IMG/VR virus record: IMGVR_UViG_3300020183_000040 | Location: 1 to 64,000 of that record | Source: a virus | Reading direction: 5' to 3' (one strand) | Length of the DNA stretch: 64,000 bases | Shown here: positions 1 through 64,000 of the stretch, one piece after another | How the letters are laid out: each line of letters starts with the position of its first letter | Position numbering within the stretch: the stretch's first letter is position 1 | Notes under the pieces: model-generated | The model's input: only the letters and a program-made list of their open reading frames with translations | The model's database searches: none | What the model was told of the DNA's origin: nothing | Program-made: the position numbers and the translations under genes

Positions 1-147
1 TTCCTTGCGTTCATTGCTATACTTGGTTGGAACGCATTTCTCATTCAACGTGATGACAAACTGTTCAAGGCATACTATCACGAAACTGCCAAAGAGCAGT
101 ATTGTGCATCTCTCAAAGTATGGCACCCTGATTGTAAAATTGAGTGA
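1..147 (+). CDS. C-terminal end of a small protein, truncated by the window edge
   Basis: Frame 1 is open from the first base to a TGA at 145-147, giving 48 residues. They begin with a hydrophobic stretch (FLAFIAILGWNAFLI) and continue as a soluble, charged and aromatic tail ending in CKIE. This looks like a one-pass membrane protein of the small kind common in T4-like cyanophages. The start codon lies left of the window, so length and family cannot be given. A dyad and promoter follow directly, so it probably ends its own transcription unit. Confidence 0.6.
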   Translation, partial: FLAFIAILGWNAFLIQRDDKLFKAYYHETAKEQYCASLKVWHPDCKIE

Positions 148-153
148 TGCCGT

Positions 154-212
154 GTGCCAGTCCACAAACTGTCACAACCCCTCTTGATTTCCGCGCCATT
201 CCGTGCCATACT
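154..212 (+). promoter_or_regulatory. Dyad operator-like site plus sigma70-type promoter, copy A
   Basis: An imperfect inverted repeat GTGCCAGT (154-161) / ACTGTCAC (168-175) with a 6-base gap is followed by AACCCCTCTTGATTTCC. The promoter reads TTGATT (184-189), a 17-base spacer and CATACT (207-212). The arrangement recurs almost unchanged at 1728-1786, which argues for function. Transcription would start about 6-7 bases after the -10, essentially on the ATG at 219, so the message would be leaderless or nearly so. The dyad lies upstream of the -35, where an activator or repressor could bind; the binding protein is unknown. Confidence 0.6.
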
Positions 213-218
213 ATCAGT

Positions 219-626
219 ATGAAAAACAACAACACCACTTCCACTCTGTTCCAAACTGGCAACGACCTCTCTGAGGATCTCATTTCTGTCTTTCGTGCTC
301 TGAAGTCTGACACGTTCGATGTCTATCAGATGACTGAAGATCCTGATTGCACGATTGTTCACTCCTGCAAGCGTGGACCTTCCGAGTTGATTGAGTCTGA
401 CCCGATTCAAGGTAATACCTATCGCGCAGGTGTTGCTTACGATGTGTTCAACGTCTGGGTCACCATTCAGTCTGCTGTGCCTGGCAAGACGCCTGGTCTG
501 AAGAAGTGCATCGCTGAAGATGTTCGCTCCTTCGATGATGCTTGGCAAATTGCGTCTGAGTACATTCAGGACGTGCAATTCGACGAGAACTACATTCTCG
601 AAAACGACTACGATGACAACTTCTAA
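219..626 (+). CDS. Hypothetical phage protein, 135 aa
   Basis: I do not recognise this protein. It starts MKNNNTTSTLF and ends in an acidic, asparagine-rich tail (NDYDDNF). It has mixed alpha/beta character, no membrane segment, and three cysteines (one in IVHSC, one near KKC). An in-frame ATG at 144 lies inside the upstream dyad and overlaps the previous gene, so 219 is preferred; it follows the conserved promoter directly. GC content is visibly higher than in the structural genes further right. The next gene starts one base after its stop codon. Confidence 0.65.
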   Translation: MKNNNTTSTLFQTGNDLSEDLISVFRALKSDTFDVYQMTEDPDCTIVHSCKRGPSELIESDPIQGNTYRAGVAYDVFNVWVTIQSAVPGKTPGLKKCIAEDVRSFDDAWQIASEYIQDVQFDENYILENDYDDNF

Positions 627-627
627 G

Positions 628-744
628 ATGAAAACACTTTCGATTGTTTTTCTCATTTTCTTTCTGCTATTTCCCTCTGTACGGTATAGCACTGGTTCAC
701 TGATTTCATCGTTTGGTTCACTCATTCAATCCACTGCTGACTGA
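628..744 (+). CDS. Tiny secreted or membrane peptide, 38 aa
   Basis: It starts MKTLSIVFLIFFLLFPS, a lysine followed by about 14 hydrophobic residues, typical of a signal peptide or signal anchor. A short serine-rich tail (GSLISSFGSLIQSTAD) follows. It begins one base after the preceding stop, consistent with translational coupling. Function is unknown; single-pass peptides of this size in phages often sit in the host inner membrane. An upstream in-frame extension within the previous gene is compositionally unlike a protein and was not used. Confidence 0.5.
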   Translation: MKTLSIVFLIFFLLFPSVRYSTGSLISSFGSLIQSTAD

Positions 745-751
745 TTCTCTC

Positions 752-919
752 ATGACACGCGAACAACGTCAAAAAAACTACTATCGCCAACAATCTCACT
801 GGATTCGTGATAGTTTCACTTACATCAAAGATTCTCGCTGTATCGAAGAATCTTTCACTCCTGATGAATACTTAGACTATCTGGATCGCAAACTCTATCG
901 CCAATCAAATCACGCCTAA
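752..919 (+). CDS. Hypothetical protein, 55 aa
   Basis: The sequence starts MTREQRQKNYYRQQSHWIRDS. It is rich in arginine, glutamine, tyrosine and aspartate and is predicted largely helical, with no membrane segment. The start at 752 is chosen over the in-frame ATG at 713, which would overlap the preceding gene. Only one base separates its stop from the next ATG, so it belongs to a tightly packed operon. I do not recognise the family. Confidence 0.55.
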   Translation: MTREQRQKNYYRQQSHWIRDSFTYIKDSRCIEESFTPDEYLDYLDRKLYRQSNHA

Positions 920-920
920 A

Positions 921-1220
921 ATGTCCCTAGAACGCCCCGCAATCACCTCTCTACCACATACACCACCTGCGGGGTATTTCTATACCATTGGAGACCATTC
1001 ACCGAGGTTCTGGAGAGTTGATCTCGTGCATCCTCCAATATACTCTTACACAGATAAAGTTGTTTTCACTATCTGGGGTTTTCTATCCAAAAAAACATTA
1101 CAAATCCATGCTCCTGTAAATAGTAAAACACCAGGCAAAATCATCCCTTCCGAACTTACAACTCCATGGTCAGCAATGTTCCCCCCAAAAGTGTCACCTC
1201 TGGTCAAATTGTTTTCATAG
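921..1220 (+). CDS. Hypothetical protein, 99 aa
   Basis: This protein is rich in proline and aromatic residues, with a motif GYFYTIGDHSPRFWRV near residues 18-33, and looks beta-rich and soluble. It follows the previous gene by one base. Its last 18 codons overlap the next gene in another frame, so either its C-terminus or the downstream start is less certain. The family is not recognised. Confidence 0.5.
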   Translation: MSLERPAITSLPHTPPAGYFYTIGDHSPRFWRVDLVHPPIYSYTDKVVFTIWGFLSKKTLQIHAPVNSKTPGKIIPSELTTPWSAMFPPKVSPLVKLFS

Positions 1221-1369
1221 TTGGTGATCACGTTGTGTGGAGACATATTGATGGTCATGTCTATTTTGTCGATGATGATTACATAACTATTTGTGTCAAA
1301 GGTTCTCAGTGTTGTGTACTTTGCTATCGTGAGAATTGGAAAGAGGTTGTCCATCAGGAACGCAAATAA
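1166..1369 (+). CDS. Small beta-barrel-like cyanophage protein, 67 aa
   Basis: The protein contains IVFIVGDHVVWRHIDGHVYFVDDDYITICV, then a Cys-rich turn and VLCYRENWKEV. This layout (GD.V.W...GHV.FV.DDYITI and a final CYR..W.EV) resembles a family of about 70-90 aa proteins I recall from T4-like cyanophages, likely an SH3-like or KOW-like small barrel. It overlaps the upstream gene by 55 bases, so translation probably starts inside it. Function is unknown. Confidence 0.6.
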   Translation: MVSNVPPKSVTSGQIVFIVGDHVVWRHIDGHVYFVDDDYITICVKGSQCCVLCYRENWKEVVHQERK

Positions 1370-1370
1370 G

Positions 1371-1529
1371 ATGAACTCTAAAACTACTCTTCAAGAAGAA
1401 TTGTCCTACATTGCTATCACCTTCAGAGAGACAGTTAGTATAGTTTTCCACAGGTTTTTCCACAGGGTAGATGATAGATTGTGGAAAACGCGGTATTATT
1501 TCGAAATGTTGAAAAAAATGTGGTTGTGA
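1371..1529 (+). CDS. Hypothetical protein, 52 aa, reading through DnaA-box-like DNA
   Basis: The start ATG lies directly after the previous stop (TAAG ATG). The protein reads MNSKTTLQEELSYIAITF and then HRFFHRVDDRLWKTRYYFE; it is basic and helical. The DNA that encodes the HRFFHRV segment holds three copies of TTTTCCACA in either orientation, so its codons may be constrained by a DNA-level role. It may be a real small gene or a chance frame over a regulatory or replication element. Confidence 0.4.
   Translation: MNSKTTLQEELSYIAITFRETVSIVFHRFFHRVDDRLWKTRYYFEMLKKMWL
1444..1488. other. Cluster of three DnaA-box-like 9-mers
   Basis: TTTTCCACA occurs at 1444-1452 and 1456-1464, and its reverse complement TGTGGAAAA at 1480-1488. 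This is close to the bacterial DnaA box (TTATCCACA) and, as I recall, matches the cyanobacterial version. Three exact copies within 45 bases is far above chance. A host DnaA-binding site or a phage replication element is possible; direct function is not shown. Confidence 0.45.
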
Positions 1530-1662
1530 GAGAATGATCGAGGAAATGTGCGAGTGAATAGCAACCTTAGCACGTTCGTCATCGATTTGTCAATCCCCCA
1601 CAGATTAGCACTCCGAATACCTCACAAACCCATCAGAAATGCTCATGAATCGCATCATCCAC

Positions 1663-1691
1663 TTGACAAACATTCAGAGGTCCTCTATACT
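1663..1691 (+). promoter_or_regulatory. Strong sigma70-type promoter
   Basis: TTGACA (1663-1668), a 17-base spacer, and TATACT (1686-1691). It matches the housekeeping consensus at 11 of 12 positions and should be read by the unmodified host polymerase early in infection. The transcript would run through the dyad at 1728 into the gene at 1815. Confidence 0.75.
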
Positions 1692-1727
1692 AACACTGTA
1701 AGGGTTCAGAAATACCTAACCCTCGAT

Positions 1728-1786
1728 GTGCCAGTCAGACAAGTGTCACAACCCCTCTTGATTTCCCTCTGAATCCCTGCCATACT
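1728..1786 (+). promoter_or_regulatory. Dyad operator-like site plus sigma70-type promoter, copy B
   Basis: GTGCCAGT (1728-1735) / AGTGTCAC (1742-1749) form the imperfect dyad. The block AACCCCTCTTGATTTCC is then identical to copy A at 154-212. The -35 is TTGATT (1758-1763), the spacer 17 bases and the -10 CATACT (1781-1786). The ATG of the downstream gene is at 1815, leaving a leader of about 20 bases, unlike copy A. Confidence 0.65.
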
Positions 1787-1814
1787 ACAAGAGTCAACCA
1801 AACAACCCCCTCTC

Positions 1815-2129
1815 ATGCGTAAGATCGAACGACTGATGAATGATGCTATCACTGCTGGCAAAGATTTCAAGTCTGGCAACACTCAAGTTGTGACGATTGA
1901 GGACGTTTCGTTTGTCTATCTGCATGGCAATCACATCGCCTCTGTAGGTAACGACTTCCTGCAACTGTTCTCTGGTGGATGGCAATCTGTGACCACAAAG
2001 TCTCGTTTGAATGCTATTCTTGTCGCCCATGGTTTGCCTGGTGAGAAAATCTTCCAGAAAAACTTCCAGTGGTTTGTTTCACAGCGAGGCGGTCCTATTC
2101 CTTTCTTCTCAGGTATGCGTCTCGCCTGA
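1815..2129 (+). CDS. Hypothetical protein with LHGNHIA motif, 104 aa
   Basis: It begins MRKIERLMNDAITAGKDF and contains VYLHGNHIASV near residues 34-44, followed by a Trp-rich centre and SRLNAILVAHG. I recall small phage proteins with the same pattern (MxKIE..M..AI......NT.V....V.LHGNHIA), all of unknown function; they look like compact alpha/beta proteins. Two stacked promoters precede it, implying early expression. Confidence 0.65.
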   Translation: MRKIERLMNDAITAGKDFKSGNTQVVTIEDVSFVYLHGNHIASVGNDFLQLFSGGWQSVTTKSRLNAILVAHGLPGEKIFQKNFQWFVSQRGGPIPFFSGMRLA

Positions 2130-2132
2130 TAG

Positions 2133-2150
2133 TTTTCCACAATTTCCACA
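2133..2150. other. Second DnaA-box-like site (tandem)
   Basis: TTTTCCACA at 2133-2141 is abutted by the near match ATTTCCACA at 2142-2150, just after the stop of the 104-aa gene. With the cluster at 1444-1488 this gives five such boxes in about 700 bases. Confidence 0.35.
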
Positions 2151-2182
2151 ACTCACTCACACACACATTCACTATCACTACT

Positions 2183-2359
2183 ATGCTGAATCTGAACACC
2201 CCACGTACACTCACCCAGTTGCGTTATGCCAAAGACGGTAATGCTCTGCTACGTGTACTTTCACAGTTCGATGTCACTGAAACTCCCTCACAAAAACTCC
2301 CCTCACCTGGGAAAATCCTTGTGGGTTATGGACAGGACTTGACAGAAGTTGTTTTTTGA
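2183..2359 (+). CDS. Hypothetical protein, 58 aa
   Basis: It reads MLNLNTPRTLTQLRYAKDGNALLRVL and ends LVGYGQDLTEVVF. It is soluble, with a helical N-terminal half and a proline-containing turn. The ORF extends upstream through the DnaA-like boxes, but the ATG at 2183 gives a cleaner protein. Its last codons overlap the -35 element of the next promoter. The family is not recognised. Confidence 0.45.
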   Translation: MLNLNTPRTLTQLRYAKDGNALLRVLSQFDVTETPSQKLPSPGKILVGYGQDLTEVVF

Positions 2360-2367
2360 AGTATACT
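2339..2367 (+). promoter_or_regulatory. Strong sigma70-type promoter
   Basis: TTGACA (2339-2344), a 17-base spacer, and TATACT (2362-2367), the same hexamers as at 1663-1691. It lies across the end of the 58-aa gene and about 24 bases before the ATG at 2391, so it serves the small acidic gene downstream. Confidence 0.75.
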
Positions 2368-2390
2368 AACTACTACCAATGATTTACACT

Positions 2391-2522
2391 ATGAAAATCG
2401 AAGATGATTACAAACAGTACGAAGATCGTGTCGAGGAAGATGAGTGGATCTCTACCATCTTAGGCGCTCCCGATGATGTACTGGATGACCTGCGAGAGGT
2501 ATACATGGACGAGTATGTGTGA
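2391..2522 (+). CDS. Small very acidic protein, 43 aa
   Basis: It starts MKIEDDYKQYEDRVEEDEW and ends REVYMDEYV. About 40 percent of the residues are Asp or Glu, and it is likely helical. Its own near-consensus promoter sits just upstream. Small acidic early phage proteins often bind host enzymes or mimic DNA, but nothing here identifies a target. An in-frame ATG at 2379 would add four residues. Confidence 0.55.
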   Translation: MKIEDDYKQYEDRVEEDEWISTILGAPDDVLDDLREVYMDEYV

Positions 2523-2699
2523 CCTCTGAGTATACCTAACTAGCGCCAAAACCCAGTGGTGGCGGGCGTTTTCGGGGTCGGGGGCGGCCGTATATAAAGA
2601 AAAGGGTCCTATCTAATCTATAAAAGTATCCAATCGACAGTGTGGTACTTGCCTATATAAAAAAAATCTCCCAGAAAAAATCGCCCCGTAGAGGTTTTC
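2523..2699 (+). promoter_or_regulatory. GC-rich intergenic island followed by three TATA-like boxes
   Basis: There is no gene here. 2544-2564 can form a weak hairpin (CGCCA/TGGCG) followed by a G-rich run (2561-2590) that is unlike the rest of the window. It is followed by TATAAAGA (2593-2600), TATAAAAG (2619-2626) and TATAAAAA (2656-2663), each one or two bases from the T4 late box TATAAATA. The left half may end the early operon and the right half may start transcription of the gene at 2700. Assignment as late promoters is tentative. Confidence 0.4.
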
Positions 2700-2906
2700 A
2701 TGGTCAGTCCTTTATACACTCAAGAACTAAGAACCCGCATCTTAGAAACTCTCATTCAGTACGAAGGATTGCTTGACACTCGGATGTATGGATGTGCAGA
2801 TTATCTCGCAACTGCTGGATTGGTATCTGACACTTCTCATATGATCCAAGGGTGGAATACTTGGAAGACTGAGCACACATCAGATGGATACCACGTCAAG
2901 CTGTAA
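2700..2906 (+). CDS. Hypothetical protein, 68 aa
   Basis: It starts MVSPLYTQELRTRILETLIQYEGLLDTRMYG, mostly helical, and ends in GYHVKL. No membrane segment is seen. The next gene begins four bases after its stop. The family is not recognised; a winged-helix-like small regulator cannot be excluded but no motif supports it. Confidence 0.5.
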   Translation: MVSPLYTQELRTRILETLIQYEGLLDTRMYGCADYLATAGLVSDTSHMIQGWNTWKTEHTSDGYHVKL

Positions 2907-2910
2907 AGAT

Positions 2911-3069
2911 ATGAAAAGATTTACCGTTAGCCTTCAAGAAGATGAATATGGAGATCTCATTCTACCAATTCCAGAAGAAGTTATCGATGACCTCGGATGG
3001 GAACTTGGGGATGAACTTCAATACATTGTAGATGGTGATACATTTCTTCTGAAAAAATATGAAGAATAA
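2911..3069 (+). CDS. SpoVT/AbrB-like small protein, 52 aa
   Basis: The core reads GDLILPIPEEVIDDLGWELGDELQYIVDGDTFLLKK. It has the pattern of a swapped-hairpin AbrB domain: 'vPIPeevl.eLGw..GDeL....dgd.i.lkk'. Such domains dimerise and bind DNA, as in AbrB and MazE antitoxins. Similar short proteins are known in T4-like cyanophages. No toxin partner is visible next door, so a transcriptional or structural role is more likely than a toxin-antitoxin pair. The start at 2911 (MKRFTV) is preferred to the in-frame ATG at 2884 inside the previous gene. Confidence 0.6.
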   Translation: MKRFTVSLQEDEYGDLILPIPEEVIDDLGWELGDELQYIVDGDTFLLKKYEE

Positions 3070-3102
3070 TTCAAATAACCTCTCCAGCGCGAATTCCAGA
3101 TT

Positions 3103-3390
3103 ATGACTAACCCTGACGACAACCCTAACACGAAACTGAGAGCACTACTGCGATATACTTCTAACAACGAAAATGAGTATGCCCACCGCGTTTCCTCTGA
3201 AGCAATACAAGCAATTATCAAAAGAGTGGTCGAGTTGGAAGAGAAAGTCAATGCGTTATCAAAGTGGTTAGATACGATTCATATTGCCCTTGTCTATAAG
3301 CCAGAGGGTGCAGAGAAGCATCTAAATATGGTAGAGAATTATAATGAAATTTATAGTCGTCTACGGAAATTAGAACATGAGCGGTTGTAA
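3103..3390 (+). CDS. Coiled-coil protein, 95 aa
   Basis: Residues about 30-60 (SSEAIQAIIKRVVELEEKVNALSKWLD) and 75-95 (YNEIYSRLRKLEHERL) have heptad-like spacing and suggest coiled coils. It is soluble. It overlaps the start of the large virion gene by 14 bases, so the two are probably translationally coupled. It could be a small virion or chaperone-like component; the family is not recognised. Confidence 0.55.
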   Translation: MTNPDDNPNTKLRALLRYTSNNENEYAHRVSSEAIQAIIKRVVELEEKVNALSKWLDTIHIALVYKPEGAEKHLNMVENYNEIYSRLRKLEHERL

Positions 3391-6300
3391 TACTGATGGG
3401 TCTCCGAAAGAGCAACAAGGATTCGGGCTTCCTACATTCAATAATAGTCATTGTGGCAACTGGATGCCAGATAGTGGTAAAGGAGTCAAGGTCACATCAT
3501 GGCATTATCCAGCACGTAATACCGACTTACATTGGCCTGGCGTAGAACGTGATCGAATCATGTACGGATCGGTCATCATGTCGATTGGTGGTCCCACCAC
3601 TGGGGGGAACCAAGCTTCGCTACCTCTTTCGACGTGTGGTAAAGAAAAAAGACTTGAAGGAAGCCAGTCGTCGGGCTTCGGCCGATCCAGCAGCAACACC
3701 CAAACCACTACAATGTATCGTGTATGGAATACAGTTCCTGCAAAACTTTCTTTTTTCCCGATTGATAGTGATCAGTGGTTTGCATATTTGTATGATACCT
3801 CAACTTATTTTGTTGCTGACAGTGCTTGCACCAAACATCTGACATATCAAATTCGAACAACATCGCAAGGCACTGGTACTGGCACTGGTACTGGTACTGG
3901 TACTGGCGGCGGTGGTGGTCTTGGGGGTGGCGGCCAGCAGCAGGTAGCATTTAGTACAAGGACTGAATGTGTACATTGTGGAGGGTCCGTCACTCCAACA
4001 TCCACCAGCATATCGTATACTACTCCAGACGGTGATCTTACTGGAATTCCTGAGCGTCCATTCCCAACGATCTATACTGCTAGCAGTGCAGTCAAAAGAA
4101 TTGCATTCAAATATAATAATGCAACAACTCAACTTACAAATAGTGTAACATCATTATCATTGCAAGTAGGTTCCACAACAACACCTGCCTGGGCAGAGAA
4201 CGCTGGCGTAAATACCTCTACATCAACCGTCAATAATTGGAGACAAAATGAATATGATGTTGATGTCTTCAAAGAATTTGGATCTCCGTCTTTTGCCAAT
4301 AAAGGTCTGATTATAACAGTAAGATTTACTCCAATTATTTTATCCCAAGTCAATGGAGTTTATACATTTGGTGGAACGACAATATCAATCGTTGGAGTTT
4401 CATCTGGTGGATCTGGATACGCAGTCAATAATAGTTTCAATTTATCTTATACTCATACTCACACCAACAATACTACGAGTGTAATCAATTTTACTGTGGT
4501 TATCACTGCTGTCGGAAGTGTTTCTGTGAGTTCTGGTACTGGAGCAACTAAAATTTCTAAAGGTGAATCTCTAAATGGATGGACAGTTGCTAAAGTTATG
4601 CACACTGACATCAAGAATTTTCCTTGGCATGTTCTAGAACTGTCTGGAAATGGTAGTAATTTTACAAAAGACACCAACTACACCACAAGTGGAGGAAAAA
4701 GTATCAATGTTTGTGCTGGAAAAGGTATTCCAGACCGTGCAATGATCGTAGGAATGTACGAATTCAGGCAAAAAGAGATACAATTTGAAATTCTAAATCT
4801 CAAAAAGGATGTTCCACACGCATTTGACGATATAAAACAACCAGAAGTTACAGTTACAGTGACCAATGGTGTTGTTACTGGTGCTACAATTGTAAGTGGA
4901 GGTAGTGGATTTGATAAATTGCCGTATCCTGCAACGATCGTTATTGGAATTCCACCAACAACCACGGGAAAACAAGCAGAAGTTGAAGGAAAATTCACTA
5001 ATGGAGTGCTTACTTCAGTAAAAATTATCAATGGCGGCAGTGGATATTCGACATCAGCACCGCCAGGGATAAAAGTTCCGTATATGTTCAAGAATAGAAC
5101 GGATACTGTGTTCGAAGGACTCGATCCAAACACGGTATCTGCGTTCAAAGACAAGGTTGCTTCCTATCAAGGTGAACTTGGTAAGTTTACTGGCGTAAAA
5201 AAGACACCAAAACCATCACAAAACACAAGTTTTCCTGATGTTGAGCAATTTGGACCAGAAAATAAGACATATAATAAAATGCCAGATCACTTTTTGCTCA
5301 AATTTTCACGTTCAAAGACTTATACAGACCCAAAAAGTGGACAAACTGTCAAAAAAACATCTGATGAATGGGGAGAAAAGGTATTTGTTACTATTGAAGA
5401 TGCTAAACTGAAGGCAGATGAACTCAAATCTGAGGGTTATGAAGTCTCTATTGAGAAAAAAGTAGGAGTTAGCTTCACAACTTATGCAAAAGAGGCAGAA
5501 AAAGAGTATGAGAAGTATGCAAAAGAGACAACAAGCGCAGGAAAAAACGCTGGTTTGACTGCACCTGCAACAACTGAAGAAGAATATAAGGCAATTCTTG
5601 GTGCTGGATCACAACCAGTCCAAAATATTACTCCTCTAAGCATTGTTGAAGACTTCGACTACGATTCAAAAACAAAAGTTACCTATACTCTTGCCCAAGA
5701 TAAATTTGATAAGGCAGATATTGACAAATTACCCATCCAACCACCAGTAAAAAGTGATCAATACTATACAAACCTTGATAAAACGTTAGGAAAGGTGGCA
5801 GCACCCACTCAAACTGGCAAAGTAAATAAGGATTTATACTCAGATGAACCAACTAGCGTCATAAAAAAAGAAACATCTACCGAAATTAGTACTATTACTA
5901 AGGCTGGCACACAACTGAGTTACACTAAACAGTTTGGTGCTGACTATGATACTAAAGATAAAAATTTCGATCAAATGATCGATGACATTACATACAAACC
6001 AGATCAGCATAAGTACACAAATCCTTATGATCTTCCAAAAGTTATTACGGTCAAAGCTTCATTTTCAAAATTACCTTGTGCAAGTCGTTATAGAAAATAT
6101 TTTATTATTCAATATGTTCCTGATAAAAGAGAAAATAGTTACATAACAGTAAATTTAGCTGTAACTTCAGCAAATACAAACAACTGTAACAATGTTTGCT
6201 CACCATGCCCAATTATTCCTAACCCTCCTAGTTTTGGGGCAGGAACTAATCAGACTCAGGGCACAGGTGCTAACGCCACCACCTTCAATACCGCTGAAAC

Positions 6301-6451
6301 ACTAATCGGATGTTCAATCCAAGCTCTGGGTCCAACTACTTTTAGTGTCTCTGGCACAATAGATATATATAATAACCTCACAGCAACTACACAGGTCTTT
6401 GCTTCTGCAGTTTCTGCTTGGGGTAACCCATTTGAGTCGGAGTGTCCATAA
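3377..6451 (+). CDS. Modular virion structural protein, 1024 aa
   Basis: This large protein is probably part of the baseplate or fibre complex. Residues 1-112 are Gly/Ser/Trp-rich and unlike the rest. Residues about 165-176 are a (Gly-Thr)6 run followed by a poly-Gly linker. Beta-rich sequence continues to about 480 and includes SSGGSGYAV. Two more GGSG(Y/F) repeats lie at about 510-560. Residues 580-900 are a charged Lys/Glu/Thr-rich region with coiled-coil-like parts, and the end is Cys- and Pro-rich. ATG codons at 3377 and 3713 (MYRVWNTVP) are both possible; the first overlaps the previous gene. A PAAR-like gene follows at once, which suggests a central-spike or hub neighbourhood, though no gp5 lysozyme domain is visible. 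Confidence 0.7.
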   Translation: MSGCNTDGSPKEQQGFGLPTFNNSHCGNWMPDSGKGVKVTSWHYPARNTDLHWPGVERDRIMYGSVIMSIGGPTTGGNQASLPLSTCGKEKRLEGSQSSGFGRSSSNTQTTTMYRVWNTVPAKLSFFPIDSDQWFAYLYDTSTYFVADSACTKHLTYQIRTTSQGTGTGTGTGTGTGGGGGLGGGGQQQVAFSTRTECVHCGGSVTPTSTSISYTTPDGDLTGIPERPFPTIYTASSAVKRIAFKYNNATTQLTNSVTSLSLQVGSTTTPAWAENAGVNTSTSTVNNWRQNEYDVDVFKEFGSPSFANKGLIITVRFTPIILSQVNGVYTFGGTTISIVGVSSGGSGYAVNNSFNLSYTHTHTNNTTSVINFTVVITAVGSVSVSSGTGATKISKGESLNGWTVAKVMHTDIKNFPWHVLELSGNGSNFTKDTNYTTSGGKSINVCAGKGIPDRAMIVGMYEFRQKEIQFEILNLKKDVPHAFDDIKQPEVTVTVTNGVVTGATIVSGGSGFDKLPYPATIVIGIPPTTTGKQAEVEGKFTNGVLTSVKIINGGSGYSTSAPPGIKVPYMFKNRTDTVFEGLDPNTVSAFKDKVASYQGELGKFTGVKKTPKPSQNTSFPDVEQFGPENKTYNKMPDHFLLKFSRSKTYTDPKSGQTVKKTSDEWGEKVFVTIEDAKLKADELKSEGYEVSIEKKVGVSFTTYAKEAEKEYEKYAKETTSAGKNAGLTAPATTEEEYKAILGAGSQPVQNITPLSIVEDFDYDSKTKVTYTLAQDKFDKADIDKLPIQPPVKSDQYYTNLDKTLGKVAAPTQTGKVNKDLYSDEPTSVIKKETSTEISTITKAGTQLSYTKQFGADYDTKDKNFDQMIDDITYKPDQHKYTNPYDLPKVITVKASFSKLPCASRYRKYFIIQYVPDKRENSYITVNLAVTSANTNNCNNVCSPCPIIPNPPSFGAGTNQTQGTGANATTFNTAETLIGCSIQALGPTTFSVSGTIDIYNNLTATTQVFASAVSAWGNPFESECP
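3869..3904 (+). repeat. GGYACT hexamer microsatellite (six copies)
   Basis: Six tandem GGYACT units encode (Gly-Thr)6 and run into GGC/GGT-rich DNA coding a glycine linker. Because the unit is six bases, copy changes keep the frame and would only lengthen or shorten the linker of the 1024-aa protein. Confidence 0.8.
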
Positions 6452-6970
6452 ATGCCAGGTCCAGGTTGCGCCCTTTTCAAAGGAGTCTGTAGCGGTCACG
6501 GGAAGTGTGTTCCAGGTATCATTCATGCTACTATCCAATGTATCCCGAGTGGAGGCAGCTGTGCCACCGCACCAAAGAAAACTGTAGCAGCAATGGATGC
6601 TTATACTCAATGGCCACCTGCTCCCCTAGTACCGAAGACAGTTGGATTTTGTGTAACAGTAAAAGTTGAGAAATTGATTCCAATTGTAAATGGTGATATA
6701 CTACAAGAGCACAAGTCACCTTGTATGAACAAGATCATAACATCTCCTTGCCCAAAAGCACAGAATAGTCCAGTTCCAATCATGTGTAATGCGACAGTAT
6801 TTACATGTGCAGATGATGCAGGCGGAATTGGACACCAAAGAGTTGCAGTGGCAACTAGTAAAACAGTATTTTTTGAAAAAAAGAATGCATGTAGAATAGG
6901 AGATGGATTTGCTATCCCATGCAAGAGCAAAATTCCAACAGGAGCAAAAACAGTACTTATAGGTCCCTAA
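6452..6970 (+). CDS. PAAR-like baseplate spike-tip candidate, 172 aa
   Basis: It starts MPGPGCALFKGVCSGHGKC and is Cys/Gly/Pro-rich. Its end (NACRIGDGFAIPCKSKIPTGAKTVLIGP) matches the closing pattern of PAAR proteins, 'GD...C...I..Gs.tVliG'. PAAR proteins cap the central spike of contractile tails (gp5.4 in T4). It is longer than classical PAAR tips (about 95 aa), with an extra middle part (residues 45-110). It abuts the 1024-aa gene with no gap. Family assignment rests on the terminal motif, so it is likely but not certain. Confidence 0.55.
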   Translation: MPGPGCALFKGVCSGHGKCVPGIIHATIQCIPSGGSCATAPKKTVAAMDAYTQWPPAPLVPKTVGFCVTVKVEKLIPIVNGDILQEHKSPCMNKIITSPCPKAQNSPVPIMCNATVFTCADDAGGIGHQRVAVATSKTVFFEKKNACRIGDGFAIPCKSKIPTGAKTVLIGP

Positions 6971-6973
6971 ATT

Positions 6974-7123
6974 ATGGCAGTAAAATCTAAAATTGGTCTA
7001 GTCAAAACAAATTACACTCCTGGTAAACCAAAGTGTACTCGTCAAGGAAGATCCCAAAATACAAATCTTGCGGCAACAGCTCGCAATGGACGTAAAAAAC
7101 GTTATAGGGGTCAAGGAAAATGA
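6974..7123 (+). CDS. Tiny strongly basic protein, 49 aa
   Basis: It reads MAVKSKIGLVKTNYTPGKPK and ends ATARNGRKKRYRGQGK. About a third of its residues are Lys or Arg, and it lacks acidic residues. I recall near-identical small ORFs in this place in cyanophages. It likely binds nucleic acid or an acidic virion surface; function is unknown. It begins three bases after the preceding stop. A second basic peptide with a similar tail lies at 56028-56144. Confidence 0.65.
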   Translation: MAVKSKIGLVKTNYTPGKPKCTRQGRSQNTNLAATARNGRKKRYRGQGK

Positions 7124-7132
7124 AAAAAAACC

Positions 7133-7140
7133 AATAAATA
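7133..7140 (+). promoter_or_regulatory. Possible T4-type late promoter (variant)
   Basis: AATAAATA differs by one base from the T4 late box TATAAATA. It sits just after the small basic gene and 58 bases before the ATG at 7198, upstream of the gp25-gp6 operon. The downstream leader contains a small AGGG/CCCT hairpin. Confidence 0.4.
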
Positions 7141-7197
7141 TATTAGGGATAGCAACCCCTCTAAAAGTTCTGGAAACAGACACTTCTAGAAACTCTC

Positions 7198-7395
7198 ATG
7201 GCTATCTCTCCTATCCCTGATAATGTACCAACTATGATGGAACGTGATTTTGGCACAGTAGTGCTAATCACTGATCCAGTTTCTGACAAATATCTGGCAA
7301 GAATTCAAAAAAATGATCCACCAAAGGATCGTTATTCTCGTCATTGTGGTGGAAAAGGTGGTTTTGACGATTTTGTTGAACGCTGGCACGAATAA
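7198..7395 (+). CDS. Small conserved-looking protein upstream of gp25, 65 aa
   Basis: It starts MAISPIPDNVPTMMERDFGT and ends in GGFDDFVERWHE. It has a beta-strand section (VVLITDPVSDKYLARI) and a single cysteine. Its stop overlaps the gp25 start (TAATG), so it is translated with the wedge genes and is probably a baseplate component or assembly factor. It is too short for T4 gp53. The family is not firmly recognised. Confidence 0.55.
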   Translation: MAISPIPDNVPTMMERDFGTVVLITDPVSDKYLARIQKNDPPKDRYSRHCGGKGGFDDFVERWHE

Positions 7396-7844
7396 TGGCA
7401 AGTTTCTATTACGGAGAACCTACAAAAATTATAACTGGGAAGGAGGTAGTCCCTCTCAGCAAGAGTTTTCGTGATATTGACATTGCCTTTACACCTCATC
7501 CATCTACTGAAGATGTTTCAAGTAAATATAATGATCAAGCAATCAAGCAATCGCTAAAAAACTTGATCATGACCACTCCAGGGGAAAGATTTTATGAACC
7601 TGATTATGGTTGCCAAGTTAGTCGATTGTTATTTGAACCACTAGATGCATTTTTGTCAGATCAAGTGAAAAATGAAATACTAAATACAGTTGAACGTTTT
7701 GATCCGAGAGTATTACTTATTGACGTAACCGTAACTCCAGAATATGACCAATATTTCTTGTTCGTTGAAATAGTCTATAGAATTGTAGGACAAGCACTAA
7801 CCCAAGAGTTGAATTTCATTCTAGAAACACCAGTCCAAGCATAA
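7395..7844 (+). CDS. 25: Baseplate wedge protein gp25
   Basis: This is the gp25/W-like wedge subunit that joins the inner baseplate to the sheath; it is universal in contractile systems. The 149 residues (T4 gp25 has 132) show the family's core: SFRDIDIAFTPHP near the N-terminus, then IKQSLKNLIMTTPGERFYEPDYGC with the conserved 'tpGER...P.yG' motif, and LLFEPLD, the EPR-type signature region. Its start overlaps the previous stop, and its own stop overlaps the gp6 start (TAATG), as expected for partners in the wedge heterotrimer. Confidence 0.92.
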   Translation: MASFYYGEPTKIITGKEVVPLSKSFRDIDIAFTPHPSTEDVSSKYNDQAIKQSLKNLIMTTPGERFYEPDYGCQVSRLLFEPLDAFLSDQVKNEILNTVERFDPRVLLIDVTVTPEYDQYFLFVEIVYRIVGQALTQELNFILETPVQA

Positions 7845-9982
7845 TGCAACCTACTAACCTAACATCTATCAATTTTGATGATATCAAATCATCAATCAAA
7901 TCATATCTAAGAACTCGGACTGAGTTTACAGATTATGATTTTGATGGGTCTGCATTATCCTATCTAATTGATATTCTTGCATATAATACTTATTATTCAG
8001 CATTCACTGCAAACATGCTGATCAATGAGTCATTTATACACAGTGCCACTATGAGGAGCAATATTGCTGCCATAGCAAAAATGCTGAACTATGTTCCTAA
8101 ATCTAGGACTAGTGCAAAAGTGTGCATAAAACTTACAATACCAAAAGCAACACTCTGCCCTGATACTACATACCCTCTTTCTGTAACTCTTGATAGAGGA
8201 CCAGTTTTAGCAGCAAAAAGTTTCGTATTCAATACCCTTACAGAAAGAACAGTACAAGTGGATAGTCTGGGGGTAGCAGTTTTTGATAAAATGCTTCTTT
8301 ATGAAGGAACTCTTGTTGATTTTGAATATACTGTAGATACATTTCGTAGACAAAGGTTTGTTATTCCAAACAGTGATGTAGATATTGATACGTTACAAGT
8401 ATTTGTAAAACCTAATGCTCAATCTACTAGCATTGACTCATACATCGAATCGACAAATATTACAGATGTTGACTCAACATCAAGAATTTATCACATCAAT
8501 GAGGGTCCAGACCTTAGATATGAAATATTCTTTGGTGACGGTACAATTGGTAGAAAATTGAAAGATGGTGAAATTATTATTCTACGTTATGCTGTCAGCA
8601 GTGGAGAGGCTGCAAATGATGTTCTAAATGCAACTTACGTTGGAAGATTGGTGGATAGTTGTGGTCATGAATATGATGCAGACGAAATAGATATTGAAAT
8701 TCTTGGTAAATCTCAAGAAGGGTCTGAAAGAGAGAGCGTAGAATCTATCAAATACAATGCACCTAGATTTTTTGCTGCTCAAAATAGAGCAGTAACTACA
8801 ACTGACTATGAGACTTTGGTTAGAAAAGTCTATCCAAACACTACAGCTGCAGTTGCTTATGGTGGCGAAAATCTAAAACCAGCAGTTTATGGTAAAGTCT
8901 TTATTTCGTTAGCAACTGTTTCTGGGCAAAAATTGAATGATACAATAAAAGATGAAATCTCTAAGGGTATGCAAAAGTATACTGTAGGTGCCCTAGAAGT
9001 TGTTGTCAAAGATCCAATATATCTTTATATTATTGCGAGAATTTTTGTAACATTTGATCAAAATAAAACTTCCCTAACAAATGCTCAAATTCAAAATAAA
9101 GCAATTGAAGCTGCAGAGCAATTTGCAAAACAATCTAACCTGAATAATTTTTCAGGTATATTTTCTACAACAAAACTAATCAAAGCTGTTAGTTTGGCAG
9201 ATCCCTCTATCGATGGCGTATCAACACAAACTTTACTTCTAAAGTATATTGAAACTAATCCAAATATAGTAGATTCGCACCAAGTTTTGTTTGGTACAGA
9301 ACTACTTGATAGTGCTCCATCTCAGAAAAATGTAGCATGTGATAAAGAAGGCGTTATACAAGGTGGACCGCTGTATGTCGATAGTGATCCAGACAAGCCT
9401 CTGTTTTTTACAGATGATGGAAAAGGAAAGATCTATCTTTATTATGACGATGGTGGCAATAAAGTAGTTGTTGAACCAAACTTTGGCACTGTAAACTACA
9501 AAACAGGCGAAGTGAATGTCGGACCAGTAAATATCGTAGGCGATGGTAATAACGTTCCACAGTTGCTCGACCCCGACGCCGATACTGAGGGTCTAACTAC
9601 GATCCCAGGACCAGGCGCTGATGGTGGGGGTGTTGGTGATGGCGGCGGCGGTGGAGAAGGCGCTGGTGGCGATGATACTGGCACTGGAGGAGGCGGCGGC
9701 GGTGGCAGCAACAACTTCGGAATTGGATCTAATCCACTGTCTATACCTGTTGTTGCAATTCCTGCCAACTCCAGCACTATTCTGCCAACCACTCCAGGAA
9801 CTATTATGGCATTTCCAACGGTTGATATTACTGTTGCACCTATAACTGCTACACCACCTCCAACCATTCCACTAAATAATATCAATCCAGGACAGTTTAT
9901 TACTCCTCCACCTGTTGTCATAATTCCTCCAAAGACAGCAGACTTCATAACCCCTGGCGTCGATATCAAAGGTTGCTTCTAA
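7844..9982 (+). CDS. 6: Baseplate wedge protein gp6
   Basis: gp6 (the J-protein relative) forms the ring of the wedge that triggers contraction. The N-terminus (INFDDIKSSIKSYLRTRTEFTDYDFDGSALSYLIDILAYNTYYSAF) is typical of the cyanophage gp6 family, and the order 25-6 is as in T4. It is 712 aa, compared with 660 in T4. From about residue 590 it carries a Gly-rich stretch (GGGVGDGGGGGEGAGG and GTGGGGGGGS) and then about 80 Pro/Thr/Ile-rich residues, which T4 gp6 lacks. This tail may be a flexible anchor to the giant protein encoded next. Confidence 0.9.
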   Translation: MQPTNLTSINFDDIKSSIKSYLRTRTEFTDYDFDGSALSYLIDILAYNTYYSAFTANMLINESFIHSATMRSNIAAIAKMLNYVPKSRTSAKVCIKLTIPKATLCPDTTYPLSVTLDRGPVLAAKSFVFNTLTERTVQVDSLGVAVFDKMLLYEGTLVDFEYTVDTFRRQRFVIPNSDVDIDTLQVFVKPNAQSTSIDSYIESTNITDVDSTSRIYHINEGPDLRYEIFFGDGTIGRKLKDGEIIILRYAVSSGEAANDVLNATYVGRLVDSCGHEYDADEIDIEILGKSQEGSERESVESIKYNAPRFFAAQNRAVTTTDYETLVRKVYPNTTAAVAYGGENLKPAVYGKVFISLATVSGQKLNDTIKDEISKGMQKYTVGALEVVVKDPIYLYIIARIFVTFDQNKTSLTNAQIQNKAIEAAEQFAKQSNLNNFSGIFSTTKLIKAVSLADPSIDGVSTQTLLLKYIETNPNIVDSHQVLFGTELLDSAPSQKNVACDKEGVIQGGPLYVDSDPDKPLFFTDDGKGKIYLYYDDGGNKVVVEPNFGTVNYKTGEVNVGPVNIVGDGNNVPQLLDPDADTEGLTTIPGPGADGGGVGDGGGGGEGAGGDDTGTGGGGGGGSNNFGIGSNPLSIPVVAIPANSSTILPTTPGTIMAFPTVDITVAPITATPPPTIPLNNINPGQFITPPPVVIIPPKTADFITPGVDIKGCF
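9614..9712 (+). repeat. Low-complexity GGC/GGT tract in gp6
   Basis: About 100 bases of GGN-rich DNA encode the glycine linker near residues 591-623 of gp6. Local GC is far above the surrounding gene. It resembles the glycine linker in the 1024-aa protein. Confidence 0.6.
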
Positions 9983-9996
9983 ATTTTCTTGATAAA

Positions 9997-12900
9997 ATGA
10001 CACAAAAAATACAAGTCAATAAAGTATCTCGTGCCATTCGTGAGCAAGTTCCCGAATTTATCGATCGGGAGGATCCGCAGTTTGTAAAATTTCTTGAACT
10101 CTACTATAAATCTCAAGAAAAAACTGGTCTAAGTTATAATATTCTCAATAATCTTAGCAACTACCTAAACATTGATGAATATGATCTTCGTCTAATAGAC
10201 TCTGGTTCCTACCTCCTAGAAGATGTTGCAGTCGATGACACTACAATTGTAGTTGAGGACGTATATGGATTTGTAGAAGAAAACGGAACAATCAAAATTG
10301 ATGATGAAATTATTTTTTATGAGAAAGCAACCAAATCTCCAAACGTAGCAATTACTGATGGTATTTCATATTCAGCGTTTGTTGATAGATGGGTAGAACT
10401 TCAAAATCCTTATTTCCAATTTGATTCAAATACTGTCCAATTTGCTTTGAAATCAGGAGATCAACCAATCACTCCACCAGGAGCAAATTGGTTGATTGTG
10501 AAGGAATATGATACAATTTTGATTCCTGGTGTTGATTATGAAGTAAGTGCAAACTTTATCAATTTTACGCAAGCACCAAGAACTCGAAACAACTCTGATA
10601 CTGTTGGTAGTACTTCTATTTTTTATCTAAAGGGATTCAATCAAAATCCCATTAGAATATTGGATTCGATTGCATCACAGTTTGATGGTAATAAGAAACT
10701 TTTTGATCTAAAGTTGAGCAACGTTGCTTATACACCAGTTATTACAGAATATACACTTCTTACAATTTCAGATAAACTTCTTATTCCGAATGTTGATTAC
10801 AGCATTTACGGTAGTACTTTGATTCTAAAAACTGCTCCACCACAATACGCAACGTGTAATATTAGATCAATTGAAGCTCCAATTCCTTCATTTGGATCTG
10901 GAGCTACAGCTGTGCCCCAAATTGACAATGGACAACTTGTAAAAATTCTTCCAAAAACATATGGTACTGGATATGTAACTACAAATCCACCAAAAGTTTC
11001 GATTTCTTCAGGTGGCGGTAAAAATGCAACTGCAGTTGCATTGGTAAGTGGCGTTAGTAAAATGCGTCTACTTTCTGCTGGTCGAGGATATTCAACAACA
11101 AACCCACCAATTGTAGAAATAGAAAGTCCTGGAAATGGTGGAACAACTCCTGTAATTACTGCAAATGTTGAAAATGGAACTGTAACTTCTCTACAACTAG
11201 TATCTTCGGGTTCGAATTATAACTTTACTCCTCGGGTTTCATTCAAAGATCCTGGCGGTGCTGAAATAGGAAACCCACTCATTTCCAATGGATCACTTGT
11301 ATCTGGATCTATTTCTGTTATAAACAGCGGAATTGGATATTCTACACCACCTGTAGTTTATATTGATCCTCCAAATCTATCAACTGGTATTCAAGCGGTT
11401 GCAACTACTACTATCGTAGGCGGAAAAGTTACAGCAATTACTATTACAAATCTTGGAACTGGATATACTAGTGTGCCTAGAGTATCAATTATTGATCCAA
11501 CAACTGCTAAAGTTCTTGAAGTGCAGGTTGATCCGCAAGGTCGTGTTATTGAAATTGATCTTTTGAGCGGTGGCACAGGATTTACTGATATCCCATCAAT
11601 CTATATTATTGATGAGAGAAGAGATACTACTGGTCAATACATTGGAGGTGTCGGAGCAAAAGCTATCGCATCAATTTTCAATGGTGCGATTACAGACATT
11701 ACAATCACTAGTTTTGGTGAAGGTTATGATCCTAATAACCCACCAAAAGTTTTTATTCAAAGACCTCCTGTAGCAGAAGCTTCGGTTGAGATTGAATTTG
11801 ATGGAATAACAGACTATAAAATTATTGAACCTGGAAGTGGTTACTCAAAAGCACAATTTGAAGGGTGTGCAAGAGGAGTTGCTGGTCCAATTGGATATGA
11901 CGAAAGAGGAAATATCAAATTTCAACCACTAACTACAATAACTGAACACACTATTGAAAAAAGTAGTAAAGCAGATTGTTTAGATGGTCTTTTCTTGAAA
12001 AAGATGCTGACCAATTTTATTGACCAGTATCTACCAGATCTTCCAAAAATCGAACTAAAAAATATTGATGTAAATCAAGTTCTAAAAAATATTAGAGAAT
12101 TTTATCAAACTAAAGGAACAAGTAATGCAGTTTCTTACCTGTTCAAATTACTCTACCAGGAAGACGTATCAATATTTTATCCAAGAGAGCAGATTATAAA
12201 ACCATCTGCTGCTATTTGGTCTGTAGATACCATTATTCGTACAGTTCTTGTTAGTGGAAATCCAGAAGACCTGATTGAAGGTACTTTGATTCAAGAGGCT
12301 GATGCCGTAGACTTGACAATTGGATATGCTTCGGCACTTATTGAAAATTACCTCACACTTCAAACTTCAGAAACTACAATTTATGAATTGATTCTTGCCG
12401 AGGAAACTATTCTTGGGAAGTTCGCCATCCCATACAAAACACGCCTTGCAGAAAAAATCAATGAAACCGACAGTATCATTACTGTTGATTCTACTATTGG
12501 ATGGCCAGAAAGAAATGGAGAAATTCTTGTAGGAAATGAACTAATTCAATATAAAGAAAAATCTCTAAATCAATTCATTGAATGTACACGTTCAATGAAT
12601 AATGTTAGAGAAACATGGGATGCTGGTACGCTCGTAAAATCCAATTTTACAATTTATGTAAATAAGGGGCAAGATAATGAAGTACAACTTGAAGTATTAG
12701 GAATTGCTGAAGCTGGTTCAACAACCCTTAGCGATACTGGTTCATACTATCTTGCTGGCGATAAACTGTCTGTTGCAAAACTAGGAGCAACTTCAGTAGA
12801 TCCAAAACTAACAACTTGGGTTTATAATGTAAAAAAACTTCTCACAATCACTTCAATTGAAGGATCAGGAAGAATAGCTACAGCTCTTACCGATTCAAAT

Positions 12901-15900
12901 CATGGTCTCCTTGTTGGAGATGCAGTTACAATTTATGGTGCAAACCCTATTGTTTATAACGGAACATTTCGTGTAATTTCTATCAACCCAGATAATAAAA
13001 AAGAGTTTCAGTATCAAACCCTAAGCGATACTGGAAACATTGTTCCTCAGGGTAGTATTCTTGTTTCAATTGATTTGAATAAAGGTAGGTCTAGTAGTGA
13101 TTCGATCTATAATCAAATCAAGTATTACACAGTAAACGTTCAAAATGCATTTTTTGATCAGAATTATGTTTACGTTGCTTCAACTGGACTTCCAAACTAC
13201 AATATTGGTCCTTTTGGTACATCTGCACTAATTCCAGGTAATCAAAGAAAACTCAATAGATTTTTTCTAAACCCACAAACAATTTCATCTAAATCAAAGG
13301 TTACTCCTGGTGCAGTTGGAACATTTGTAAACGGAGTTTCTGTTTGGTCATATATCTCCAAAGAACAAAAAACATTTGGACCAGTTACTTCTATTTCAGT
13401 AACTAAAAACGGTCAAGATTATGATGCTGATAATCCACCTGTAATGACCATTTCAACTAGAACTGGAGAGACTGGTTCTGGTGCTAAGGGAGTTGTCATC
13501 GTTGATGGTAGCATCACTTCAGTTGAAGTAACCGATACAGGGTCAGGATATACTACAGTCCCTCTTGTGTCTATTGTTGGAGGAAATGGTTCTGGCGCTG
13601 CGGCAACGGCAATTATTTCTCAAGGTAAAGTTACTCAGATTCTAGTTACATCTGGAGGAACTGGTTACACTAATAGACCGTCTATTAGTATTTCAGGTGG
13701 GGGAGGATCAGGTGCTACAGCAGAAGCAAAAGTTCGTGGACCGATCAAAAGTGTTACTGTAAGTCAATCTGGATCTTCTTACAGTTCAAGTCCAGTTGTA
13801 TCTGTAAGTTCTGGTCAAGGTGCTCTTGCTCAACCAATTATTAGCAATGGACGTATCATTTCTATCGCAATCATCAATGCTGGAACTGGATATACAACAC
13901 CTCCTAACGTTTTCATTACTGGATCTGGATTTGGTGCTGTTGCAAGAGCAGTTATTGATACTGATGGAGAAAATGCTGGACGTGTAACTAGCATTTCAAT
14001 TGTAAACAGAGGTATTGGATATAGTTTAGGAACAACAAATATCAACCTAGTATCTGTCGGTACTGGGGCTGAGTTCACAGCAGATGTGTTCAAATGGACC
14101 TATAATCTCCAGGAAACTCTAGATACTGATTCTGTAAATGGGTATGTGTTCGATGGTTATAATACACAGTATGGTGGTGAATATGGACATGTATCAAATC
14201 CTCAAAGATTGAGATATGTTCTTGGTGATAGTGTTATTGAAAATGAGCAAACAGGAAATCTTTCTGAATCTGATCCACAAACTGCTGGAATTGAACACTC
14301 TCCTATTATTGGTTGGGCATATGATGGCAACCCCATTTATGGTCCATATGGATATTCAGATCCAACTGATCAGGGATCTGAAATTCAACGTATGATCACT
14401 AGTTATAAATTGAAGGATAATATTGTCTACAATGCACTTTCTAATCCAAATCCATCTAGAATTGATGGACCTCCATTGGATATTTGGGCTGCTGGTCAAT
14501 TTATTGAAGATTATGAGTATGTTTTTGGTCAAGGAGACTTGGATCAATATAATGGACGTTTTTGCAAAACTCCAGATTATCCAAATGGGACATATGCATA
14601 CTTTATAACTATGGAAGGAAATGCGGCAGGTACACCAGTATTTCCATATATTATTGGACCATCATACAACTCCATTGTTGATGAATGGAATCTAAATCGT
14701 AATGCAGTACAACAAAATATTCCTAAGGGGGTAATCAGATACAGAGATCCATTTGAAAGTGTAGATATTGATGTTGAAAGAAAACCAAATGCAGAATCTG
14801 ATACTATCACAACTGAATCTGGAGATCTCATCGTATTTGAAGTAGCAGATGAAAATGGTGATGGCATCATTGATCAATCTGAGCAGAACAATCCACCTAC
14901 TTTAGAAGAAGAATCTATTCTAGAAATATTTGATTATTTTCCAAGGATTCAATTTGATTCAAGAGTTGATATTGAAGTAGAGACAACTACTAAGTTTGAA
15001 GAAGCTAAAGTCACTGGTTTTCTCATTGAAAATCCAGGAGAAAGCTATCAGGTAAATGATAGACTCGTATTTGATAATGAAAATACTGGAGGATCTGGAG
15101 TTGCAGCTGAAGTTTCCTCAATTCAAGGCAAATCCATTGAATCTTACACATTTGAAACTATCAATGATATTCCTTATGGTGTAATTACAACTGATGAACC
15201 ACATGAAATTACTTATGGAGATAAAGTTGATATTCTTTACGAACCACAACTAGCAAATTCTACAAAACAACTAAAAGTTAGAGTTGTAAAAGGTATTGAA
15301 AAAATTACAGTACAAACTCCTGGGACTGGATACAATAAAGATGTTCCTATCGAAATTTCAATTGATGGAGATGGAATTGATGCAGAAATTAGTCCTGTAA
15401 TCAATCCTACTAATGGGACAATTACTGAATTTGAAATTTTGAATTCTGGTAGTGGGTTTACAAAAAATCCAAGAATTCTAATCTCACACCCGCAATCCCT
15501 GAAAAAAGCAGACTATTTTATTGCATCTTTACAAAATCAAAATAATGTAAAAGTTTTAGATATGTATGTAACTAGCAACAAAGTTACATATGTTTGTGGT
15601 GAAACAGTTGACTCAACTGGAAATGTTGTTGGTTTTGCTACAAAGTACTCTGCTCTTGGAGTAAAGCAGTGGAGTAAGACGTTTAGTTCGAAAAATCCTG
15701 TTGGAGGATTTAGGCAACTTAGATTGAAAAAATTAGCTTTCTATAATACAAAACTATATGTTGTTGGAGAAGTACATCCAAATATTACAACCCAAACAAA
15801 TTACAATCCAGATGTATTTTTTGCACGTTTGGATGAATCTGCAGATGGTCTTTCAGCATCTGTTGGTTTTAGCAAAGGTATTGCAGGTATTTCTGGATCT

Positions 15901-18900
15901 ACAAGAGCAGATCAAATCAATACCATCAAACAATATACAGATAATAGATTTTTGATTGGTGGGCATACAAATACTAATACATCATCTCCAAATGATGCAT
16001 TTGTTGCAATAATGACAGATGGCGGAGAATTTGTAACTAAGAGAAAACTTGCATCAACTACTAAATCTGAAAGCATCAAAGATTTCATCGTGCATGATGG
16101 ATTCATTTATGCTCTGGTTGAAATTGCCCCAACTCCAGCTTCAAATGCAACTACATTTGCTATATCTAAACTTGAAGTTGAACCATTTGGTATCGATCTA
16201 ATTTGGACTAAAGAAGTAACTCAAGCAGGAAACTATTTCAAAGATATTGCTTTTTCTTTGAATGAATATGATGAAATTATTGTAACAGCATCTCTTTTTG
16301 ATATTGCAAGTTCTACACAAACTGCTTTTTGGGTTGGTAAGTTTGATCTTGAAGTGCAGAATATTTGGAACTATAGAACTAATGTTACTGGTGCTAGCTC
16401 AATCACTACGGTTGGTCTAGGTATTGATATTTTTGGTGAGGTAAATCTATTGGTCAATAAAACTCTTTCTACAAATGGCGAAAGAGTAGTAGATATTGTA
16501 AAAATTGGATATGATGGTAAGGTAAAATCAGTTTCAAATACTAAAGTTCAAGATGGAGTTGATGGAGTTATCTCTTATGCTGGCGCTGTAGATGTATCTG
16601 GAGATGTACTCTTTGGCGGTCAAACACAGTGGAATAGAAATGAGTTTTCACTCATTTTTGATCAAACACAAACAAATCCAATTATAGATGTTAGCGAATC
16701 TTTTGCTTCTCCACCAACTTTGACTGCAACCAGTGGTACTCTAGGATCTGTTTCTGGAGCAGTCCAAAATAATAGATTGAAGTTCTTTGGTGTTCACAGC
16801 ACATCTACATATGCAGCAACATATTTGAAGTGGACAGATCCAACGTACAATCTTCAAACAGCATTTGGTAGCGGTAATGCATGGACATTGGAGTTCTTTG
16901 CATTCCTTCCATCGGCAAGATCATCAAATCTATCACAAACAGAGCATATTTTGTTTGCAATCACAGATAATGCAACTTCGTTCGGTGGCGTTGCACTAAA
17001 AATTGATCAATCAAATAAATCATTGAAATTGCTTTTGGCTGCAAATAATCAAGCACTAAACGCTGTTACTGCCATTACAACAACTGCAAATACATTTACC
17101 GAAAATCGTTGGCATCATATTGCAGTAACTAGAAGTAATAATGTATTCACTCTTTATGTGAATGGGACATCTGTTGCTTTTGGAACAGTTCCAAATGTTG
17201 TAACATCTGATAGAGATTTGTATTTTGGGAATGCTCCTGGTTTTATTACAACCAACGTATTTTCTGCAACTCAACAATTCTCTGGTGCATTGAATTTTAT
17301 CAAACTTAGAAATAGGACAATTTCCTCCTTTACAGTCCCAACAGATATTGCTAGCAGTACAACAGAAAATTATGTCTTTACTGATACAGATTATATTGCA
17401 AACTATACTCAGAAGTATGACTATATTCCTTATTTTGGTCTAATTGTCAAGAGTGATAAGAATAATGATGCGCTAAGATTGGGGGTTCATCCTAACTTAG
17501 GAACAAACTTTACTGGATTCAAAATCAATAGATCTCTAACAACATATTCTGTCCCATCACAACTAACTCTTGCATTTGGAAATTGGCTAGCAGGTCCAAC
17601 TGGTAATCAAATTCTAGATTTTGCAAATACTAATCTTACTGCGAATGTTGATGTAGATACAGTAACTCTAACTCAGGTGCAAGATATTTACTCATCTAGA
17701 ACAGCAACAGTTCCTGCCCCTGGATCAGTAAAAGTAAAAGTTGAAGCAAAGGTTGTTGGTAAATTCTTTATTCAATCTACAAATACTGTAAAAATTGATA
17801 ATATCCAAAAACTAATTCTAAATCAACCATTTACATTCACTAAAAAAAGTAAATTGGTCTTGAAGAGCACTACGGGTGTTTTCCGTAATAGTGCTTACAT
17901 TGTTGATATCGATAAAGCAACAAATTCAATACTTATTGCAGTTGCTCAAAATACTTGGTCTGATGATATTGGCGTAGGTCTCCTTTCAACAGAGAAGTTT
18001 GATGAATCTACAACGTATGGAATTACTGGTCCAGCACCAAATGATATCAATGTAATCTCCCAGTTTTATTTCCCACAAACTATAAACACTACACCAGGAA
18101 CATTTACTATCGATATGGCAACGGTTCCTTATCTTACAGGAACTCTTGATCAATATGCTAAATTTAGAGCATATAGTGAAACAAATTATTCAGTAAGAAT
18201 TGACGAAGTTGCTGCAAATGCTGCATATCCAAAAGGTTCTGTAGTTGCAATTCCAAATCCAACACAAAATCTAGCATTCAATGGAACTGGAAATACTAAC
18301 ATTACAATTACTGGATTGACTGGTGTTCTTGCAATTACACTAATATGCACCCTTGAGAAAAAACTACTGGTATCTTCTGTTGAAAATACTGATTCTGTAT
18401 ATGTGATTACTTCAAATAGACACTATCTAAAAGAAGGTGGAATGATCTTTGTTGATGGCAACCCAACAAGGACTGTGAATTCAGTAACATACGATGAATA
18501 TGATGGAGCATTCCCTGTAGATACTGTTGTTAGCGGGAAAGAATTTATTTACAAACTTCCAACCACTGCACTCACTTTACCTTCAACAACTCCAGCATCT
18601 GTTTCGATTTTTGCAAAATCTCCAGTCATCAAGATGTATTATGGTCATCAATATGAATTTGATGTCAGTCATACTTCCATGTATGGATATTTCTTATCTT
18701 TCTCAGAGGATAATCTAAACAAACTTGAATACTCATTCAATTCAATTTTACGTATTGGAGTTCCAGGAGTAGTTGCAGTTGGAAGCGTAATACCAAAAGT
18801 TCAATTCAAGGTTACAAAACCAGAGATTACAAATATTTCTTATTATTTTGATCCATCTAGATCTGGTGAAGATTCTCCTGTAGATCCAGGTGCTTACATG

Positions 18901-21900
18901 GATGTTGTTGATAGTCCTTATCTTGGCAGGTTCACAGTTGAATTCCTTGCTGGTGCAACTATCACTACAGGTCCAGATATATTCAAATTTCCACTCACTG
19001 ATGAACCAGAAGGACCTGCTCTCATTAGATTGAATTCTGATGGTGAACAAATTGATCCAAAATATGAAGCACTATCAGAAAAAGTAGTTGGAAAAATTGG
19101 TAGTATTAGACTTGTCAATGGTGGTGGATTCTATAGAAAACTACCAGTTGTAACTGATATTATTTCTAGCAGAAAAATTGAAAGAGTCAATATTATTGAT
19201 CCTGGAACTGAATATCAAGTTGGAGAATATTCTGGAATACCTATTCTTGGCGATGGTGAGGGTGGTCTTGTACGAATTACAGTTACTGATGGCGAAGATG
19301 CAGAGGGTAATCCAATTCCAGGTCAAATTAGTAGTGTAGTCATTACTAGTGCTGGTAAAGGATATAAAACTGCGTATATTGATATTCCATCTATTCCTGG
19401 GATACTTGGATCTGATTTGGCGGGTTCTGGTGCCGAACTAGATGTAGAAATCCCTCCATTTGGTAGTGGAGCATCTATTTTTACAACTGGTGCAAATGTC
19501 GGAAAAATCAAAAAACTAAAGAATAATAACTTTGGTTATGATTATCCACACGATTATACTCTAAGACCAGAAATTACATTCCCGATCAATGTCCAGTTGA
19601 TCAACACTAGTATTCTAAAGAATATTACTGTCACCAATCCTGGATCTGGATATTCTCAAGCTCCTACAGTTATTATCGAAGGTGGCGGCGGAAGTGGGGC
19701 AACTGCTGAAGCATCAATTAGGAATGGTAGAATTTATAGTATTGTGGTGAAGGATCCTGGATCTGGATACTCTTCAGAACCAACTGTCTCACTAAAATCA
19801 TCATTCAATTATGTAGTCAACCTTGACCTGGGACTTCTACAATTTTCATATCCTCATGGCATTCAAAATGGTGCCGCAGTTACACTACAGGTGACAAATG
19901 ATGGAGATACTATTGGCACATTCCCAATTGCTGGTGGATCAATTGGTGCTCTAAATTCAACTACAACATATTATGCAATTGCTGGCGCTGGACAATCCCT
20001 TGAACCTGATCAACTAAAACTTGCGATCACACCATCAAATGCAAATTTGGGTGATGCAATTACATTCGTAAATGCTGGAACAGGGCGCCAAATCTTACTT
20101 ACTAGTTCATTCGGTGGAGCTGCAAAAGCAATTGTTGGAACTGGAGAATTTCTTGCTGGAGAATATGTATATCAAGGTGATAGTGTTAGTAACCCAACTG
20201 CATTTGGTTATGTATCGAGTAATGGTGGATGGGAGATTGGTCCTAGACTCCTAAAAATTATAGATTATGAAGGAAAATTTGAAGAAGGTGCAAAGATAAC
20301 TGGAACTATTTCAAAATCTTCTGGCATTATCGCATCGCTGTCAATTGCTAGAGGGGTTCTGCAAATTGACTCTTTGACTAAGACTACAGGTCAATTTGTT
20401 GATGATCGTGGGAAACTTTCTGAAATTATTCAAAGAGTCCAAGATTCTTATTATTATCAGACATTTTCATATGCTGTCCAATCTCCAGTATCAATAACCT
20501 CTTGGAAAAACTTTGTCCTGAAGAATACACACCCAGCTGGATTCAAACTATTTGGTGAATTGAATATATTTGAGAATGCTAAAATTGCAAATAGAAAGAC
20601 TGATTTTGAACTTACTAAATCGGTGAATCTTGCAGACTCTGCAATTGTTCCTAATATTCAAAATTTTGCTCTAGTAGAACCAATTTACACTCAGTATGAT
20701 AATACGCAAGTTCTATTCAGACAAAAGAGACTAACGTCTTCTGAGAATATTTTGACTTCTGTTGTTCAACGTATTGATGATATCTCGAATCTATTTGATG
20801 GAGAAAGAATTGCTTTCCCAATTTCTGTTGCTCAAGAACCAGTCTCAGCATCAGTCAATCAATTGATGATTGTTCTAAACGGAGTCGTACAAAACCCAGG
20901 AACTTCATTTGGTATTCAAGGAAATCAAATCGTATTTTCAGAACCTCCGCAAGCACCAGCAAGCGTTAGATATGGAAATGTAGATATTGCATTCCAAACT
21001 GTGATACGTCTATCTTTTAGTTCAATATCTGGCATTTTCCCAACACTGGGAATGACTATAATTGCATTGACTAGTAGATGGAGAGGCACAGTAATTGGAA
21101 CTTCTGGTAATACTATCGATGTTTTCTGGAATGGAGCACCGAATAGTGATCTATCAACTCTTGGTGGTCTACAAGAATCTGAAGCGTCTCAATTTGGGTA
21201 TATTATTGGAGAAACGTTCAACGTCGGAGCTACAGGATTTATTGGAATATTGGATAGTGCTGTCGTTATAAAGAACAGCACAAATGCTAATGACTTCTTA
21301 TATGAATTCTCTGAAACTATTACTACGCTTGAGGGAGAACTAGCACAAGTAGAACAGATCAACCTGTCAGTTGGTCAAGAAATTCCTATTGCTAGACTAA
21401 GATATACTACTGGCGTATCAACAACTGCTATTGAGGTAATTGCATATAATACTTCTACCCCAACTAGAGTTCCTGACAATGTATTTGTAATTGGCAAATA
21501 TTATCAATTTGATGCTGAGGTTTTCAAAGTAACTGCAATAGTACATGCTACAGAATATTCAACTATAACTGTACAAAGAGCTCAACTAGGAACTGCTGCG
21601 GCACAACACCAAGCAAATGCTTCCATATATGGAACAGAAATCAATGTAACGGATAAACTAACTCTATCCAAAACAGTTGGAACATATCAATCAAAACCAG
21701 GTCTATTTGATATTCAACTATATGATATTATTGTTGGAGTTCAGTCTGGTTCTGTTGGATTTGTAACAAGGTCATATGCATACACAGACCCAACTACCAA
21801 CTTACCAATCAATGAGGTAGTTATTTCAGAAGGATCCTCATTCTTTGGACTTCTATTCAACAGAATTACTTCCACAGAATATGCGAATGTTATTCTTGAT

Positions 21901-24900
21901 AATATTGCAGATTCTCAAATTCAAGTAAATGATTTTGAAACTGCACTAGTATCAATCGATTCTACTTTCCCAGTAGGAGAATTTGTAAACAATCATGTTG
22001 TTGTCTACAATACTGCAACTGGAACAATCCAGAACAATGAGTATATTAGAAATTATAAATTTGACTATGGTAATGATACTGGTGTGTTTACTGTTGGAGA
22101 AACCGCTGAAATTCGTCAGCTTGCAATAAGAAATAGAGAAGGTGGGTATTTTACTGATGGTCAAATCATCAGAAGTGAAAATTCTAAAGCAGAAGTTCTT
22201 GGATTTGCTCCAGGTAGAAATATTGTCTATCTCGGTAAACAGGCAAGAAGTTCTTCAGCAGGAAAGGATTTCCATATCCCAACATTTTTTGGGAATGCCA
22301 AACTATCTACAGCACAGAAAAAATTCGGAGAATCATCTCTACTTCTAGATGGAAATGGAGATTATCTACAAATATCGCACCCAACAGAATTTGATCTAAC
22401 AACTTATACATTTGAAGCGTGGATTTATTTACCAACCACTCCAACTACTGAGTATTCGATGATATTTGCCAATGTCGGACAAAACTCGTATTGGGGACTC
22501 CGTACTGTTGCTGGAGTTACACGTCTGACTTCATATGATGGCAGTACCATCAATGAACAAACAACTGGAACTGGTATTCCATTGAATACTTGGACTCATG
22601 TTGCTTGGTCTAGGTCTGGTAGTACTATTAGAGCGTTTATGAATGGAGTAATCGTACACACTGGAACTAGCAACGCCACTCCAAATGTGACTGGAATTAC
22701 AATTGGTTATTCAGATAGTTATGCAAATCAATATTTCTTCAATGGATATATCGATGAAGTAAGAGTATCTAATACAAACATTTATGGACTTGCATTTACT
22801 CCTCCTTCTAATATTTTCCAAGGAGATAATAATACAAAACTACTACTTCATTTTGATGGTGCTAATAATGCAACAACCACTGATGATTGGTCTGGTGCAG
22901 CTAACTGGGCAAATGGGCAAGAATTTGTAAATAGTGGAATTCTATTCCGTTTTTATGATGCAGCAAATCAAATAGAAGATAATATAAATTTGATTGCTGC
23001 CGAAGCAGTATATCGTACAGATGTACATTTCCCCAAACTTCATATTCCAACAACAGTTGCTATCACTTATGGTAGTCAGTTCTATGATGTAATTCTTGCA
23101 AATCTAAACTTCATTGCTTGGGAAGCATATCAAAGAGTTTCTCCAACTCCTCCAACTGGAACAACAGCACAGGATTGTGTTGATGATGTAAAAGATGTTC
23201 TTCGTAGTTTAGCTTATAACATCAAACATGGATTCAATTCCAAAGTTTGGGATGCAGCAAAATTGTATGTAAACTCTGGTGCTATTCAACATCTAACTGG
23301 TCAAGTTACAAACTCTGTCAATGTATTCAATCAAGCGAGAAATATTGCAAAACAAATCATCAATAACACTACAGTAACCAAGCAAGGTTCTCATACTTAT
23401 ACACAAACAACAAATACTTCAATTCCATATGTTATTGGTGGATATACTACTGTTGAGAGCTCTATTGATTCTCTATTCAAGATTGTTACCGATACACTTC
23501 AAAATCCAGCTGGTACAAATAACACTACATATCCATCTTCTGTTGCTGTTCTTCCGAGAACACACCCACCACATACTCAGTGTATTGCTGATGTCACCCT
23601 CACTATCACTGAAATTCTAAAAGATATTAGAAATGGTGGTAATGAATATACCTGGGACGCAGCTTCTCTCTATGTCAACACTGGGGGATCCACAGCAACA
23701 CTCAATCATATTGTTGGTGAAGAAGCAGAGACTTCATATGCATATGACAGAGCAAGAGATATTTCTCTACTTGTAATGCGTGGACTTGAGGTTGGTATTA
23801 CTGGAGATCATGGTTTTACACAATTCATTGATACAACCATTACGGATGATCCTGCAAATCCAGTTTGTGCTGATGTTGCCAGTACAATCAATACTTTATT
23901 CGATATTGTAATTGATACAATTGATCTTGCATATACTTCTTCTGGAAATCATCTACTAACAGTACCTAGAACACAGGCAGCGTATGAATATGCATCTGGA
24001 ATAGTAGATGCATATAGATCCGACAGTTTTACAATTCGTTCTGTAAATAACACAACTAAAGACTTTTGGACTAATGAAATTAGTCCAGATACTCAGAGTC
24101 GTTACATAGATGCTGCAGATCTCATTGAAATCAATACTGAGGCTATTATTGATGAAACTTCGGGGAGGATGCTCGCTAGATATCCCGTACTCCTCACTGA
24201 GATGCCCCGTAACCAGGATGGAAGCGGTGCAGGTACAAATAGATGTAAAACTGATTTGACAATCCTTCTAGGCGCTCTAGTGAAGGACCTTAGATTTGGA
24301 GGTAATCGTTTTACTACTGAGGCAACAAAAAATTACTTAGGTGTAAATGATGAAATTAGGCATATTCGTTTACAACTTTGGGGATCTTTGTATGCACATG
24401 ATCAACTTGGTGAAATGTCAAAACTTGCAATCACTGGAGATCTAGCAGCTGTTGCACAATACACAGACTCTGTAATTGTATCTGATATTGGCATCACTCA
24501 GGATGCTGGCGGATGTGCTAATGTCAAGACAACGATTGACAATCTGATTCAAAATATGAATGACATTCTTGCTCCTACACCAGATAGGAATAAGGATGCT
24601 GCAGATCTACTCGTTTTCAATAGGAATTACATCGCAGAAGAAGCAATTGGTCTGCTTGAAGATGAATTCTTCTATACTCTAAGTAATGGACAAACATATC
24701 AGGCATATCAATATCCTGGTGGTAATGTTGATGGAAGAAACAAGTGTATTAGAGATGCAAAAAATATCATAGATGCAGTTGCTGCTGACCTACTAACAGG
24801 TGGAAATAATAGCATTCTTCTTGCTGTAGAAAAATATTTGACTGCTCAACTTGAAATTGATTACATTGAAGATCAACTTGGTGCAACTCTATATTCGTGG

Positions 24901-27900
24901 ACTAGAATTGCCTTCCTATGCAAGAAAGCAGTTGCTAACTTACTTCAGTCTGCTAATCAAATTGCACTGTCTACAAGTCATTATGTTGCTCAACATACGG
25001 ATAAAGCTGCATATACAGATCCAACGATTACTCATGATATTTCTTCTCCTGGTGGAAATTACAGTTCTGCAGACTGTGTAAATATTCAAGCTGCAATTGA
25101 TAACCTAATAAATGCAGCTATTGACACTCTTGCCCCTGGTGGAGATATTGCTATAAATGCATCAAGAATGATGCTTTTCAATAAAAACTATTTTGATAAG
25201 GAAATTGGTGAAGAAGTTACTAGACAATGGGGACAAATCACAACTGCTCAAAAAACATTTATTGAAGAAGTTGCTGATAATATCATTCATGATATTCTAA
25301 TCACTAAAGAAAGTGTACTTGATAATCAGACTACAGCGCAATATTCAAATGTTCAGACTTACAGAACCCTTAGAAGTTTACTCACACCTCTAAACACGAC
25401 TAATAATCAATTGAATTTGATCCCTGCAGCTCAGGTCGAACAAATTTCTGGAGGAACATGGACAAGCACTGGAAATACTGTATCTCTAAATGCATCTTCT
25501 GGTCCAGATGGAACTCTTACCGCAGATAAATTGATTCCTGGTACAACTGGCACAGATGAACGTGCTGTAAGAAGAAACTTTGTTTTGACTGCGTATACAA
25601 CCTATGATAGAGACAATGTAACGTTTGATAATGAATATGTCACTCTTGATCAGGGTGTTGACACTTCATATCAAACATATACTTGGTCTATATTCTTCAA
25701 AGAAGCTGGTTACTCTAATGCAAGAATTAGAGTTCAATGGGATGCAACTCACTTTGCATTTTTCAATATAAATCTAACAAATGGAGCACCAAGTGATGTA
25801 TTTGGAACTGGAATAACAGGACTGTCTACAGGAGTTATTCCACATGGAAATGGATGGTACAGGGCATTTATTACCTTTGATGTTCCATTTGGTGTTTCAT
25901 CAGTAGATCTATTTGCATATGGAACGGTGAATGCTTCAGTTACTGCTCCTGGTAATGGAACTAGCGGTGTTCTAATTTGGGGTGCTAAATTTGCTAAGAG
26001 TGGAATTGATATTTACACATCACAAGGAGGAACTCCTTTCTACCCAGATAATGATTATAATGTGAGAAATTATATTCTGGATAGACTTGAATTCTTTATG
26101 ACTAGAGCGATTTCGGGAACACTAATAACTCCATCTCCTCTAGCTACGTTCCCATCTTATACAAATACATCTATTCAATCTGGATATACAATTGCGGATA
26201 TCAATAAATTTATTGAGATACTAATCAATCAATACCAAGAACAACTCACAAACCCATCTTATTATCTTGTTATTGGTATTCAAAATGGACTAGTACTTCT
26301 ACCAAAAACTTATGGGACCAGAATAATCCCAGTTCCTTTGGGCGGAAAAATTGAACAATCTTCGTTTATCTATGGTGTTCTGTCTGATAGAAGTGCAGAA
26401 ATTGCAGGATATATTTTGAATGAAGCACAAGTTGCAAAAACTTATGTGAGGATGAGAATAAACGATATTGAGGATGGTCCATTTGTTGTCAACGACGACG
26501 TGGTTGCCGCTGGGAATCCAGGTATAACAGGAAAAATTTATGGATTCTACTCTGATGAAAACTTCAATTATCTTGATGTAGAAGTAACTGCTGGAACATT
26601 CAATATCAACTCTCGTATTGAAAGTGATGAGGGTGCTGAAGCTACAATTGTTGCTATTGAACCTCGCCTTCACGTCATTGGACTTCAAGGTGATTTTGCT
26701 GATGGAGTTCCATTCAAAGCATATACAAGTAACGTTACTGCAAATGTTGTAGATTTTATTAGATGTGAAGGAGCAGTTTTGAGTAATACTGGTGGAAAAC
26801 TAACTGTAGATACAGATTCTTTGACTGGTTCTTTTGAAACCAAGAGCGTTGTATTCCCACAAACATCAAGAATTTACCTAGATCTTATTCAATATAAAGG
26901 TCTTGTATTGAATGTCGGTGATATCATTGTTGCTGATGGTTATGTAAGATTCCAAGTTGCAGTAAACAATAATTTGTCAACTTTCCAAAGAGGTGGAACC
27001 TTATACGGAATTGTCAATGGCACTAAGGACACAAGTAGGAGAGCCATTATAGTAGATCTTGATCTCAACAATAATTACATATATGCTAAAACATATCTTG
27101 GACAATTTGCTAATGGTCAATCATTTGCTTATTACGGAGAGGTTGAGGGAGATCTTCCAGTTGGTTTTGCAACTATTGTAACCAATGTACCTGTTGCTGG
27201 TAATGCATCTGGTAGGATAGTAGATATCAAGCAAGTAGGAACTAAAACAAGAGTGTTCTTGTCTGATGTAAGAGGAACCTGGACTATTAGAGAGACCGTG
27301 GCTGGTAGGGCAGGATATGGTGCTGCAGTTTTTGATACTAAGACTATCAAAGGAAGAATCAAGCGTGCATTCCGTGGATTTGATGGCGTGCAAACGGAGT
27401 TCAACCTCACAACTGCCAATGGAACTCCATACTTCCCAGATCCAGATGGGCATATGTTGATCTTTATCAACGGTATTCTACAACCTCCAGGTGCAGGCAA
27501 CGCTTATAGTGCATTCTCAAATGTACTTTCGTTTAGTGAACCACCTGAAGTTGGAGATGCATTTGTTGGATTCTATCTAGGAAAACTACGCCAATTGGAT
27601 GACATTTCCTTTGAATTTGATTCTCTACGTCAATCATTCAACCTGAGACGTTCTGGAATCTTCTATTCTCTAACTCTTACCGATGGTGTACAATCTTCCG
27701 TGATTAGACCAGAAAATAATATCATTGTTTCTCTAAATGGTGTTATTCAAGAACCTGGCATTGGATTTACTCTTGTTGGTTCTCGTATTATCTTTGGTGA
27801 AATTCCTAGAGTAGGATCTACATTCGTTGCATTCTCTTATGTTGGTTCTGAAGGTGACGTTGACTCGGAAACTGTTGTTCCACCAATTGAACCTGGTGAT

Positions 27901-28518
27901 CTTCTAGATATTGAAGGTGAAACTATAGATCGTGAAGTTGCAGTTATTGAATCTTCTAATTCTTTGATTACAATTGATTATCTTGGATCTGTGTTTGGTA
28001 AAGGCGCTAGTGCAACGGGAGTAATCACTAAAGGAAGAATCAAAGAATCCAGAGTTACATCTGGAGGATCTGGTTATACGTCTAGACCACTTGTTAGAAT
28101 TGACTCTGTTACTGGTTTTGATGCCAATATCAAAGCACTAGTTGGAGTAGAAAGAATTGAAATGATAACCTATGGAAGTGGATATAAATCTCCAGTGGTT
28201 CTTGTAGAATCGACAGTTCCCGATGATTGGACTTCACCAAATATTGCTCTATATGGAGCTGATGGAGTTGCAACAATTCAAGTAATACCTACTACACCTA
28301 CAGAACCACCTCCAAGTGCAGGCGTTCCTGACAACACTATAAGTACTAGTGGTGGATTTACTGCTGGTGGTGGCGTGGTTGGACAAACTACAGGTGGAAC
28401 TGATACAGAGGGTGGCATATTTGATGGAGAGTTGGACTTCATATGGACTCGTCCAGCAAACTCATATACAACACCTAATTTCAATGTTGCAAATATATTT
28501 GCCAGCAGCACCAGCTAA
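9997..28518 (+). CDS. Giant 6173-aa modular baseplate/tail protein (gp7 position)
   Basis: A single 18.5-kb frame. Approximate domains: 10-50, an N-terminal segment (VPEFIDREDPQFVKFLELYY) seen in cyanophage proteins following gp6; 220-290, the first FDG-type module; 300-625, GSGY repeats; 660-735, helical (FIDQYLPDLPKIELKNIDVN); 1130-1360, GSGY repeats; 1380-1565, a YHYH domain (GWAYDGNPIYGPYGY); 1835-2230, beta-propeller-like repeats; 2280-2440, the first LamG/concanavalin-like domain (RWHHIAVTRSNNVFTLYVNG); 3035-3265, GSGY repeats; 3590-3670, FDG-type; 4090-4290, the second LamG-like domain; 4310-5135, helical Cys-containing repeats; 5145-5350, carbohydrate-binding-like beta domain; 5790-5960, two FDG-type modules; then GSGY and a Gly-rich end. 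Position after gp25-gp6 suggests a greatly enlarged gp7-like wedge or peripheral baseplate protein; that is inference. The ATG at 9997 is preferred to an upstream TTG at 9973 inside gp6. Confidence 0.75.
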   Translation: MTQKIQVNKVSRAIREQVPEFIDREDPQFVKFLELYYKSQEKTGLSYNILNNLSNYLNIDEYDLRLIDSGSYLLEDVAVDDTTIVVEDVYGFVEENGTIKIDDEIIFYEKATKSPNVAITDGISYSAFVDRWVELQNPYFQFDSNTVQFALKSGDQPITPPGANWLIVKEYDTILIPGVDYEVSANFINFTQAPRTRNNSDTVGSTSIFYLKGFNQNPIRILDSIASQFDGNKKLFDLKLSNVAYTPVITEYTLLTISDKLLIPNVDYSIYGSTLILKTAPPQYATCNIRSIEAPIPSFGSGATAVPQIDNGQLVKILPKTYGTGYVTTNPPKVSISSGGGKNATAVALVSGVSKMRLLSAGRGYSTTNPPIVEIESPGNGGTTPVITANVENGTVTSLQLVSSGSNYNFTPRVSFKDPGGAEIGNPLISNGSLVSGSISVINSGIGYSTPPVVYIDPPNLSTGIQAVATTTIVGGKVTAITITNLGTGYTSVPRVSIIDPTTAKVLEVQVDPQGRVIEIDLLSGGTGFTDIPSIYIIDERRDTTGQYIGGVGAKAIASIFNGAITDITITSFGEGYDPNNPPKVFIQRPPVAEASVEIEFDGITDYKIIEPGSGYSKAQFEGCARGVAGPIGYDERGNIKFQPLTTITEHTIEKSSKADCLDGLFLKKMLTNFIDQYLPDLPKIELKNIDVNQVLKNIREFYQTKGTSNAVSYLFKLLYQEDVSIFYPREQIIKPSAAIWSVDTIIRTVLVSGNPEDLIEGTLIQEADAVDLTIGYASALIENYLTLQTSETTIYELILAEETILGKFAIPYKTRLAEKINETDSIITVDSTIGWPERNGEILVGNELIQYKEKSLNQFIECTRSMNNVRETWDAGTLVKSNFTIYVNKGQDNEVQLEVLGIAEAGSTTLSDTGSYYLAGDKLSVAKLGATSVDPKLTTWVYNVKKLLTITSIEGSGRIATALTDSNHGLLVGDAVTIYGANPIVYNGTFRVISINPDNKKEFQYQTLSDTGNIVPQGSILVSIDLNKGRSSSDSIYNQIKYYTVNVQNAFFDQNYVYVASTGLPNYNIGPFGTSALIPGNQRKLNRFFLNPQTISSKSKVTPGAVGTFVNGVSVWSYISKEQKTFGPVTSISVTKNGQDYDADNPPVMTISTRTGETGSGAKGVVIVDGSITSVEVTDTGSGYTTVPLVSIVGGNGSGAAATAIISQGKVTQILVTSGGTGYTNRPSISISGGGGSGATAEAKVRGPIKSVTVSQSGSSYSSSPVVSVSSGQGALAQPIISNGRIISIAIINAGTGYTTPPNVFITGSGFGAVARAVIDTDGENAGRVTSISIVNRGIGYSLGTTNINLVSVGTGAEFTADVFKWTYNLQETLDTDSVNGYVFDGYNTQYGGEYGHVSNPQRLRYVLGDSVIENEQTGNLSESDPQTAGIEHSPIIGWAYDGNPIYGPYGYSDPTDQGSEIQRMITSYKLKDNIVYNALSNPNPSRIDGPPLDIWAAGQFIEDYEYVFGQGDLDQYNGRFCKTPDYPNGTYAYFITMEGNAAGTPVFPYIIGPSYNSIVDEWNLNRNAVQQNIPKGVIRYRDPFESVDIDVERKPNAESDTITTESGDLIVFEVADENGDGIIDQSEQNNPPTLEEESILEIFDYFPRIQFDSRVDIEVETTTKFEEAKVTGFLIENPGESYQVNDRLVFDNENTGGSGVAAEVSSIQGKSIESYTFETINDIPYGVITTDEPHEITYGDKVDILYEPQLANSTKQLKVRVVKGIEKITVQTPGTGYNKDVPIEISIDGDGIDAEISPVINPTNGTITEFEILNSGSGFTKNPRILISHPQSLKKADYFIASLQNQNNVKVLDMYVTSNKVTYVCGETVDSTGNVVGFATKYSALGVKQWSKTFSSKNPVGGFRQLRLKKLAFYNTKLYVVGEVHPNITTQTNYNPDVFFARLDESADGLSASVGFSKGIAGISGSTRADQINTIKQYTDNRFLIGGHTNTNTSSPNDAFVAIMTDGGEFVTKRKLASTTKSESIKDFIVHDGFIYALVEIAPTPASNATTFAISKLEVEPFGIDLIWTKEVTQAGNYFKDIAFSLNEYDEIIVTASLFDIASSTQTAFWVGKFDLEVQNIWNYRTNVTGASSITTVGLGIDIFGEVNLLVNKTLSTNGERVVDIVKIGYDGKVKSVSNTKVQDGVDGVISYAGAVDVSGDVLFGGQTQWNRNEFSLIFDQTQTNPIIDVSESFASPPTLTATSGTLGSVSGAVQNNRLKFFGVHSTSTYAATYLKWTDPTYNLQTAFGSGNAWTLEFFAFLPSARSSNLSQTEHILFAITDNATSFGGVALKIDQSNKSLKLLLAANNQALNAVTAITTTANTFTENRWHHIAVTRSNNVFTLYVNGTSVAFGTVPNVVTSDRDLYFGNAPGFITTNVFSATQQFSGALNFIKLRNRTISSFTVPTDIASSTTENYVFTDTDYIANYTQKYDYIPYFGLIVKSDKNNDALRLGVHPNLGTNFTGFKINRSLTTYSVPSQLTLAFGNWLAGPTGNQILDFANTNLTANVDVDTVTLTQVQDIYSSRTATVPAPGSVKVKVEAKVVGKFFIQSTNTVKIDNIQKLILNQPFTFTKKSKLVLKSTTGVFRNSAYIVDIDKATNSILIAVAQNTWSDDIGVGLLSTEKFDESTTYGITGPAPNDINVISQFYFPQTINTTPGTFTIDMATVPYLTGTLDQYAKFRAYSETNYSVRIDEVAANAAYPKGSVVAIPNPTQNLAFNGTGNTNITITGLTGVLAITLICTLEKKLLVSSVENTDSVYVITSNRHYLKEGGMIFVDGNPTRTVNSVTYDEYDGAFPVDTVVSGKEFIYKLPTTALTLPSTTPASVSIFAKSPVIKMYYGHQYEFDVSHTSMYGYFLSFSEDNLNKLEYSFNSILRIGVPGVVAVGSVIPKVQFKVTKPEITNISYYFDPSRSGEDSPVDPGAYMDVVDSPYLGRFTVEFLAGATITTGPDIFKFPLTDEPEGPALIRLNSDGEQIDPKYEALSEKVVGKIGSIRLVNGGGFYRKLPVVTDIISSRKIERVNIIDPGTEYQVGEYSGIPILGDGEGGLVRITVTDGEDAEGNPIPGQISSVVITSAGKGYKTAYIDIPSIPGILGSDLAGSGAELDVEIPPFGSGASIFTTGANVGKIKKLKNNNFGYDYPHDYTLRPEITFPINVQLINTSILKNITVTNPGSGYSQAPTVIIEGGGGSGATAEASIRNGRIYSIVVKDPGSGYSSEPTVSLKSSFNYVVNLDLGLLQFSYPHGIQNGAAVTLQVTNDGDTIGTFPIAGGSIGALNSTTTYYAIAGAGQSLEPDQLKLAITPSNANLGDAITFVNAGTGRQILLTSSFGGAAKAIVGTGEFLAGEYVYQGDSVSNPTAFGYVSSNGGWEIGPRLLKIIDYEGKFEEGAKITGTISKSSGIIASLSIARGVLQIDSLTKTTGQFVDDRGKLSEIIQRVQDSYYYQTFSYAVQSPVSITSWKNFVLKNTHPAGFKLFGELNIFENAKIANRKTDFELTKSVNLADSAIVPNIQNFALVEPIYTQYDNTQVLFRQKRLTSSENILTSVVQRIDDISNLFDGERIAFPISVAQEPVSASVNQLMIVLNGVVQNPGTSFGIQGNQIVFSEPPQAPASVRYGNVDIAFQTVIRLSFSSISGIFPTLGMTIIALTSRWRGTVIGTSGNTIDVFWNGAPNSDLSTLGGLQESEASQFGYIIGETFNVGATGFIGILDSAVVIKNSTNANDFLYEFSETITTLEGELAQVEQINLSVGQEIPIARLRYTTGVSTTAIEVIAYNTSTPTRVPDNVFVIGKYYQFDAEVFKVTAIVHATEYSTITVQRAQLGTAAAQHQANASIYGTEINVTDKLTLSKTVGTYQSKPGLFDIQLYDIIVGVQSGSVGFVTRSYAYTDPTTNLPINEVVISEGSSFFGLLFNRITSTEYANVILDNIADSQIQVNDFETALVSIDSTFPVGEFVNNHVVVYNTATGTIQNNEYIRNYKFDYGNDTGVFTVGETAEIRQLAIRNREGGYFTDGQIIRSENSKAEVLGFAPGRNIVYLGKQARSSSAGKDFHIPTFFGNAKLSTAQKKFGESSLLLDGNGDYLQISHPTEFDLTTYTFEAWIYLPTTPTTEYSMIFANVGQNSYWGLRTVAGVTRLTSYDGSTINEQTTGTGIPLNTWTHVAWSRSGSTIRAFMNGVIVHTGTSNATPNVTGITIGYSDSYANQYFFNGYIDEVRVSNTNIYGLAFTPPSNIFQGDNNTKLLLHFDGANNATTTDDWSGAANWANGQEFVNSGILFRFYDAANQIEDNINLIAAEAVYRTDVHFPKLHIPTTVAITYGSQFYDVILANLNFIAWEAYQRVSPTPPTGTTAQDCVDDVKDVLRSLAYNIKHGFNSKVWDAAKLYVNSGAIQHLTGQVTNSVNVFNQARNIAKQIINNTTVTKQGSHTYTQTTNTSIPYVIGGYTTVESSIDSLFKIVTDTLQNPAGTNNTTYPSSVAVLPRTHPPHTQCIADVTLTITEILKDIRNGGNEYTWDAASLYVNTGGSTATLNHIVGEEAETSYAYDRARDISLLVMRGLEVGITGDHGFTQFIDTTITDDPANPVCADVASTINTLFDIVIDTIDLAYTSSGNHLLTVPRTQAAYEYASGIVDAYRSDSFTIRSVNNTTKDFWTNEISPDTQSRYIDAADLIEINTEAIIDETSGRMLARYPVLLTEMPRNQDGSGAGTNRCKTDLTILLGALVKDLRFGGNRFTTEATKNYLGVNDEIRHIRLQLWGSLYAHDQLGEMSKLAITGDLAAVAQYTDSVIVSDIGITQDAGGCANVKTTIDNLIQNMNDILAPTPDRNKDAADLLVFNRNYIAEEAIGLLEDEFFYTLSNGQTYQAYQYPGGNVDGRNKCIRDAKNIIDAVAADLLTGGNNSILLAVEKYLTAQLEIDYIEDQLGATLYSWTRIAFLCKKAVANLLQSANQIALSTSHYVAQHTDKAAYTDPTITHDISSPGGNYSSADCVNIQAAIDNLINAAIDTLAPGGDIAINASRMMLFNKNYFDKEIGEEVTRQWGQITTAQKTFIEEVADNIIHDILITKESVLDNQTTAQYSNVQTYRTLRSLLTPLNTTNNQLNLIPAAQVEQISGGTWTSTGNTVSLNASSGPDGTLTADKLIPGTTGTDERAVRRNFVLTAYTTYDRDNVTFDNEYVTLDQGVDTSYQTYTWSIFFKEAGYSNARIRVQWDATHFAFFNINLTNGAPSDVFGTGITGLSTGVIPHGNGWYRAFITFDVPFGVSSVDLFAYGTVNASVTAPGNGTSGVLIWGAKFAKSGIDIYTSQGGTPFYPDNDYNVRNYILDRLEFFMTRAISGTLITPSPLATFPSYTNTSIQSGYTIADINKFIEILINQYQEQLTNPSYYLVIGIQNGLVLLPKTYGTRIIPVPLGGKIEQSSFIYGVLSDRSAEIAGYILNEAQVAKTYVRMRINDIEDGPFVVNDDVVAAGNPGITGKIYGFYSDENFNYLDVEVTAGTFNINSRIESDEGAEATIVAIEPRLHVIGLQGDFADGVPFKAYTSNVTANVVDFIRCEGAVLSNTGGKLTVDTDSLTGSFETKSVVFPQTSRIYLDLIQYKGLVLNVGDIIVADGYVRFQVAVNNNLSTFQRGGTLYGIVNGTKDTSRRAIIVDLDLNNNYIYAKTYLGQFANGQSFAYYGEVEGDLPVGFATIVTNVPVAGNASGRIVDIKQVGTKTRVFLSDVRGTWTIRETVAGRAGYGAAVFDTKTIKGRIKRAFRGFDGVQTEFNLTTANGTPYFPDPDGHMLIFINGILQPPGAGNAYSAFSNVLSFSEPPEVGDAFVGFYLGKLRQLDDISFEFDSLRQSFNLRRSGIFYSLTLTDGVQSSVIRPENNIIVSLNGVIQEPGIGFTLVGSRIIFGEIPRVGSTFVAFSYVGSEGDVDSETVVPPIEPGDLLDIEGETIDREVAVIESSNSLITIDYLGSVFGKGASATGVITKGRIKESRVTSGGSGYTSRPLVRIDSVTGFDANIKALVGVERIEMITYGSGYKSPVVLVESTVPDDWTSPNIALYGADGVATIQVIPTTPTEPPPSAGVPDNTISTSGGFTAGGGVVGQTTGGTDTEGGIFDGELDFIWTRPANSYTTPNFNVANIFASSTS
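22930..25400 (+). repeat. Four-copy helical repeat array inside the giant protein
   Basis: A diverged tandem array with three kinds of helical segment. Type A (DC..D....l..l..Dl..GGN...wdAa..Y) starts near nt 23170, 23580, 24240 and 24735. Type B (C..v...Id.L......dtl) lies near 23450 (without Cys), 23870, 24510 and 25070. Type C (A..l...N...I..Ea) lies near 22980, 23080, 24115, 24600 and 25160. A and B alternate regularly. Copy lengths are unequal, about 137, 220 and 165 residues, so it is an old duplication. Confidence 0.7.
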
Positions 28519-28541
28519 ATAATCAGGGAAATTCGATACAA

Positions 28542-29495
28542 ATGGCAATATCAACTACTACTGCACAAATATCACAGGGTGATCTGGTAATCAATACAAA
28601 TGGTTTACCAGATCCAGCTTTATCTGGAAATCCTCTTGGATCTAGAAGATTTCCAGGAAATCCACCAATTGTAATTGAAGGATATGACCTAGAGTACAGA
28701 TTTACATATCGTGCAGGGCAATCTCAAGATCTTCCAAGCCCACAAGCACTAACGTTAGAGGTTCTTGGTATTGCACTAAATGGAGTAGCTATAGCTGGTC
28801 CTGCATCTCCTCCTGGACCATTACCAGGAACTACAACTAATCCTCCAACTGGATTCACATATAATAGAGTTTTCAACGAAGATCGATTTGGAGTAGATAT
28901 TTGTGGTGGTTATTGCTGCCATTTGACTCTGGAAGATGATGATACTGAATTTGAACAATATCGATATCATTCTGGATCATTTTTAGTGAACTGTTGGGGA
29001 TCTAAAGTTATTGCATCAAATACATATTTCCAATCATCAAATTACCAAGGAGATTATTTTCGCCATCCAGATGGGCATTCAAAAATTGTAGGATATTGTT
29101 TTGATGGATATCCGATATATGGACCATTTGGTTATAGAACTCCTAGTGATCCTCGAAGTGAACCTATCAAAATGCGAAGCTCTTATAGACCATTCCCATC
29201 ACCTAGGATAGGAAGAGAATCTAATTATAGTCAAATTCCTCCAGGCACGTACATTCAAGATTTTGAATATGTAGAAAATCTTGGAACTCTAGATCAATAT
29301 AATGGGAGATATACAAAAACTCCAGACTATCCAACTGGTACATATGCTTACTTCTTAGCATTAGATAAACAAAACAGACCAGTTTATCCATATATTTTTG
29401 GTAAGGAAACTCGCAAAACCAGAGATTGTAGTTGTGTTGGTACAGATGATCATGACCATGAGCATGATGATCATGACCATGAGCATGATGACTAA
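28542..29495 (+). CDS. YHYH-domain virion protein with His/Asp tail, 317 aa
   Basis: This is a structural protein next to the baseplate genes. Residues about 130-290 form a YHYH domain: EQYRYHSG, then GHSKIVGYCFDGYPIYGPFGY and LDQYNGRYTKTPDYPTGTYAYF. Related copies lie in the giant protein and in the 1178-aa protein. The N-terminal 110 residues are Pro/Gly-rich beta sequence. A Cys pair (CSC) precedes a C-terminal DHDHEHD repeat that could bind metal. The YHYH family has no established function that I know of. The gene is separated from the giant gene by 23 bases and is followed by a late promoter. Confidence 0.75.
   Translation: MAISTTTAQISQGDLVINTNGLPDPALSGNPLGSRRFPGNPPIVIEGYDLEYRFTYRAGQSQDLPSPQALTLEVLGIALNGVAIAGPASPPGPLPGTTTNPPTGFTYNRVFNEDRFGVDICGGYCCHLTLEDDDTEFEQYRYHSGSFLVNCWGSKVIASNTYFQSSNYQGDYFRHPDGHSKIVGYCFDGYPIYGPFGYRTPSDPRSEPIKMRSSYRPFPSPRIGRESNYSQIPPGTYIQDFEYVENLGTLDQYNGRYTKTPDYPTGTYAYFLALDKQNRPVYPYIFGKETRKTRDCSCVGTDDHDHEHDDHDHEHDD
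29445..29492 (+). repeat. 21-base tandem repeat encoding DDHDHEH
   Basis: Two exact 21-base units (29445-29465 and 29466-29486), starting gatgatcatgaccatgag, plus a partial third. Each unit encodes Asp-Asp-His-Asp-His-Glu-His. The exact DNA identity suggests a recent duplication. Confidence 0.9.
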
Positions 29496-29498
29496 ACT

Positions 29499-29506
29499 TA
29501 TAAATA
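29499..29506 (+). promoter_or_regulatory. T4-type late promoter
   Basis: TATAAATA matches the T4 late consensus exactly and lies 18 bases before the ATG at 29524, right after the stop of the YHYH gene. Such promoters are read by polymerase with the phage sigma gp55 and co-activator gp33. Confidence 0.75.
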
Positions 29507-29523
29507 ACTAAAAAACAAAGATA

Positions 29524-30744
29524 ATGGCCAAGCAATCCCTGAATACTGGTTCTGTGCCTAATGATGGTACAGGCGACTCCCTGAGAGCAGGGGCAACTAA
29601 GATCAATTCCAATTTCACTGAGATATATGGTGCAATTGGCAATGGGAATAGCTTGACACTAAATGCTACTAATGCACAAATTGGTCAAGTGTTGAGGTGG
29701 AACGGCAGTTCATTTATTTCTCAGGATTATGGATCACTTACATCAACTCTAGATGTAAATAATTACAGCATCATCTCAAGTAGTAATGGTCATATTGTTC
29801 TAGACCCAAATGGCACTGGTGATGTGCAGATGGTCTATGGGGGACAGACAACTACGTTTGATGGTTCTACTGGTCAGGCACAAGTTAGTGGGACAATTTC
29901 ATACAAAAATGAATATCCTTTGATTACAAATGCTCCAACTAATTCGACACACAAAGGTTATTTTTTCACAGTAAATGGTGACAATAACCCAAAAGTCAAT
30001 ATGGGAATCAGTGGAGTTGGAGACGTAACCGCTAATCTCCTAACCAATTATAGTAGTATCAATCTACTTTCAGATGTAGATACTACAACTACAGCTCCTA
30101 CTACAGGGCAAGTTCTAAAATGGAATGGAACTAACTGGACTCCTCAAGCAGACGCTGCAGGAGCTTCTACACAAAATCTTTTCCAAACAATAGTTGCTGA
30201 TACAGGATCTACCACTGCAAATACTCCAACAGATTCTTTGACAATTACTGGTGGAACAAATTGCACCTCTGTCATCACAGGAGATACTGTTACTATCAAT
30301 GTTGATGGTCAGTTTCAATTTGCATCACTGACTGATGTAAACTTTACTAATCTCTCAAGAGGACAAAGTATCACATATGATACAACTGGAGGAGGAGCAA
30401 CTGCTGCTTGGATCAATCAACCATCTCCAACACTATGGTACATTTTCTCAGTTGGATTGAATAATAACTCATATCTAGTTGAGGGTCCTGGGCAATCACA
30501 AACAGATGACCCCGAGCTTCATTTGTATAGAGGATTTACATACGTCTTCGTAAATAATGCTGGAAATAATCACCCACTAAGGATTCAAGCTTCAACTGGA
30601 CTATCTGCCTCTGCATATACCATTGGTGTTTCTGGTTCTCAAACGGGAAGGCAATATTTCACTGTTCCGCATAGTGCTCCAAATACCCTTTATTATCAAT
30701 GTACAGTTCACCTAAACATGGGTGGAATTTTATACATCAAGTAA
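29524..30744 (+). CDS. Virion fibre-like protein with C-terminal cupredoxin-like domain, 406 aa
   Basis: The N-terminus (AKQSLNTGSVPNDGTGDSLRAG) and TKINSNFTEIYGAIG form a segment I recall from cyanophage tail and fibre proteins. The middle contains two 'GQVLRWNG / GQVLKWNG' fibre-shaft-like repeats. Residues about 300-406 look like a small cupredoxin: a strand pattern with NNHPLRI (His350) and YYQCTVHLNMGG (Cys393, His396, Met399). These four residues correspond to a type 1 copper ligand set (His, Cys, His, Met), although the Cys-x2-His-x2-Met loop is shorter than in plastocyanin. A late promoter lies directly upstream. Copper binding is inferred, not shown. Confidence 0.7.
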   Translation: MAKQSLNTGSVPNDGTGDSLRAGATKINSNFTEIYGAIGNGNSLTLNATNAQIGQVLRWNGSSFISQDYGSLTSTLDVNNYSIISSSNGHIVLDPNGTGDVQMVYGGQTTTFDGSTGQAQVSGTISYKNEYPLITNAPTNSTHKGYFFTVNGDNNPKVNMGISGVGDVTANLLTNYSSINLLSDVDTTTTAPTTGQVLKWNGTNWTPQADAAGASTQNLFQTIVADTGSTTANTPTDSLTITGGTNCTSVITGDTVTINVDGQFQFASLTDVNFTNLSRGQSITYDTTGGGATAAWINQPSPTLWYIFSVGLNNNSYLVEGPGQSQTDDPELHLYRGFTYVFVNNAGNNHPLRIQASTGLSASAYTIGVSGSQTGRQYFTVPHSAPNTLYYQCTVHLNMGGILYIK

Positions 30745-30753
30745 TAATATAAT

Positions 30754-33700
30754 ATGGCAAGAGTAGTTCCTGGATCTGGTGCAGTAATCAAACCAAACTT
30801 CAATAAAGAATTTGGTGTAGTTTCTGTTGACGTTATTTCTGGTGGGAAAAACTACTCAAGTGCGGATCCTCCCAGGCTAACAATTGATAACTGTGGTACT
30901 CCCGAACAAGAAGCTCTTCTTTGGCCTCAGATTGATTCAAAATCTGGAAAAATTTTATACGTTAGAGTTCTAGAATCTGGCAAAGGTTATGACCCACTCA
31001 GAGTTACAATCACTCCTAAGCAAGATTCCATTACAGTTGTAAATTCATTTGATCCCAATAGAATTTGGGTATCTGCAAATACGTCTGTTACTACTGGTAG
31101 ATTTTCTCAATATGACAGACTAAAAGTAAAAACAAATGGACTTCCAGATCCAGCTCCATACGATAAAGATGGAGTTTTCTCGATTCCATATGATCATACT
31201 TTTATTTTTAGGGGAGGTAAAGATGTACCGAATCTAGGATTGAGAGATACTTATAATGATCAAGCACTCGGTATTATGGCAAACGGAGTTGAACTCCATA
31301 CTCCAGATTTTTACGATATTGATTCAGTAAATACAATATCCAATTATAGTTATGATGTTGTAAAAACACCATCTTTACTTAGTTTAGACCAATATGGTGG
31401 CACCACTAGTCAAGACAATGCCCTGGATGGAAAATATTTTTATACAAACTCCCGATTACTTTTAGCCTATGCAGCAGCAGGCAGCACATATCATATTGCT
31501 CCATATTACAAAAATAGTAATTATCAAGGAGATCGTGGAAGACATCCCAATGGTCACTCAAAAATTGTTGGATATTCATATGATGGGTATCCAATCTATG
31601 GTCCATATGGATATGCGGATCCTTTGGTTAGTAGCACTGTAACTAATCTTCAACCGTCGTATAGACTAAGAAACACATCAGAAACTGCAGCTATAAGACC
31701 TGCTGTAGTTACGCCATCTACTGTCACATATACAGTTACAGTTGCTCCAGGTGTTCTTTCAGCAGGGCAACCAGGTATAAATCGTTATTACATTACTGGG
31801 GGTGGATTTACAAATGAAGAAAAACCATTTCTAAATCTTCAAAGGGGAAGTACATATATTTTCAATCAAGATGATCCGACTAATACTACACATCCAATAT
31901 TATTTTCTCCATATGGATCTAGTGTCGCTCAAGGTTGGCATACATCAGGACAAACTGCTGGAGATGTAAATGCCCTTTGGAGACAAGGTGTAAAATATTT
32001 TATTGGAAATGCACAAGTTACATATAGTACATATGTTTCAAGTTTCAATAGTGCATCTCTACGTAGAGTTGAATTCACAGTCCCTATAGAAGCTCCGACT
32101 ATTCTATATTATTTTTGCTATAACCATACAAACATGGCAGAAAAAATTGTTGTAGATGGTTATCCAAATGGAACATTTATTCAAGACAATATTTACATCG
32201 AAGGTCTTGGTGATTTAGATGAGTTCAATGGAAGATATTGTAAAACTCCAGAATATCCAAACGGAACTTACGCATATTTTGCAACAGTTGATGCAAACCA
32301 AAATCCAATTTATCCATATTTTATTGCAACTAAATTCTATGGTGAAGAGTATCTTCCTGGATCTACTCTACCTGAGGTATCTTTAGATACTCCAAGTGGT
32401 GCCAGTGCCATAGCAGTTATAAATCCAGACAATACAAATGGCGAAATTCAATATATTGGAATGAAATCAAACGGTGATGGATATTTTGGAGATGCTAGAG
32501 TAGATATTCTTGGTGGTGAAGGTAGTGGAGCAACTGCAAACGCAGTAACAAGAAGTGTTACTGGACTATCACTGATTTCTGAAGGAAAAAATTATCTCAG
32601 TCCTCCAAATATATTCTTCCAAGGTGGCGGCGGGCAGGGAGCAAAAGGTGTTGCCTCTATTGATCCAGCTGGAAAACTTACTAGTGTAACAATCAATAAT
32701 CCTGGTCAATATTATAATACTCCACCATACATTATTGTTGATGGGGGTGGAGGAATCGGTGCTAAAGCAGAAGCAATTATTTCCCAGGGTAAACTAACTG
32801 GTGTTGTTATTACAGATCCTGGAAGTGGGTATGTATCGCCACCAAAAATTATTTTTACAAAACTAGCCACTCTCAAGAGAAAGGTACGTAATCGTCAGGC
32901 GTATGACTCTATAAACTTCAATCTATGCGGTCTTGCAGCTCCAGTAAATGTCAGTCAGACTTCTATCTTTGTTGATAGTACAGATGCATTTCCTGGTTCT
33001 GGAACTTTGATGATTGATAATGAAATTATTAGATATAATTCTAAATCAGCAGGTAGATTTACAGGCATTAGTAGAGCAGTAAATTTCCGATTTGACCAAA
33101 GAGTAATCCTTGATGATGATCAAAATGATCCAGTAACGGGAGACTCTACATATCAATTTGTCGTTGGAGATAGAGTAGTTAGGAGAGTTGACAATGCTTC
33201 TAATAAAATTGCAATTGTTTATGACTGGAAACCAGATACTAGAGAACTGTTTGTAAAATTTCAAGTAGATGATTTGGCGTTTATTGATGCTGGCATTCCA
33301 TCATCTGAAGAAAGAACTATTACATTTGATGCGGGAATTGCAGAATCTTCTCTTGCTGCACAATTACCACACACTACGGAAGTTAGTGATGGAGATTTTA
33401 TTCGACTCTTTGTAGGCGACCCAGTTTTTGGTGCAAAAGTTACACCTCAAGTAGTTCTAACCGATACTAAATACGTAGATGACAATGACGATGGTATACC
33501 TGATCTAATCAATACTGGCACTGCATTCGCAAACCAAATTGCTCTAGATGGTGGTAAATACAATTCACTTTATGGTATTGAAGAAACAATCGGTGGAACT
33601 AATACGACACTGTTCCAACTTGGAGATGGCATTTCTGATGCAAGCACTCCAACAAAAATTGCAACAGTTGATGTTGCTGGAGCTCTTGGTGATGGAATTG

Positions 33701-34290
33701 AACATAATGCAGATCTTACCATTACTCTAGATTCTAGATATAATAATACTCAAACCTTCTTCTCGGGTGAGTTGATTGAAGGAGAACAATCTGGTATTAC
33801 GGCAGAAGTAGTAGAGTTCAAACCCAGTACTCGTGAACTAATTCTTACTGATGTAACTGCATTTGATACTGGAAATGTAAACCTAGGAGTCAATGGTAAA
33901 TATTATACATTCTCCAGAAACTCAAGTATCATTGGTATCAAAGTAGTTCAACCAGGAACAAACTATACTTTGCCGCCAATAATTACTATTCAATCCATGC
34001 CAACTGGTGTTTCTGCCTATGCGACAGCTGTGATGAGTCCTTCTGGAGATCAAATTGCATCTGTAACAATGACTGTTGAGGGATATGGCTATGAGCAATA
34101 TGTCGATCCTGCCACAGAAATATTATATCCTACCATCACGGTGACAAATGCTCCTGGTGATACCACTGGTACTGGAGCAGTTTTAGAGGCAATTGTTGGC
34201 GGAGAATTTATTGTTGGTAATAATGGAGCACGTTGGAGAGTTGAGAAAATTGAGTATCAAACTCTTATCAGAAATGAGTTCTCTACATAG
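30754..34290 (+). CDS. Modular virion protein with YHYH domain split by a cupredoxin, 1178 aa
   Basis: Residues about 1-90 start with GSGY-like repeats (ISGGKNYSSADPP). Residues about 250-310 are the first half of a YHYH domain (GHSKIVGYSYDGYPIYGPYGY). Residues about 320-465 are a cupredoxin-like domain with THPI (His380) and YYFCYNHTNM (Cys455, His458, Met461). Residues about 468-530 are the second half of the YHYH domain (LDEFNGRYCKTPEYPNGTYAYF). GSGY repeats follow at 545-705, then a 'FVDSTDAFPGSGTLMIDNEIIRY' module and beta-rich sequence to the end. It is probably a peripheral baseplate or fibre-attachment protein. It starts nine bases after the previous stop, so it is likely co-transcribed from the promoter at 29499. 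Confidence 0.7.
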   Translation: MARVVPGSGAVIKPNFNKEFGVVSVDVISGGKNYSSADPPRLTIDNCGTPEQEALLWPQIDSKSGKILYVRVLESGKGYDPLRVTITPKQDSITVVNSFDPNRIWVSANTSVTTGRFSQYDRLKVKTNGLPDPAPYDKDGVFSIPYDHTFIFRGGKDVPNLGLRDTYNDQALGIMANGVELHTPDFYDIDSVNTISNYSYDVVKTPSLLSLDQYGGTTSQDNALDGKYFYTNSRLLLAYAAAGSTYHIAPYYKNSNYQGDRGRHPNGHSKIVGYSYDGYPIYGPYGYADPLVSSTVTNLQPSYRLRNTSETAAIRPAVVTPSTVTYTVTVAPGVLSAGQPGINRYYITGGGFTNEEKPFLNLQRGSTYIFNQDDPTNTTHPILFSPYGSSVAQGWHTSGQTAGDVNALWRQGVKYFIGNAQVTYSTYVSSFNSASLRRVEFTVPIEAPTILYYFCYNHTNMAEKIVVDGYPNGTFIQDNIYIEGLGDLDEFNGRYCKTPEYPNGTYAYFATVDANQNPIYPYFIATKFYGEEYLPGSTLPEVSLDTPSGASAIAVINPDNTNGEIQYIGMKSNGDGYFGDARVDILGGEGSGATANAVTRSVTGLSLISEGKNYLSPPNIFFQGGGGQGAKGVASIDPAGKLTSVTINNPGQYYNTPPYIIVDGGGGIGAKAEAIISQGKLTGVVITDPGSGYVSPPKIIFTKLATLKRKVRNRQAYDSINFNLCGLAAPVNVSQTSIFVDSTDAFPGSGTLMIDNEIIRYNSKSAGRFTGISRAVNFRFDQRVILDDDQNDPVTGDSTYQFVVGDRVVRRVDNASNKIAIVYDWKPDTRELFVKFQVDDLAFIDAGIPSSEERTITFDAGIAESSLAAQLPHTTEVSDGDFIRLFVGDPVFGAKVTPQVVLTDTKYVDDNDDGIPDLINTGTAFANQIALDGGKYNSLYGIEETIGGTNTTLFQLGDGISDASTPTKIATVDVAGALGDGIEHNADLTITLDSRYNNTQTFFSGELIEGEQSGITAEVVEFKPSTRELILTDVTAFDTGNVNLGVNGKYYTFSRNSSIIGIKVVQPGTNYTLPPIITIQSMPTGVSAYATAVMSPSGDQIASVTMTVEGYGYEQYVDPATEILYPTITVTNAPGDTTGTGAVLEAIVGGEFIVGNNGARWRVEKIEYQTLIRNEFST

Positions 34291-34293
34291 TAC

Positions 34294-34301
34294 TATAAAT
34301 A
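34294..34301 (+). promoter_or_regulatory. T4-type late promoter
   Basis: An exact TATAAATA 24 bases before the gp8 start, with an AGGAAAA ribosome-binding-like sequence between. It drives gp8 and, through 4-base or overlapping junctions, the DUF4815 gene and the two small genes up to the terminator at 43597. Confidence 0.8.
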
Positions 34302-34325
34302 GATAACGAGGAAAAAGTTTTACAC

Positions 34326-35858
34326 ATGGCAGCTCTACTTACTGATCAATTTAGGATCTTCTCTGCAAAAAAGTTTATCAAATCTCTTGAGGGACCATCA
34401 AGCACCCAATCGGATGCAGCTGCAGGTGCTAGTAGGGATCGTCTATATGTTTTTATCGGTAGACCCCAACAATGGGATAATGAAAACTCCCCACCACAAG
34501 CTATCGATTCCTTTGATCAGTTTTCGGATTCTTACGATGATATGATTTCATTGAAAAGAGTTCTAGCATCTGATACCATTCAAGTAGTTAGAAGAATTGA
34601 CTGGACTCCACCAGAGCAAACTACGGGTGGTTTGGGATTTACGTATGACATGTATAGACATGATTATTCGCCAACAAATACTGCATCTTCTGGAGCAACT
34701 AAACTATATGATGCTGATTTTTACGTGGTAAATACAAACTACCAAGTTTATAAGTGTATTTACAACGGAACTTCTCCTTCAGATCCAAATGGAAAACCAT
34801 CGACTATCGAACCAACTGGTACTTCTACTTCTATTATCACCACTGCTGATGGTTATCGTTGGAAGTATATGTATACCATCCCAGTGGCACAGGTTCTGAA
34901 ATTCTTCTCAAATGAATACATGCCAGTGTTCTCTAATGAATCAGTGGTTTCTAATGCAGTTTCTGGAGAAATTGATACCGTAGTAATTACATCTTCAGGT
35001 TCTGGATATAATAATGGAACCTATGATAATATTTCAATTGCTGGAGATGGAGTTGGTGGGAGAGTTTCAATTGTTATTGACGGCGGTAAGATCATTGCTG
35101 CTACTGTAACTTCGGGTGGTACTGGGTATACATTTGCTAAAATTAGTGTCGATACAATTTCAGGTATTGGTACTGGTAGTGCGGGTCAAATTGATATTGT
35201 AACCCCTCCTCCTGGTGGGCATGGATTTGATCCAATTTTTGAACTTGGTGCATACCGAGTAATGGTAAATGCAAAACTTTCATATGATGAAGGTGCTGGA
35301 GACTTTCCTGTAGATAACGACTATAGGAGGGTAGGTCTTTGTGTAAATCCACTTAGATATGGAACTACTGAACTGTTGGCAGATCTAACTGTATCTGCAT
35401 CAAGAGCAGTTATTTTTGCCCAAACTTTCCAGGGTAATTTTCTCCCAGATGAAATTATCAGTCAAACACGTATCGTTGGTGGTGCATCTGTTACATCCCG
35501 TGGACGAGTAATCTCGTGGAATCCAACAACCAAGGTGCTGAAGTACTATCAAAATAGAATTGACGGTATTTACCCAGAAATCATTGGATCATTGAATGAG
35601 TTTGATGGATCTAATCCAATCGTAGGTGCTACCTCAGGTTCATCTGCAGAACCAGAAATTGTATTTCCTAGCGTACCAAATACATCTTCTCGTGTTATCA
35701 ATGGCACTGAATATGATCTTGGTATGAGATTCACTTCAGGTTATGCAAAACCAGAAATTTCTTTCAACACGGGAGAGATTATTTACCTAGATAATAGAAG
35801 ATCAATTAGTCGTGCAAGCGACCAAATTGAAGATATCAAAATTGTAATCGAGTTCTAA
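34326..35858 (+). CDS. 8: Baseplate wedge protein gp8
   Basis: gp8 is a dimeric wedge subunit bound to gp10, gp7 and gp6 in T4. The N-terminus (LLTDQFRIFSAKKFIKSL), the RLYVFIGRPQQW segment and DADFYVVNTNYQVYKCIYNG with TTADGYRWKYMYTI are typical of gp8 in cyanophages. It is 510 aa, compared with 334 in T4. Much of the increase lies in an inserted region of residues about 215-300 with two GSGY-type modules (TSSGSGYNNGTYD, SGGTGYTFAKI). A 'GGASVTSRGRVISW' module follows near residue 390. It starts downstream of an exact late promoter. Confidence 0.85.
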   Translation: MAALLTDQFRIFSAKKFIKSLEGPSSTQSDAAAGASRDRLYVFIGRPQQWDNENSPPQAIDSFDQFSDSYDDMISLKRVLASDTIQVVRRIDWTPPEQTTGGLGFTYDMYRHDYSPTNTASSGATKLYDADFYVVNTNYQVYKCIYNGTSPSDPNGKPSTIEPTGTSTSIITTADGYRWKYMYTIPVAQVLKFFSNEYMPVFSNESVVSNAVSGEIDTVVITSSGSGYNNGTYDNISIAGDGVGGRVSIVIDGGKIIAATVTSGGTGYTFAKISVDTISGIGTGSAGQIDIVTPPPGGHGFDPIFELGAYRVMVNAKLSYDEGAGDFPVDNDYRRVGLCVNPLRYGTTELLADLTVSASRAVIFAQTFQGNFLPDEIISQTRIVGGASVTSRGRVISWNPTTKVLKYYQNRIDGIYPEIIGSLNEFDGSNPIVGATSGSSAEPEIVFPSVPNTSSRVINGTEYDLGMRFTSGYAKPEISFNTGEIIYLDNRRSISRASDQIEDIKIVIEF

Positions 35859-35862
35859 AGAG

Positions 35863-38800
35863 ATGCCTCAGAATACTAATCTAAACGTCACGCCTTACTA
35901 CGACGATTTTGACAAGAATAAGAACTTCTATAAAGTTCTGTTTAGACCTGGATTTCCAATTCAGGCTAGAGAACTTACGTCTGCACAAAGTATTCTACAG
36001 CATCAGGTAGAGAATATTGGAACGCACCTATTCAAAGAAGGTGCAATGGTTATACCTGGTCAAGTTGGATATGATACAAGTATTGATTGTGTTCTTCTTC
36101 AAGCAAGTTTTCTTGGATCAAATATAGAACTATATCGGGAACAAATAAACGGCATTATTATTACTGGTCTCAATAACGGTGTAAAAGCAAAGGTTTTGTA
36201 TTCTATTTCAGCCGAGGAGTCTGAACGTGGATATGCAACTCTGTATGTAAAATATGTACAAAATGGTGGAACTCAATCGACAGTTAGAACATTTGAAAAT
36301 AATGAGCAACTCTTCACAGATGTAGATATCACTTTTGGGACAACCCTGATCGAAGCTGGATCTCCATTTGCACAACTTCTTCCATCTTCTTCATTGTCTG
36401 TTGGATCTGCAGCATATATTGAAGATGGTGTATATTTCATACGAGGTCATTTTGTAGACGTAAAAAAAGAATATATTCTTCTAAATCAATATGATAATAA
36501 TCCTTCATACAGAATTGGTCTAAGTGTTACAGAATCTATTGTAACTTCAGAAGATGATGAATCTCTAAATGATAATGCTGCTGGTAGTTCAAACTACTCT
36601 GCCCCTGGAGCGCATAGATTCAAGATTTCCACTAGTCTTGTAAAGAAACTATTTGATGACGAATCAGATAAAAATTTTATTGAACTACTTAGAATCAGTA
36701 ACTCAAAAATTCAAAAATTTGTTACTAGAACCGCTTATAGCGAACTAGAAAAATCAATGGCTCTGAGGACATTTCAGACCAATGGTAACTATGTAACTAG
36801 GAATTTTGATATTACTGTAAGAGATCAACTCAACGATGATGCAAAAAGTGGTATCAATGGAGTTTACGCAGCTGGATCTACAACTAGATCTGGTTTGATA
36901 GCAAGTGACGATTACTATACTGCAGAAATAAGTCCTGGTGTTGCATATGTAAATGGTTTCCAAATTGAAACAATTACTCCTCAATTTATTGATTTTGAAA
37001 AACCAAGAGATACAAAGGCACTTCAAAATCAGATCGTTCCTTTTGCAGTTGGTAATGAACTGACTGTAAATTCTCTATATGGATTCCCAAATTTTACAGG
37101 TCCTAGCGTATCGTCTGCATATCAAGTTGTAGAATTGCGTGATACTCCAAGTTCAACTCCTGGAGTTGCAGCTGGTTCTGTTATTGGTTATGCAAGATGC
37201 CTAAGTTTAGAGCATACTGATCTTGGTCCCAATGGAACTTACGGGGGAGATGATGATATTTACAAAATGAATATCTTTGATATTCAAATGCTAACTATCA
37301 TTCGTGTAAGTGCCAATACAACTATTTCACAGGGTTCTCAAATTATTGGTGGGACAACTGGAGCTAGATGTTTTATTGTTGCTTCACAAACTAATGCTAC
37401 ACATCTTCAAACATATCAACTTGAGGGAAATTTTTCAGTAGGAGAAAAGATTTTTGTTGATGGTGTAGACAAAGGAACTATTACTCATTTGCACACATTT
37501 GAGTTTTCTGATACTCGTACTTTTATTGGTAGAGATGAATCTAGCAGTATTATAGAATTCGGAGCAAATATTGTTCTTGATGATTATCTGGCACTAGAAG
37601 GTGATACATTCACTGTGAGCACTGATAATGGTGGTCAAATTGTTGGTTTCAATACCAACTTTGCAAAAGATCTAAGACCTGGAGATGTTCTATACTTCAA
37701 TGGAACTGATTACCTCACTGTAGAAAAGGTAAATCCAACGGCATTGAATACACAAGGAATCTCAGTAATCTTTGATTACACTAACCAAATTGTAAGAACT
37801 GATGCAGGGGTTGGTACTATTGCTGCAGGAACATATACTAGTATTGTTAGAGCTCGTGCTCAACTTCTTGGTCAAGAAAATAATGATCTGTTCAGTCCAA
37901 TGCCAAAGAAATACGTAAAAAGTATTTCTGATGAATCAATGACTGTTAGAAGAACATATGATGCTCTAACAGTTCCTGCAGGATCTCTGACTGTTGATCT
38001 TGGTAGCAACGAACAATTTTCTTCAATTGAAGATGAAAATTATAATCTGACTGTCCTTGCATCATCAAATGCTTCTCATCCTGTGGGGAGTCAAATAAGA
38101 CTTGTAACATCATCTGGACAAACTACTACTGTAGGATATGCAACATTTACTAGTAACGATAGAACAACTCTTACAATTGCTAATCTTACTAATATTACAG
38201 CAGTAAAACTTACAGCAACAATTTCAAAGAATGTTGTGAATAAGACTTTGAAAACACTATCTAAAATGTTTGTTTTGAAGGTCAATAAAACAATTGATAA
38301 TAAAGATACTCAGCAATTTGGATTGACATATTCAAATCTATACGGAACAAGAATTGAAGATAGTGATATTTCCTTGGGTATATCAGATGCATTCCAACTA
38401 CAAGCTGTCTACGAATCTCTAAACGATAATGACCCTGTAGTTCCATCACTAACAATTTCAGAATCTATATTCTTTGCCCCAGGAACTTTCATCACTGGTA
38501 AAACATCTAATGCTAAAGGTAAAGTTATATCGTTTATAACATCAACTCTAGTAATCAATTACATTGCAGTTAGTGGATCTTTCATTCCTGGAGAACAAAT
38601 TACGGGATTTGATTCTACTGGTGCTGCAGTCACTGGACTAGTAACTGATGATAGTAACTCTATCATTGCTGGTTCTAAAGTTGTAACTGATGATTATTAT
38701 ATCGAACTAAATCAAACTGGATTTTTCTATAACACATCAAAATTAGTTCGTAAACCAGGAGTTCGACCTGCAGTTAGAAAACTCCTAGTAGTTTTTGATT

Positions 38801-41800
38801 GGCTAGCTCACTCATCAACAGGGGACTATTTTGCTGGTCAATCATATACTGGACTATCTTACTACGATATTCCATTTTTCAACCAAGCACTTTGTCTAAC
38901 AGACTTCCTTGACTTTAGACCATCTGCGAAAAATCTATACTCTGGAACTGGTACAGTTGGATCGCCCGCGTCAGTTCAGTGTTCAACTCTAGATTTCAGA
39001 TCAAGACTATTTACTTCTGGTGCTACTATCACTGATGTACCAAAACTAGATAGTGACTTCCGTTGCGATTTTGATTTTTATCTACCAAGAGTAGATAAAC
39101 TATTTTTATCTTCTGAAGGAGGATTCCAAATCATATCTGGAAAATCTGCAGAAGTTCCAGAAGTGCCTGAAGATATTCAAAACGCAATGCTTCTTTCTAC
39201 AATTAGAATGAGACCTTATGGATTTGATCCAGAGAAAGATGTCGTACTTACTAATGAGGATCATCGTCGTTACACAATGAGAGACATTGGAAGTCTTGAT
39301 CGTCGTTTGAGCACTGTAGAATACTACACATCGCTATCATTGCTAGAAGCAGATACTGCAAATACTAAGATTTTAGATGCATCTGGAAAAGATCGTCTCA
39401 AGAATGGTTTTATTGTTGATGACTTTGCTTCCCACGATAGATCTGATACCTCAAACTTTGATTACAGAGCATCTTTGGACTATGCTCAGGGACATTGTAG
39501 AGCTGTTCACTACACAACTAATGTTGCTCTAGAATATAATGCATCTGCATCCCAAAATATTCAACAAACTGGTCCTTTGCTGACTCTTCCATATACAGAA
39601 GAAGCAATTGTAAATCAACCATATGCATCAAGAGTTGTAAACGTAAACCCATTCAACGTTTTTACATTTATTGGTCGTATTGATCTACTACCATCTACAG
39701 ATGACTGGATTGATACTAAGAGAGAACCAGCAAAAGTTACTCAAATTGAAGGTAACTATGAAGCCACAAGAAAAGAAATGAATGTGGATCAAAATGGTTT
39801 TACTCCTATTCAGTGGAATTCTTGGCAAACTTCTTGGGTTGGTGAGAAAACAACTGCTACTAAGACTGTCTATCAACCAGATTGGGTTGCCTCAGACGTT
39901 GGAAAATCTCCTGCTCCATGGGTATGGGGTGGCAAGGGTCTACGTCGTATCAATGAAGTCGATACTATCCAAGTAACAACGAAATCTACTCGTTCTGGTA
40001 CAAGAAGTAAAGTAGTACCAAAAATTGAAAACAAATCTCTGGGTGATTCTGTCATAGCGAGTACAGTTGTTCCGTGGATTCGTTCTAGAAATGTCCAACT
40101 ATTTTGTTCTCGTCTAAAACCAAGAACTCGTTTCTATGCATTCTTTGATAATGTGAACTTTACAAATTACATGGTTCCAAAAATCATTGAACTAGTAAAA
40201 GATACTGCTTTGGATTCAAGAAGCAATGCAACACCATTTGTTATTGGAGAAACTGTAGTTGGTCAAACATCTGGATGTAAGTTGGTTGTTGCTGCCCCAA
40301 ATGATGGATATAACTTCAACCCATATTCAGATGCTGCAATGCCAACCTCTTATGCTGCAACTACAGATTTTCTGAATATCAATACAGAATTGATGGCAAA
40401 GACAATTTCTGGAAATGCATATGGAAATTTCCAAGTTGGAGAAGTTCTAATTGGATCTTCTGGCGCAAAGGCAGTTGTAAAAGATCGTCGTCTTGTATCA
40501 GATAGATCTGGAGAATTCAAATCTGCAATGTGGATTCCAAATCCAAATGTAGATACTAATCCAAGATGGGGAACTGGGAGAAGAACTATTCGTTTGACAA
40601 CTTCTATAACAGATAGTCGTCTTGAAGGTGCAGTATCATCCTCCGCACAAACTACTTATACTGCTACTGGAATCCTAAACACAATTCAGGAAAATATTCT
40701 TGCAGTGCGTAATGCTGAAATTGTTGTAGATACAGTAACGGAAGAAAAAGTAGAACTTTCTACTAGAGAAGAAACACGTCAAGTTGGTTGGTATGACCCA
40801 CTTGCACAGTCATTTATTATTGATAAACCAGGTGGTTGTTTTGTAACTAGTTTTGATGTATTCTTCTTCTCAAAAGATAAGTCAGTTCCTATTTCATGTC
40901 AAATTCGTGCAATGGAAAATGGATATCCAACAAAGAGAATTCTACCATTCTCAGATGTAACCATTATTCCTTCTAAAGTTCAATTATCAGAAAACGGATC
41001 TATCCCCACTCGGTTTACTTTCCAAGCTCCAGTCTATCTACTATCCTCTGTTGAATATTGTTTTGTTCTTCTATCTGACTCTAATGAGTACCAAGTTTGG
41101 GTATCTAGAATGGGAGATGATGATGTAACAAATAATAGAACAATTTCAGAACAACCATATGCAGGTGTTCTGTTCAAATCACAAAACGCATCAACTTGGA
41201 CAGCAGATCAATATGAAGATTTGAAATTCACTTGCTACTTAGCTAAATTCAATATTGGAGCGCAATCAAAAGCAGTCTTCAATAATACTCAACTTGCTCT
41301 TGGTAATAAGGGTATTCTAAATCTACGCAATAATCCAATCGTTACTCTGAAACCAGATCAAAATCTAGTCCTATCTTTGCCAAATGTTCCATATACTAAT
41401 GGAGCAACTATCAGATATATTAGTGGTGGAAACATCTATCTTGGAACTGGAACAGTAAAATCAACATCGGAACTTGCTAGTGGAACAGTTCTAACCCTAA
41501 CTAATGTTACTGGTTCGTTTACTTCTGGAGCAAGACTGGCATCATCTAGAACAACAGCGACTATTACTGTTAGTGGAAATAGTGGTGCATTTACTGTAGG
41601 TAATGTAATCAAAAATGCTTCTTCAACTACTGCCGAAATTACTGCTTTCAGTGGGACAACTCTTACGGTAAATTATATCAGTCCAGGTGACAGCGGTGTT
41701 GTATTCCAAGCAAATGATGCAATTACAGAATTTGCTACAATTCAATCTACAACAGCACTCAATACAGCAACTATCAGTGCTGTAACATACACTGGAGACC

Positions 41801-43134
41801 AGATTCTTGCTGGTGCATTCATGCCAGTTACTGTTTCTCAGAATGGAGCTTACAGTCAAGATCAGAAGTTTGTAACTGTAAGGCACTCAAATCACTGTAT
41901 GCATGATGTGAATAACAATGTTATAATTACTGGAGTTGCATCTGAAGTAGATCCAACATATCTAACAAATGCAATCAGTGCTACAGAAACTTCAATTAGT
42001 GTTGATGATGCCACACTATTCCACAAAATTGTTGATGGCGCAACAATTAGTGCAACAAACCCAGGTTACATAAAGATTAGTACACTTATAGTTGGAGCTG
42101 GCGCCGAAATTCCAGTTGCTGATTCAAATCTATTTGCAACACAAGAAATTATTCCATATTCTGCAATTAGTGCAGATGGTAAGACAATTACTCTTACTAC
42201 TAGAACTCCAGCATCTTCTTCATTCGCAGAAGGATCAATCGTGGAATGTTATAATCTAGATGGAATTCCACTAACAAAAATCAATAAAACTCACACAGAG
42301 ATTAGTTCACCAACTTTAGATACTTATAGACTAAAAGTGGATGCTGTTGCTACTAATGGTATTGTTGGTGGTGGATATGGTGCAACTGCTACTCAAAACG
42401 TACAGTTTGATCTTCTAACACCTCAATTTGCTAAAGTGGCTTTCCCTGAGACTTCTATCAATGCTAGAGCACAAATTATTACTGGAACATCAATTGGTAA
42501 TGGAACTACAGCTGTTGATCAAGAATCTTTTGTAAATGATGGTCAATTCCTAGATCTATCTCTAGATGCTGCAAATTACTTTGACACTCCAAGAATGGTT
42601 GCTTCTAAACTAAATGAAGATGAAGAACTTAGTGGAAATAAATCACTTAGAATGGAACTAACTCTTGATAGTACTAAACCATATTTGACTCCATATATTG
42701 ACTTGGATCGGGCATCTATCATTACAACAATGAATAGAATCAATAATCCTGTCAATAAAGACATTTCATTGAAAGCAACTGGAGATATACACGAAGCAGT
42801 TTATATTACAAAAATTGCTACACTAGCAAATAATTCTGGTGCTATCAAAGTCTTCTTCTCAGCATTCCGCCCAGAAGACACAGAGCTTTTGGTGCTATAT
42901 AGAGTACGTCCAGTGGGAAGCACGGCATCAATCCAACAAATTGATTATAGTTATTTCCCCACTAATCTTTCTTCAATTCCAGGGACAACCAGACTTGAAA
43001 AGTACTTCGATTATTCATATGAAGTACAAGGACTAAAATTTGACCAATATCAAATCAAAGTTGTTATGAGATCACCAGTTCAATGCAAAGTACCAATTCT
43101 TTCTGATTTCAGAGCAATCGCTCTCGCAATCTAA
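35863..43134 (+). CDS. DUF4815-type large baseplate protein, 2423 aa
   Basis: The N-terminus (LNVTPYYDDFDKNKNFYKVLFRPGFPIQARELTSAQ, cut here at KNFY/KVL) is the hallmark of DUF4815 proteins, which sit next to gp8 in cyanophages. LQHQVENIGTHLFKEGAMVIPG and AAYIEDGVYFIRGHFVDV follow. It is long for the family. Several 'GE.i.G.TSGak..V' modules occur (residues about 490, 890, 1460, 1530). A late part (about 1850-2150) has beta-rich repeats and a 'TSISVDDATLF' module, and the end is a compact domain (KYFDYSYEVQGLKFDQYQIKVVM). It probably takes the place of T4 gp9/gp10-type peripheral baseplate and fibre-attachment proteins; that is inference. It begins four bases after gp8. Confidence 0.8.
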   Translation: MPQNTNLNVTPYYDDFDKNKNFYKVLFRPGFPIQARELTSAQSILQHQVENIGTHLFKEGAMVIPGQVGYDTSIDCVLLQASFLGSNIELYREQINGIIITGLNNGVKAKVLYSISAEESERGYATLYVKYVQNGGTQSTVRTFENNEQLFTDVDITFGTTLIEAGSPFAQLLPSSSLSVGSAAYIEDGVYFIRGHFVDVKKEYILLNQYDNNPSYRIGLSVTESIVTSEDDESLNDNAAGSSNYSAPGAHRFKISTSLVKKLFDDESDKNFIELLRISNSKIQKFVTRTAYSELEKSMALRTFQTNGNYVTRNFDITVRDQLNDDAKSGINGVYAAGSTTRSGLIASDDYYTAEISPGVAYVNGFQIETITPQFIDFEKPRDTKALQNQIVPFAVGNELTVNSLYGFPNFTGPSVSSAYQVVELRDTPSSTPGVAAGSVIGYARCLSLEHTDLGPNGTYGGDDDIYKMNIFDIQMLTIIRVSANTTISQGSQIIGGTTGARCFIVASQTNATHLQTYQLEGNFSVGEKIFVDGVDKGTITHLHTFEFSDTRTFIGRDESSSIIEFGANIVLDDYLALEGDTFTVSTDNGGQIVGFNTNFAKDLRPGDVLYFNGTDYLTVEKVNPTALNTQGISVIFDYTNQIVRTDAGVGTIAAGTYTSIVRARAQLLGQENNDLFSPMPKKYVKSISDESMTVRRTYDALTVPAGSLTVDLGSNEQFSSIEDENYNLTVLASSNASHPVGSQIRLVTSSGQTTTVGYATFTSNDRTTLTIANLTNITAVKLTATISKNVVNKTLKTLSKMFVLKVNKTIDNKDTQQFGLTYSNLYGTRIEDSDISLGISDAFQLQAVYESLNDNDPVVPSLTISESIFFAPGTFITGKTSNAKGKVISFITSTLVINYIAVSGSFIPGEQITGFDSTGAAVTGLVTDDSNSIIAGSKVVTDDYYIELNQTGFFYNTSKLVRKPGVRPAVRKLLVVFDWLAHSSTGDYFAGQSYTGLSYYDIPFFNQALCLTDFLDFRPSAKNLYSGTGTVGSPASVQCSTLDFRSRLFTSGATITDVPKLDSDFRCDFDFYLPRVDKLFLSSEGGFQIISGKSAEVPEVPEDIQNAMLLSTIRMRPYGFDPEKDVVLTNEDHRRYTMRDIGSLDRRLSTVEYYTSLSLLEADTANTKILDASGKDRLKNGFIVDDFASHDRSDTSNFDYRASLDYAQGHCRAVHYTTNVALEYNASASQNIQQTGPLLTLPYTEEAIVNQPYASRVVNVNPFNVFTFIGRIDLLPSTDDWIDTKREPAKVTQIEGNYEATRKEMNVDQNGFTPIQWNSWQTSWVGEKTTATKTVYQPDWVASDVGKSPAPWVWGGKGLRRINEVDTIQVTTKSTRSGTRSKVVPKIENKSLGDSVIASTVVPWIRSRNVQLFCSRLKPRTRFYAFFDNVNFTNYMVPKIIELVKDTALDSRSNATPFVIGETVVGQTSGCKLVVAAPNDGYNFNPYSDAAMPTSYAATTDFLNINTELMAKTISGNAYGNFQVGEVLIGSSGAKAVVKDRRLVSDRSGEFKSAMWIPNPNVDTNPRWGTGRRTIRLTTSITDSRLEGAVSSSAQTTYTATGILNTIQENILAVRNAEIVVDTVTEEKVELSTREETRQVGWYDPLAQSFIIDKPGGCFVTSFDVFFFSKDKSVPISCQIRAMENGYPTKRILPFSDVTIIPSKVQLSENGSIPTRFTFQAPVYLLSSVEYCFVLLSDSNEYQVWVSRMGDDDVTNNRTISEQPYAGVLFKSQNASTWTADQYEDLKFTCYLAKFNIGAQSKAVFNNTQLALGNKGILNLRNNPIVTLKPDQNLVLSLPNVPYTNGATIRYISGGNIYLGTGTVKSTSELASGTVLTLTNVTGSFTSGARLASSRTTATITVSGNSGAFTVGNVIKNASSTTAEITAFSGTTLTVNYISPGDSGVVFQANDAITEFATIQSTTALNTATISAVTYTGDQILAGAFMPVTVSQNGAYSQDQKFVTVRHSNHCMHDVNNNVIITGVASEVDPTYLTNAISATETSISVDDATLFHKIVDGATISATNPGYIKISTLIVGAGAEIPVADSNLFATQEIIPYSAISADGKTITLTTRTPASSSFAEGSIVECYNLDGIPLTKINKTHTEISSPTLDTYRLKVDAVATNGIVGGGYGATATQNVQFDLLTPQFAKVAFPETSINARAQIITGTSIGNGTTAVDQESFVNDGQFLDLSLDAANYFDTPRMVASKLNEDEELSGNKSLRMELTLDSTKPYLTPYIDLDRASIITTMNRINNPVNKDISLKATGDIHEAVYITKIATLANNSGAIKVFFSAFRPEDTELLVLYRVRPVGSTASIQQIDYSYFPTNLSSIPGTTRLEKYFDYSYEVQGLKFDQYQIKVVMRSPVQCKVPILSDFRAIALAI

Positions 43135-43379
43135 TGGATTGGTCAAAAGCACGGAGAGTTGAGGAGAACCACGATTTTGTTCGAGGTCCTAATGGAGAAA
43201 TTGTTTTATCAAATAAAACAGTTTATGATTCTTATATGTCTGGTATACAAATGGAGAAAGATCGAGAGAAAACTATCTCTTCTTTACAGACCGATGTTTC
43301 TATGCTAAAATCTGAATTGGGCGATATCAAGTCGCTTTTACTAACGTTAGTTCAAAACCAAAATAGTCATGACAATTGA
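43134..43379 (+). CDS. Small coiled-coil protein, 81 aa
   Basis: The start overlaps the DUF4815 stop (TAATG). The N-terminal half contains FVRGPNGEIVLSNKTVYDSY; the C-terminal half (TISSLQTDVSMLKSELGDIKSLLLTLV) is a clear heptad pattern. It is probably a baseplate or fibre assembly helper. The family is not named by me. Confidence 0.65.
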   Translation: MDWSKARRVEENHDFVRGPNGEIVLSNKTVYDSYMSGIQMEKDREKTISSLQTDVSMLKSELGDIKSLLLTLVQNQNSHDN

Positions 43380-43593
43380 AAAAGTAACACAAGATGAAAT
43401 GCTCCGACAATTTAGAGAGCGTTTTGATACACTACAAGAGGAAAATAAGAAACTTGCTCAACAAATTCGTGATAACGAAGGAGTTGCACTAAAACTTCTG
43501 GGTGCAATTGAAGCATTATCTTATTATATTGAAGATGGTAGTGAAGAAGAATCAGAAGAAAACCCTGAAGAAAATACTTCAGAAACTGAATAA
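43369..43593 (+). CDS. Small coiled-coil protein with acidic tail, 74 aa
   Basis: It overlaps the previous gene by 11 bases. Residues 8-50 (MLRQFRERFDTLQEENKKLAQQI and onward) form a coiled coil. The last 20 residues are almost entirely Glu/Ser/Asn. It may pair with the preceding coiled-coil protein. It is the last gene before the strong terminator. Confidence 0.65.
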   Translation: MTIEKVTQDEMLRQFRERFDTLQEENKKLAQQIRDNEGVALKLLGAIEALSYYIEDGSEEESEENPEENTSETE

Positions 43594-43596
43594 TTC

Positions 43597-43631
43597 CTAC
43601 AAAGAGAGGAATAACCTCTCTTTTTTTGTAG
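43597..43631 (+). terminator. Strong intrinsic terminator
   Basis: A perfect stem AAAGAGAGG (43601-43609) / CCTCTCTTT (43615-43623) with a 5-base AATAA loop and a seven-T run. Flanking CTAC/GTAG can extend the stem. It ends the gp8-DUF4815 unit. A late promoter begins at the very next base. Confidence 0.9.
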
Positions 43632-43639
43632 TATAAATA
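43632..43639 (+). promoter_or_regulatory. T4-type late promoter
   Basis: An exact TATAAATA directly after the terminator and 35 bases before the tail-fibre ATG at 43675. It gives the fibre gene and the neck genes their own transcription unit. Confidence 0.85.
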
Positions 43640-43674
43640 ATCCAGAGGTAATTATCGAGAAGTTGTGACCTGAA

Positions 43675-46600
43675 ATGGCAAATAGAATCCAACTAAGACG
43701 TGGCGGTTCACAGGAATGGAGAAACGCTAACCCAGTGCTCGCACAGGGTGAAATTGGTATCGACCTAGACTCGGGAAGAATAAAAATTGGTGATGGTACA
43801 ACTGCATGGAACTCTCTTGCATACGAAAGACCTGTAGAGTCCGTTGCTAACACCGCTAACTCCCTAGTACAGAGAGATGCTGATGGAAACTTTGCTGCTG
43901 GTGTTGTCACAGCAACTTTGATTGGTAACGCTTCTACAGCATCTCGTCTAACAAACATTCGTCAATTTCAACTCACACAAGATGTTATTGCCTCAGGTGT
44001 TTTTGACGGATCTGCAAACCTAAACCTTTCAGCACAACTTCAAACAATATCTACGCTTCCCCATTATGATGGGACAACTTCATCTCAAGGTACATATACA
44101 AAACTAGTTGTTGATGCTAAGGGTAGAATTATCAATGCTTCAAGTCCAACAACTATTCAAGCATATGGTTTAGATACTCAAATTGAAGGTACTGGCGCTC
44201 AACCATTTGATAATGACTTGAGGGCTGTTTCTCAACTTACTACTACTGGTATTGCAATTCGTGGTGGTGATGGTCAGTGGACTACAAGAAGTATTCTCTC
44301 AACTGCTGGTCAAATTGTAATAACCAATGGTTCTGGTACTGGTGGTAACCCACAAGTTGACCTTGCAACAACAACAGTAGTAAATGGAAATTACAATACA
44401 GAATCTCTAACATCAGTAAGTGCTGTAGGACCATTAGGAGAACCATTTGGAACTCAGACGGTAAATACGGTAAAATATACTGTCGATAATAGAGGTAGGC
44501 TACAGTCTTCTACCAATGTCCCTATTGCAACAGCAACTGAAGGTAGTAAGTATCCTGCATACGAAGCATCTACTGTATATGCAAGATATGACATCATCGA
44601 AACGGGCAATAATGTTTACCAAGCAATTAGGGCAATCGCTGCGGGCGGTGGTGCTCCTGCTCATACTAGTTCCAGCGATACTGGAGGGTGGAGATATCTC
44701 GCGGCTGCGGCAATCGAACAGAAAGGATTGGCCTCGTTTGCACAGGAGGATTTTGATGTAGATTCAAATGGACATGTTACAATTGCTGCACTTGGTGTAG
44801 ACAATACTCAACTTCAAAATAATAGAATTTCATTTGCTGATGGAACTACAAAAGAAGATTTTGAGCTTGATCAAGAACTAACTGCAAACACGGGATACCG
44901 TGGATTCAACTACCTCAATTATGTAAAAGTAAATGATACTAGTGGTTCTCTTCTCTTTACTGCTAATAATACTGCAAATTCTGGTGCTGGCGGTGTTGAC
45001 ATCAATGTTGATACTAACATCAGTGGCGCCAATATCATTCTTGATCGCCCTGGTACATCTCCTCTCCAAACTATTGAGCGTACTGCAGGGGACCTCAGGA
45101 TCCACCATAACGTCTCTTCTACCGTCAATAGAACTCTTGATATTATCAGCAATAATGCTGGTACTGGTGACGCCACCATCAATATCACTGCTGACAACGA
45201 TGTTGTCATTACCAGTACAACAGGGACCAACTACGTCAAAGTAGAAGATATTTGGTTTAGAGCAAATGCAATAACATCAAATAACTCTACGATTATTATT
45301 GATCCAGTAACTGAAGGCGATAACACTGGTACAGTTCAAATCAAAGGAAATCTACAAATTGATGGCATTACGACCACAGTAAATAGCACTACTGTAACTA
45401 TTGATGATCCAATCATTACACTTGGTGGAGATTCTGTTCCTACTGTTGACGATAATAAAGATCGTGGTGTAGAATTTAGATATTATGATTCACAGGCTCG
45501 TCTAGGATTCTTTGGGTGGGATGATTCTTATGCTACTCTTGCAGGTACTACTGGTGGCTATCGTTTTCTATATGATGCCACAAACGCATCGGAAGTCTTT
45601 TCTGGGACTGATGCTGGTGTCATTGCTGGTAATCTTGCTCTTACCAGTAATGTGGATTCCTCTAGTGCTACTTCTGGCACTCTTGTTGTTACTGGTGGTG
45701 TAGGAATTTCTCAACAACTGAGAGTTGGTGGAAACGCTACAATTTCTGGTAATACTTCAATTTCTGGAACTCTTACAACAACTCTTGATAGTACATTCAA
45801 TAGAAGTGTAACAATTGTCGGTTCTGATACTGCAGCAACAGAACTATTCAAGATTCAAAATGGATCTGCTGTAGACAAATTTACTGTAGATTCTGCAACA
45901 GGTAATACCACGATTCAAGGCACTCTTGGTACTACTGGTGCTACAACACTTAGCTCAACCTTAGGAGTTACTGGTGCAACAACACTTACTGGTAATCTAA
46001 CAACCCAATCCGCATCTACAGTCAATATCCAAAATACTGCCAATAGCAATGTCAATAGTGCTATTGCAGGTACTGCATATGCTTCTCTTGGAACTTATGG
46101 TGCTCTCAAAGTTGATGGCGGAGCTTCAATTGCAAATAGTTTAGTTGTTGGTGGTTCATTCAAAGTATATGGACAGTTCGATGTAGATGGTGCTGTAAGC
46201 TACAGTGGCAACACCGTTTTCAAAGGTAATGTTTCTATCGACAACGATGGTGTATCACCATTCAAGTTCAATATTTCATCAAGCACAGCAAGACTTGATA
46301 GTATTGGACAAATTGTAACTACTAATGCTACCGATTCAACAACAACTTCTACTGGTGCTGTTATTGTAACTGGTGGTGTAGGCATCGGAGCACAACTTAG
46401 AGTTGGTGGTGCAGCAACCATCACTGGTAATACTTCGATAACTGGTGCTCTTGCAGTAACTAGTAATACAACTCTTACTGGAAACTTGGTTGCTAATGGC
46501 TCTGCAACCCTAGGTGATGCAGCTGCAGATACCCTGACGGTAAACGCTACATCGACCTTCAACGCCCCTGTAACGGTCTCCTCGTCACAGGCAACAAGTT

Positions 46601-49600
46601 TGGGTGGCACACTGACTGTAACCGAGCTTACAACCCTGAATAGGGGTCTTACACTGCAAGGTAGTACAACTGCAGCATCCGAGTTCTTCAGGATTACTGA
46701 TGGAGCTGGAACTCCTGTAACTAAATTTCTGGTTGACTCTGCAACAGGTAATACTACTATCGAAGGTTCAGTTGGAATTACTGGTGCAACAACACTTTCA
46801 AGCACTCTATCTGTTACTGATAATGTAACTCTAAACAAAAACGTAACAATCGTTGGTTCTAACACTGCTGCGACAGAACTATTCAAGATTCAAAATGCAT
46901 CTGCTGTAGACAAATTTACTGTAGATTCTTCCTCTGGTAATACAACTATTGCAGGTACTGCAACTATCACCAGTGCAACTCAAATCAATAGCACTCTCGG
47001 TGTGACGGGTGTTACTTCACTGACAAATACAACTGAGCAGACTCTAACTGGAGCAGCTTACACTGCTGATGGTTCTGTTAGACTTACTGGTGGTCTTGGA
47101 GTTGCTAAAAACCTAGCGGTTGCTGGTAGTATGAGAGTCTTTGGAAACTTTGAAATCACTGGTAGTACTACACAGTCTGGTAACACTGGATTCAGTGGTA
47201 GAGTATCCATTTCCAATACTGATGATATTACCACTTTTGGTGATACTACAGTCTCCCTATCTACGACTGGTGGATTTAGAGCAACTAGAAATGCTTATAT
47301 TGGTGGTGATTTTTATGTCTGGGATAATACAAATTCTAGAGTTGCTTTTGGTGTCACTAATTCAACTGGCGCTGTATCAACACATGGTAATCTAACAGTA
47401 GGTGGAAACCTAATCGTAAATGGAACTACAACTACTGTAAACTCAACAACAATTACAGTTGATGATCCAATCATTACTTTGGGTGGAGATACTGCACCTA
47501 CATCTGATGATAATAAAGATCGTGGTGTTGAATTTAGATATTTTGATTCACAGGCTCGTCTAGGATTCTTTGGATTTGATGATTCATCCAATGAATTTAT
47601 TTTCCTAACTGGTGCTACAAATACAAACGAAATTTATTCTGGAACTGACGGAACACTTCGTGCTGGTAGTATTAGAGTTACTGGAGCAAGTGGTACTACT
47701 TTTACTGTAGATAGTAACGCAACAATTACTGGTACAACAACTTCAACCAGATATATTTCAACTACTACTACACTTGCTCCGCTAACTGTAAACTCAACAA
47801 CTAAAGTTACAAACTTGAATGCAGACCTTCTCGATGGTCTAGACACATCATCTTCAGATACAACTGGAAATAGTGTTGTATCAAGATCGTCTGGTAATTT
47901 CAGTGCTAATATTATTACAGTTGCTACTGGTACTGGTGCAGGTGCTGGTATTCAAGGTAATGCTCTTACTGCAGATACTCTCAAGACTGCTCGTACAATT
48001 ACAGTTGCTGGTGTTGTAGATGGATCTGTTTCATTCAATGGATCTTCCAATGTAACAATTACAACTACATTCAACGATGCTGATATCACCGCTCTTGCAG
48101 CGATGGCAGGAACTGGCATTGTCACTAGAACTGCAGCAAATACATATGCTCAGCGTACAATTGTTGCTTCTCCATCTACTGGTTCTGGTATTACTGTAAC
48201 CAATGGTGATGGTGTTTCTGGAAACCCAACGATCAACATCCTATCTTCCGCATCAAACTCTGCAAATAACCTGGTTCTTCGTGGTTCTAGTGGAGAATTT
48301 TCTGCTGGTGCAATTACTGCAACATCTCTCACATCCTCTGGTGCTCTTTCTGTTACTGGCATTACTACTCTCAATGGAGTACTCAATGCTAATGGTGGTA
48401 TTGCTGTTGATGGAACTAGATTTACAGTTGCAGATGCAACTGGTAATACATCGATTGCAGGAACTCTTGGTGTTACTGGTGCCACAACACTCAGTTCAAC
48501 TCTTGGAGTTACTGGTGCTACAACACTCAGTTCAACTCTAGGTGTTACTGGTGCAACCACACTCAGTTCAACCCTAGGGGTCACTGGTGTTACTACTCTC
48601 GCTGGAGTACTCAATGCTAATGGTGGTATTGCTGTTGATGGAACTGCATTTACAGTCGCAGATACAACTGGCAACACTTCTATTACTGGTACTTTAGCAG
48701 TTACTGGAACATCTACATTTACTGGGGCGCTTACAGCAACTGGAGGAGTTGTAGGTAACTCTTCTACGGCAACTACTCTTGCAACAGCAAGAACGATTGC
48801 AATTTCTGGTGATGGCACTGGTACAGCAACATCATTCAACGGATCTGCAAATATTACAATTCCGTTTACACTAGCAACGCAAACTGGTCTTACCGCTGGA
48901 GCTTATACAAAGGTAACAGTAAGCACTAAGGGTCTTGTTACTGCAGCTACACAAGCAGTTACAACTGATATTGCTGAAGGAACTAATCTATATTATACAA
49001 ACGCTCGTGCCGATGCTCGTATTGCACTACAAACTGGTGCAAACCTAGATCTTTCACAAAAGACAACTACTAATCTAACAGAGGGGACTAATCTATACTA
49101 CACGAATGCTCGGGCAGATGCTCGTATTGCATTACAAACTGGTGCGAATCTAAACCTTGCACAAAAGACAACTACTAATCTAGCTGAAGGTACTAATCTA
49201 TATTATACAAACGCTCGTGCTGATGCTCGTGTTGCACTGCAAACTGGCACAAACCTAGATCTTTCACAAAAGACAACTACTAATCTAGCTGAAGGTAATA
49301 ATCTATACTATACACAAGCAAGATTTGACACTGCATTTGGTAATAAAACAACAACAAGTCTAACTGAAGGCACTAACCTATACTATACAGAAGCAAGAGT
49401 ACAAAGTAAACTTGATGACGCATTTGCTCAATTGCAAGCAATGCTGGATAATCTAAGTACATCTACAACACTTATGCTCAATCTATCTGGTGATCCAACT
49501 CCTGGAGTTGTACTAGCTCTCGGAGGACTCATAGATAATGGTGGTGGTGGATTTGTTTCTGCTGGCACTAATGTAGCAACAACCTCTAGTACTGGCACTG

Positions 49601-50169
49601 GTCTTACAGTAAATACTACAGTTTCTGGAGGAGTCATTACTGGTGTTGCAATCAACCAGGCAGGTTCAGGTTACTTGATTGGAGATTTGATCACTATCCA
49701 AAATCCAAACGAAGGTGGTGTTCTTGCATTCGACTTTACAAGCTTTTCCGCAGGTAATGGATATGTAACTGCAACTGGAGTTCCAACTACGCCTACTGGT
49801 GCATCAGCTGGTACTGGATTGACTGTAAACATTACCGCCCTAAACGGAAACGTTACTAACGTGACTATTGCTAACCCAGGCATTGGATATGAACCAGGAG
49901 ATACGATTTTGATCAATCAGGATGGATCTGATCAGGATGCAACTATTGGCATTGCAACTATAATGACAGACGCCAAATTTACACTAGCAGATATTAGAAC
50001 AATGGAAATAGGTGCAACACTTACAGGAGCTACTAGTGGAACTACTGGCATTATTTCAGCACTGGGTGCCGACAACGTGCTTTTGCATTCTGTTGATGGA
50101 TTCTTCAAAATTGGAGAAACTGTTGGCGCTAATGATGTTACAACTCTAACAATCACTTCATTCTCATAA
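43675..50169 (+). CDS. Long tail fibre protein with Mtd-like N-terminus, 2164 aa
   Basis: The likely role is host recognition. The N-terminus (ANRIQLRRGGSQEWRNANP, then LAQGEIGIDLDSGRIKIGDGTTAWNSL) is the Mtd/hyaluronidase-type fibre N-terminal domain that begins many phage fibres. The shaft is built of repeats: two paralogous copies of a 'TTVNSTT(V/I)T(I/V)DDPIITLGGD...DRGVEFRYYDSQARLGFFG' block (nt about 45360-45600 and 47420-47640), many 'GVTGATTLSSTL' turns, and five 'EGTNLYYTNAR' repeats near residues 1768-1908. The C-terminal 200 residues hold GSGY modules and a 'GATSGTTGIISALG' module, and no separate tip or chaperone domain is recognised. A late promoter lies upstream. Confidence 0.85.
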   Translation: MANRIQLRRGGSQEWRNANPVLAQGEIGIDLDSGRIKIGDGTTAWNSLAYERPVESVANTANSLVQRDADGNFAAGVVTATLIGNASTASRLTNIRQFQLTQDVIASGVFDGSANLNLSAQLQTISTLPHYDGTTSSQGTYTKLVVDAKGRIINASSPTTIQAYGLDTQIEGTGAQPFDNDLRAVSQLTTTGIAIRGGDGQWTTRSILSTAGQIVITNGSGTGGNPQVDLATTTVVNGNYNTESLTSVSAVGPLGEPFGTQTVNTVKYTVDNRGRLQSSTNVPIATATEGSKYPAYEASTVYARYDIIETGNNVYQAIRAIAAGGGAPAHTSSSDTGGWRYLAAAAIEQKGLASFAQEDFDVDSNGHVTIAALGVDNTQLQNNRISFADGTTKEDFELDQELTANTGYRGFNYLNYVKVNDTSGSLLFTANNTANSGAGGVDINVDTNISGANIILDRPGTSPLQTIERTAGDLRIHHNVSSTVNRTLDIISNNAGTGDATINITADNDVVITSTTGTNYVKVEDIWFRANAITSNNSTIIIDPVTEGDNTGTVQIKGNLQIDGITTTVNSTTVTIDDPIITLGGDSVPTVDDNKDRGVEFRYYDSQARLGFFGWDDSYATLAGTTGGYRFLYDATNASEVFSGTDAGVIAGNLALTSNVDSSSATSGTLVVTGGVGISQQLRVGGNATISGNTSISGTLTTTLDSTFNRSVTIVGSDTAATELFKIQNGSAVDKFTVDSATGNTTIQGTLGTTGATTLSSTLGVTGATTLTGNLTTQSASTVNIQNTANSNVNSAIAGTAYASLGTYGALKVDGGASIANSLVVGGSFKVYGQFDVDGAVSYSGNTVFKGNVSIDNDGVSPFKFNISSSTARLDSIGQIVTTNATDSTTTSTGAVIVTGGVGIGAQLRVGGAATITGNTSITGALAVTSNTTLTGNLVANGSATLGDAAADTLTVNATSTFNAPVTVSSSQATSLGGTLTVTELTTLNRGLTLQGSTTAASEFFRITDGAGTPVTKFLVDSATGNTTIEGSVGITGATTLSSTLSVTDNVTLNKNVTIVGSNTAATELFKIQNASAVDKFTVDSSSGNTTIAGTATITSATQINSTLGVTGVTSLTNTTEQTLTGAAYTADGSVRLTGGLGVAKNLAVAGSMRVFGNFEITGSTTQSGNTGFSGRVSISNTDDITTFGDTTVSLSTTGGFRATRNAYIGGDFYVWDNTNSRVAFGVTNSTGAVSTHGNLTVGGNLIVNGTTTTVNSTTITVDDPIITLGGDTAPTSDDNKDRGVEFRYFDSQARLGFFGFDDSSNEFIFLTGATNTNEIYSGTDGTLRAGSIRVTGASGTTFTVDSNATITGTTTSTRYISTTTTLAPLTVNSTTKVTNLNADLLDGLDTSSSDTTGNSVVSRSSGNFSANIITVATGTGAGAGIQGNALTADTLKTARTITVAGVVDGSVSFNGSSNVTITTTFNDADITALAAMAGTGIVTRTAANTYAQRTIVASPSTGSGITVTNGDGVSGNPTINILSSASNSANNLVLRGSSGEFSAGAITATSLTSSGALSVTGITTLNGVLNANGGIAVDGTRFTVADATGNTSIAGTLGVTGATTLSSTLGVTGATTLSSTLGVTGATTLSSTLGVTGVTTLAGVLNANGGIAVDGTAFTVADTTGNTSITGTLAVTGTSTFTGALTATGGVVGNSSTATTLATARTIAISGDGTGTATSFNGSANITIPFTLATQTGLTAGAYTKVTVSTKGLVTAATQAVTTDIAEGTNLYYTNARADARIALQTGANLDLSQKTTTNLTEGTNLYYTNARADARIALQTGANLNLAQKTTTNLAEGTNLYYTNARADARVALQTGTNLDLSQKTTTNLAEGNNLYYTQARFDTAFGNKTTTSLTEGTNLYYTEARVQSKLDDAFAQLQAMLDNLSTSTTLMLNLSGDPTPGVVLALGGLIDNGGGGFVSAGTNVATTSSTGTGLTVNTTVSGGVITGVAINQAGSGYLIGDLITIQNPNEGGVLAFDFTSFSAGNGYVTATGVPTTPTGASAGTGLTVNITALNGNVTNVTIANPGIGYEPGDTILINQDGSDQDATIGIATIMTDAKFTLADIRTMEIGATLTGATSGTTGIISALGADNVLLHSVDGFFKIGETVGANDVTTLTITSFS
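48469..48612 (+). repeat. 36-base tandem repeat in the fibre gene
   Basis: Three near-identical 36-base units (48469-48504, 48505-48540, 48541-48576) plus a diverged fourth, each encoding GVTGATTLSSTL. They are flanked by two copies of a 'NANGGIAVDGT.FTVAD' segment. The units differ mostly at third codon positions, so unequal crossing-over could change fibre length in frame. Confidence 0.85.
48976..49398 (+). repeat. 105-base tandem repeat (EGTNLYYTNAR) in the fibre gene
   Basis: Units start at 48976, 49081, 49186 and 49291, exactly 105 bases apart; the last full unit is shortened to 75 bases before a fifth copy at 49366. Each encodes EG(T/N)NLYYT(N/Q/E)AR and a trailing 'LQTG.NL.L.QKTTTNL' segment. 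This repeat is widespread in phage fibres. Confidence 0.85.
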
Positions 50170-50173
50170 AAAA

Positions 50174-50974
50174 ATGTCCGCAACTCAACCAGCCTCTAAA
50201 GCAGAATTGAAGGCATATGCCCTAAGAAGATTGGGGTATCCTGCTATCGACATCAATGTATGTGATGAGCAACTAGATGATCTAATTGCAGAAGCAATTA
50301 GTCAATGGCAAGAGTTTCACTACGAAGGCAATTATACTGGTCTTGTTAGAATTCAAGTTACTGAAGCAATAAAGACTGCTGCTCTTCAATCGACTACTAA
50401 TGGCGCTTGGGAAGAATTAGATAATTATATTGAGATGCCCCCAAACACTTTAGGTATCAACCATGTATATACTACTCTAGGACCAAGTAGTGTAGTGCCT
50501 AATAATATTTTCAATATCAAATATCAGATTTTTCTAAATGATATTTACAATTTTACCCATGGTCAGATTCTTCATTATTTTATGACATCTCAATATCTTG
50601 AGACTCTAGACTGGGTAACTAGTTCTTCTCAACATCGAAGAGTGAGATGGACAGTTCATCAAAATAAATTATACCTAGATTTTGATTGGAGAGATCTCCA
50701 AGTTGGTCAATATATTTTAGTTGAAGCTTCATTTGGAGTTGATCCTGAAGTTTATAATAATGCATATAATAACGAATGGCTGAAGGGATATACTGAGGCA
50801 TTGTTCCAACAACAATGGGGGCAAAATCTTAGTAAATACGATGGTATTCAAATGATTGGCGGCGTAACACTCAACGGTCGTCAAATTTTAGAAGATGGTA
50901 GAAATAAAAAAGAATCCCTAATTCAAGATCTTCATAGTAGATACGAATTACCACCTCTTGATCTAATCGGATGA
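50174..50974 (+). CDS. 13: Neck protein gp13 (head completion)
   Basis: gp13 forms, with gp14, the neck collar that connects the portal to the tail after DNA packaging. The start MSATQPASKAELKAYALRRLG and the segments DEQLDDLIAEAISQWQEFHYEG and HYFMTSQYLETLDW are typical of cyanophage gp13. It is 266 aa, against 309 in T4. It begins four bases after the fibre gene and overlaps gp14 by four bases (ATGA). Confidence 0.9.
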   Translation: MSATQPASKAELKAYALRRLGYPAIDINVCDEQLDDLIAEAISQWQEFHYEGNYTGLVRIQVTEAIKTAALQSTTNGAWEELDNYIEMPPNTLGINHVYTTLGPSSVVPNNIFNIKYQIFLNDIYNFTHGQILHYFMTSQYLETLDWVTSSSQHRRVRWTVHQNKLYLDFDWRDLQVGQYILVEASFGVDPEVYNNAYNNEWLKGYTEALFQQQWGQNLSKYDGIQMIGGVTLNGRQILEDGRNKKESLIQDLHSRYELPPLDLIG

Positions 50975-52140
50975 CTTACTCAAATACTCCACCAAAAAAC
51001 TGTATTCAGTCAGATTATAACAGTACATGTAGGATCAATATAAATGGTTCTGCTCAGGAGCAGACATTTATAGAAAATCTTATAGTTGAGAGTATTGAAA
51101 TTTATGGTCAAGAAATCTATTATATCCCAAGAACTAGAGTAAAAACTGATGACATTCTCAACGAAATTCAAGCAAGTAGTTTCAATTCTGCTTACTCCTG
51201 TAGAGCCTACGTCAATAATGTTGAAGGATGGGAGGGACAAGGCGAATTACTTAGCAAATTTGGAGTACGTATCGAAGATAAAACGACGTTTGTTATTTCC
51301 CGCAAAAAATTTACTCAAAAGGTTGACAACAATGTAGCTCTTGCTGTAGAAGGTAGACCAAATGAAGGAGACCTTATCTGGTTCCCTGTTGCAAAACATT
51401 TGTTTGAAATCAAATTTGTAGAGGCAGAAAGACCATTCTATCAACTTGGTAAAGGATATGTTTGGGAAATGCAATGTGAACTATTTGAATATTCTGATGA
51501 GAAGATTGATACTGGAGTTACTGAAATAGATTCAATTGAAACTGCATTTGCTCATACTATATCACTTATTATGGATCCTGGTGGTATTGGTAACTTCACA
51601 GTTGGAGAAGAGATTGTTGGTGATGAGTTCCTTGCAAAAGCAACAGCAACAATTACTAGCGGCGCTGTAAGTAGCACAACACTCAGCGATGGTGGAGAAC
51701 ACTACAATCCAGCAATCCCACCAGCTGTTACATTCTCAGCACCTCCTTCGCCTGGTACACGAGCTACAGGAACTGCAACAGTATCTGCAAATGGTATTGT
51801 AACTGGTATTACGCTAACCAATCCTGGAAGTGGTTACACGTCTGCTCCTACAGTTACGATTGATTACTCACCAAAAGATAACAGGGCAGAAGTCAAGTCT
51901 TGGAATCCAACAACTCGTGCTCTAGAAGTCATCAATAGAACTGGTACATTCACTACTGCTGAAACAATTACTGGTCTTACATCTAACGCAAAATGGAGTC
52001 CATATTCTTATAACACACTAAATAATACAAACAGTACTTATGATAAGAACTCTGAGTATGAAATTGCCGATGATAGTATCATCGATTTTACAGAAACAAA
52101 TCCTTTTGGAAGTGTTGGATCTACTAGCGGTACATTCTGA
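50971..52140 (+). CDS. 14: Neck protein gp14 with inserted GSGY module
   Basis: This is the partner of gp13. The conserved part includes QTFIENLIVESIEIYGQEIYYIPR and KFGVRIEDKTTFVISRKKF. At 389 aa it is much longer than T4 gp14 (256). The extra length is mostly residues about 215-330, which hold a GSGY beta module (LTNPGSGYTSAPTVTIDY) and a 'FTTAETITGLTSNAKW' module, both also found in baseplate proteins here. Its stop overlaps the gp15 start. Confidence 0.9.
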   Translation: MTYSNTPPKNCIQSDYNSTCRININGSAQEQTFIENLIVESIEIYGQEIYYIPRTRVKTDDILNEIQASSFNSAYSCRAYVNNVEGWEGQGELLSKFGVRIEDKTTFVISRKKFTQKVDNNVALAVEGRPNEGDLIWFPVAKHLFEIKFVEAERPFYQLGKGYVWEMQCELFEYSDEKIDTGVTEIDSIETAFAHTISLIMDPGGIGNFTVGEEIVGDEFLAKATATITSGAVSSTTLSDGGEHYNPAIPPAVTFSAPPSPGTRATGTATVSANGIVTGITLTNPGSGYTSAPTVTIDYSPKDNRAEVKSWNPTTRALEVINRTGTFTTAETITGLTSNAKWSPYSYNTLNNTNSTYDKNSEYEIADDSIIDFTETNPFGSVGSTSGTF

Positions 52141-52973
52141 TGTTAGGAAATTATTTTTATCATTCAATTATTCGTAAAACAGTTGTTGCTTTTGGAACAC
52201 TATTCAACAACATTGAAATTCGTCGTCAAAACGAAGTTATGAAAGTGCCGCTTGCTTATGGACCTACAGATAAGTTTTTGGCAAGATTGAATCAAAATCC
52301 AGATCCTACTAATAAAAGAGTTCAAATTACTCTGCCAAGAATTTCGTTTGAAATGACAAACATTGATTATGATCCTTCTAGAAAAGTAGCACCAACAAAT
52401 AAAATAAAAATTCCAAATGCAGATGATGATTCTAAGACTGCATACATGCCAGTTCCATATAATCTAGAATTTGAATTAGGTATTATTGCAAAATCTCAAG
52501 ATGATTCTTTACAAATCATTGAACAAATTCTCCCATACTTTCAACCACATTTCAATCTCAGTATCAAATTGATTGAGGATATCAATGAGATTCGTGATAT
52601 TCCAATTACACTCAATAATATTAGTTACGAAGATAGTTATGAAGGAGAGTTTGCTACTCGCAGAGCTCTAATTTATACTCTGAAATTTACTGCAAAGACA
52701 TATCTTTATGGTCCTGTTATCGATGCTCCAACTATCAAGAAAGCAATCGTTGATAGTTACACATCTATGGAGCAAATAACTGCTCCTCGTGTCACCAGAT
52801 ATACAGTTACTCCAAAGGCAAAGGTTGATTATAATAACGATGGATCTATAAATGCTTCTGATGATCCATTTACAGATCCAGATGATGATTTTGGATTCAA
52901 CGAATTATTTGCAACGTTCCAAGACAATAAAAAACGTAATCCAGTGACAGGATCTGATGAGGATATCCCATGA
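52140..52973 (+). CDS. 15: Tail terminator / sheath stabiliser gp15
   Basis: gp15 caps the tail tube and sheath and joins the head. MLGNYFYHSIIRKTVVAFGTLFNNIEIRR, YGPTDKFLARL and RVQITLPRISFEM are strongly gp15-like, and the length (277 aa) is close to T4 (272). The C-terminal 60 residues are acidic and contain a DYNNDGSINASDDPF segment that resembles a calcium-binding dockerin/EF-hand loop (D.N.DG.I...D). It overlaps gp16 by four bases. Confidence 0.92.
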   Translation: MLGNYFYHSIIRKTVVAFGTLFNNIEIRRQNEVMKVPLAYGPTDKFLARLNQNPDPTNKRVQITLPRISFEMTNIDYDPSRKVAPTNKIKIPNADDDSKTAYMPVPYNLEFELGIIAKSQDDSLQIIEQILPYFQPHFNLSIKLIEDINEIRDIPITLNNISYEDSYEGEFATRRALIYTLKFTAKTYLYGPVIDAPTIKKAIVDSYTSMEQITAPRVTRYTVTPKAKVDYNNDGSINASDDPFTDPDDDFGFNELFATFQDNKKRNPVTGSDEDIP

Positions 52974-53398
52974 CTACATTTGATGGACTAAATGATGTGT
53001 TTGGAACAGAACCAACAGAAGTAAAAAAATATGAAGATCAAAAAATGATTGTGAAAAAAAGTGAGCATGTTGATGTTCGCCAAGACTATGAAATCACTCG
53101 TGCTCAACTACATAATCTTGTTATGAAAGGGCAGGAGGCTGTTGATGGGATACTTGATGTAGCGCGGTCATCAGATCATCCTCGTGCTTATGAAGTTGCT
53201 GGTCAACTTATCAAAAGTGTTGGAGATGTAGCTGATAAACTTTTAGATCTTCAGAAAAAAATGAAAGATCTTGATGATGAACCAAAGAAAGGTCCAAGCA
53301 ATGTAACTAATGCCCTGTTTGTCGGTAGCACTGCAGAATTGCAAAAGCTACTAAAACAGCAAAATAGAATAAATAATACAGAACAAGAAGGCGTCTAA
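52970..53398 (+). CDS. 16: Small terminase subunit gp16
   Basis: gp16 recognises DNA and stimulates the packaging motor. The 142-aa protein (T4: 164) has an acidic N-terminus and a long helical centre (DYEITRAQLHNLVMKGQEAVDGILDVARSSDHPRAYEVAGQLIKSV, two helices) typical of the gp16 oligomerisation hairpin. It ends with KGPSNVTNALFVGSTAELQKLL. The order 13-14-15-16 supports the call. Unlike in T4, about 3.5 kb of other genes separate it from gp17. Confidence 0.85.
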   Translation: MTTFDGLNDVFGTEPTEVKKYEDQKMIVKKSEHVDVRQDYEITRAQLHNLVMKGQEAVDGILDVARSSDHPRAYEVAGQLIKSVGDVADKLLDLQKKMKDLDDEPKKGPSNVTNALFVGSTAELQKLLKQQNRINNTEQEGV

Positions 53399-53400
53399 TC

Positions 53401-53676
53401 ATGTCAAGAAGAATTATTGTGCAAAATAGTGAGGTAACTCTCAGTACAGCTACTAATCTAAGTAAGGCAAGATTGGTAAGAGTGTTGAACGATACCGCTG
53501 CAAGCATTGTTCTAACGATTGATGATGCTGCACAGGCAGCTGCTAGAGAAGATTACGATACAAAAGGTTCTAGAACTATTACAGTTGGATCACTAGAAAC
53601 TATCTATCTTGAGAAAGAACCATTGGAAACTATCAGTGGTTCTGGACTAAAATGTACAGCAATTGCAAGACAATGA
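53401..53676 (+). CDS. Small beta-rich protein, 91 aa
   Basis: The start is MSRRIIVQNSEVTLSTATNLSKARLVRVLN, followed by beta-rich sequence ending GLKCTAIARQ. It is soluble and resembles small cyanophage proteins of unknown function found near the neck genes. It begins two bases after gp16 and overlaps the next start (ATGA), so it belongs to the neck/terminase operon. It is possibly a head decoration or neck-associated protein; that is inference. Confidence 0.6.
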   Translation: MSRRIIVQNSEVTLSTATNLSKARLVRVLNDTAASIVLTIDDAAQAAAREDYDTKGSRTITVGSLETIYLEKEPLETISGSGLKCTAIARQ

Positions 53677-54974
53677 AAACATTTTCCGAGTTTATGGCAG
53701 AGGGTAATCCTACCGCTCGTATGCTTCACAAATCAAAAACTCAAGTCACAGGGCACATCTCTGCCGATCGTGGCGATGATGAAAGTGCAAATCGTACAAA
53801 GCGCAAATCACTTGAGAAAGATCTAAAGAAGCATGGTATTGGGCATCAGAAGGGTGTAGGTGAATACAAATATTCTTCTGGTGAGGGCACTGGTAGAGAG
53901 GTTTCCTATCAAACATCTAAACCAGATAAAATGTCTAAGCGTAGATTTGGAAAGGTAATGCGTCGTCTTGGTCGTAAGCATGGTCAAGAATCTGTTATCA
54001 CAAAAGATTCCAACAAACCTGCTAAACTACATTATACTGATAAAGGATCTAAATCAACATCTGACACTATTGGTCATAGTAAATCAGGTAAGCACCCAGA
54101 AGGATATGGGGAAACTTCGGGCACTAAAGTTCGTGGTTCTAAACTTCCTAAGAAAACCACTAAGTCTGCTTATCACTACGAAGAATTTGTTGAAGAGGGA
54201 TTGAGAAAAAGACTTGCTGCTGGTGCATTAGCTGCCGCAGCTGCAGTTGGATCTGGCGGTGCGGCAAAAGCAGGTCATCATCATGGTGAGGTTCATGTTC
54301 GTCATGGTTCTACTCCTGCAACTGCCACTCATCATTCTGTAGCAAGTGCAGTTGATAAGGCACTTGCAAATAAAGATAGTAGTGGTGGAAAGGAGTTTCA
54401 TTCTGCATCTCATGAGAAGGGCAAAACTGGAACAACTGTTCATGGAAAGTATGAGTATTCTGCTTCTGGCGGTTCAGATAATAAAAAAGCAACAGAGGCT
54501 CCTAAACCAAAACGAGGAGAAGATTCTCGTAAACGTGGTAAGCATGATCCGTCAAGGGGGTCAGCGCCAGCAGTTCGTTCTACAACACATAGTCCTGAGC
54601 GAGATCGAGCTCAGCATGGTGATCGGGGCAATGGCAATGGTCATCGGAGCAATGGTAGTGGCGGTGACCGTGGCGGCGGATCAACTTACCGTATGAGCAG
54701 TTATATTCCTTCCTTTGGAGACTTCATGTCGGAAGGAGAAGCTTGGACTAGAAAGGAGGGTCAGAATAAAAATGGTGGTCTCAACGCAGCAGGTCGCGCA
54801 TCTTACGAAAGAGCAAATCCTGGATCTGATCTCAAGGCACCTTCAAAGAAGGTTGGAAATCCCCGCAGGGCGTCATTCTGTGCCAGAATGAAAGGAATGC
54901 GTAAAAGACAAAAGGATAGTAACAACACTGGCGAGGACCGTCTATCGAAATCGCTTCGTGCGTGGAATTGTTGA
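53673..54974 (+). CDS. Candidate internal head polyprotein with three capsid-targeting-like motifs, 433 aa
   Basis: The start MKTFSEFMAEG closely resembles the capsid-targeting sequence of T4 internal proteins, which is cut by gp21 after Glu. Two further motifs occur inside: YEEFVEEG (residues 169-176) and FGDFMSEG (348-355). Cuts after E10, E175 and E354 would release pieces of 165, 179 and 79 aa. Piece 1 is Lys/Gly-rich with RFGKVMRRLGRKHGQE. Piece 2 begins with an Ala-rich helix, then His-rich and Arg/Gly/Ser-rich disordered sequence. Piece 3 (AWTRKEGQ, NPRRASFCARMKGM, LRAWNC) matches what I recall as DUF6321. All pieces are very basic, as suits DNA-associated internal proteins. Processing is inferred. 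Confidence 0.65.
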   Translation: MKTFSEFMAEGNPTARMLHKSKTQVTGHISADRGDDESANRTKRKSLEKDLKKHGIGHQKGVGEYKYSSGEGTGREVSYQTSKPDKMSKRRFGKVMRRLGRKHGQESVITKDSNKPAKLHYTDKGSKSTSDTIGHSKSGKHPEGYGETSGTKVRGSKLPKKTTKSAYHYEEFVEEGLRKRLAAGALAAAAAVGSGGAAKAGHHHGEVHVRHGSTPATATHHSVASAVDKALANKDSSGGKEFHSASHEKGKTGTTVHGKYEYSASGGSDNKKATEAPKPKRGEDSRKRGKHDPSRGSAPAVRSTTHSPERDRAQHGDRGNGNGHRSNGSGGDRGGGSTYRMSSYIPSFGDFMSEGEAWTRKEGQNKNGGLNAAGRASYERANPGSDLKAPSKKVGNPRRASFCARMKGMRKRQKDSNNTGEDRLSKSLRAWNC

Positions 54975-55083
54975 TGAGCAATATTTATCAGTAAGTAAAC
55001 ACATACTTATCAAATTAGAACTTATTGTAACAATTTTTTTTGGTAAATAGTAGTATAATTTTGTAGCAACTTGATACTTCCTT
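54975..55083 (+). promoter_or_regulatory. Intergenic region: weak terminator-like hairpins and a possible promoter
   Basis: A GTAAGTA...TACTTAT near-dyad (about 54992-55012) and an ATTG/CAAT hairpin running into eight T residues (55023-55040) could end the upstream operon. TATAAT at 55054-55059 is a good -10 without a matching -35 and lies 25 bases before the next gene. Together this suggests that the small-gene cassette has its own transcription start. Confidence 0.4.
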
Positions 55084-55302
55084 ATGGTAACGTACTACTG
55101 CACAGTAATAACACTCATTGCGATGATCTGGCTCTGGGGTCTAGACGGCACAGAAAGATTATTCCTATATGTAGATTTTCAAATTAGATATTTTGGTCTA
55201 AAAATGAGATTGTGGAAAAGAGCGCGAAGGTTAGAAAAGGAACTTTCTATTCCACAAACATCATTTATAAAATTCTTAGAGGACTATAATAATGGAAAAT
55301 AA
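55084..55302 (+). CDS. Small membrane protein, 72 aa
   Basis: Residues 3-22 (TYYCTVITLIAMIWLWGLDG) are hydrophobic, followed by an amphipathic segment with many Arg and Lys (MRLWKRARRLEKEL) and a soluble tail. It is probably a single-pass inner-membrane protein with a cytoplasmic basic part. It overlaps the next gene by 11 bases. The family is not recognised beyond being common-looking in cyanophages. Confidence 0.6.
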   Translation: MVTYYCTVITLIAMIWLWGLDGTERLFLYVDFQIRYFGLKMRLWKRARRLEKELSIPQTSFIKFLEDYNNGK

Positions 55303-55543
55303 AGAACTGTCCGATCTATCAATTGATAGACAGGAATGTTTGAGATGTGGAGCAATCTGGTTGAATGGTCAGCATTATTGGTCTGGCACTGGTAAGTTGG
55401 GAGATCCTCATGATCTTGCTGGATTAGTTTGTAATATGGTCAACGATAAAAATTGTATAAATCCTTGTAAAGGATCTACAAGTGGAGTAACATGGGTAGA
55501 TCGTTGGCAAAAATTGGAGAAACTTGAGTGGCCCACAGAATGA
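55292..55543 (+). CDS. Cys-rich small protein, 83 aa
   Basis: CLRCGAIWLNGQHYW near residues 15-29 is a zinc-knuckle-like CxxC; further cysteines follow in GLVCNMVNDKNCINPCKG. Five cysteines and two histidines could hold one zinc ion. It contains several tryptophans and no membrane segment. Its stop overlaps the next start (ATGA). Confidence 0.6.
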   Translation: MENKELSDLSIDRQECLRCGAIWLNGQHYWSGTGKLGDPHDLAGLVCNMVNDKNCINPCKGSTSGVTWVDRWQKLEKLEWPTE

Positions 55544-55746
55544 ATCAAATACATCCAGAACATCATGTTACTCACAAAGAATGTCAGGAGATGATTGATG
55601 CTGCTATTAGAAAGCATAATAGAAATGCATCAATCATCTCCATGTTCGTCGGTTGGTTTGTCCTTGCTTTATTTGCTGAAGGACTCCTAAGACTTATAGG
55701 CGTTATTCCACCACTACTACCATGGCTCAACATTACCCTGAAATAA
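55540..55746 (+). CDS. Small membrane protein, 68 aa
   Basis: The ATG at 55540 overlaps the previous stop and is preferred over a GTG at 55528. The N-terminal half is soluble and His-rich (HPEHHVTHKECQEMID). Residues about 31-60 (SIISMFVGWFVLALFAEGLLRLIGVIPP, one or two membrane passes) are hydrophobic. It overlaps the next gene by 25 bases. Confidence 0.6.
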   Translation: MNQIHPEHHVTHKECQEMIDAAIRKHNRNASIISMFVGWFVLALFAEGLLRLIGVIPPLLPWLNITLK

Positions 55747-55913
55747 TTGGGGTCTCACTCTTACTAATATTTCTTGCTACAATGACCTATCATGGGATCA
55801 TGATTCACAAAGGTTTGCGTGGATATAGAAATCATGCAAGGGAAGAACACGAATCTGAGCAGATGCGTCGAAGAATCGAAGACCTAATGAATGAAAAAAT
55901 ACATTCGAAATAA
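55722..55913 (+). CDS. Small membrane protein, 63 aa
   Basis: After MAQHYPE comes a hydrophobic segment (IIGVSLLLIFLATMTYHGI), then a positively charged, helical tail (YRNHAREEHESEQMRRRIEDLM). It is a single-pass protein with a cytoplasmic coiled-coil-like tail. It is part of the overlapping cassette. Confidence 0.6.
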   Translation: MAQHYPEIIGVSLLLIFLATMTYHGIMIHKGLRGYRNHAREEHESEQMRRRIEDLMNEKIHSK

Positions 55914-55918
55914 ATATC

Positions 55919-56047
55919 ATGCCAAGTAATTTTCCGTGGGGTGTAATTGCTATCCTTAGTGTGGGACTGAGTTTCACTCTATATGTGATCGTATATATAC
56001 TTCGTATTGCATATTTGGAGATGCAAGATGGCAAAAAGCCCAAATAA
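55919..56047 (+). CDS. Tiny membrane protein, 42 aa
   Basis: It reads MPSNFPWGVIAILSVGLSFT, then LYVIVYILRIAYLEMQDGKKPK. One long hydrophobic helix spans residues 7-32. It starts five bases after the previous stop and overlaps the next gene by 20 bases. Confidence 0.5.
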   Translation: MPSNFPWGVIAILSVGLSFTLYVIVYILRIAYLEMQDGKKPK

Positions 56048-56144
56048 AGGTAAGAAAGGTTCTCCTGGAGGACAAAAAAATTCCAAGCAAAATCAGGGAA
56101 ATGCCACAGCTAGAAAAGCAAAAAACGGTGGTAAAAAGAAATGA
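56028..56144 (+). CDS. Tiny highly basic peptide, 38 aa
   Basis: It reads MAKSPNKGKKGSPGGQKNSK and ends ATARKAKNGGKKK. About one third is Lys or Arg, with no acidic or hydrophobic core residue; it is surely disordered alone and likely binds nucleic acid or membrane. Its tail resembles that of the basic protein at 6974-7123. Its stop overlaps the next start (ATGA). Confidence 0.5.
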   Translation: MAKSPNKGKKGSPGGQKNSKQNQGNATARKAKNGGKKK

Positions 56145-56353
56145 AGAACCTAGCAATCATTCTGTCAGCAACAAGTCTGGCAGTTAGTGGAGCATTGTGT
56201 TATGGTGCTTACGTAACCTATCAGAAAGCACAGAAGATTCTGGACAATCCAGAGGCGTTTGTCGGTGCTGTTGTGGAGAAACAAGTCAATAAAGCATTTG
56301 AGAAACTACCTATTCCCAAACTAAATACTAAAGAGTTTAGGTTGCCTTTCTAA
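56141..56353 (+). CDS. Small membrane-anchored or exported protein, 70 aa
   Basis: The start MKNLAIILSATSLAVSGALC is a signal peptide or anchor and ends in a lipobox-like SGAL-C. The rest (YQKAQKILDNPEAFVGAVVEKQVNKAFEKL) is helical. I recall similar proteins in cyanophages near gp17. If lipidated it would face the periplasm, where superinfection-exclusion proteins can act. Its stop overlaps the next start (TAATG). Confidence 0.6.
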   Translation: MKNLAIILSATSLAVSGALCYGAYVTYQKAQKILDNPEAFVGAVVEKQVNKAFEKLPIPKLNTKEFRLPF

Positions 56354-56508
56354 TGAATTATATTGCATTCTTGGTTATTGGATTGGTAGAAATCGGTCCT
56401 AATGTATGTAAAGTTGATTACATGCGTTATGTTGATGTGCAATCCTTTACGATGCCTTGCGATCATATTCAAAAAATTACAAAAGCTCCAGTGGATAGAT
56501 CGATATGA
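56353..56508 (+). CDS. Tiny protein with hydrophobic N-terminus, 51 aa
   Basis: The N-terminus MNYIAFLVIGLVEIGPNVCK is hydrophobic and may act as a signal peptide. A short soluble part with two cysteines (VCKVDYMRYVDV and TMPCDH) follows and could form a disulfide outside the cytoplasm. It overlaps both neighbours by three to four bases. Confidence 0.5.
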   Translation: MNYIAFLVIGLVEIGPNVCKVDYMRYVDVQSFTMPCDHIQKITKAPVDRSI

Positions 56509-56909
56509 AAGACCCCTATATCTACAGAATCCGTTCAATTGCAAAGGTGGTAGATGGCGACACTATTGACGCTAACATTGATCTCGGTTTTGATATCTCT
56601 CTCAATAAGCGAATTCGCCTTGCGGGCATTGACACGCCTGAGAGCAGGACAAAAGACGAATACGAAAAGAAACTCGGACTCGAATCGAAAGAGTGGTTGA
56701 AGAAGCATCTGGAGGGATCTAAAGATATTCTTATCAAGACTGAACTTCCAGATAGCACAGAGAAGTATGGTCGTATCATCGGACACTTGTATATCAACGG
56801 TGAAGAAATATCAGTCAATAATAAAATGATCAACGAAGGATACGCCTGGGAATATGACGGTGGTACAAAACAAAAAGATTTTTGGTCTCTTCTAAGTAAA
56901 AGAAAGTGA
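56505..56909 (+). CDS. Thermonuclease-like (SNase) protein, 134 aa
   Basis: This is a member of the staphylococcal-nuclease fold. VVDGDTID (Asp19), RIRLAGIDTPESR (Arg38, Asp43, Thr44, Glu46) and EKYGRIIGHLYINGE (Arg90) correspond to the Ca2+ ligands and catalytic Arg35/Glu43/Arg87 of the classical enzyme, so it is likely active. It would cut DNA or RNA non-specifically with Ca2+. No signal peptide is present, so it acts in the cytoplasm or virion unless carried otherwise. It closes the micro-gene cassette and lies seven bases before gp17. Roles in host DNA breakdown, superinfection DNA degradation or packaging are all possible. Confidence 0.85.
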   Translation: MKDPYIYRIRSIAKVVDGDTIDANIDLGFDISLNKRIRLAGIDTPESRTKDEYEKKLGLESKEWLKKHLEGSKDILIKTELPDSTEKYGRIIGHLYINGEEISVNNKMINEGYAWEYDGGTKQKDFWSLLSKRK

Positions 56910-56916
56910 AAAAATT

Positions 56917-58572
56917 ATGTCAGCAAGTGATTCGATATATCTTGGTAATCCAAATCTAAAGAGGGCAAATATTACTCAGGAATTTACTAATGAACAAATT
57001 AGTGAATTTGCTAGGTGTTACAATGATCCTGTATATTTTATTAGAAAATATGTAAAGATTGTTTCTCTTGATGAAGGTCTTGTTCCTTTTGACATGTATG
57101 ATTTCCAGCAAGAAATGGTATGGAAATTTCATAACAACAGATTCAATATTGCTAAACTTCCTAGACAGTCTGGTAAATCTACGATTGTAACATCATACCT
57201 TTTGTGGTATGTCATTTTCAATGACAACGTAAACGTTGCAATTCTTGCAAACAAAGCAGCTACTTCTCGTGAGATGTTGCAGCGTCTACAAAGATCATAT
57301 GAAAATTTACCTAAGTGGTTGCAGCAGGGTATCGTTCAGTGGAACCGAGGAAGTATTGAACTAGAAAATGGTTCTAAAATCATGGCAGCATCGACCTCTA
57401 GTTCTGCTGTCCGAGGTATGTCATTCAACATCATCTTCCTAGACGAGTTTGCGTTTGTTCCAAACCACATCGCAGATGAATTCTTTAGTTCTGTATATCC
57501 TACCATTTCTTCTGGTCAGAAAACAAAAGTTATTATTATTTCTACCCCAAAGGGTATGAACATGTTCTATAAACTTTGGCATGATGCTGAACGTAATAAG
57601 AACGAATATGTAACTACAGAAGTTCATTGGACAGAAGTTCCTGGTAGAGACGCTACTTGGAAAGCACAGACTATTGCTAACACTTCAGAATCTCAATTCC
57701 GTGTTGAATTCGAGTGTGAATTTTTAGGATCTGTCGATACACTAATTTCTCCATCTAAACTTAGAACTCTAGTTTATGATGAACCGATTACTCAAAATAA
57801 AGGGTTATCTGTATACCATGGATCACAACCAGAACATAATTATACTATTTGTGTTGACGTTGCAAGGGGTGTAGCAAATGATTACTCAGCATTTACCGTT
57901 ATTGATACTACTACTATCCCATACAAATTAGTCGCAAAGTATAGGAACAATGAAATCAAACCTATTATCTTCCCAAATATTATTGTTGACGTTGCTAAAA
58001 ATTACAATCATGCATACATCCTTGTTGAAGTCAATGATGTTGGCGGGCAAGTAGCAGATATTATTCAATATGATTTAGAGTACGAAAACCTCCTAATGGC
58101 ATCAATGCGAGGACGAGCTGGTCAAATTGTTGGTCAGGGATTCTCTGGTAAAAAAACCCAAATGGGGGTAAAAATGTCATCTGCTGTGAAAAAAGTTGGT
58201 TGCCATAATCTTAGAGCACTGATCGAAGAAGATAAACTAATAGTAAATGACTATGATATTATTTCAGAACTTACTACATTTATTGAAAAGGGTCAGACAT
58301 TTCAGGCAGAAGAAGGATGTAATGATGACCTTGCTATGTGCTTGGTAATTTTTTCTTGGTTGGCTCTACAACCTTACTTCAAAGAGATGCATGACGATGA
58401 TGTTCGTCAGAGAATTTACGAGGATCAAAGAGAAGCAATTGAAGAAGATATGGCACCGTTTGGGTTTATGGATGACGGATTGAGTTCAAATCAATTTGTT
58501 GATGCAGAGGGAGAAGTGTGGCATACCGATGAATACGGTGATAAAGCGTATATGTGGGAGTATCTTAGTTGA
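56917..58572 (+). CDS. 17: Large terminase subunit gp17
   Basis: gp17 is the packaging ATPase and headful nuclease. Seen in the 551 residues: Walker A RQSGKST (83-89), Walker B IIFLDEF (Asp176, Glu177), coupling motif ISTPKG (208-213), and a nuclease domain with CVDVARG (Asp314), LVEVNDVGG (Glu371) and CNDDLAM (Asp470/471). These match the acidic triad of T4 gp17. T4 gp17 has 610 aa; the N-terminal part before Walker A is shorter here. It docks on the gp20 portal. Confidence 0.95.
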   Translation: MSASDSIYLGNPNLKRANITQEFTNEQISEFARCYNDPVYFIRKYVKIVSLDEGLVPFDMYDFQQEMVWKFHNNRFNIAKLPRQSGKSTIVTSYLLWYVIFNDNVNVAILANKAATSREMLQRLQRSYENLPKWLQQGIVQWNRGSIELENGSKIMAASTSSSAVRGMSFNIIFLDEFAFVPNHIADEFFSSVYPTISSGQKTKVIIISTPKGMNMFYKLWHDAERNKNEYVTTEVHWTEVPGRDATWKAQTIANTSESQFRVEFECEFLGSVDTLISPSKLRTLVYDEPITQNKGLSVYHGSQPEHNYTICVDVARGVANDYSAFTVIDTTTIPYKLVAKYRNNEIKPIIFPNIIVDVAKNYNHAYILVEVNDVGGQVADIIQYDLEYENLLMASMRGRAGQIVGQGFSGKKTQMGVKMSSAVKKVGCHNLRALIEEDKLIVNDYDIISELTTFIEKGQTFQAEEGCNDDLAMCLVIFSWLALQPYFKEMHDDDVRQRIYEDQREAIEEDMAPFGFMDDGLSSNQFVDAEGEVWHTDEYGDKAYMWEYLS

Positions 58573-58590
58573 TTTTGAAAAATTCCAATT

Positions 58591-58598
58591 TATAAATA
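58591..58598 (+). promoter_or_regulatory. T4-type late promoter
   Basis: An exact TATAAATA 39 bases before the gp18 ATG. An AGGAG ribosome-binding site is at 58625-58629. It provides the high expression that the sheath protein needs. Confidence 0.85.
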
Positions 58599-58637
58599 TT
58601 TCTAGAAACTGTAAAGATTCTTCTAGGAGTATTAGAC

Positions 58638-60920
58638 ATGCCAGCAAATTATCAACTATCTCCTGGTGTAGTTGTTCTAGAGCGCGATCTCACCACCACG
58701 ACTAATGTCCAACAGGGCAACGTTGGTGCAATCGCTGGACCATTCAGATGGGGTCCTGTAAACGCAATTGATGAAGTAAGTGATGAGAACGAGCTTGTAG
58801 ATCGCTACGGAAAGCCAGATGACTATAACTACGAGACTTGGTTCTCAGGTGCCCAATTCCTCTTGTATGGAGGACTTCTGAAAGTTGTCCGTACAGACGC
58901 CGCATCACTAAAAAATGCAGTATCTGATGGTACTTCAACCCCAGTTACAGCAGTCAAAATCAGAAATATCGACGAGTACGAGCAATCCTATGCGGATGAT
59001 GCGACCCTAAACCTGTGGAATTTTGCAGTAAAATATCCTGGTACTTGGGGAAACAGCATTCGTATGTATATGACCGATGCTGGTGCTGACCAAATTCTGG
59101 AACTACCTGCGCCTGGATCTGGTAACGAGTGGAAGTTCACTTCTGGTGATGCGCTATCAACTGCTAGTGGAGCAACTGGTAAAGTTTACAACTACAGAAT
59201 TCGCCTAACACTAGCATCTGGGTATGTTGGAGACTTCAAAACTGGTGCCGCAACAATTGATATCGGTGGCACCGCAACAACTGTAACAGTTACTTCATGG
59301 AGAAAAGATACCAAGACTCTAGAGATTGAGCACGCTGGTATTACTGGCATCATTGCAGCTGGTCAAGACGTTGTTCAAGCATCCTCTGGCGCTTCAGGTG
59401 AGATTGCAACTGCTGGTGTAGCGCGTGAACTACTCACAGTAAGCACCAAAGGTTCAATTCAATTTGTTGCAACTGATGTTATTGAAGATGCTAATAATGT
59501 TGATGTTACAGTAAGTGAGGTTCGTGTCGAGTACTTTGAGCGTGAGTATCTACCCAATCAGCGTTGGGTCAACATTGCTCCTCGCCCAGGAACGACTCGT
59601 TTTGCTGATGAAAAAGGTGCTTACCGTGATGAACTTCATATCCTAGTCATGGACTATGATGGTGGAATCACTGGTACACCATACCAACTGCTAGAGAAAT
59701 TCATCGGTCTATCTAAGGGATCTGATGCTAAGAGCACTGTTGGCGAAACCAACTACTACAAAGAAGTTCTAAAACTCAATTCTAAGTATCTTTACTGGGG
59801 TGAGCATCCAGGTTCTACACAACTATTTACTGTAGGAGCTTCTGCTGCCGTTGGTAACTGGGGTCTTACACTTGCTAATCGTAATTTCAACATCATCAAA
59901 AATTCTCGTGGTAGTCTGGTAGAACCAGTAAACTCAACAGTTTATGGATCTGTAAATAACGCTACTCTTTTCTATGATTTCAAAAATGGTGCTGACTATG
60001 CAATTAGCAATAGTGAGTATCAGTTTACTCAAGATGATCTAAACAGTGCATACGATCAATTCAGTGATCCTGATACTGAAGATGTAAACTTCATTATCAG
60101 TGGACCTGCAGGTACTAGTCAAACAGCTGGACTTGCTAAGATTGCTCACCTTGCAGCAATTGCTGAACAACGTAAGGATTGCATGGCATTCTTCTCACCA
60201 ATTCGTTCATCAATTATTGGTAGAACGGATCCTGATGAAATTACTGATCAAATCACCTCATACTTTGATCAGGCAACGTCTAGTTCTTACTCTGTATTCG
60301 ATAGTGGATACAAGTATATCTACGACAAGTACAATGATAAGTATCGTTACATTCCAACTAATGCTGACATTGCAGGTCTTGTCCTCAATGCAGCACTAAC
60401 ATCTGAGCCTTGGTTCTCACCTGCAGGTTATCAGAGAGGGAATATCCGTAACTCAATCAGACTTGCATTCTCTCCTAAGAGAGATCAACGTGACAAACTT
60501 TATTCTTCACGTATCAATCCAGTCGTAACCTTCCCTGGTCAAGGAACCGTCCTATTCGGTGACAAAACTGCTCTGGGTTATGCATCTGCATTTGATAGAA
60601 TCAATGTTCGTCGCCTGTTCATTGTTATCGAAAAAGTCATCGCTGAAGCAGCAAAGACAATTCTCTTTGAGCAAAACGATGACATCACTCGCAACTCATT
60701 TATTGGTTTGGTCGAGCCATACATGAGAGACGTTCAGGGTCGTAGAGGTGTTGTTGACTTCCTAGTCAAGTGCAACACACAAAACAACCCACAAGATGCT
60801 GTTGATCGTGGTGAGTTTTACGCAGAAATCTTCGTAAAACCAACTCGCACCATCAATTACATCACGCTGACATTTACTGCAACGAGATCTGGCGTTTCGT
60901 TTGCTGAAGTCGCTAATTGA
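58638..60920 (+). CDS. 18: Tail sheath protein gp18
   Basis: gp18 is the contractile sheath subunit. ANYQLSPGVVVLERDLTTT, VGAIAGPFRWGPV and ENELVDRYGKP follow the T4 gp18 N-terminus closely; the C-terminal part (FLVKCNTQNNPQDAVDRGEFYAEIFVKPTRTINYI, cut at VDRG/EFYAE) is the conserved sheath handshake region. It is 760 aa, against 659 in T4. Much of the extra length is residues about 160-270, a beta-rich insertion with SGATGKVYNYRI and SSGASGEIATAG modules that likely forms a surface domain. It has its own late promoter and a good ribosome-binding site. Confidence 0.95.
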   Translation: MPANYQLSPGVVVLERDLTTTTNVQQGNVGAIAGPFRWGPVNAIDEVSDENELVDRYGKPDDYNYETWFSGAQFLLYGGLLKVVRTDAASLKNAVSDGTSTPVTAVKIRNIDEYEQSYADDATLNLWNFAVKYPGTWGNSIRMYMTDAGADQILELPAPGSGNEWKFTSGDALSTASGATGKVYNYRIRLTLASGYVGDFKTGAATIDIGGTATTVTVTSWRKDTKTLEIEHAGITGIIAAGQDVVQASSGASGEIATAGVARELLTVSTKGSIQFVATDVIEDANNVDVTVSEVRVEYFEREYLPNQRWVNIAPRPGTTRFADEKGAYRDELHILVMDYDGGITGTPYQLLEKFIGLSKGSDAKSTVGETNYYKEVLKLNSKYLYWGEHPGSTQLFTVGASAAVGNWGLTLANRNFNIIKNSRGSLVEPVNSTVYGSVNNATLFYDFKNGADYAISNSEYQFTQDDLNSAYDQFSDPDTEDVNFIISGPAGTSQTAGLAKIAHLAAIAEQRKDCMAFFSPIRSSIIGRTDPDEITDQITSYFDQATSSSYSVFDSGYKYIYDKYNDKYRYIPTNADIAGLVLNAALTSEPWFSPAGYQRGNIRNSIRLAFSPKRDQRDKLYSSRINPVVTFPGQGTVLFGDKTALGYASAFDRINVRRLFIVIEKVIAEAAKTILFEQNDDITRNSFIGLVEPYMRDVQGRRGVVDFLVKCNTQNNPQDAVDRGEFYAEIFVKPTRTINYITLTFTATRSGVSFAEVAN

Positions 60921-60930
60921 TATCGTCCGC

Positions 60931-60938
60931 AATAAATA
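60931..60938 (+). promoter_or_regulatory. Variant T4-type late promoter
   Basis: AATAAATA, one base from consensus, 21 bases before gp19. The ribosome-binding site AAGGAG at 60945-60950 is among the strongest in the window, in line with high demand for tube protein. Confidence 0.5.
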
Positions 60939-60959
60939 TAAAAAAAGGAGCAATCAACA

Positions 60960-61616
60960 ATGGCATCTAGTTCTATCGACGCTTTCAAAGCTAGTGTAAA
61001 GAGCGACTTCGCAAGACCCAACTTGTTTGTAGTCGATCTTGCTTTCCCTGGTGCATTGAAGCTAGGAGGAGACGGTGGAGCAACCGCTTCTTCTCAACTT
61101 ACCGCACTTGGTCAATTCACCGTTCGTGCAGCAAACCTCCCATCATCTCAGATGGGAGTTATCGAAGTGCCCTACAGAGGTCGTGTTCTAAAAATTGCGG
61201 GTGACCGTACATTTGAACCATGGACTGTTACTATTATGAACGATACCAACTTCTCACTGCGTAGTGCAATGGAAGCGTGGTTCTCAGCAGTCCAAGCATA
61301 TAATGAAAACTATACCTCACTTGGTACTCTCGGTGATGCATCTGACCAGACTGGTTATTTTGCAGACATGTCTGTAACACAACTATCGCGTGATGCAACA
61401 GAAGGTGGATCTTCGTCTGCCTCAGGTACTTCCGATAAGACGCCTAAGGCGCTTAGGAAGTATAACTTCGTCAACGTATTCCCAAGCAACATTTCTGCTA
61501 TCGATCTTGATTTCGGTAGCAATGACGCAATCGAAGAATTCACTGTTGAACTACAAGTTCAATACTGGACTCCTGCCGTAACTGGCAAAGATTCTGGCAA
61601 CAAAACTGGTTCATAA
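60960..61616 (+). CDS. 19: Tail tube protein gp19
   Basis: gp19 is the tube subunit. It reads DAFKASVKSDFARPNLFVVDLAFPG, QFTVRAANLPSSQMGVIEVPYRGR and KIAGDRTFEPWTVTIMNDTNF, all close to the T4 gp19 pattern. At 218 aa it is longer than T4 gp19 (163); extra residues include a Gly/Ser-rich loop (EGGSSSASGTSDK) and the C-terminus. The order 18-19-20 is as in T4. Confidence 0.95.
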   Translation: MASSSIDAFKASVKSDFARPNLFVVDLAFPGALKLGGDGGATASSQLTALGQFTVRAANLPSSQMGVIEVPYRGRVLKIAGDRTFEPWTVTIMNDTNFSLRSAMEAWFSAVQAYNENYTSLGTLGDASDQTGYFADMSVTQLSRDATEGGSSSASGTSDKTPKALRKYNFVNVFPSNISAIDLDFGSNDAIEEFTVELQVQYWTPAVTGKDSGNKTGS

Positions 61617-61630
61617 GGTTTTTGATGTCG

Positions 61631-61638
61631 TATAAATA
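61631..61638 (+). promoter_or_regulatory. T4-type late promoter
   Basis: An exact TATAAATA 23 bases before the gp20 ATG. It is followed only about 60 bases later by a terminator-like hairpin inside gp20. Confidence 0.8.
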
Positions 61639-61661
61639 AAATTGGGATTTGAATTGATATA

Positions 61662-63314
61662 ATGTCTCAACTCTTTGGATTTTCTATCGAAAGAGCAAAG
61701 AAGGTCCCCAAAGGACCTTCTTTTGTTCAGAAAGATAACCTCGATGGCACAATGCCAGTCGTAGGTGGTGGTTATTATGGTTATGCAGTTGACTTTGATG
61801 CAACTGTCACTAATGATTGGGAACTAATTTCTCGTTATAGAGAAATGATTCTTCAACCAGAATGTGATAGTGCAGTTGATGATATTGTAAATGAAACAAT
61901 TTGTGGTAATTTTGATGATGTTCCTATTGAAATTGAACTGAGTAATCTCAAAGTATCAGATAAAATCAAGAAATTGATTAGAGAAGAATTTGATGAGATT
62001 ATTCGTTTACTAGATTTTGAAAATAGATCATACGAAATTTTTCGTAGATGGTATGTTGATGGACGACTTTTCTTCCATAAGGTTATTGATCCAAAAAATC
62101 CTTCTGGTGGTATTATCGAACTTAGATATGTCGATCCAAGAAAAATTAGAAAAGTAAAAGAAGTAGAAAACAAACCAGTCGAAAGAGCTGCTGGTATAGA
62201 CGAAGCTCTTTCTCAAAAATCGGTTGAGTATTACATCTACCATCCGAAAGGTTTGAAAGCAATGAGTAATATCGGGCAAGGTGCTGGGCAACAGCAAGGA
62301 TTGAGAATTGCTTCCGATTCTATTTGCTACGTGCATTCTGGTATCATGGATTTGAATAAAAACATGGTGCTTTCACATTTACATAAAGCAATCAAGTCTG
62401 TAAATCAACTCCGCATGATTGAAGACTCTCTTGTAATTTACCGTTTGTCTCGTGCTCCAGAAAGAAGAATTTTCTACATTGATGTGGGTAATCTACCTAA
62501 GCAAAAAGCAGAACAATATCTGCGTGAAGTTATGGGTAGATATCGTAATAAGCTGGTTTATGATGCACAAACTGGCGAAATCAGAGATGATAAAAAGTTC
62601 ATGTCGATGCTTGAAGACTTTTGGCTTCCTCGTCGTGAGGGTGGTAGAGGAACGGAAATTACTACTCTCCCTGGCGGGCAAAATCTGGGTGAATTGGAAG
62701 ATGTCAAATACTTCCAAAAGAAACTCTATAAAGCATTGAATGTTCCTGAGTCAAGGATGGAAACAGAACAAACATTCAACATTGGTCGTGCTGCTGAAAT
62801 CACTCGTGATGAAGTAAAATTTCAAAAATTTGTTGCAAGACTTCGTAAAAGATTCTCGGAACTTTTTACTGATATCCTGAAGACTCAACTAGTTTTGAAA
62901 GGTATTATCTCCATTGAAGAATGGGATCAAATAAAAGAGCATATTCAATATGATTATGTTGCTGACAATTACTTTACAGAACTCAAGGAAATTGAAATTA
63001 CTAATGAAAGAATGAATATGGTAAACACCATGGATCCTTTTGTTGGTAAGTATTTTTCAATTGAGTATATTCGTCGTCAAGTTCTAAAACAAACTGATAG
63101 ACAGATACTGGAAATTGATGAACAAATTGAATCTGAAATGCAAGATGGACTTATCCAAGATCCAAATGCAATGGATCCAACAATGATGGGTGGGGCACCA
63201 CCTGCTGATCCAGGTGCAGCAGTAGATCCATCAAACCCTGCTGGCGGAGATGAACAATCTTTATTCTCCAAAGCAGATATTGATGCAGAAGATAAGAAAA
63301 TTTCTAAATTCTAA
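61662..63314 (+). CDS. 20: Portal protein gp20
   Basis: gp20 forms the dodecameric portal that starts head assembly and docks the terminase. The centre (IYRLSRAPERRIFYIDVGNLPKQKAEQYL, YRNKLVYDAQTGEIRDD, FWLPRREGGRGTEITTLPGGQNLGE) is the most conserved region of the T4-like portal and the usual target of cyanophage g20 surveys. It is 550 aa, against 524 in T4. The C-terminus is Pro/Ala/Gly-rich and acidic. It lies just before a gp67-like gene. Confidence 0.96.
   Translation: MSQLFGFSIERAKKVPKGPSFVQKDNLDGTMPVVGGGYYGYAVDFDATVTNDWELISRYREMILQPECDSAVDDIVNETICGNFDDVPIEIELSNLKVSDKIKKLIREEFDEIIRLLDFENRSYEIFRRWYVDGRLFFHKVIDPKNPSGGIIELRYVDPRKIRKVKEVENKPVERAAGIDEALSQKSVEYYIYHPKGLKAMSNIGQGAGQQQGLRIASDSICYVHSGIMDLNKNMVLSHLHKAIKSVNQLRMIEDSLVIYRLSRAPERRIFYIDVGNLPKQKAEQYLREVMGRYRNKLVYDAQTGEIRDDKKFMSMLEDFWLPRREGGRGTEITTLPGGQNLGELEDVKYFQKKLYKALNVPESRMETEQTFNIGRAAEITRDEVKFQKFVARLRKRFSELFTDILKTQLVLKGIISIEEWDQIKEHIQYDYVADNYFTELKEIEITNERMNMVNTMDPFVGKYFSIEYIRRQVLKQTDRQILEIDEQIESEMQDGLIQDPNAMDPTMMGGAPPADPGAAVDPSNPAGGDEQSLFSKADIDAEDKKISKF
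61697..61724 (+). terminator. Terminator-like perfect hairpin inside the start of gp20
   Basis: AAAGAAGGTCC (61697-61707) pairs perfectly with GGACCTTCTTT (61713-61723) around a 5-base loop CCAAA, followed by another T. It lies 36 bases into gp20 and encodes KKVPKGPSF. It has the shape of an intrinsic terminator or attenuator, but translation would normally open it. Confidence 0.5.
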
Positions 63315-63339
63315 ATAGTATATACGGAGTGACGTAATT

Positions 63340-63651
63340 ATGTCTAAAAGTGCTAGTGAAATAGTTGATCAAATTTTTTCTGGAGATAAAGTTTCTGCAT
63401 TAGATTCAATTGATAGTGCGTTACAATCTCGGGCATATGACTTGATTCAGCAAACAAAACATGAATTTGCTAAGCAATGGGGTTTTGAACTTGATCAAAC
63501 TGGTCAAGCAGTTGCTGATGAACTTGAAGATACTTTGCCTGATGGTACGGATGCTCCTCAAGATTATGAATTTGATGGTCGAATGCCCCATGAAGCCCCA
63601 GATGATGAAGTAACACCAGAAGAGGAAAACGAAAATGAAACTGATCTCTGA
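63340..63651 (+). CDS. 67: Prohead core protein, gp67-like
   Basis: 103 aa, with SKSASEIVDQIFSGDKVSALDSIDSAL at the start and a strongly acidic end (APDDEVTPEEENENETDL). Its position between gp20 and gp21 and its acidic, helical character match T4 gp67, a scaffold-core component degraded by gp21. T4 gp67 has 80 aa. Sequence similarity is low, so the name rests on context. It overlaps gp21 by 17 bases. Confidence 0.65.
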   Translation: MSKSASEIVDQIFSGDKVSALDSIDSALQSRAYDLIQQTKHEFAKQWGFELDQTGQAVADELEDTLPDGTDAPQDYEFDGRMPHEAPDDEVTPEEENENETDL

Positions 63652-64000
63652 GCAAATTGTAGACGTAAAATTTATTGCCGAAGAAGTAGAAGGTAAAAAA
63701 AATTACTTCATCGAAGGTATTTTTCTACAAGGAGAAATCAAGAATCGTAATGGAAGACTGTATCCAATGAGTGTTTTGGATAGAGAAGTTGCTAAATATG
63801 ATGAAAACTTTATCCAGAGTGGTCGCGCCCTTGGCGAACTTGGTCACCCTGATGGTCCATCTTTGAACCTAGATAGAGTTTCACACAAAATTATGCACCT
63901 CAAAAAAGAGGGAACCAACTATGTTGGTAGAGCAAAAATTTTGGCAACTCCCATGGGACAAATTGCAAAGAATCTTCTAGACGAAGGTATCAAACTTGGA
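63635..64000 (+). CDS. 21: Prohead core protease gp21, N-terminal part (runs off the window)
   Basis: gp21 is the serine protease that matures the prohead, cutting scaffold, capsid and internal proteins. 122 residues are visible: NYFIEGIFLQGEIKNRNGRLYP and GRALGELGHPDGPSLNLDRVSH, in which His71 of GELGHPD is the likely catalytic histidine of the family. The serine and rest of the triad lie beyond the edge. The ATG at 63635 lies inside the gp67-like gene. Confidence 0.93.
   Translation, partial: MKLISEQIVDVKFIAEEVEGKKNYFIEGIFLQGEIKNRNGRLYPMSVLDREVAKYDENFIQSGRALGELGHPDGPSLNLDRVSHKIMHLKKEGTNYVGRAKILATPMGQIAKNLLDEGIKLG

Follow-up and report, generated by a model that had tools for sequence, protein, structure and literature searches.

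The 6,173-residue protein encoded directly after gene 6 in this virus is, very probably, the gp7 baseplate wedge subunit itself, carrying inserted and appended modules. With good though lesser confidence, we read it as the gp7 of a T4-like marine cyanophage that has been enlarged by insertion and bears peripheral, probably glycan-binding arms. The window, the whole 64,000-nucleotide stretch analyzed here, comes from a virus record of 85,186 bp, and this one gene takes 29% of the window. The frame runs on the (+) strand from an ATG at 9997 to a stop at 28518 without an internal stop codon (calculated mass 668,115 Da, or 668 kDa; pI 4.7). Over 9997-28518, each of the five other frames contains between 274 and 643 stops, which excludes chance as the source of the open frame. 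An alternative TTG start at 9973 would add eight residues but would overlap gp6, and the position of the ATG at 9997 matches the starts of relatives (MNINKVS...).

A first-pass annotation of the letters alone had described a single uninterrupted frame, for which an artefact of sequencing or assembly fusing several genes would be the trivial explanation. We found no point in favor of an artefact, which is vanishingly improbable and indeed already refuted. An independent IMG/VR contig (L001) shows 99.957% identity in a gap-free alignment of 20,921 bp, and its frame stays open to the contig end (residues 1-4697, 76% of the giant) without an indel. The S-ShM2 protein SShM2_093 (6198 aa), annotated just as a structural protein, occupies the same gene place and is collinear with the giant over its full length (61% identity over 6,241 columns), diverging in its last 70 residues and in the LamG regions; further relatives of 3,000 to 7,300 residues occur in many genomes. 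Together with the stop counts, these observations establish the frame as described.

The placement in the baseplate operon right after gp6 also holds, with gp25 and gp6 lying directly 5′. The gene order of the window (gp25, gp6, the giant, a YHYH protein, gp9, a PHROG 708 wedge protein, gp8, VrlC, neck, terminase, sheath, and portal) is that of marine T4-like cyanophages, and the giant takes the place expected of the gp7 family, directly after gene 6. The features of the giant and its neighbors, all on the (+) strand, are as follows.

7395-7844 (+): gp25 (PHROG 261)
7844-9982 (+): gp6, the expected partner of gp7 (PHROG 219, E 4e-191)
9997-28518 (+): the giant, assigned here to gp7, 6173 aa (open frame; PHROG 701 over most of its length)
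10003-10179 (+): core block A, residues 3-61 (short-gp7 HMM i-E 3.6e-11; counterpart of the T4 gp7 helical domain 643-689 of Pfam)
10180-11991 (+): insertion 1, residues 62-665, FDG-type repeats and GSGY array I (AF2; GSGY HMM)
11992-12714 (+): core block B, residues 666-906 (short-gp7 HMM i-E 2.8e-28; a helix motif corresponding to T4 733-758 and a β domain corresponding to T4 domain V)
12829-13080 (+): small β barrel, residues 945-1028 (VIA match to 4hiz, the phi92/K1F endosialidase barrel)
13459-14058 (+): GSGY array II, residues 1155-1354 (GSGY HMM)
14083-14622 (+): YHYH domain, residues 1363-1542 (Pfam PF14240, E 2.7e-31)
15232-15486 (+): GSGY units III, residues 1746-1830 (GSGY HMM)
16873-17187 (+): LamG-like domain 1, residues 2293-2397 (Pfam Laminin_G_3, E 1.1e-10)
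19588-19797 (+): GSGY units IV, residues 3198-3267, ahead of block C (GSGY HMM)
20359-20577 (+): core block C, residues 3455-3527 (block C HMM; counterpart of T4 gp7 ~860-920)
22348-22776 (+): LamG-like domain 2, residues 4118-4260 (Pfam E 2e-19; lectin-like matches in the PDB)
23176-24996 (+): four helical repeats, residues 4394-5000 (common to cyanophage tail-fibre proteins)
25474-26028 (+): module resembling the RcGTA head-spike fibre Rcc01080, residues ~5160-5344 (PDB profile E 4.2e-12 and 9.6e-6)
27334-27876 (+): FDG-type repeats, residues 5780-5960 (most conserved part of the extension)
27982-28209 (+): GSGY units V, residues 5996-6071 (GSGY HMM)
28542-29495 (+): YHYH protein, 317 aa (site of the S-ShM2 gene named 'gp7'; no gp7 core)
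29524-30744 (+): gp9, the tail-fibre connector (PHROG 677)

Three core blocks carry the assignment to gp7. Pairwise and profile comparison finds an unchanging A-B-C order of the blocks in every relative scored and in T4 gp7, where their counterparts are residues ~643-700, ~720-861, and ~860-920, respectively; in the short protein of BUCT-ZZ01 all three lie inside 382 residues. An HMM built from 33 short relatives matched gp7 alone among nine T4 proteins (E 1.6e-12). Against 18 proteins of the window, it found all three blocks only in the giant, the other proteins matching just its GSGY-like part. In the opposite direction, an HMM built from T4-type gp7 alone detected, in the whole protein set, just the giant (E 1e-6), with block B preceding block C. 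A dedicated HMM of block C scored E 2e-23 in the giant and 2e-4 in T4 gp7, and hhalign related the short gp7s to T4-type gp7 with a probability of 99.6%. A single-sequence search of the PDB with residues 601-933 returned T4-type gp7 at E 0.06. The profile version of the search was significant: with a profile of 54 sequences covering residues 1-1060, T4-type gp7 was the sole match among all PDB sequences (E 4e-4), over ~28 residues.

These comparisons cover the parts of T4 gp7 in turn. The N-terminal helical block (T4 643-689) is recognized through the short-gp7 HMM and its hhalign comparison with T4, while the Pfam Gp7_helical model gave no score in the giant. The helix motif (T4 733-758) is found by the T4-only HMM, by PHROG 964, and by the PDB profile search; the fold of β domain V (T4 766-861) appears in structural comparisons of both the giant (VIA) and a short relative (AF2), and the C block (T4 ~860-920) is detected in the giant by its own HMM. 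Domains I-III and VI of T4 gp7 have no Pfam match in the giant, and none in the proteins of ZZ01 or phiM12 either, so these domains are T4-specific rather than defining for the wider family. The NCBIfam model TIGR02242 matched shorter relatives, in each case only below its cut-off.

Predicted structures agree with the sequence comparisons. The AF2 model of residues 1-1060 has a mean pLDDT of 80, blocks A and B being modeled with moderate confidence (pLDDT ~40-85). A Foldseek comparison of this whole model with T4 gp7 was weak and its output was dominated by loose long alignments; therefore, single domains were compared using VIA. Residues 742-906 superpose on T4-type gp7 residues ~766-844 with a Z score of 9.1 and 2.1 Å rmsd over 79 aligned residues. 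The model of a 592-residue short relative has a mean pLDDT of 57 and a core β domain above 90; its only PDB matches below E 1e-3, which are also the three best by Z, are T4-type gp7 structures. The first-pass annotation had treated T4 gp7 as the expected neighbor of a separate composite adhesin. That view does not survive, as blocks A, B, and C put gp7 in the giant itself.

Published annotation points elsewhere. According to an earlier study, cyano- and pelagimyophages lack gp7 and have VrlC in its stead (PMC7029224), and GenBank gives the name gp7 to SShM2_094, at the site of the small YHYH protein. On these grounds the giant might be taken for a separate adhesin or skirt, with VrlC or the YHYH neighbor playing the gp7 role. 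We consider this very improbable: VrlC (35863-43134; 2,423 aa, DUF4815) gave no match to the short-gp7 HMM and an hhalign probability of 0.9%, and by its sequence is no gp7 substitute; SShM2_094 likewise gave no match to the gp7 HMM, while the giant matches all blocks. Moreover, in P-RSM4 the giant and gp9 adjoin with no gene between them. The statement that gp7 is missing is thus contradicted, at least for this group, and the gp7 label of SShM2_094 looks wrong, because neither it nor the YHYH protein of the window has a gp7 core.

The identification of the giant as gp7 is matched by its relatives, in which the gp7 gene follows gp6 in every case examined, with products of 498 to 7,312 residues. 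At the small end are X1 (498 aa), Moby (503 aa), pf16 (523 aa), BUCT-ZZ01 (607 aa), and phage OC (631 aa), followed by Melnitz-2 (896 aa), phiM12 (1,007 aa), and T4 (1,032 aa). Larger products are found in S-PM2 (3,048 aa), S-RSM4 (3,515 aa), ACG-2014f (4,225 aa), MED4-213 (4,458 aa), and P-SSM2 (5,195 aa), and the largest in S-SM1 (6,180 aa), S-ShM2 (6,198 aa), S-RIM50 (6,405 aa), P-RSM4 (6,603 aa), and P-SSM4 (7,312 aa); the S-SZBM1 relative has 6,619 residues. T4 gp7 shares with the giant the place after gp6 and, in the same order, the helical domain, the helix motif, domain V, and the 860-920 segment; it has its own N-terminal 640 residues and domain VI and lacks the insertions. The short gp7s of Synechococcus phage BUCT-ZZ01, Stenotrophomonas phage Moby, Xanthomonas phage X1, and Methylophilales phage Melnitz-2 occupy the same place and have the blocks in order where scored, but with short linkers between them and few or no added modules. 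The proteins of P-SSM4, P-SSM2, and S-RIM50, also in this place, are all already named gp7. Those of P-SSM2 and S-RIM50 have the gp7 core in common with the giant, while the insertions of all three differ from those of the giant, P-SSM2 lacking most of insertion 1.

A tblastn search with residues 640-850 retrieved 480 phage records, mostly cyanophages, some of them naming the product 'gp7' or 'baseplate wedge initiator'; a scan of viral contigs using X1 gp7 as the query yielded a single partial relative. PHROG 701, a 6,136-position profile of cyanophage structural proteins, matches residues 6-4518 and 5113-6092 in order, in pieces. The giant is therefore a further member of the giant gp7/PHROG 701 family, real and ordinary for its virus group, and related viruses already have recorded proteins of this type and length. 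Its size, which had been presented as exceptional, is routine in cyanomyoviruses, as the 7,312-residue gp7 of P-SSM4 illustrates.

Three stretches have been added to the core: ~600 residues between A and B (FDG and GSGY repeats), ~2,550 between B and C (the small β barrel, GSGY arrays, YHYH, and LamG 1), and ~2,650 after C (LamG 2, the four helical repeats, the RcGTA head-spike-like module, FDG repeats, and two GSGY units). Insertion 1 is well folded in the AF2 model (pLDDT ~90) and is a true insertion, since the natural giants L165-L169 and L177 lack ~500 of its residues. The small barrel superposes on 4hiz with a VIA Z score of 10.7 and 2.1 Å rmsd (81 aligned residues, 26% identity), a likeness in which it ties with unrelated eukaryotic barrels, Uba1 among them. 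Most of the modules named from the letters alone were recovered, namely YHYH, the two LamG-like domains (E 1e-10 and 2e-19), GSGY units (19 with the GSGY HMM), the helical repeats, and the FDG repeats, and the general picture of a huge composite baseplate-operon protein with lectin-like modules stands; Pfam and PDB profile searches find in it the lectin-like and spike-like modules that are a feature of receptor-binding proteins. The part described as CBM-like exists as a module, but its nearest sequence match is Rcc01080, the RcGTA head-spike fibre; Rcc01080 is a capsid spike protein in its own right, has been shown to bind the capsule, and has only this module in common with the giant. A β-propeller had also been suggested; none was seen in residues 1840-3050 by profile search of PDB sequences, a type of search that does not exclude one.

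Related modules occur elsewhere in the window. GSGY units are present in other virion proteins (3377-6451, 30754-34290, 34326-35858, and 50971-52140), the carriers besides the giant being the neck protein gp14, gp8, the PHROG 708 protein, and the 3377-6451 protein, and YHYH domains are found in two further baseplate-operon proteins. A 2,164-residue structural protein (43675-50169) that begins with an Mtd_N (major tropism determinant) domain may be another tail fibre. A 440-residue protein (53652-54971), encoded between the genes for the small and large terminase subunits, combines a Pfam S-AdoMet lyase domain (E 3.8e-7) with DUF6321 at its C terminus; judging from its domains, it is possibly an anti-restriction enzyme in the packaging operon.

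Relatives of the giant have been found in virions. Mass spectrometry of purified S-SM1 virions detected T4-GC969 (PMC3037559), which corresponds to SSM1_102 (6,180 aa). In purified S-SZBM1 virions, S-SZBM1_208 was detected by 71 peptides (13.5% coverage; PMC9146016). We established the homology of S-SZBM1_208 (6619 aa, 724 kDa) to the giant by sequence comparison: the two are collinear and ~41% identical, with modules in the C-terminal half diverged and partly rearranged. A coverage of 13.5% does not demonstrate an intact chain, and long stretches of sequence separate the core blocks, so that the giant could be imagined as a precursor from which several mature virion proteins are cut. We think this improbable, given that no cleavage site is known, that a single fold has to bring the three blocks together, and that virion studies enter the relative as a single 724 kDa protein.

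We next consider the role of the giant as a wedge subunit with arms. In T4, gp7 is a monomer present in six copies per virion, one per wedge; it is needed for wedge assembly, joins gp10, gp8, gp9, and gp6, and has one domain that swings outward at the baseplate switch (PMC3004832). By analogy, blocks A, B, and C of the giant would fold with gp6 into the wedge. Judging from the common core, it would keep the gp6-contacting part and have a much bigger collection of modules in place of the outer part of T4 gp7. With one chain in each wedge and six in the virion, as presumed from T4, the total would come to ~4 MDa. The A-B and B-C insertions and the tail after C would leave the core as arms, presumably at the baseplate rim, in which GSGY and FDG arrays would act as spacers for lectin- and fibre-type modules (the two LamG domains, the head-spike-like module, and the helical repeats). 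These modules would most likely touch cell-surface glycans and couple such contact to the wedge that starts sheath contraction.

We lean, by a modest margin, toward arms that bind the host. Within the systems they come from, the RcGTA head fibre and the endosialidase barrel each attach to capsule glycans (PMC7296036, PMC10218006, PMC12632334), which by analogy suggests the same in the giant. During coevolution with Synechococcus WH7803, S-PM2d081 (3,048 aa), which we identify here as the gp7 of S-PM2d, gained mutations together with mutations in many other structural genes (PMC9910659). Mutated in the same experiment was S-PM2d088 (L204 13950-23966; 3,338 aa), which has the helical repeats of the giant and no gp7 core. 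In the experimental evolution of S-TIM4 (PMC6224464), the main text does not name ORF101, the giant of that phage.

The added modules could instead be architectural, bracing or covering the baseplate and tail tip or spacing the fibres without binding the host, with the protein still being gp7. GSGY units of the same kind occur in the neck and wedge proteins of the phage, as does YHYH in the two baseplate-operon proteins mentioned above, and no part of the extension is better conserved than the C-terminal FDG part (5780-5960; mean identity of 76% to four relatives); conservation this strong suggests a structural, not a host-facing, role for some of the extension. As an account of all the added modules we nevertheless find the architectural reading unlikely, since receptor-binding proteins commonly contain modules of the LamG, head-spike-like, and tail-fibre types, and these are also the modules that diverge most. 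Among five giants, the mean conservation of adhesin-like (lectin- and fibre-type) modules lies 24 percentage points below that of core and scaffold modules, a gap reached by only 2.6% of circular shifts, and LamG 2 is the least conserved module.

Tentatively, and at somewhat less than even confidence, we propose that marine cyanomyoviruses have built part of their receptor-binding apparatus into the wedge subunit that links the rim to gp6. On this proposal, gp7 would be an acceptor that takes up lectin, spike, and fibre modules at two fixed positions within the chain and at one terminus, placing host contact and the contraction switch on one chain. Marine cyanomyoviruses lack recognizable T4 gp10, gp11, and gp12 (PMC2984593), an absence that receptor binding built into gp7, if true, would help explain. 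The giant cyanophage proteins that fall into several gene clusters, most of them called only 'structural protein', can now be assigned to gp7, and the series from ~500 to 7,300 residues describes a baseplate protein that has grown by insertion at fixed places. The useful yield is a gp7 assignment with controls, an anatomy of the insertions, and a set of named modules for tests of host binding in abundant ocean viruses.

Follow-up and report, generated by a model that had tools for sequence, protein, structure and literature searches.

A cupredoxin-like domain nested in the YHYH domain of a cyanophage baseplate wedge protein carries a predicted type 1 copper ligand set

The cupredoxins and the YHYH domain are already known as families, and the protein described here, in which a domain of the first kind interrupts one of the second, has been grouped in PHROGs. 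The YHYH domain (PF14240) has been proposed to be a tail-associated metal-dependent hydrolase (PMC7824862). Iron binding by a tail fibre and the Ferrojan horse idea have been discussed for a marine phage (PMC11705849). Searches of open-licence literature, judged by titles and abstracts, turned up no paper on a cupredoxin in a cyanophage baseplate or a phage tail, and a cupredoxin is named in none of the phrog_708 family records examined.

The window analysed, a stretch of 64,000 nucleotides, comes from a virus record of 85,186 bases and holds T4-like cyanophage structural genes, among them gp6 (7844-9982), gp9 (29524..30744, plus strand) and gp8 (34326-35858). The host of the nested domain is an ORF of 1178 aa (30754..34290, plus strand) with gp8 as its downstream neighbour. 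Its PHROG match is phrog_708, 'baseplate wedge subunit', with a score of 1521, and its homologues in S-ShM2 and Syn19 (T4-GC 399) and in Syn9 (BSV9_gp103) sit between gp9 and gp8 and are annotated 'baseplate wedge subunit'. The nearest named relatives are S-ShM2, S-RIM14 and S-SSM2, at about 61% across the whole ORF; S-ShM2 and S-SSM2 belong to the genus Ahtivirus of the Kyanoviridae. In some records the homologues are named gp7 or baseplate wedge initiator. The annotation of S-ShM2 (L086, 2341-4062 and 5347-8901) places the name gp7 on an unbroken YHYH protein, whereas other records put it on the nested homologue, and one of these two conflicting names is probably wrong. No sequence match to T4 gp7 was found with the ORF or with a profile of its C-terminal half, a PDB search with both queries gave no match, and neither did a search of NCBIfam. 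The ORF is treated here as gp7-like, its equivalence to T4 gp7 being drawn from gene order, PHROG and annotation.

PF14240 matches the wedge protein in two pieces, profile positions 20-134 (aa 169-313; 31258..31692, plus strand) and 138-185 (aa 467-515; 32152..32298, plus strand). Between them 153 residues intervene, while only 3 of the 193 profile positions are missing. The whole match scores 88.8 bits and the pieces 46.9 and 50.7, each exceeding the family's curated threshold of 25 bits. The window's remaining two YHYH domains, used for comparison, are continuous: one lies in a 6181-aa structural protein (14071..14622, plus strand; profile 47-185) and one in a 317-aa protein (28755..29366, plus strand; profile 19-183). 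HMMs built from relatives read the wedge protein in the order yn2-cup-yc and the other two as yn2-yc, with cup absent, and the insertion point corresponds to a loop that spans about 20-27 residues where the domain is unbroken. The first-pass annotation had described an interrupted YHYH domain, an insertion into a loop and two uninterrupted copies elsewhere in the window; all three descriptions hold, its coordinates for the continuous copies being approximate but right. The 317-aa protein also has a His/Asp-rich C-terminal tail, DDHDHEHDDHDHEHDD (29445-29492), which is absent from the homologue in L001.

The same annotation had suggested that both domains may bind metal, which is doubtful for the YHYH domain of this protein. 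His264, His268 and Asp277 are retained, but at the position of the final His of the signature YHYH the four single-insert rows have Thr231, whereas 4/4 unbroken copies, including that of the 317-aa protein, have His there. The interrupted copy thus lacks the complete signature His set of the proposed metal-dependent hydrolase, and its metal site, as read from the aligned residues, is probably incomplete. Because this signature His is lost, only the cupredoxin looks metal-competent in the wedge protein.

The inserted segment (aa 314-466; 31693..32151, plus strand; HMM core about 31717-32160) is delimited by the PF14240 gap, the fold match and the HMM of the relatives. An AlphaFold2 model from a 60-row alignment that included fragments reached a mean pLDDT of 69; a second model, from a cleaner but smaller alignment of 30 full rows, was worse (mean pLDDT 54). 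In the 60-row model the blocks of the insert mostly lie at pLDDT 70-97, with two at 54 and 61. The best Foldseek match of the insert was AcoP (5.8e-05), plastocyanin following at 4.8e-04, and all 25 matches at E<=0.001 were cupredoxins or cupredoxin-domain proteins (among them AcoP, plastocyanin, nitrite reductase, laccases and factor VIII). VIA-align against solved cupredoxins gave Z values of 7.3-7.8, below 8, over model residues 166-318. The reading of the middle segment as a cupredoxin is therefore borne out by the model, and a cupredoxin fold is well supported as a prediction. For the YHYH part, which the first-pass annotation supposed to stay foldable around the insert, the first ~110 residues were of low confidence in both models; the conserved stretch that closes the first half, and the second half, reached pLDDT of about 73-92 in the better one. 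Matches in BFVD extended up to 350 columns and included some YHYH proteins, but with TM <=0.32 and high rmsd.

The four residues singled out by the first-pass annotation proved exact. His380 (codon 31891..31893, plus strand), which is His in all aligned single-insert relatives, and Cys455, His458 and Met461 (codons within 32116..32136, plus strand; C-x2-H-x2-M) make up a complete type 1 copper set in the order and register of cupredoxins, with amicyanin-like spacing. Across the proteins of the window, ~19,000 residues in all, the motif C-x2-H-x2-M occurs twice, whereas shuffled sequences lead one to expect 0.024 occurrences; the two are the cupredoxins of the wedge protein and of gp9. None of the Pfam copper families matched the phage cupredoxins at cut-off; PF00127 (plastocyanin/azurin) gave no match for the window insert, and the best phage copy scored 18.8 bits against a cut-off of 21.2. 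Directly after the first His ligand most copies have Pro, whereas Asn or Ser is usual at this place in blue copper proteins, so the copper site may differ from the usual blue copper site. We regard copper binding by the ligand-bearing cupredoxins as likely.

The adjacent gp9, a baseplate wedge tail fibre connector of 406 aa identified by phrog_677 and the T4 gp9/10 N-terminal domain (PF07880), ends in a homologous domain (30403..30741, plus strand), found by alignment and profile searches. Its ligands His350, Cys393, His396 and Met399 align in register with those of amicyanin, also via the family profile, and are invariant in 29/29 aligned rows with 43-82% identity to the first row. Profile comparison of the insert with the gp9 domain gave a probability of 96%. 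The At5g54830-like family PF25489 matched gp9 domains weakly, at best with 0.0019. At an E value of 0.01, 333 of 50,697 phage records contained the gp9 domain, nearly all of them phages of Synechococcus or Prochlorococcus; relaxing the E value to 10 raised the number to 350, with a few phages of Pelagibacter and Methylophilales among the newcomers. When bacterial genomes were scanned, a single relative turned up, a Rhodopirellula MAG contig (L100) that encodes gp9 with the cupredoxin and is probably a piece of phage DNA that was binned into the MAG. Fibre-like proteins of the podoviruses P-GSP1 (L098, 2977-3339) and P-SCSP2 (L099, 2968-3345) carry a cupredoxin with C-x2-H-x2-M in their N-terminal region, and cyanophage PSS2 has a stand-alone copy without the ligands. 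The domain thus spans phages of different families and hardly leaves the phages of marine cyanobacteria.

A search for the nested form elsewhere found it in all 80 relatives from viral_contigs, a search that used peptide patterns taken partly from the insert and so favours insert-bearing relatives; named cyanophages, retrieved instead by a search with the whole ORF, have it as well. Relatives of the insert occur in gp9 and in further tail proteins, so that, contrary to what had been supposed, it is not 'foreign' in this genome. Most of the relatives are wedge proteins of ~1390-1550 aa with an additional cupredoxin upstream of the nested one. We call the insertion loop of the window protein site B and the earlier YHYH loop that holds the upstream copy site A; site A lies after a further ~90 residues, between the part with the YHYH motif and the part HSKI..DGYPIYGP. 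The insert and the site A cupredoxin are related with a probability of 93.5% in profile comparison, and a PDB search with the site A profile returned only antibody-like chance matches.

In these wedge proteins with both sites filled, site A keeps all four ligands without exception (31/31 rows, 52-70% identity to the first row), while at site B the Cys is lost in 22/22 aligned rows, being S, G or A, and the other ligands are mostly gone. The forms with site B only, which in the alignment are the window protein and three contigs, keep C-x2-H-x2-M there. Among named phages, S-ShM2, S-SSM2, S-SSM4, S-SSM6b and ACG-2014d have one C-x2-H-x2-M, at site B, and Syn9, S-H25 and Syn19 have the motif upstream only. 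The clade of the window is thus one without the upstream copy, whose nested copy keeps its ligands. A motif count over the contigs agreed: each of the 50 wedge-class ORFs having an upstream copy showed the motif at A and not at B, three single forms showed it at B, and five larger proteins (2616-3308 aa) held both motifs. In these larger proteins, as read by eye, the downstream copy sits at a third point, between EDFEYAG and GDLDKRNGRY. These structural proteins (L003, L007, L009, L012 and L028) have several cupredoxins, two of them inserted in one YHYH domain and both with C-x2-H-x2-M. In some wedge proteins (L030, L040, L042, L048 and L060) a further cupredoxin-like copy, the third, precedes the usual upstream one.

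In an unrooted tree of the C-terminal part, from which the nested region was excluded, the ligand states of A and B split on one branch with a support of 100/100. Many separate ligand losses at site B were considered and rejected on this ground. Because of the single-branch split, the change of site is counted as at least one event and not as many, and the complementarity of A and B likewise represents one event rather than many independent ones.

Taken together, these results show that the YHYH domain of the cyanophage wedge protein carries a loop-inserted domain of predicted cupredoxin fold with a full type 1 ligand set, and that gp9 ends in another; we lean towards an explanation in which both serve as copper-stabilised docking modules. 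Each ligand-bearing cupredoxin, in the insert and in gp9, would bind a single copper ion; stabilised by the metal, the beta-sandwich would act as a rigid module for interactions at the periphery of the baseplate, which is where T4 has its gp7 and gp9. Such a module may dock the wedge, the fibre connector, the fibres or the host surface. The YHYH domain here is probably a scaffold and not a metal site. The wedge protein seems to require one cupredoxin competent for copper, at a place that can vary: the competent copy would be at site B in the clade of the window and at site A in most other cyanophages, where site B is ligand-less. A broader reading, to which we give a little less than an even chance, is that the virions of marine cyanophages are copper proteins, with real blue copper sites at the baseplate in gp9 and in one cupredoxin of each wedge protein, that YHYH loops repeatedly accept cupredoxins, and that the copper site moved from one loop to another in evolution.

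Other explanations have to be set against the docking module. The domain could be a purely structural beta-sandwich decoration, used as Ig-like domains are, with the ligand set as a remnant or a metal-free polar cluster. The existence of ligand-less copies, at site B of many cyanophage wedge proteins and standing alone in PSS2, indicates that the fold works without metal. However, the copies that keep their ligands retain all four (29/29 at 43-82% identity and 31/31 at 52-70%), and one Cys, two His and one Met in cupredoxin register have no obvious metal-free use; we regard a purely structural role as unlikely. A redox-active domain would account for the complete and strictly conserved type 1 sets that gp9 and one cupredoxin of each wedge protein possess, as well as for near confinement to phages of cyanobacteria: a blue copper site could exchange electrons and sense the redox state of the host surface or periplasm, or touch plastocyanin or cytochrome partners, and so trigger or time the baseplate switch. 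Its partner and electron path are not known, however, and the domains are outside the cell before infection, which makes this role rather improbable.

A copper Trojan horse, in which copper on the tail lures a receptor that the host uses for copper uptake, is the least probable of these explanations and, in our judgement, very unlikely. An iron analogue, the Ferrojan horse, has been discussed for the tail fibre of a marine phage (PMC11705849), and the copper version would fit the presence of the domains on tail proteins, including the fibre-like proteins of the podoviruses P-GSP1 and P-SCSP2. Against it, neither the wedge nor the connector protein is the tip of a fibre, and copper is toxic to these hosts. 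Nor do we know of any such copper receptor in marine Synechococcus.

The nested arrangement recurs in many published cyanophages, whose tails may therefore carry copper. A T4-like baseplate has six wedges. Should copper occupy the sites, viruses that are common in the ocean would carry a redox metal, in many copies, at the part of the tail with which infection begins. Phage entry would then be linked to a metal that is needed by, yet toxic to, Synechococcus and Prochlorococcus. The locus is also a clear case of nesting at more than one loop of a single host domain, with one copy keeping its ligands and the other having lost them.

The protein can be compared with several known systems. Like the Ferrojan horse domains, its cupredoxin is predicted to bind metal on the tail of a marine phage, but the predicted metal differs. 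Compared with the YHYH family, both pieces of the window copy exceed the PF14240 cut-off and His264, His268 and Asp277 are kept, but the copy is broken by 153 residues and has Thr231 for the last signature His. The phrog_708 wedge subunits are full-length homologues that share the order gp9 - wedge gene - gp8; most of them have a second, upstream cupredoxin, and the window protein is without one. With the cupredoxins (amicyanin, plastocyanin, AcoP and rusticyanin) the insert shares the fold, by structure comparison, and the ligand order H...C-x2-H-x2-M with amicyanin-like spacing; unlike them, the phage domain mostly has Pro after its first His and scores under the Pfam copper-family cut-offs. 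Those cupredoxins are free electron carriers, whereas the phage domain is one module of a virion protein and lies within another domain.

Follow-up and report, generated by a model that had tools for sequence, protein, structure and literature searches.

The open reading frame (ORF) at positions 53673 to 54974, plus strand, raises the question of why a single protein of 433 aa should carry the leader of a T4 internal head protein three times. It lies in a window of 64,000 nucleotides, the whole stretch of DNA that was analysed, which is the start of an 85,186-base virus record. The original prediction, made from the letters alone, was of an internal-head polyprotein cut by gp21 into a leader and three basic proteins. 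The observation behind it is confirmed, and comparison with related sequences partly supports the interpretation. The reading favoured here, with a probability of about 0.73, is a gp21-processed, leader-punctuated capsid cargo polyprotein whose products, a SAM lyase and a pair of basic proteins, would be delivered together with the DNA; the cutting, the ejection, and the activity are predictions.

The contig is that of a T4-like, cyanophage-type virus encoding its own gp21-family protease. The ORF sits between the plus-strand genes for a gp16-like small terminase subunit (52970 to 53398; PF11053, E 3.8e-9) and a gp17-like large terminase subunit (56917 to 58572; PF03237 and PF17289), and its start codon and the stop codon of the preceding ORF overlap within the four bases ATGA. 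Further downstream on the plus strand are a gp20-like portal protein gene (61662 to 63314; PF07230, E 7e-190) and the gene for the gp21-like prohead protease (PF03420 Peptidase_S77, E 1.4e-33), the 5' part of which is at 63635 to 64000 and which continues to record position 64279, beyond the window. The record also carries, downstream of the ORF, genes for a gp22-like scaffold protein and for the gp23 major capsid protein. This T4-like head-gene setting with its protease supports the original prediction.

The locus has its closest relatives among the Kyanoviridae, T4-like cyanophages. Some part of the 433-aa protein is matched in 513 of 50,697 phage records, with coverage above 80% in none. 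A near-identical contig (L014; 99.94% over 8.5 kb) has the same ORF intact, with 431 of 433 residues in common, and in a diverged contig (L097; 88% over the aligned 392 bases of the gene) the second and third parts of the protein are fused in frame. The fusion of the parts is thus not an assembly slip.

The N-terminal leader, MKTFSEFMAE (53673 to 53702, plus strand; predicted cut E10/G11, the slash here and below marking the cut position or its counterpart), has the residues and spacing of the T4 IPII and IPIII leader, with 7 of 10 residues identical. In the T4 record both of these proteins start MKTYQEFIAE/A, with the cut after the leader Glu as in PMC9026906. The mutagenesis of T4 IPIII, as presented in that paper, assigns residues 4 and 7 mainly to targeting and residues 8 and 10 to processing, and an Asp at residue 10 blocks processing and not targeting. 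These four residues are present three times in the 433-aa protein, as FSEFMAE/G, YEEFVEE/G, and FGDFMSE/G, with spacing identical to that of T4 (F4-F7-M8-E10; Y169-F172-V173-E175; F348-F351-M352-E354). The motifs end at E10, E175, and E354, with G next in each case. Leader 2 (54177 to 54197, plus strand; predicted cut E175/G176) follows immediately on the natural end of part I (AYHY), and leader 3 is at 54714 to 54734 on the same strand (predicted cut E354/G355). The recurrence that had been reported at residues 169-176 and 348-355 is exact and falls at the junctions of the parts.

Chance does not readily produce such an arrangement. The pattern [FYW]xx[FYW][ILMV]xE, which comes from the T4 mutagenesis, is found 3 times in the protein against a mean of 0.006 in 50,000 shuffles of it, none of which gave two or more. 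The 63 predicted plus-strand proteins encoded by the 85,186-base record, 26,725 aa in total, contain it 5 times, 3 of them in this ORF. The narrower [FYW]xxF[ILMV]xE[GA], which was fitted to the three sites, has 3 occurrences in the 63 proteins, all in this ORF, to which it is also confined in a six-frame scan. The leader expression misses the starts of T4 IPI and Alt, where the exact spacing is absent, so that leaders are undercounted.

Two features of T4-type internal head proteins are present: a leader with an aromatic residue at position 4, F at 7, a hydrophobic residue at 8, and E at 10, and a gp21-family protease in the same virus. Each T4 protein, by contrast, has a single leader and gives a single product. 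With three leaders in one chain, the 433-aa protein is therefore a variant of the class and not a plain member; on sequence grounds it represents a modified form of the T4 internal-protein system, of which many cyanophages have a simpler version.

Part I (residues 11-168; 53703 to 54176, plus strand) contains a SAM-lyase-like domain, which adds to what was originally predicted. PF23780 matches at residues 29-136, with profile scores of 30.6 and 33.0 bits, both above the curated cut-off of 28. For an AlphaFold model made with 23 sequences (pLDDT 69, pTM 0.64), SAM lyases rank first in a Foldseek search against the PDB, at E about 1e-3. VIA-align gives the model a Z of 10.8 to the T3 SAM lyase (8bb1, 7ock) and of 8.8 and 8.3 to the phage SAM lyases 6znb and 6zm9, the next unrelated structure being at 7.4. 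A PDB sequence search with part I, as a single sequence and as a profile, found no SAM lyase, and the homologue in cyanophage S-CREM2 matches the T3 SAM lyase at E 0.008. The alignment of the T3 SAMase to part I goes via this homologue. In Svi3-3, according to PMC7877911, the SAM site is lined by G56, Y58, E69, Q104, and E105, of which E69 is critical. The corresponding residues of part I are G63, Y65, E76, Q105, and E106. All five are identical in 23 of 23 aligned sequences, and the spacing of G-x-Y, the E 11 residues further, and Q-E is kept in part I and in all 23. By its model and alignment, part I has the SAM-lyase fold with all five examined active-site residues kept, as in the T3 SAMase and Svi3-3, and would be expected to degrade SAM. 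As an enzyme it would probably destroy a metabolite that the host uses in marking and restricting foreign DNA. The T3 SAMase differs in being the first protein made after infection, and the passage describing it does not present it as head cargo.

Part II (residues 176-354; 54198 to 54734, plus strand) is basic and belongs to no family, with no match in Pfam or PHROGs. Its first residues are basic and then Ala-rich and hydrophobic, and a low-complexity stretch rich in His, Gly, and Arg follows. One search returned one weak phage match and another returned six viral loci, and in two other contexts (L094/L095 and L098) part II stands behind SYEEFIEE/G. Part III (residues 355-433; 54735 to 54971, plus strand) is DUF6321, as had been suggested, since PF19846 matches at 364-431 with 75.7 bits against a curated cut-off of 28.5. 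Its model consists of small helices (pLDDT 83, pTM 0.50), for which Foldseek found no match in the PDB at E of 10 or below, although a new fold is not implied by this. The three products, predicted at 165, 179, and 79 aa and at about 18.3, 18.4, and 8.7 kDa, are basic as claimed, with computed pI values of 9.97, 10.08, and 10.75.

Two side observations concern part II. It opens with GLRKRLAAGALAAAAAVGSGGAAKA (54198 to 54272), which is signal-peptide-like and would be exposed only upon a cut at the second site. In a scan of the collected loci, a leader followed by a hydrophobic start was found only in the window protein (L010), in the part II relative L094, and in one ORF of L170. An 834-aa hypothetical protein beside a cytidylyltransferase in S-8S53 (2593-5097; L179) shares a part II stretch without a leader.

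By analogy with T4, the leaders would dock the polyprotein to the prohead scaffold core. During head maturation the gp21-like protease would cut after E10, E175, and E354. This would remove the 10-residue leader, and three small basic proteins would remain next to the DNA: the putative SAM lyase, the unclassified part II, and the DUF6321 protein. All three would be ejected with the genome. Part I may then immediately deplete the new host of S-adenosylmethionine, so that SAM-dependent restriction and methylation would be blunted, an effect that the T3 SAMase has once it has been produced in the cell.

The strongest competitor to this mechanism, although it seems rather unlikely, is that packaging goes through leader 1, which would also be the only site cut. 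The inner motifs would then be remnants of the fusion of leader-bearing genes, and the virion would contain a single uncut protein of three domains, resembling the polyvalent proteins. Multi-domain injected proteins of that kind are known, and the N4 virion RNAP is packaged unprocessed, according to the relevant passages of PMC5512222. There is a Met seven residues before leader 3 and one near some inner part I leaders. Separate leader-bearing genes for parts I and III also exist in relatives. A separate part I gene starts with the leader MKTFSQFMAE/G in one locus (L016), and separate part I genes with a longer leader such as MRTFQEFLQLCE/G are present at 15 of 30 loci examined. DUF6321 ORFs with 28 or fewer residues upstream of the domain have an M..F/Y leader start in 30 of 33 cases, counted by eye, with the last leader Glu 1-3 residues before the domain. 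The expectation that relatives would hold all three parts as separate leader-bearing genes is thus upheld for parts I and III; for part II no separate gene was found among the relatives, and it occurs there only within larger ORFs.

Remnants should decay, and against this the border site is intact in every one of 120 part I instances amid fast-changing upstream sequence. Part I is internal in most relatives. With the search anchored on the downstream domain only, all 120 have [ILMVFA]xE-G just upstream, 86 of them with the exact leader spacing; the other 34 mostly have two additional residues between F and E. Distinct contexts with 245 aa or more upstream number 56; every one has a full leader within the 35 aa preceding part I, and none has one in the six windows of the same size that come before. 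Across 26 representatives the anchor positions are conserved and the residues between them are variable. The expression used for this entropy profile required E-G, which puts E at 26 of 26 by construction, and the repeat without the requirement gave the 120 of 120. The DUF6321 border shows [LIVMF]xE no more than 5 residues from the domain in 43 of 56 non-redundant contexts, whereas other bins of 5 residues contain it in 1-6 of the 56. Two kinds of border thus seem to exist, full leaders that would serve for both docking and cutting and bare LxE sites that would only be cut.

Leaders inside proteins are not a peculiarity of this contig. In 111 representative proteins, drawn from 326 ORFs, 56 leader patterns are present, 46 of them internal, against a mean of 1.85 and a maximum of 8 in shuffled sequences. 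Multi-module proteins with internal leaders, which the original prediction did not foresee, occur commonly in cyanophages. Only the window protein has as many as three full leaders, and one other of the 111 has two. Some cases count against the border rule. The junction of part I with DUF6321 in L015 lacks a canonical site, and site 3 of L094/L095 is FGEFIAD/S, with D replacing E. As an observation apart, the L094/L095 lineage may have kept docking and lost cutting at site 3, since Asp there blocks the processing of T4 IPIII and not its targeting.

It was also considered whether recombination occurs at leaders in general. This is not claimed, as most homology breaks fall elsewhere than at full leaders. 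HSP breakpoints in the 111 representatives are hardly enriched near full leaders (0.024 against a random mean of 0.016), and there is a modest excess near LxE sites (0.321 against 0.225, random maximum 0.252).

Part III, and perhaps part II, could instead be made separately from internal translation starts, without any cutting. An in-frame ATG at 54693 (M341) precedes leader 3 and is kept in L097 and L094. By eye, however, the 30 bases upstream of this ATG show no AGGAG-like site, and the 30 bases upstream of leader 2 contain no ATG; such starts are improbable.

Virion proteomics of cyanophages bears on the predicted packaging of the cleaved polyprotein. Table 3 of PMC10665884 lists 52 of 219 S-CREM2 proteins as detected in CsCl-purified virions, including gp6, annotated as a SAM hydrolase, with 19 unique peptides. 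This protein starts MKDFDSFLEE, matches the SAM-lyase family at E 2e-19, and is the one place in S-CREM2 matched by a query of the leader and part I. It is a homologue of these (35% identity and E 8e-15 in a single comparison) that differs in its length of 414 aa and in having other sequence after the lyase domain. The same table lists gp137 (4 peptides, 4.1% coverage), the DUF6321 protein in the gp16-gp17 gap and so at the same locus as the window ORF, and gp136 (8 peptides), which starts MQTFSMFFSE. In S-CREM2 the leader pattern starts in the first 30 residues of five annotated proteins, gp6, gp12, gp14, gp71, and gp154. By that table 4 of the 5 are virion-detected, compared with 52 of 219 overall (hypergeometric 0.012), and with the leader at residue 4 the figure is 3 of 3 (hypergeometric 0.013). 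It is improbable that the motif is a scaffold- or DNA-binding element without a link to proteolysis in a protein acting in the infected cell and not the virion, a reading that draws on most relatives being annotated hypothetical and that has against it both this detection rate and a leader spacing that is that of the T4 CTS. One record label counts against packaging, since SSM1_115, the DUF6321 protein of the same locus in S-SM1, is labelled hypothetical although the S-SM1 virion proteome was measured.

A Cas9-like nuclease, an APH-like kinase, and a cytidylyltransferase were also seen to bear the T4-type leader pattern (S-CREM2, OR473000, gp12, gp14, and gp154; L296 and L297). The leader starts within the first 30 residues in each, and all are virion-detected in the PMC10665884 data consulted; the leader would explain their packaging. 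In another observation, small basic proteins of other sequence at L290 and L291 have the same MRTFQEFLDICE leader as the part I of P-SSM2 type, so that this leader is common to unlike cargoes.

The nearest known system is that of T4 IPI, IPII, IPIII, and Alt, whose CTS leaders are cut by gp21. The likeness extends to the leader residues and spacing of IPII and IPIII, to small basic proteins, and to a gp21-family protease in the same virus. In the portion of PMC12373910 that deals with them, T4 Ip1-3 are alike in the leader only and each blocks a different GmrSD restriction enzyme. An anti-restriction role, likely for part I, therefore fits this class of proteins, although part I would be an enzyme of a different family. 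The virion SAM hydrolase of S-CREM2 was likewise proposed to enter with the DNA and counter restriction, in passages of PMC10665884 that do not mention a leader or processing. Polyvalent proteins such as P1 DarA and DdrB resemble the window protein in being multi-domain and carried in the head, some of them proteolytically processed. They differ in having other domains and, in the account of PMC5512222 consulted here, in that the processing of DdrB is attributed to its own peptidase domain. In SPN3US, as described in the relevant part of PMC10052503, the prohead protease cuts one head protein at several x-x-E sites, like the fate proposed here; there the additional cuts break up propeptides, whereas here each fragment would be a conserved module. 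No description of tandem-leader head polyproteins was found among openly licensed papers searched by title or by the start of the abstract.

If the cutting is confirmed, the window protein would be a polyprotein version of T4 internal-protein loading. The leader, inside proteins as well as at their starts, would then be a simple rule for finding virion-delivered cyanophage effectors, and would explain the presence of a SAM hydrolase, a kinase, a Cas9-like protein, and a cytidylyltransferase in a cyanophage virion. A broader and quite tentative idea is that leader-tagged polyproteins serve cyanophages as a general cargo train, in which phages exchange modules behind a border that combines a dock with a protease site. 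One late gene could in this way load several effectors at a fixed ratio, and cutting, by baring the start of part II, could send it to a membrane of the host only after head maturation.

Elsewhere in the window, positions 9973 to 28518 hold a single, unusually long ORF of 6181 codons with a TTG start. A 2164-aa ORF at 43675 to 50169 has repeated TLGVTGATTLSS-type units and is perhaps a tail fibre.
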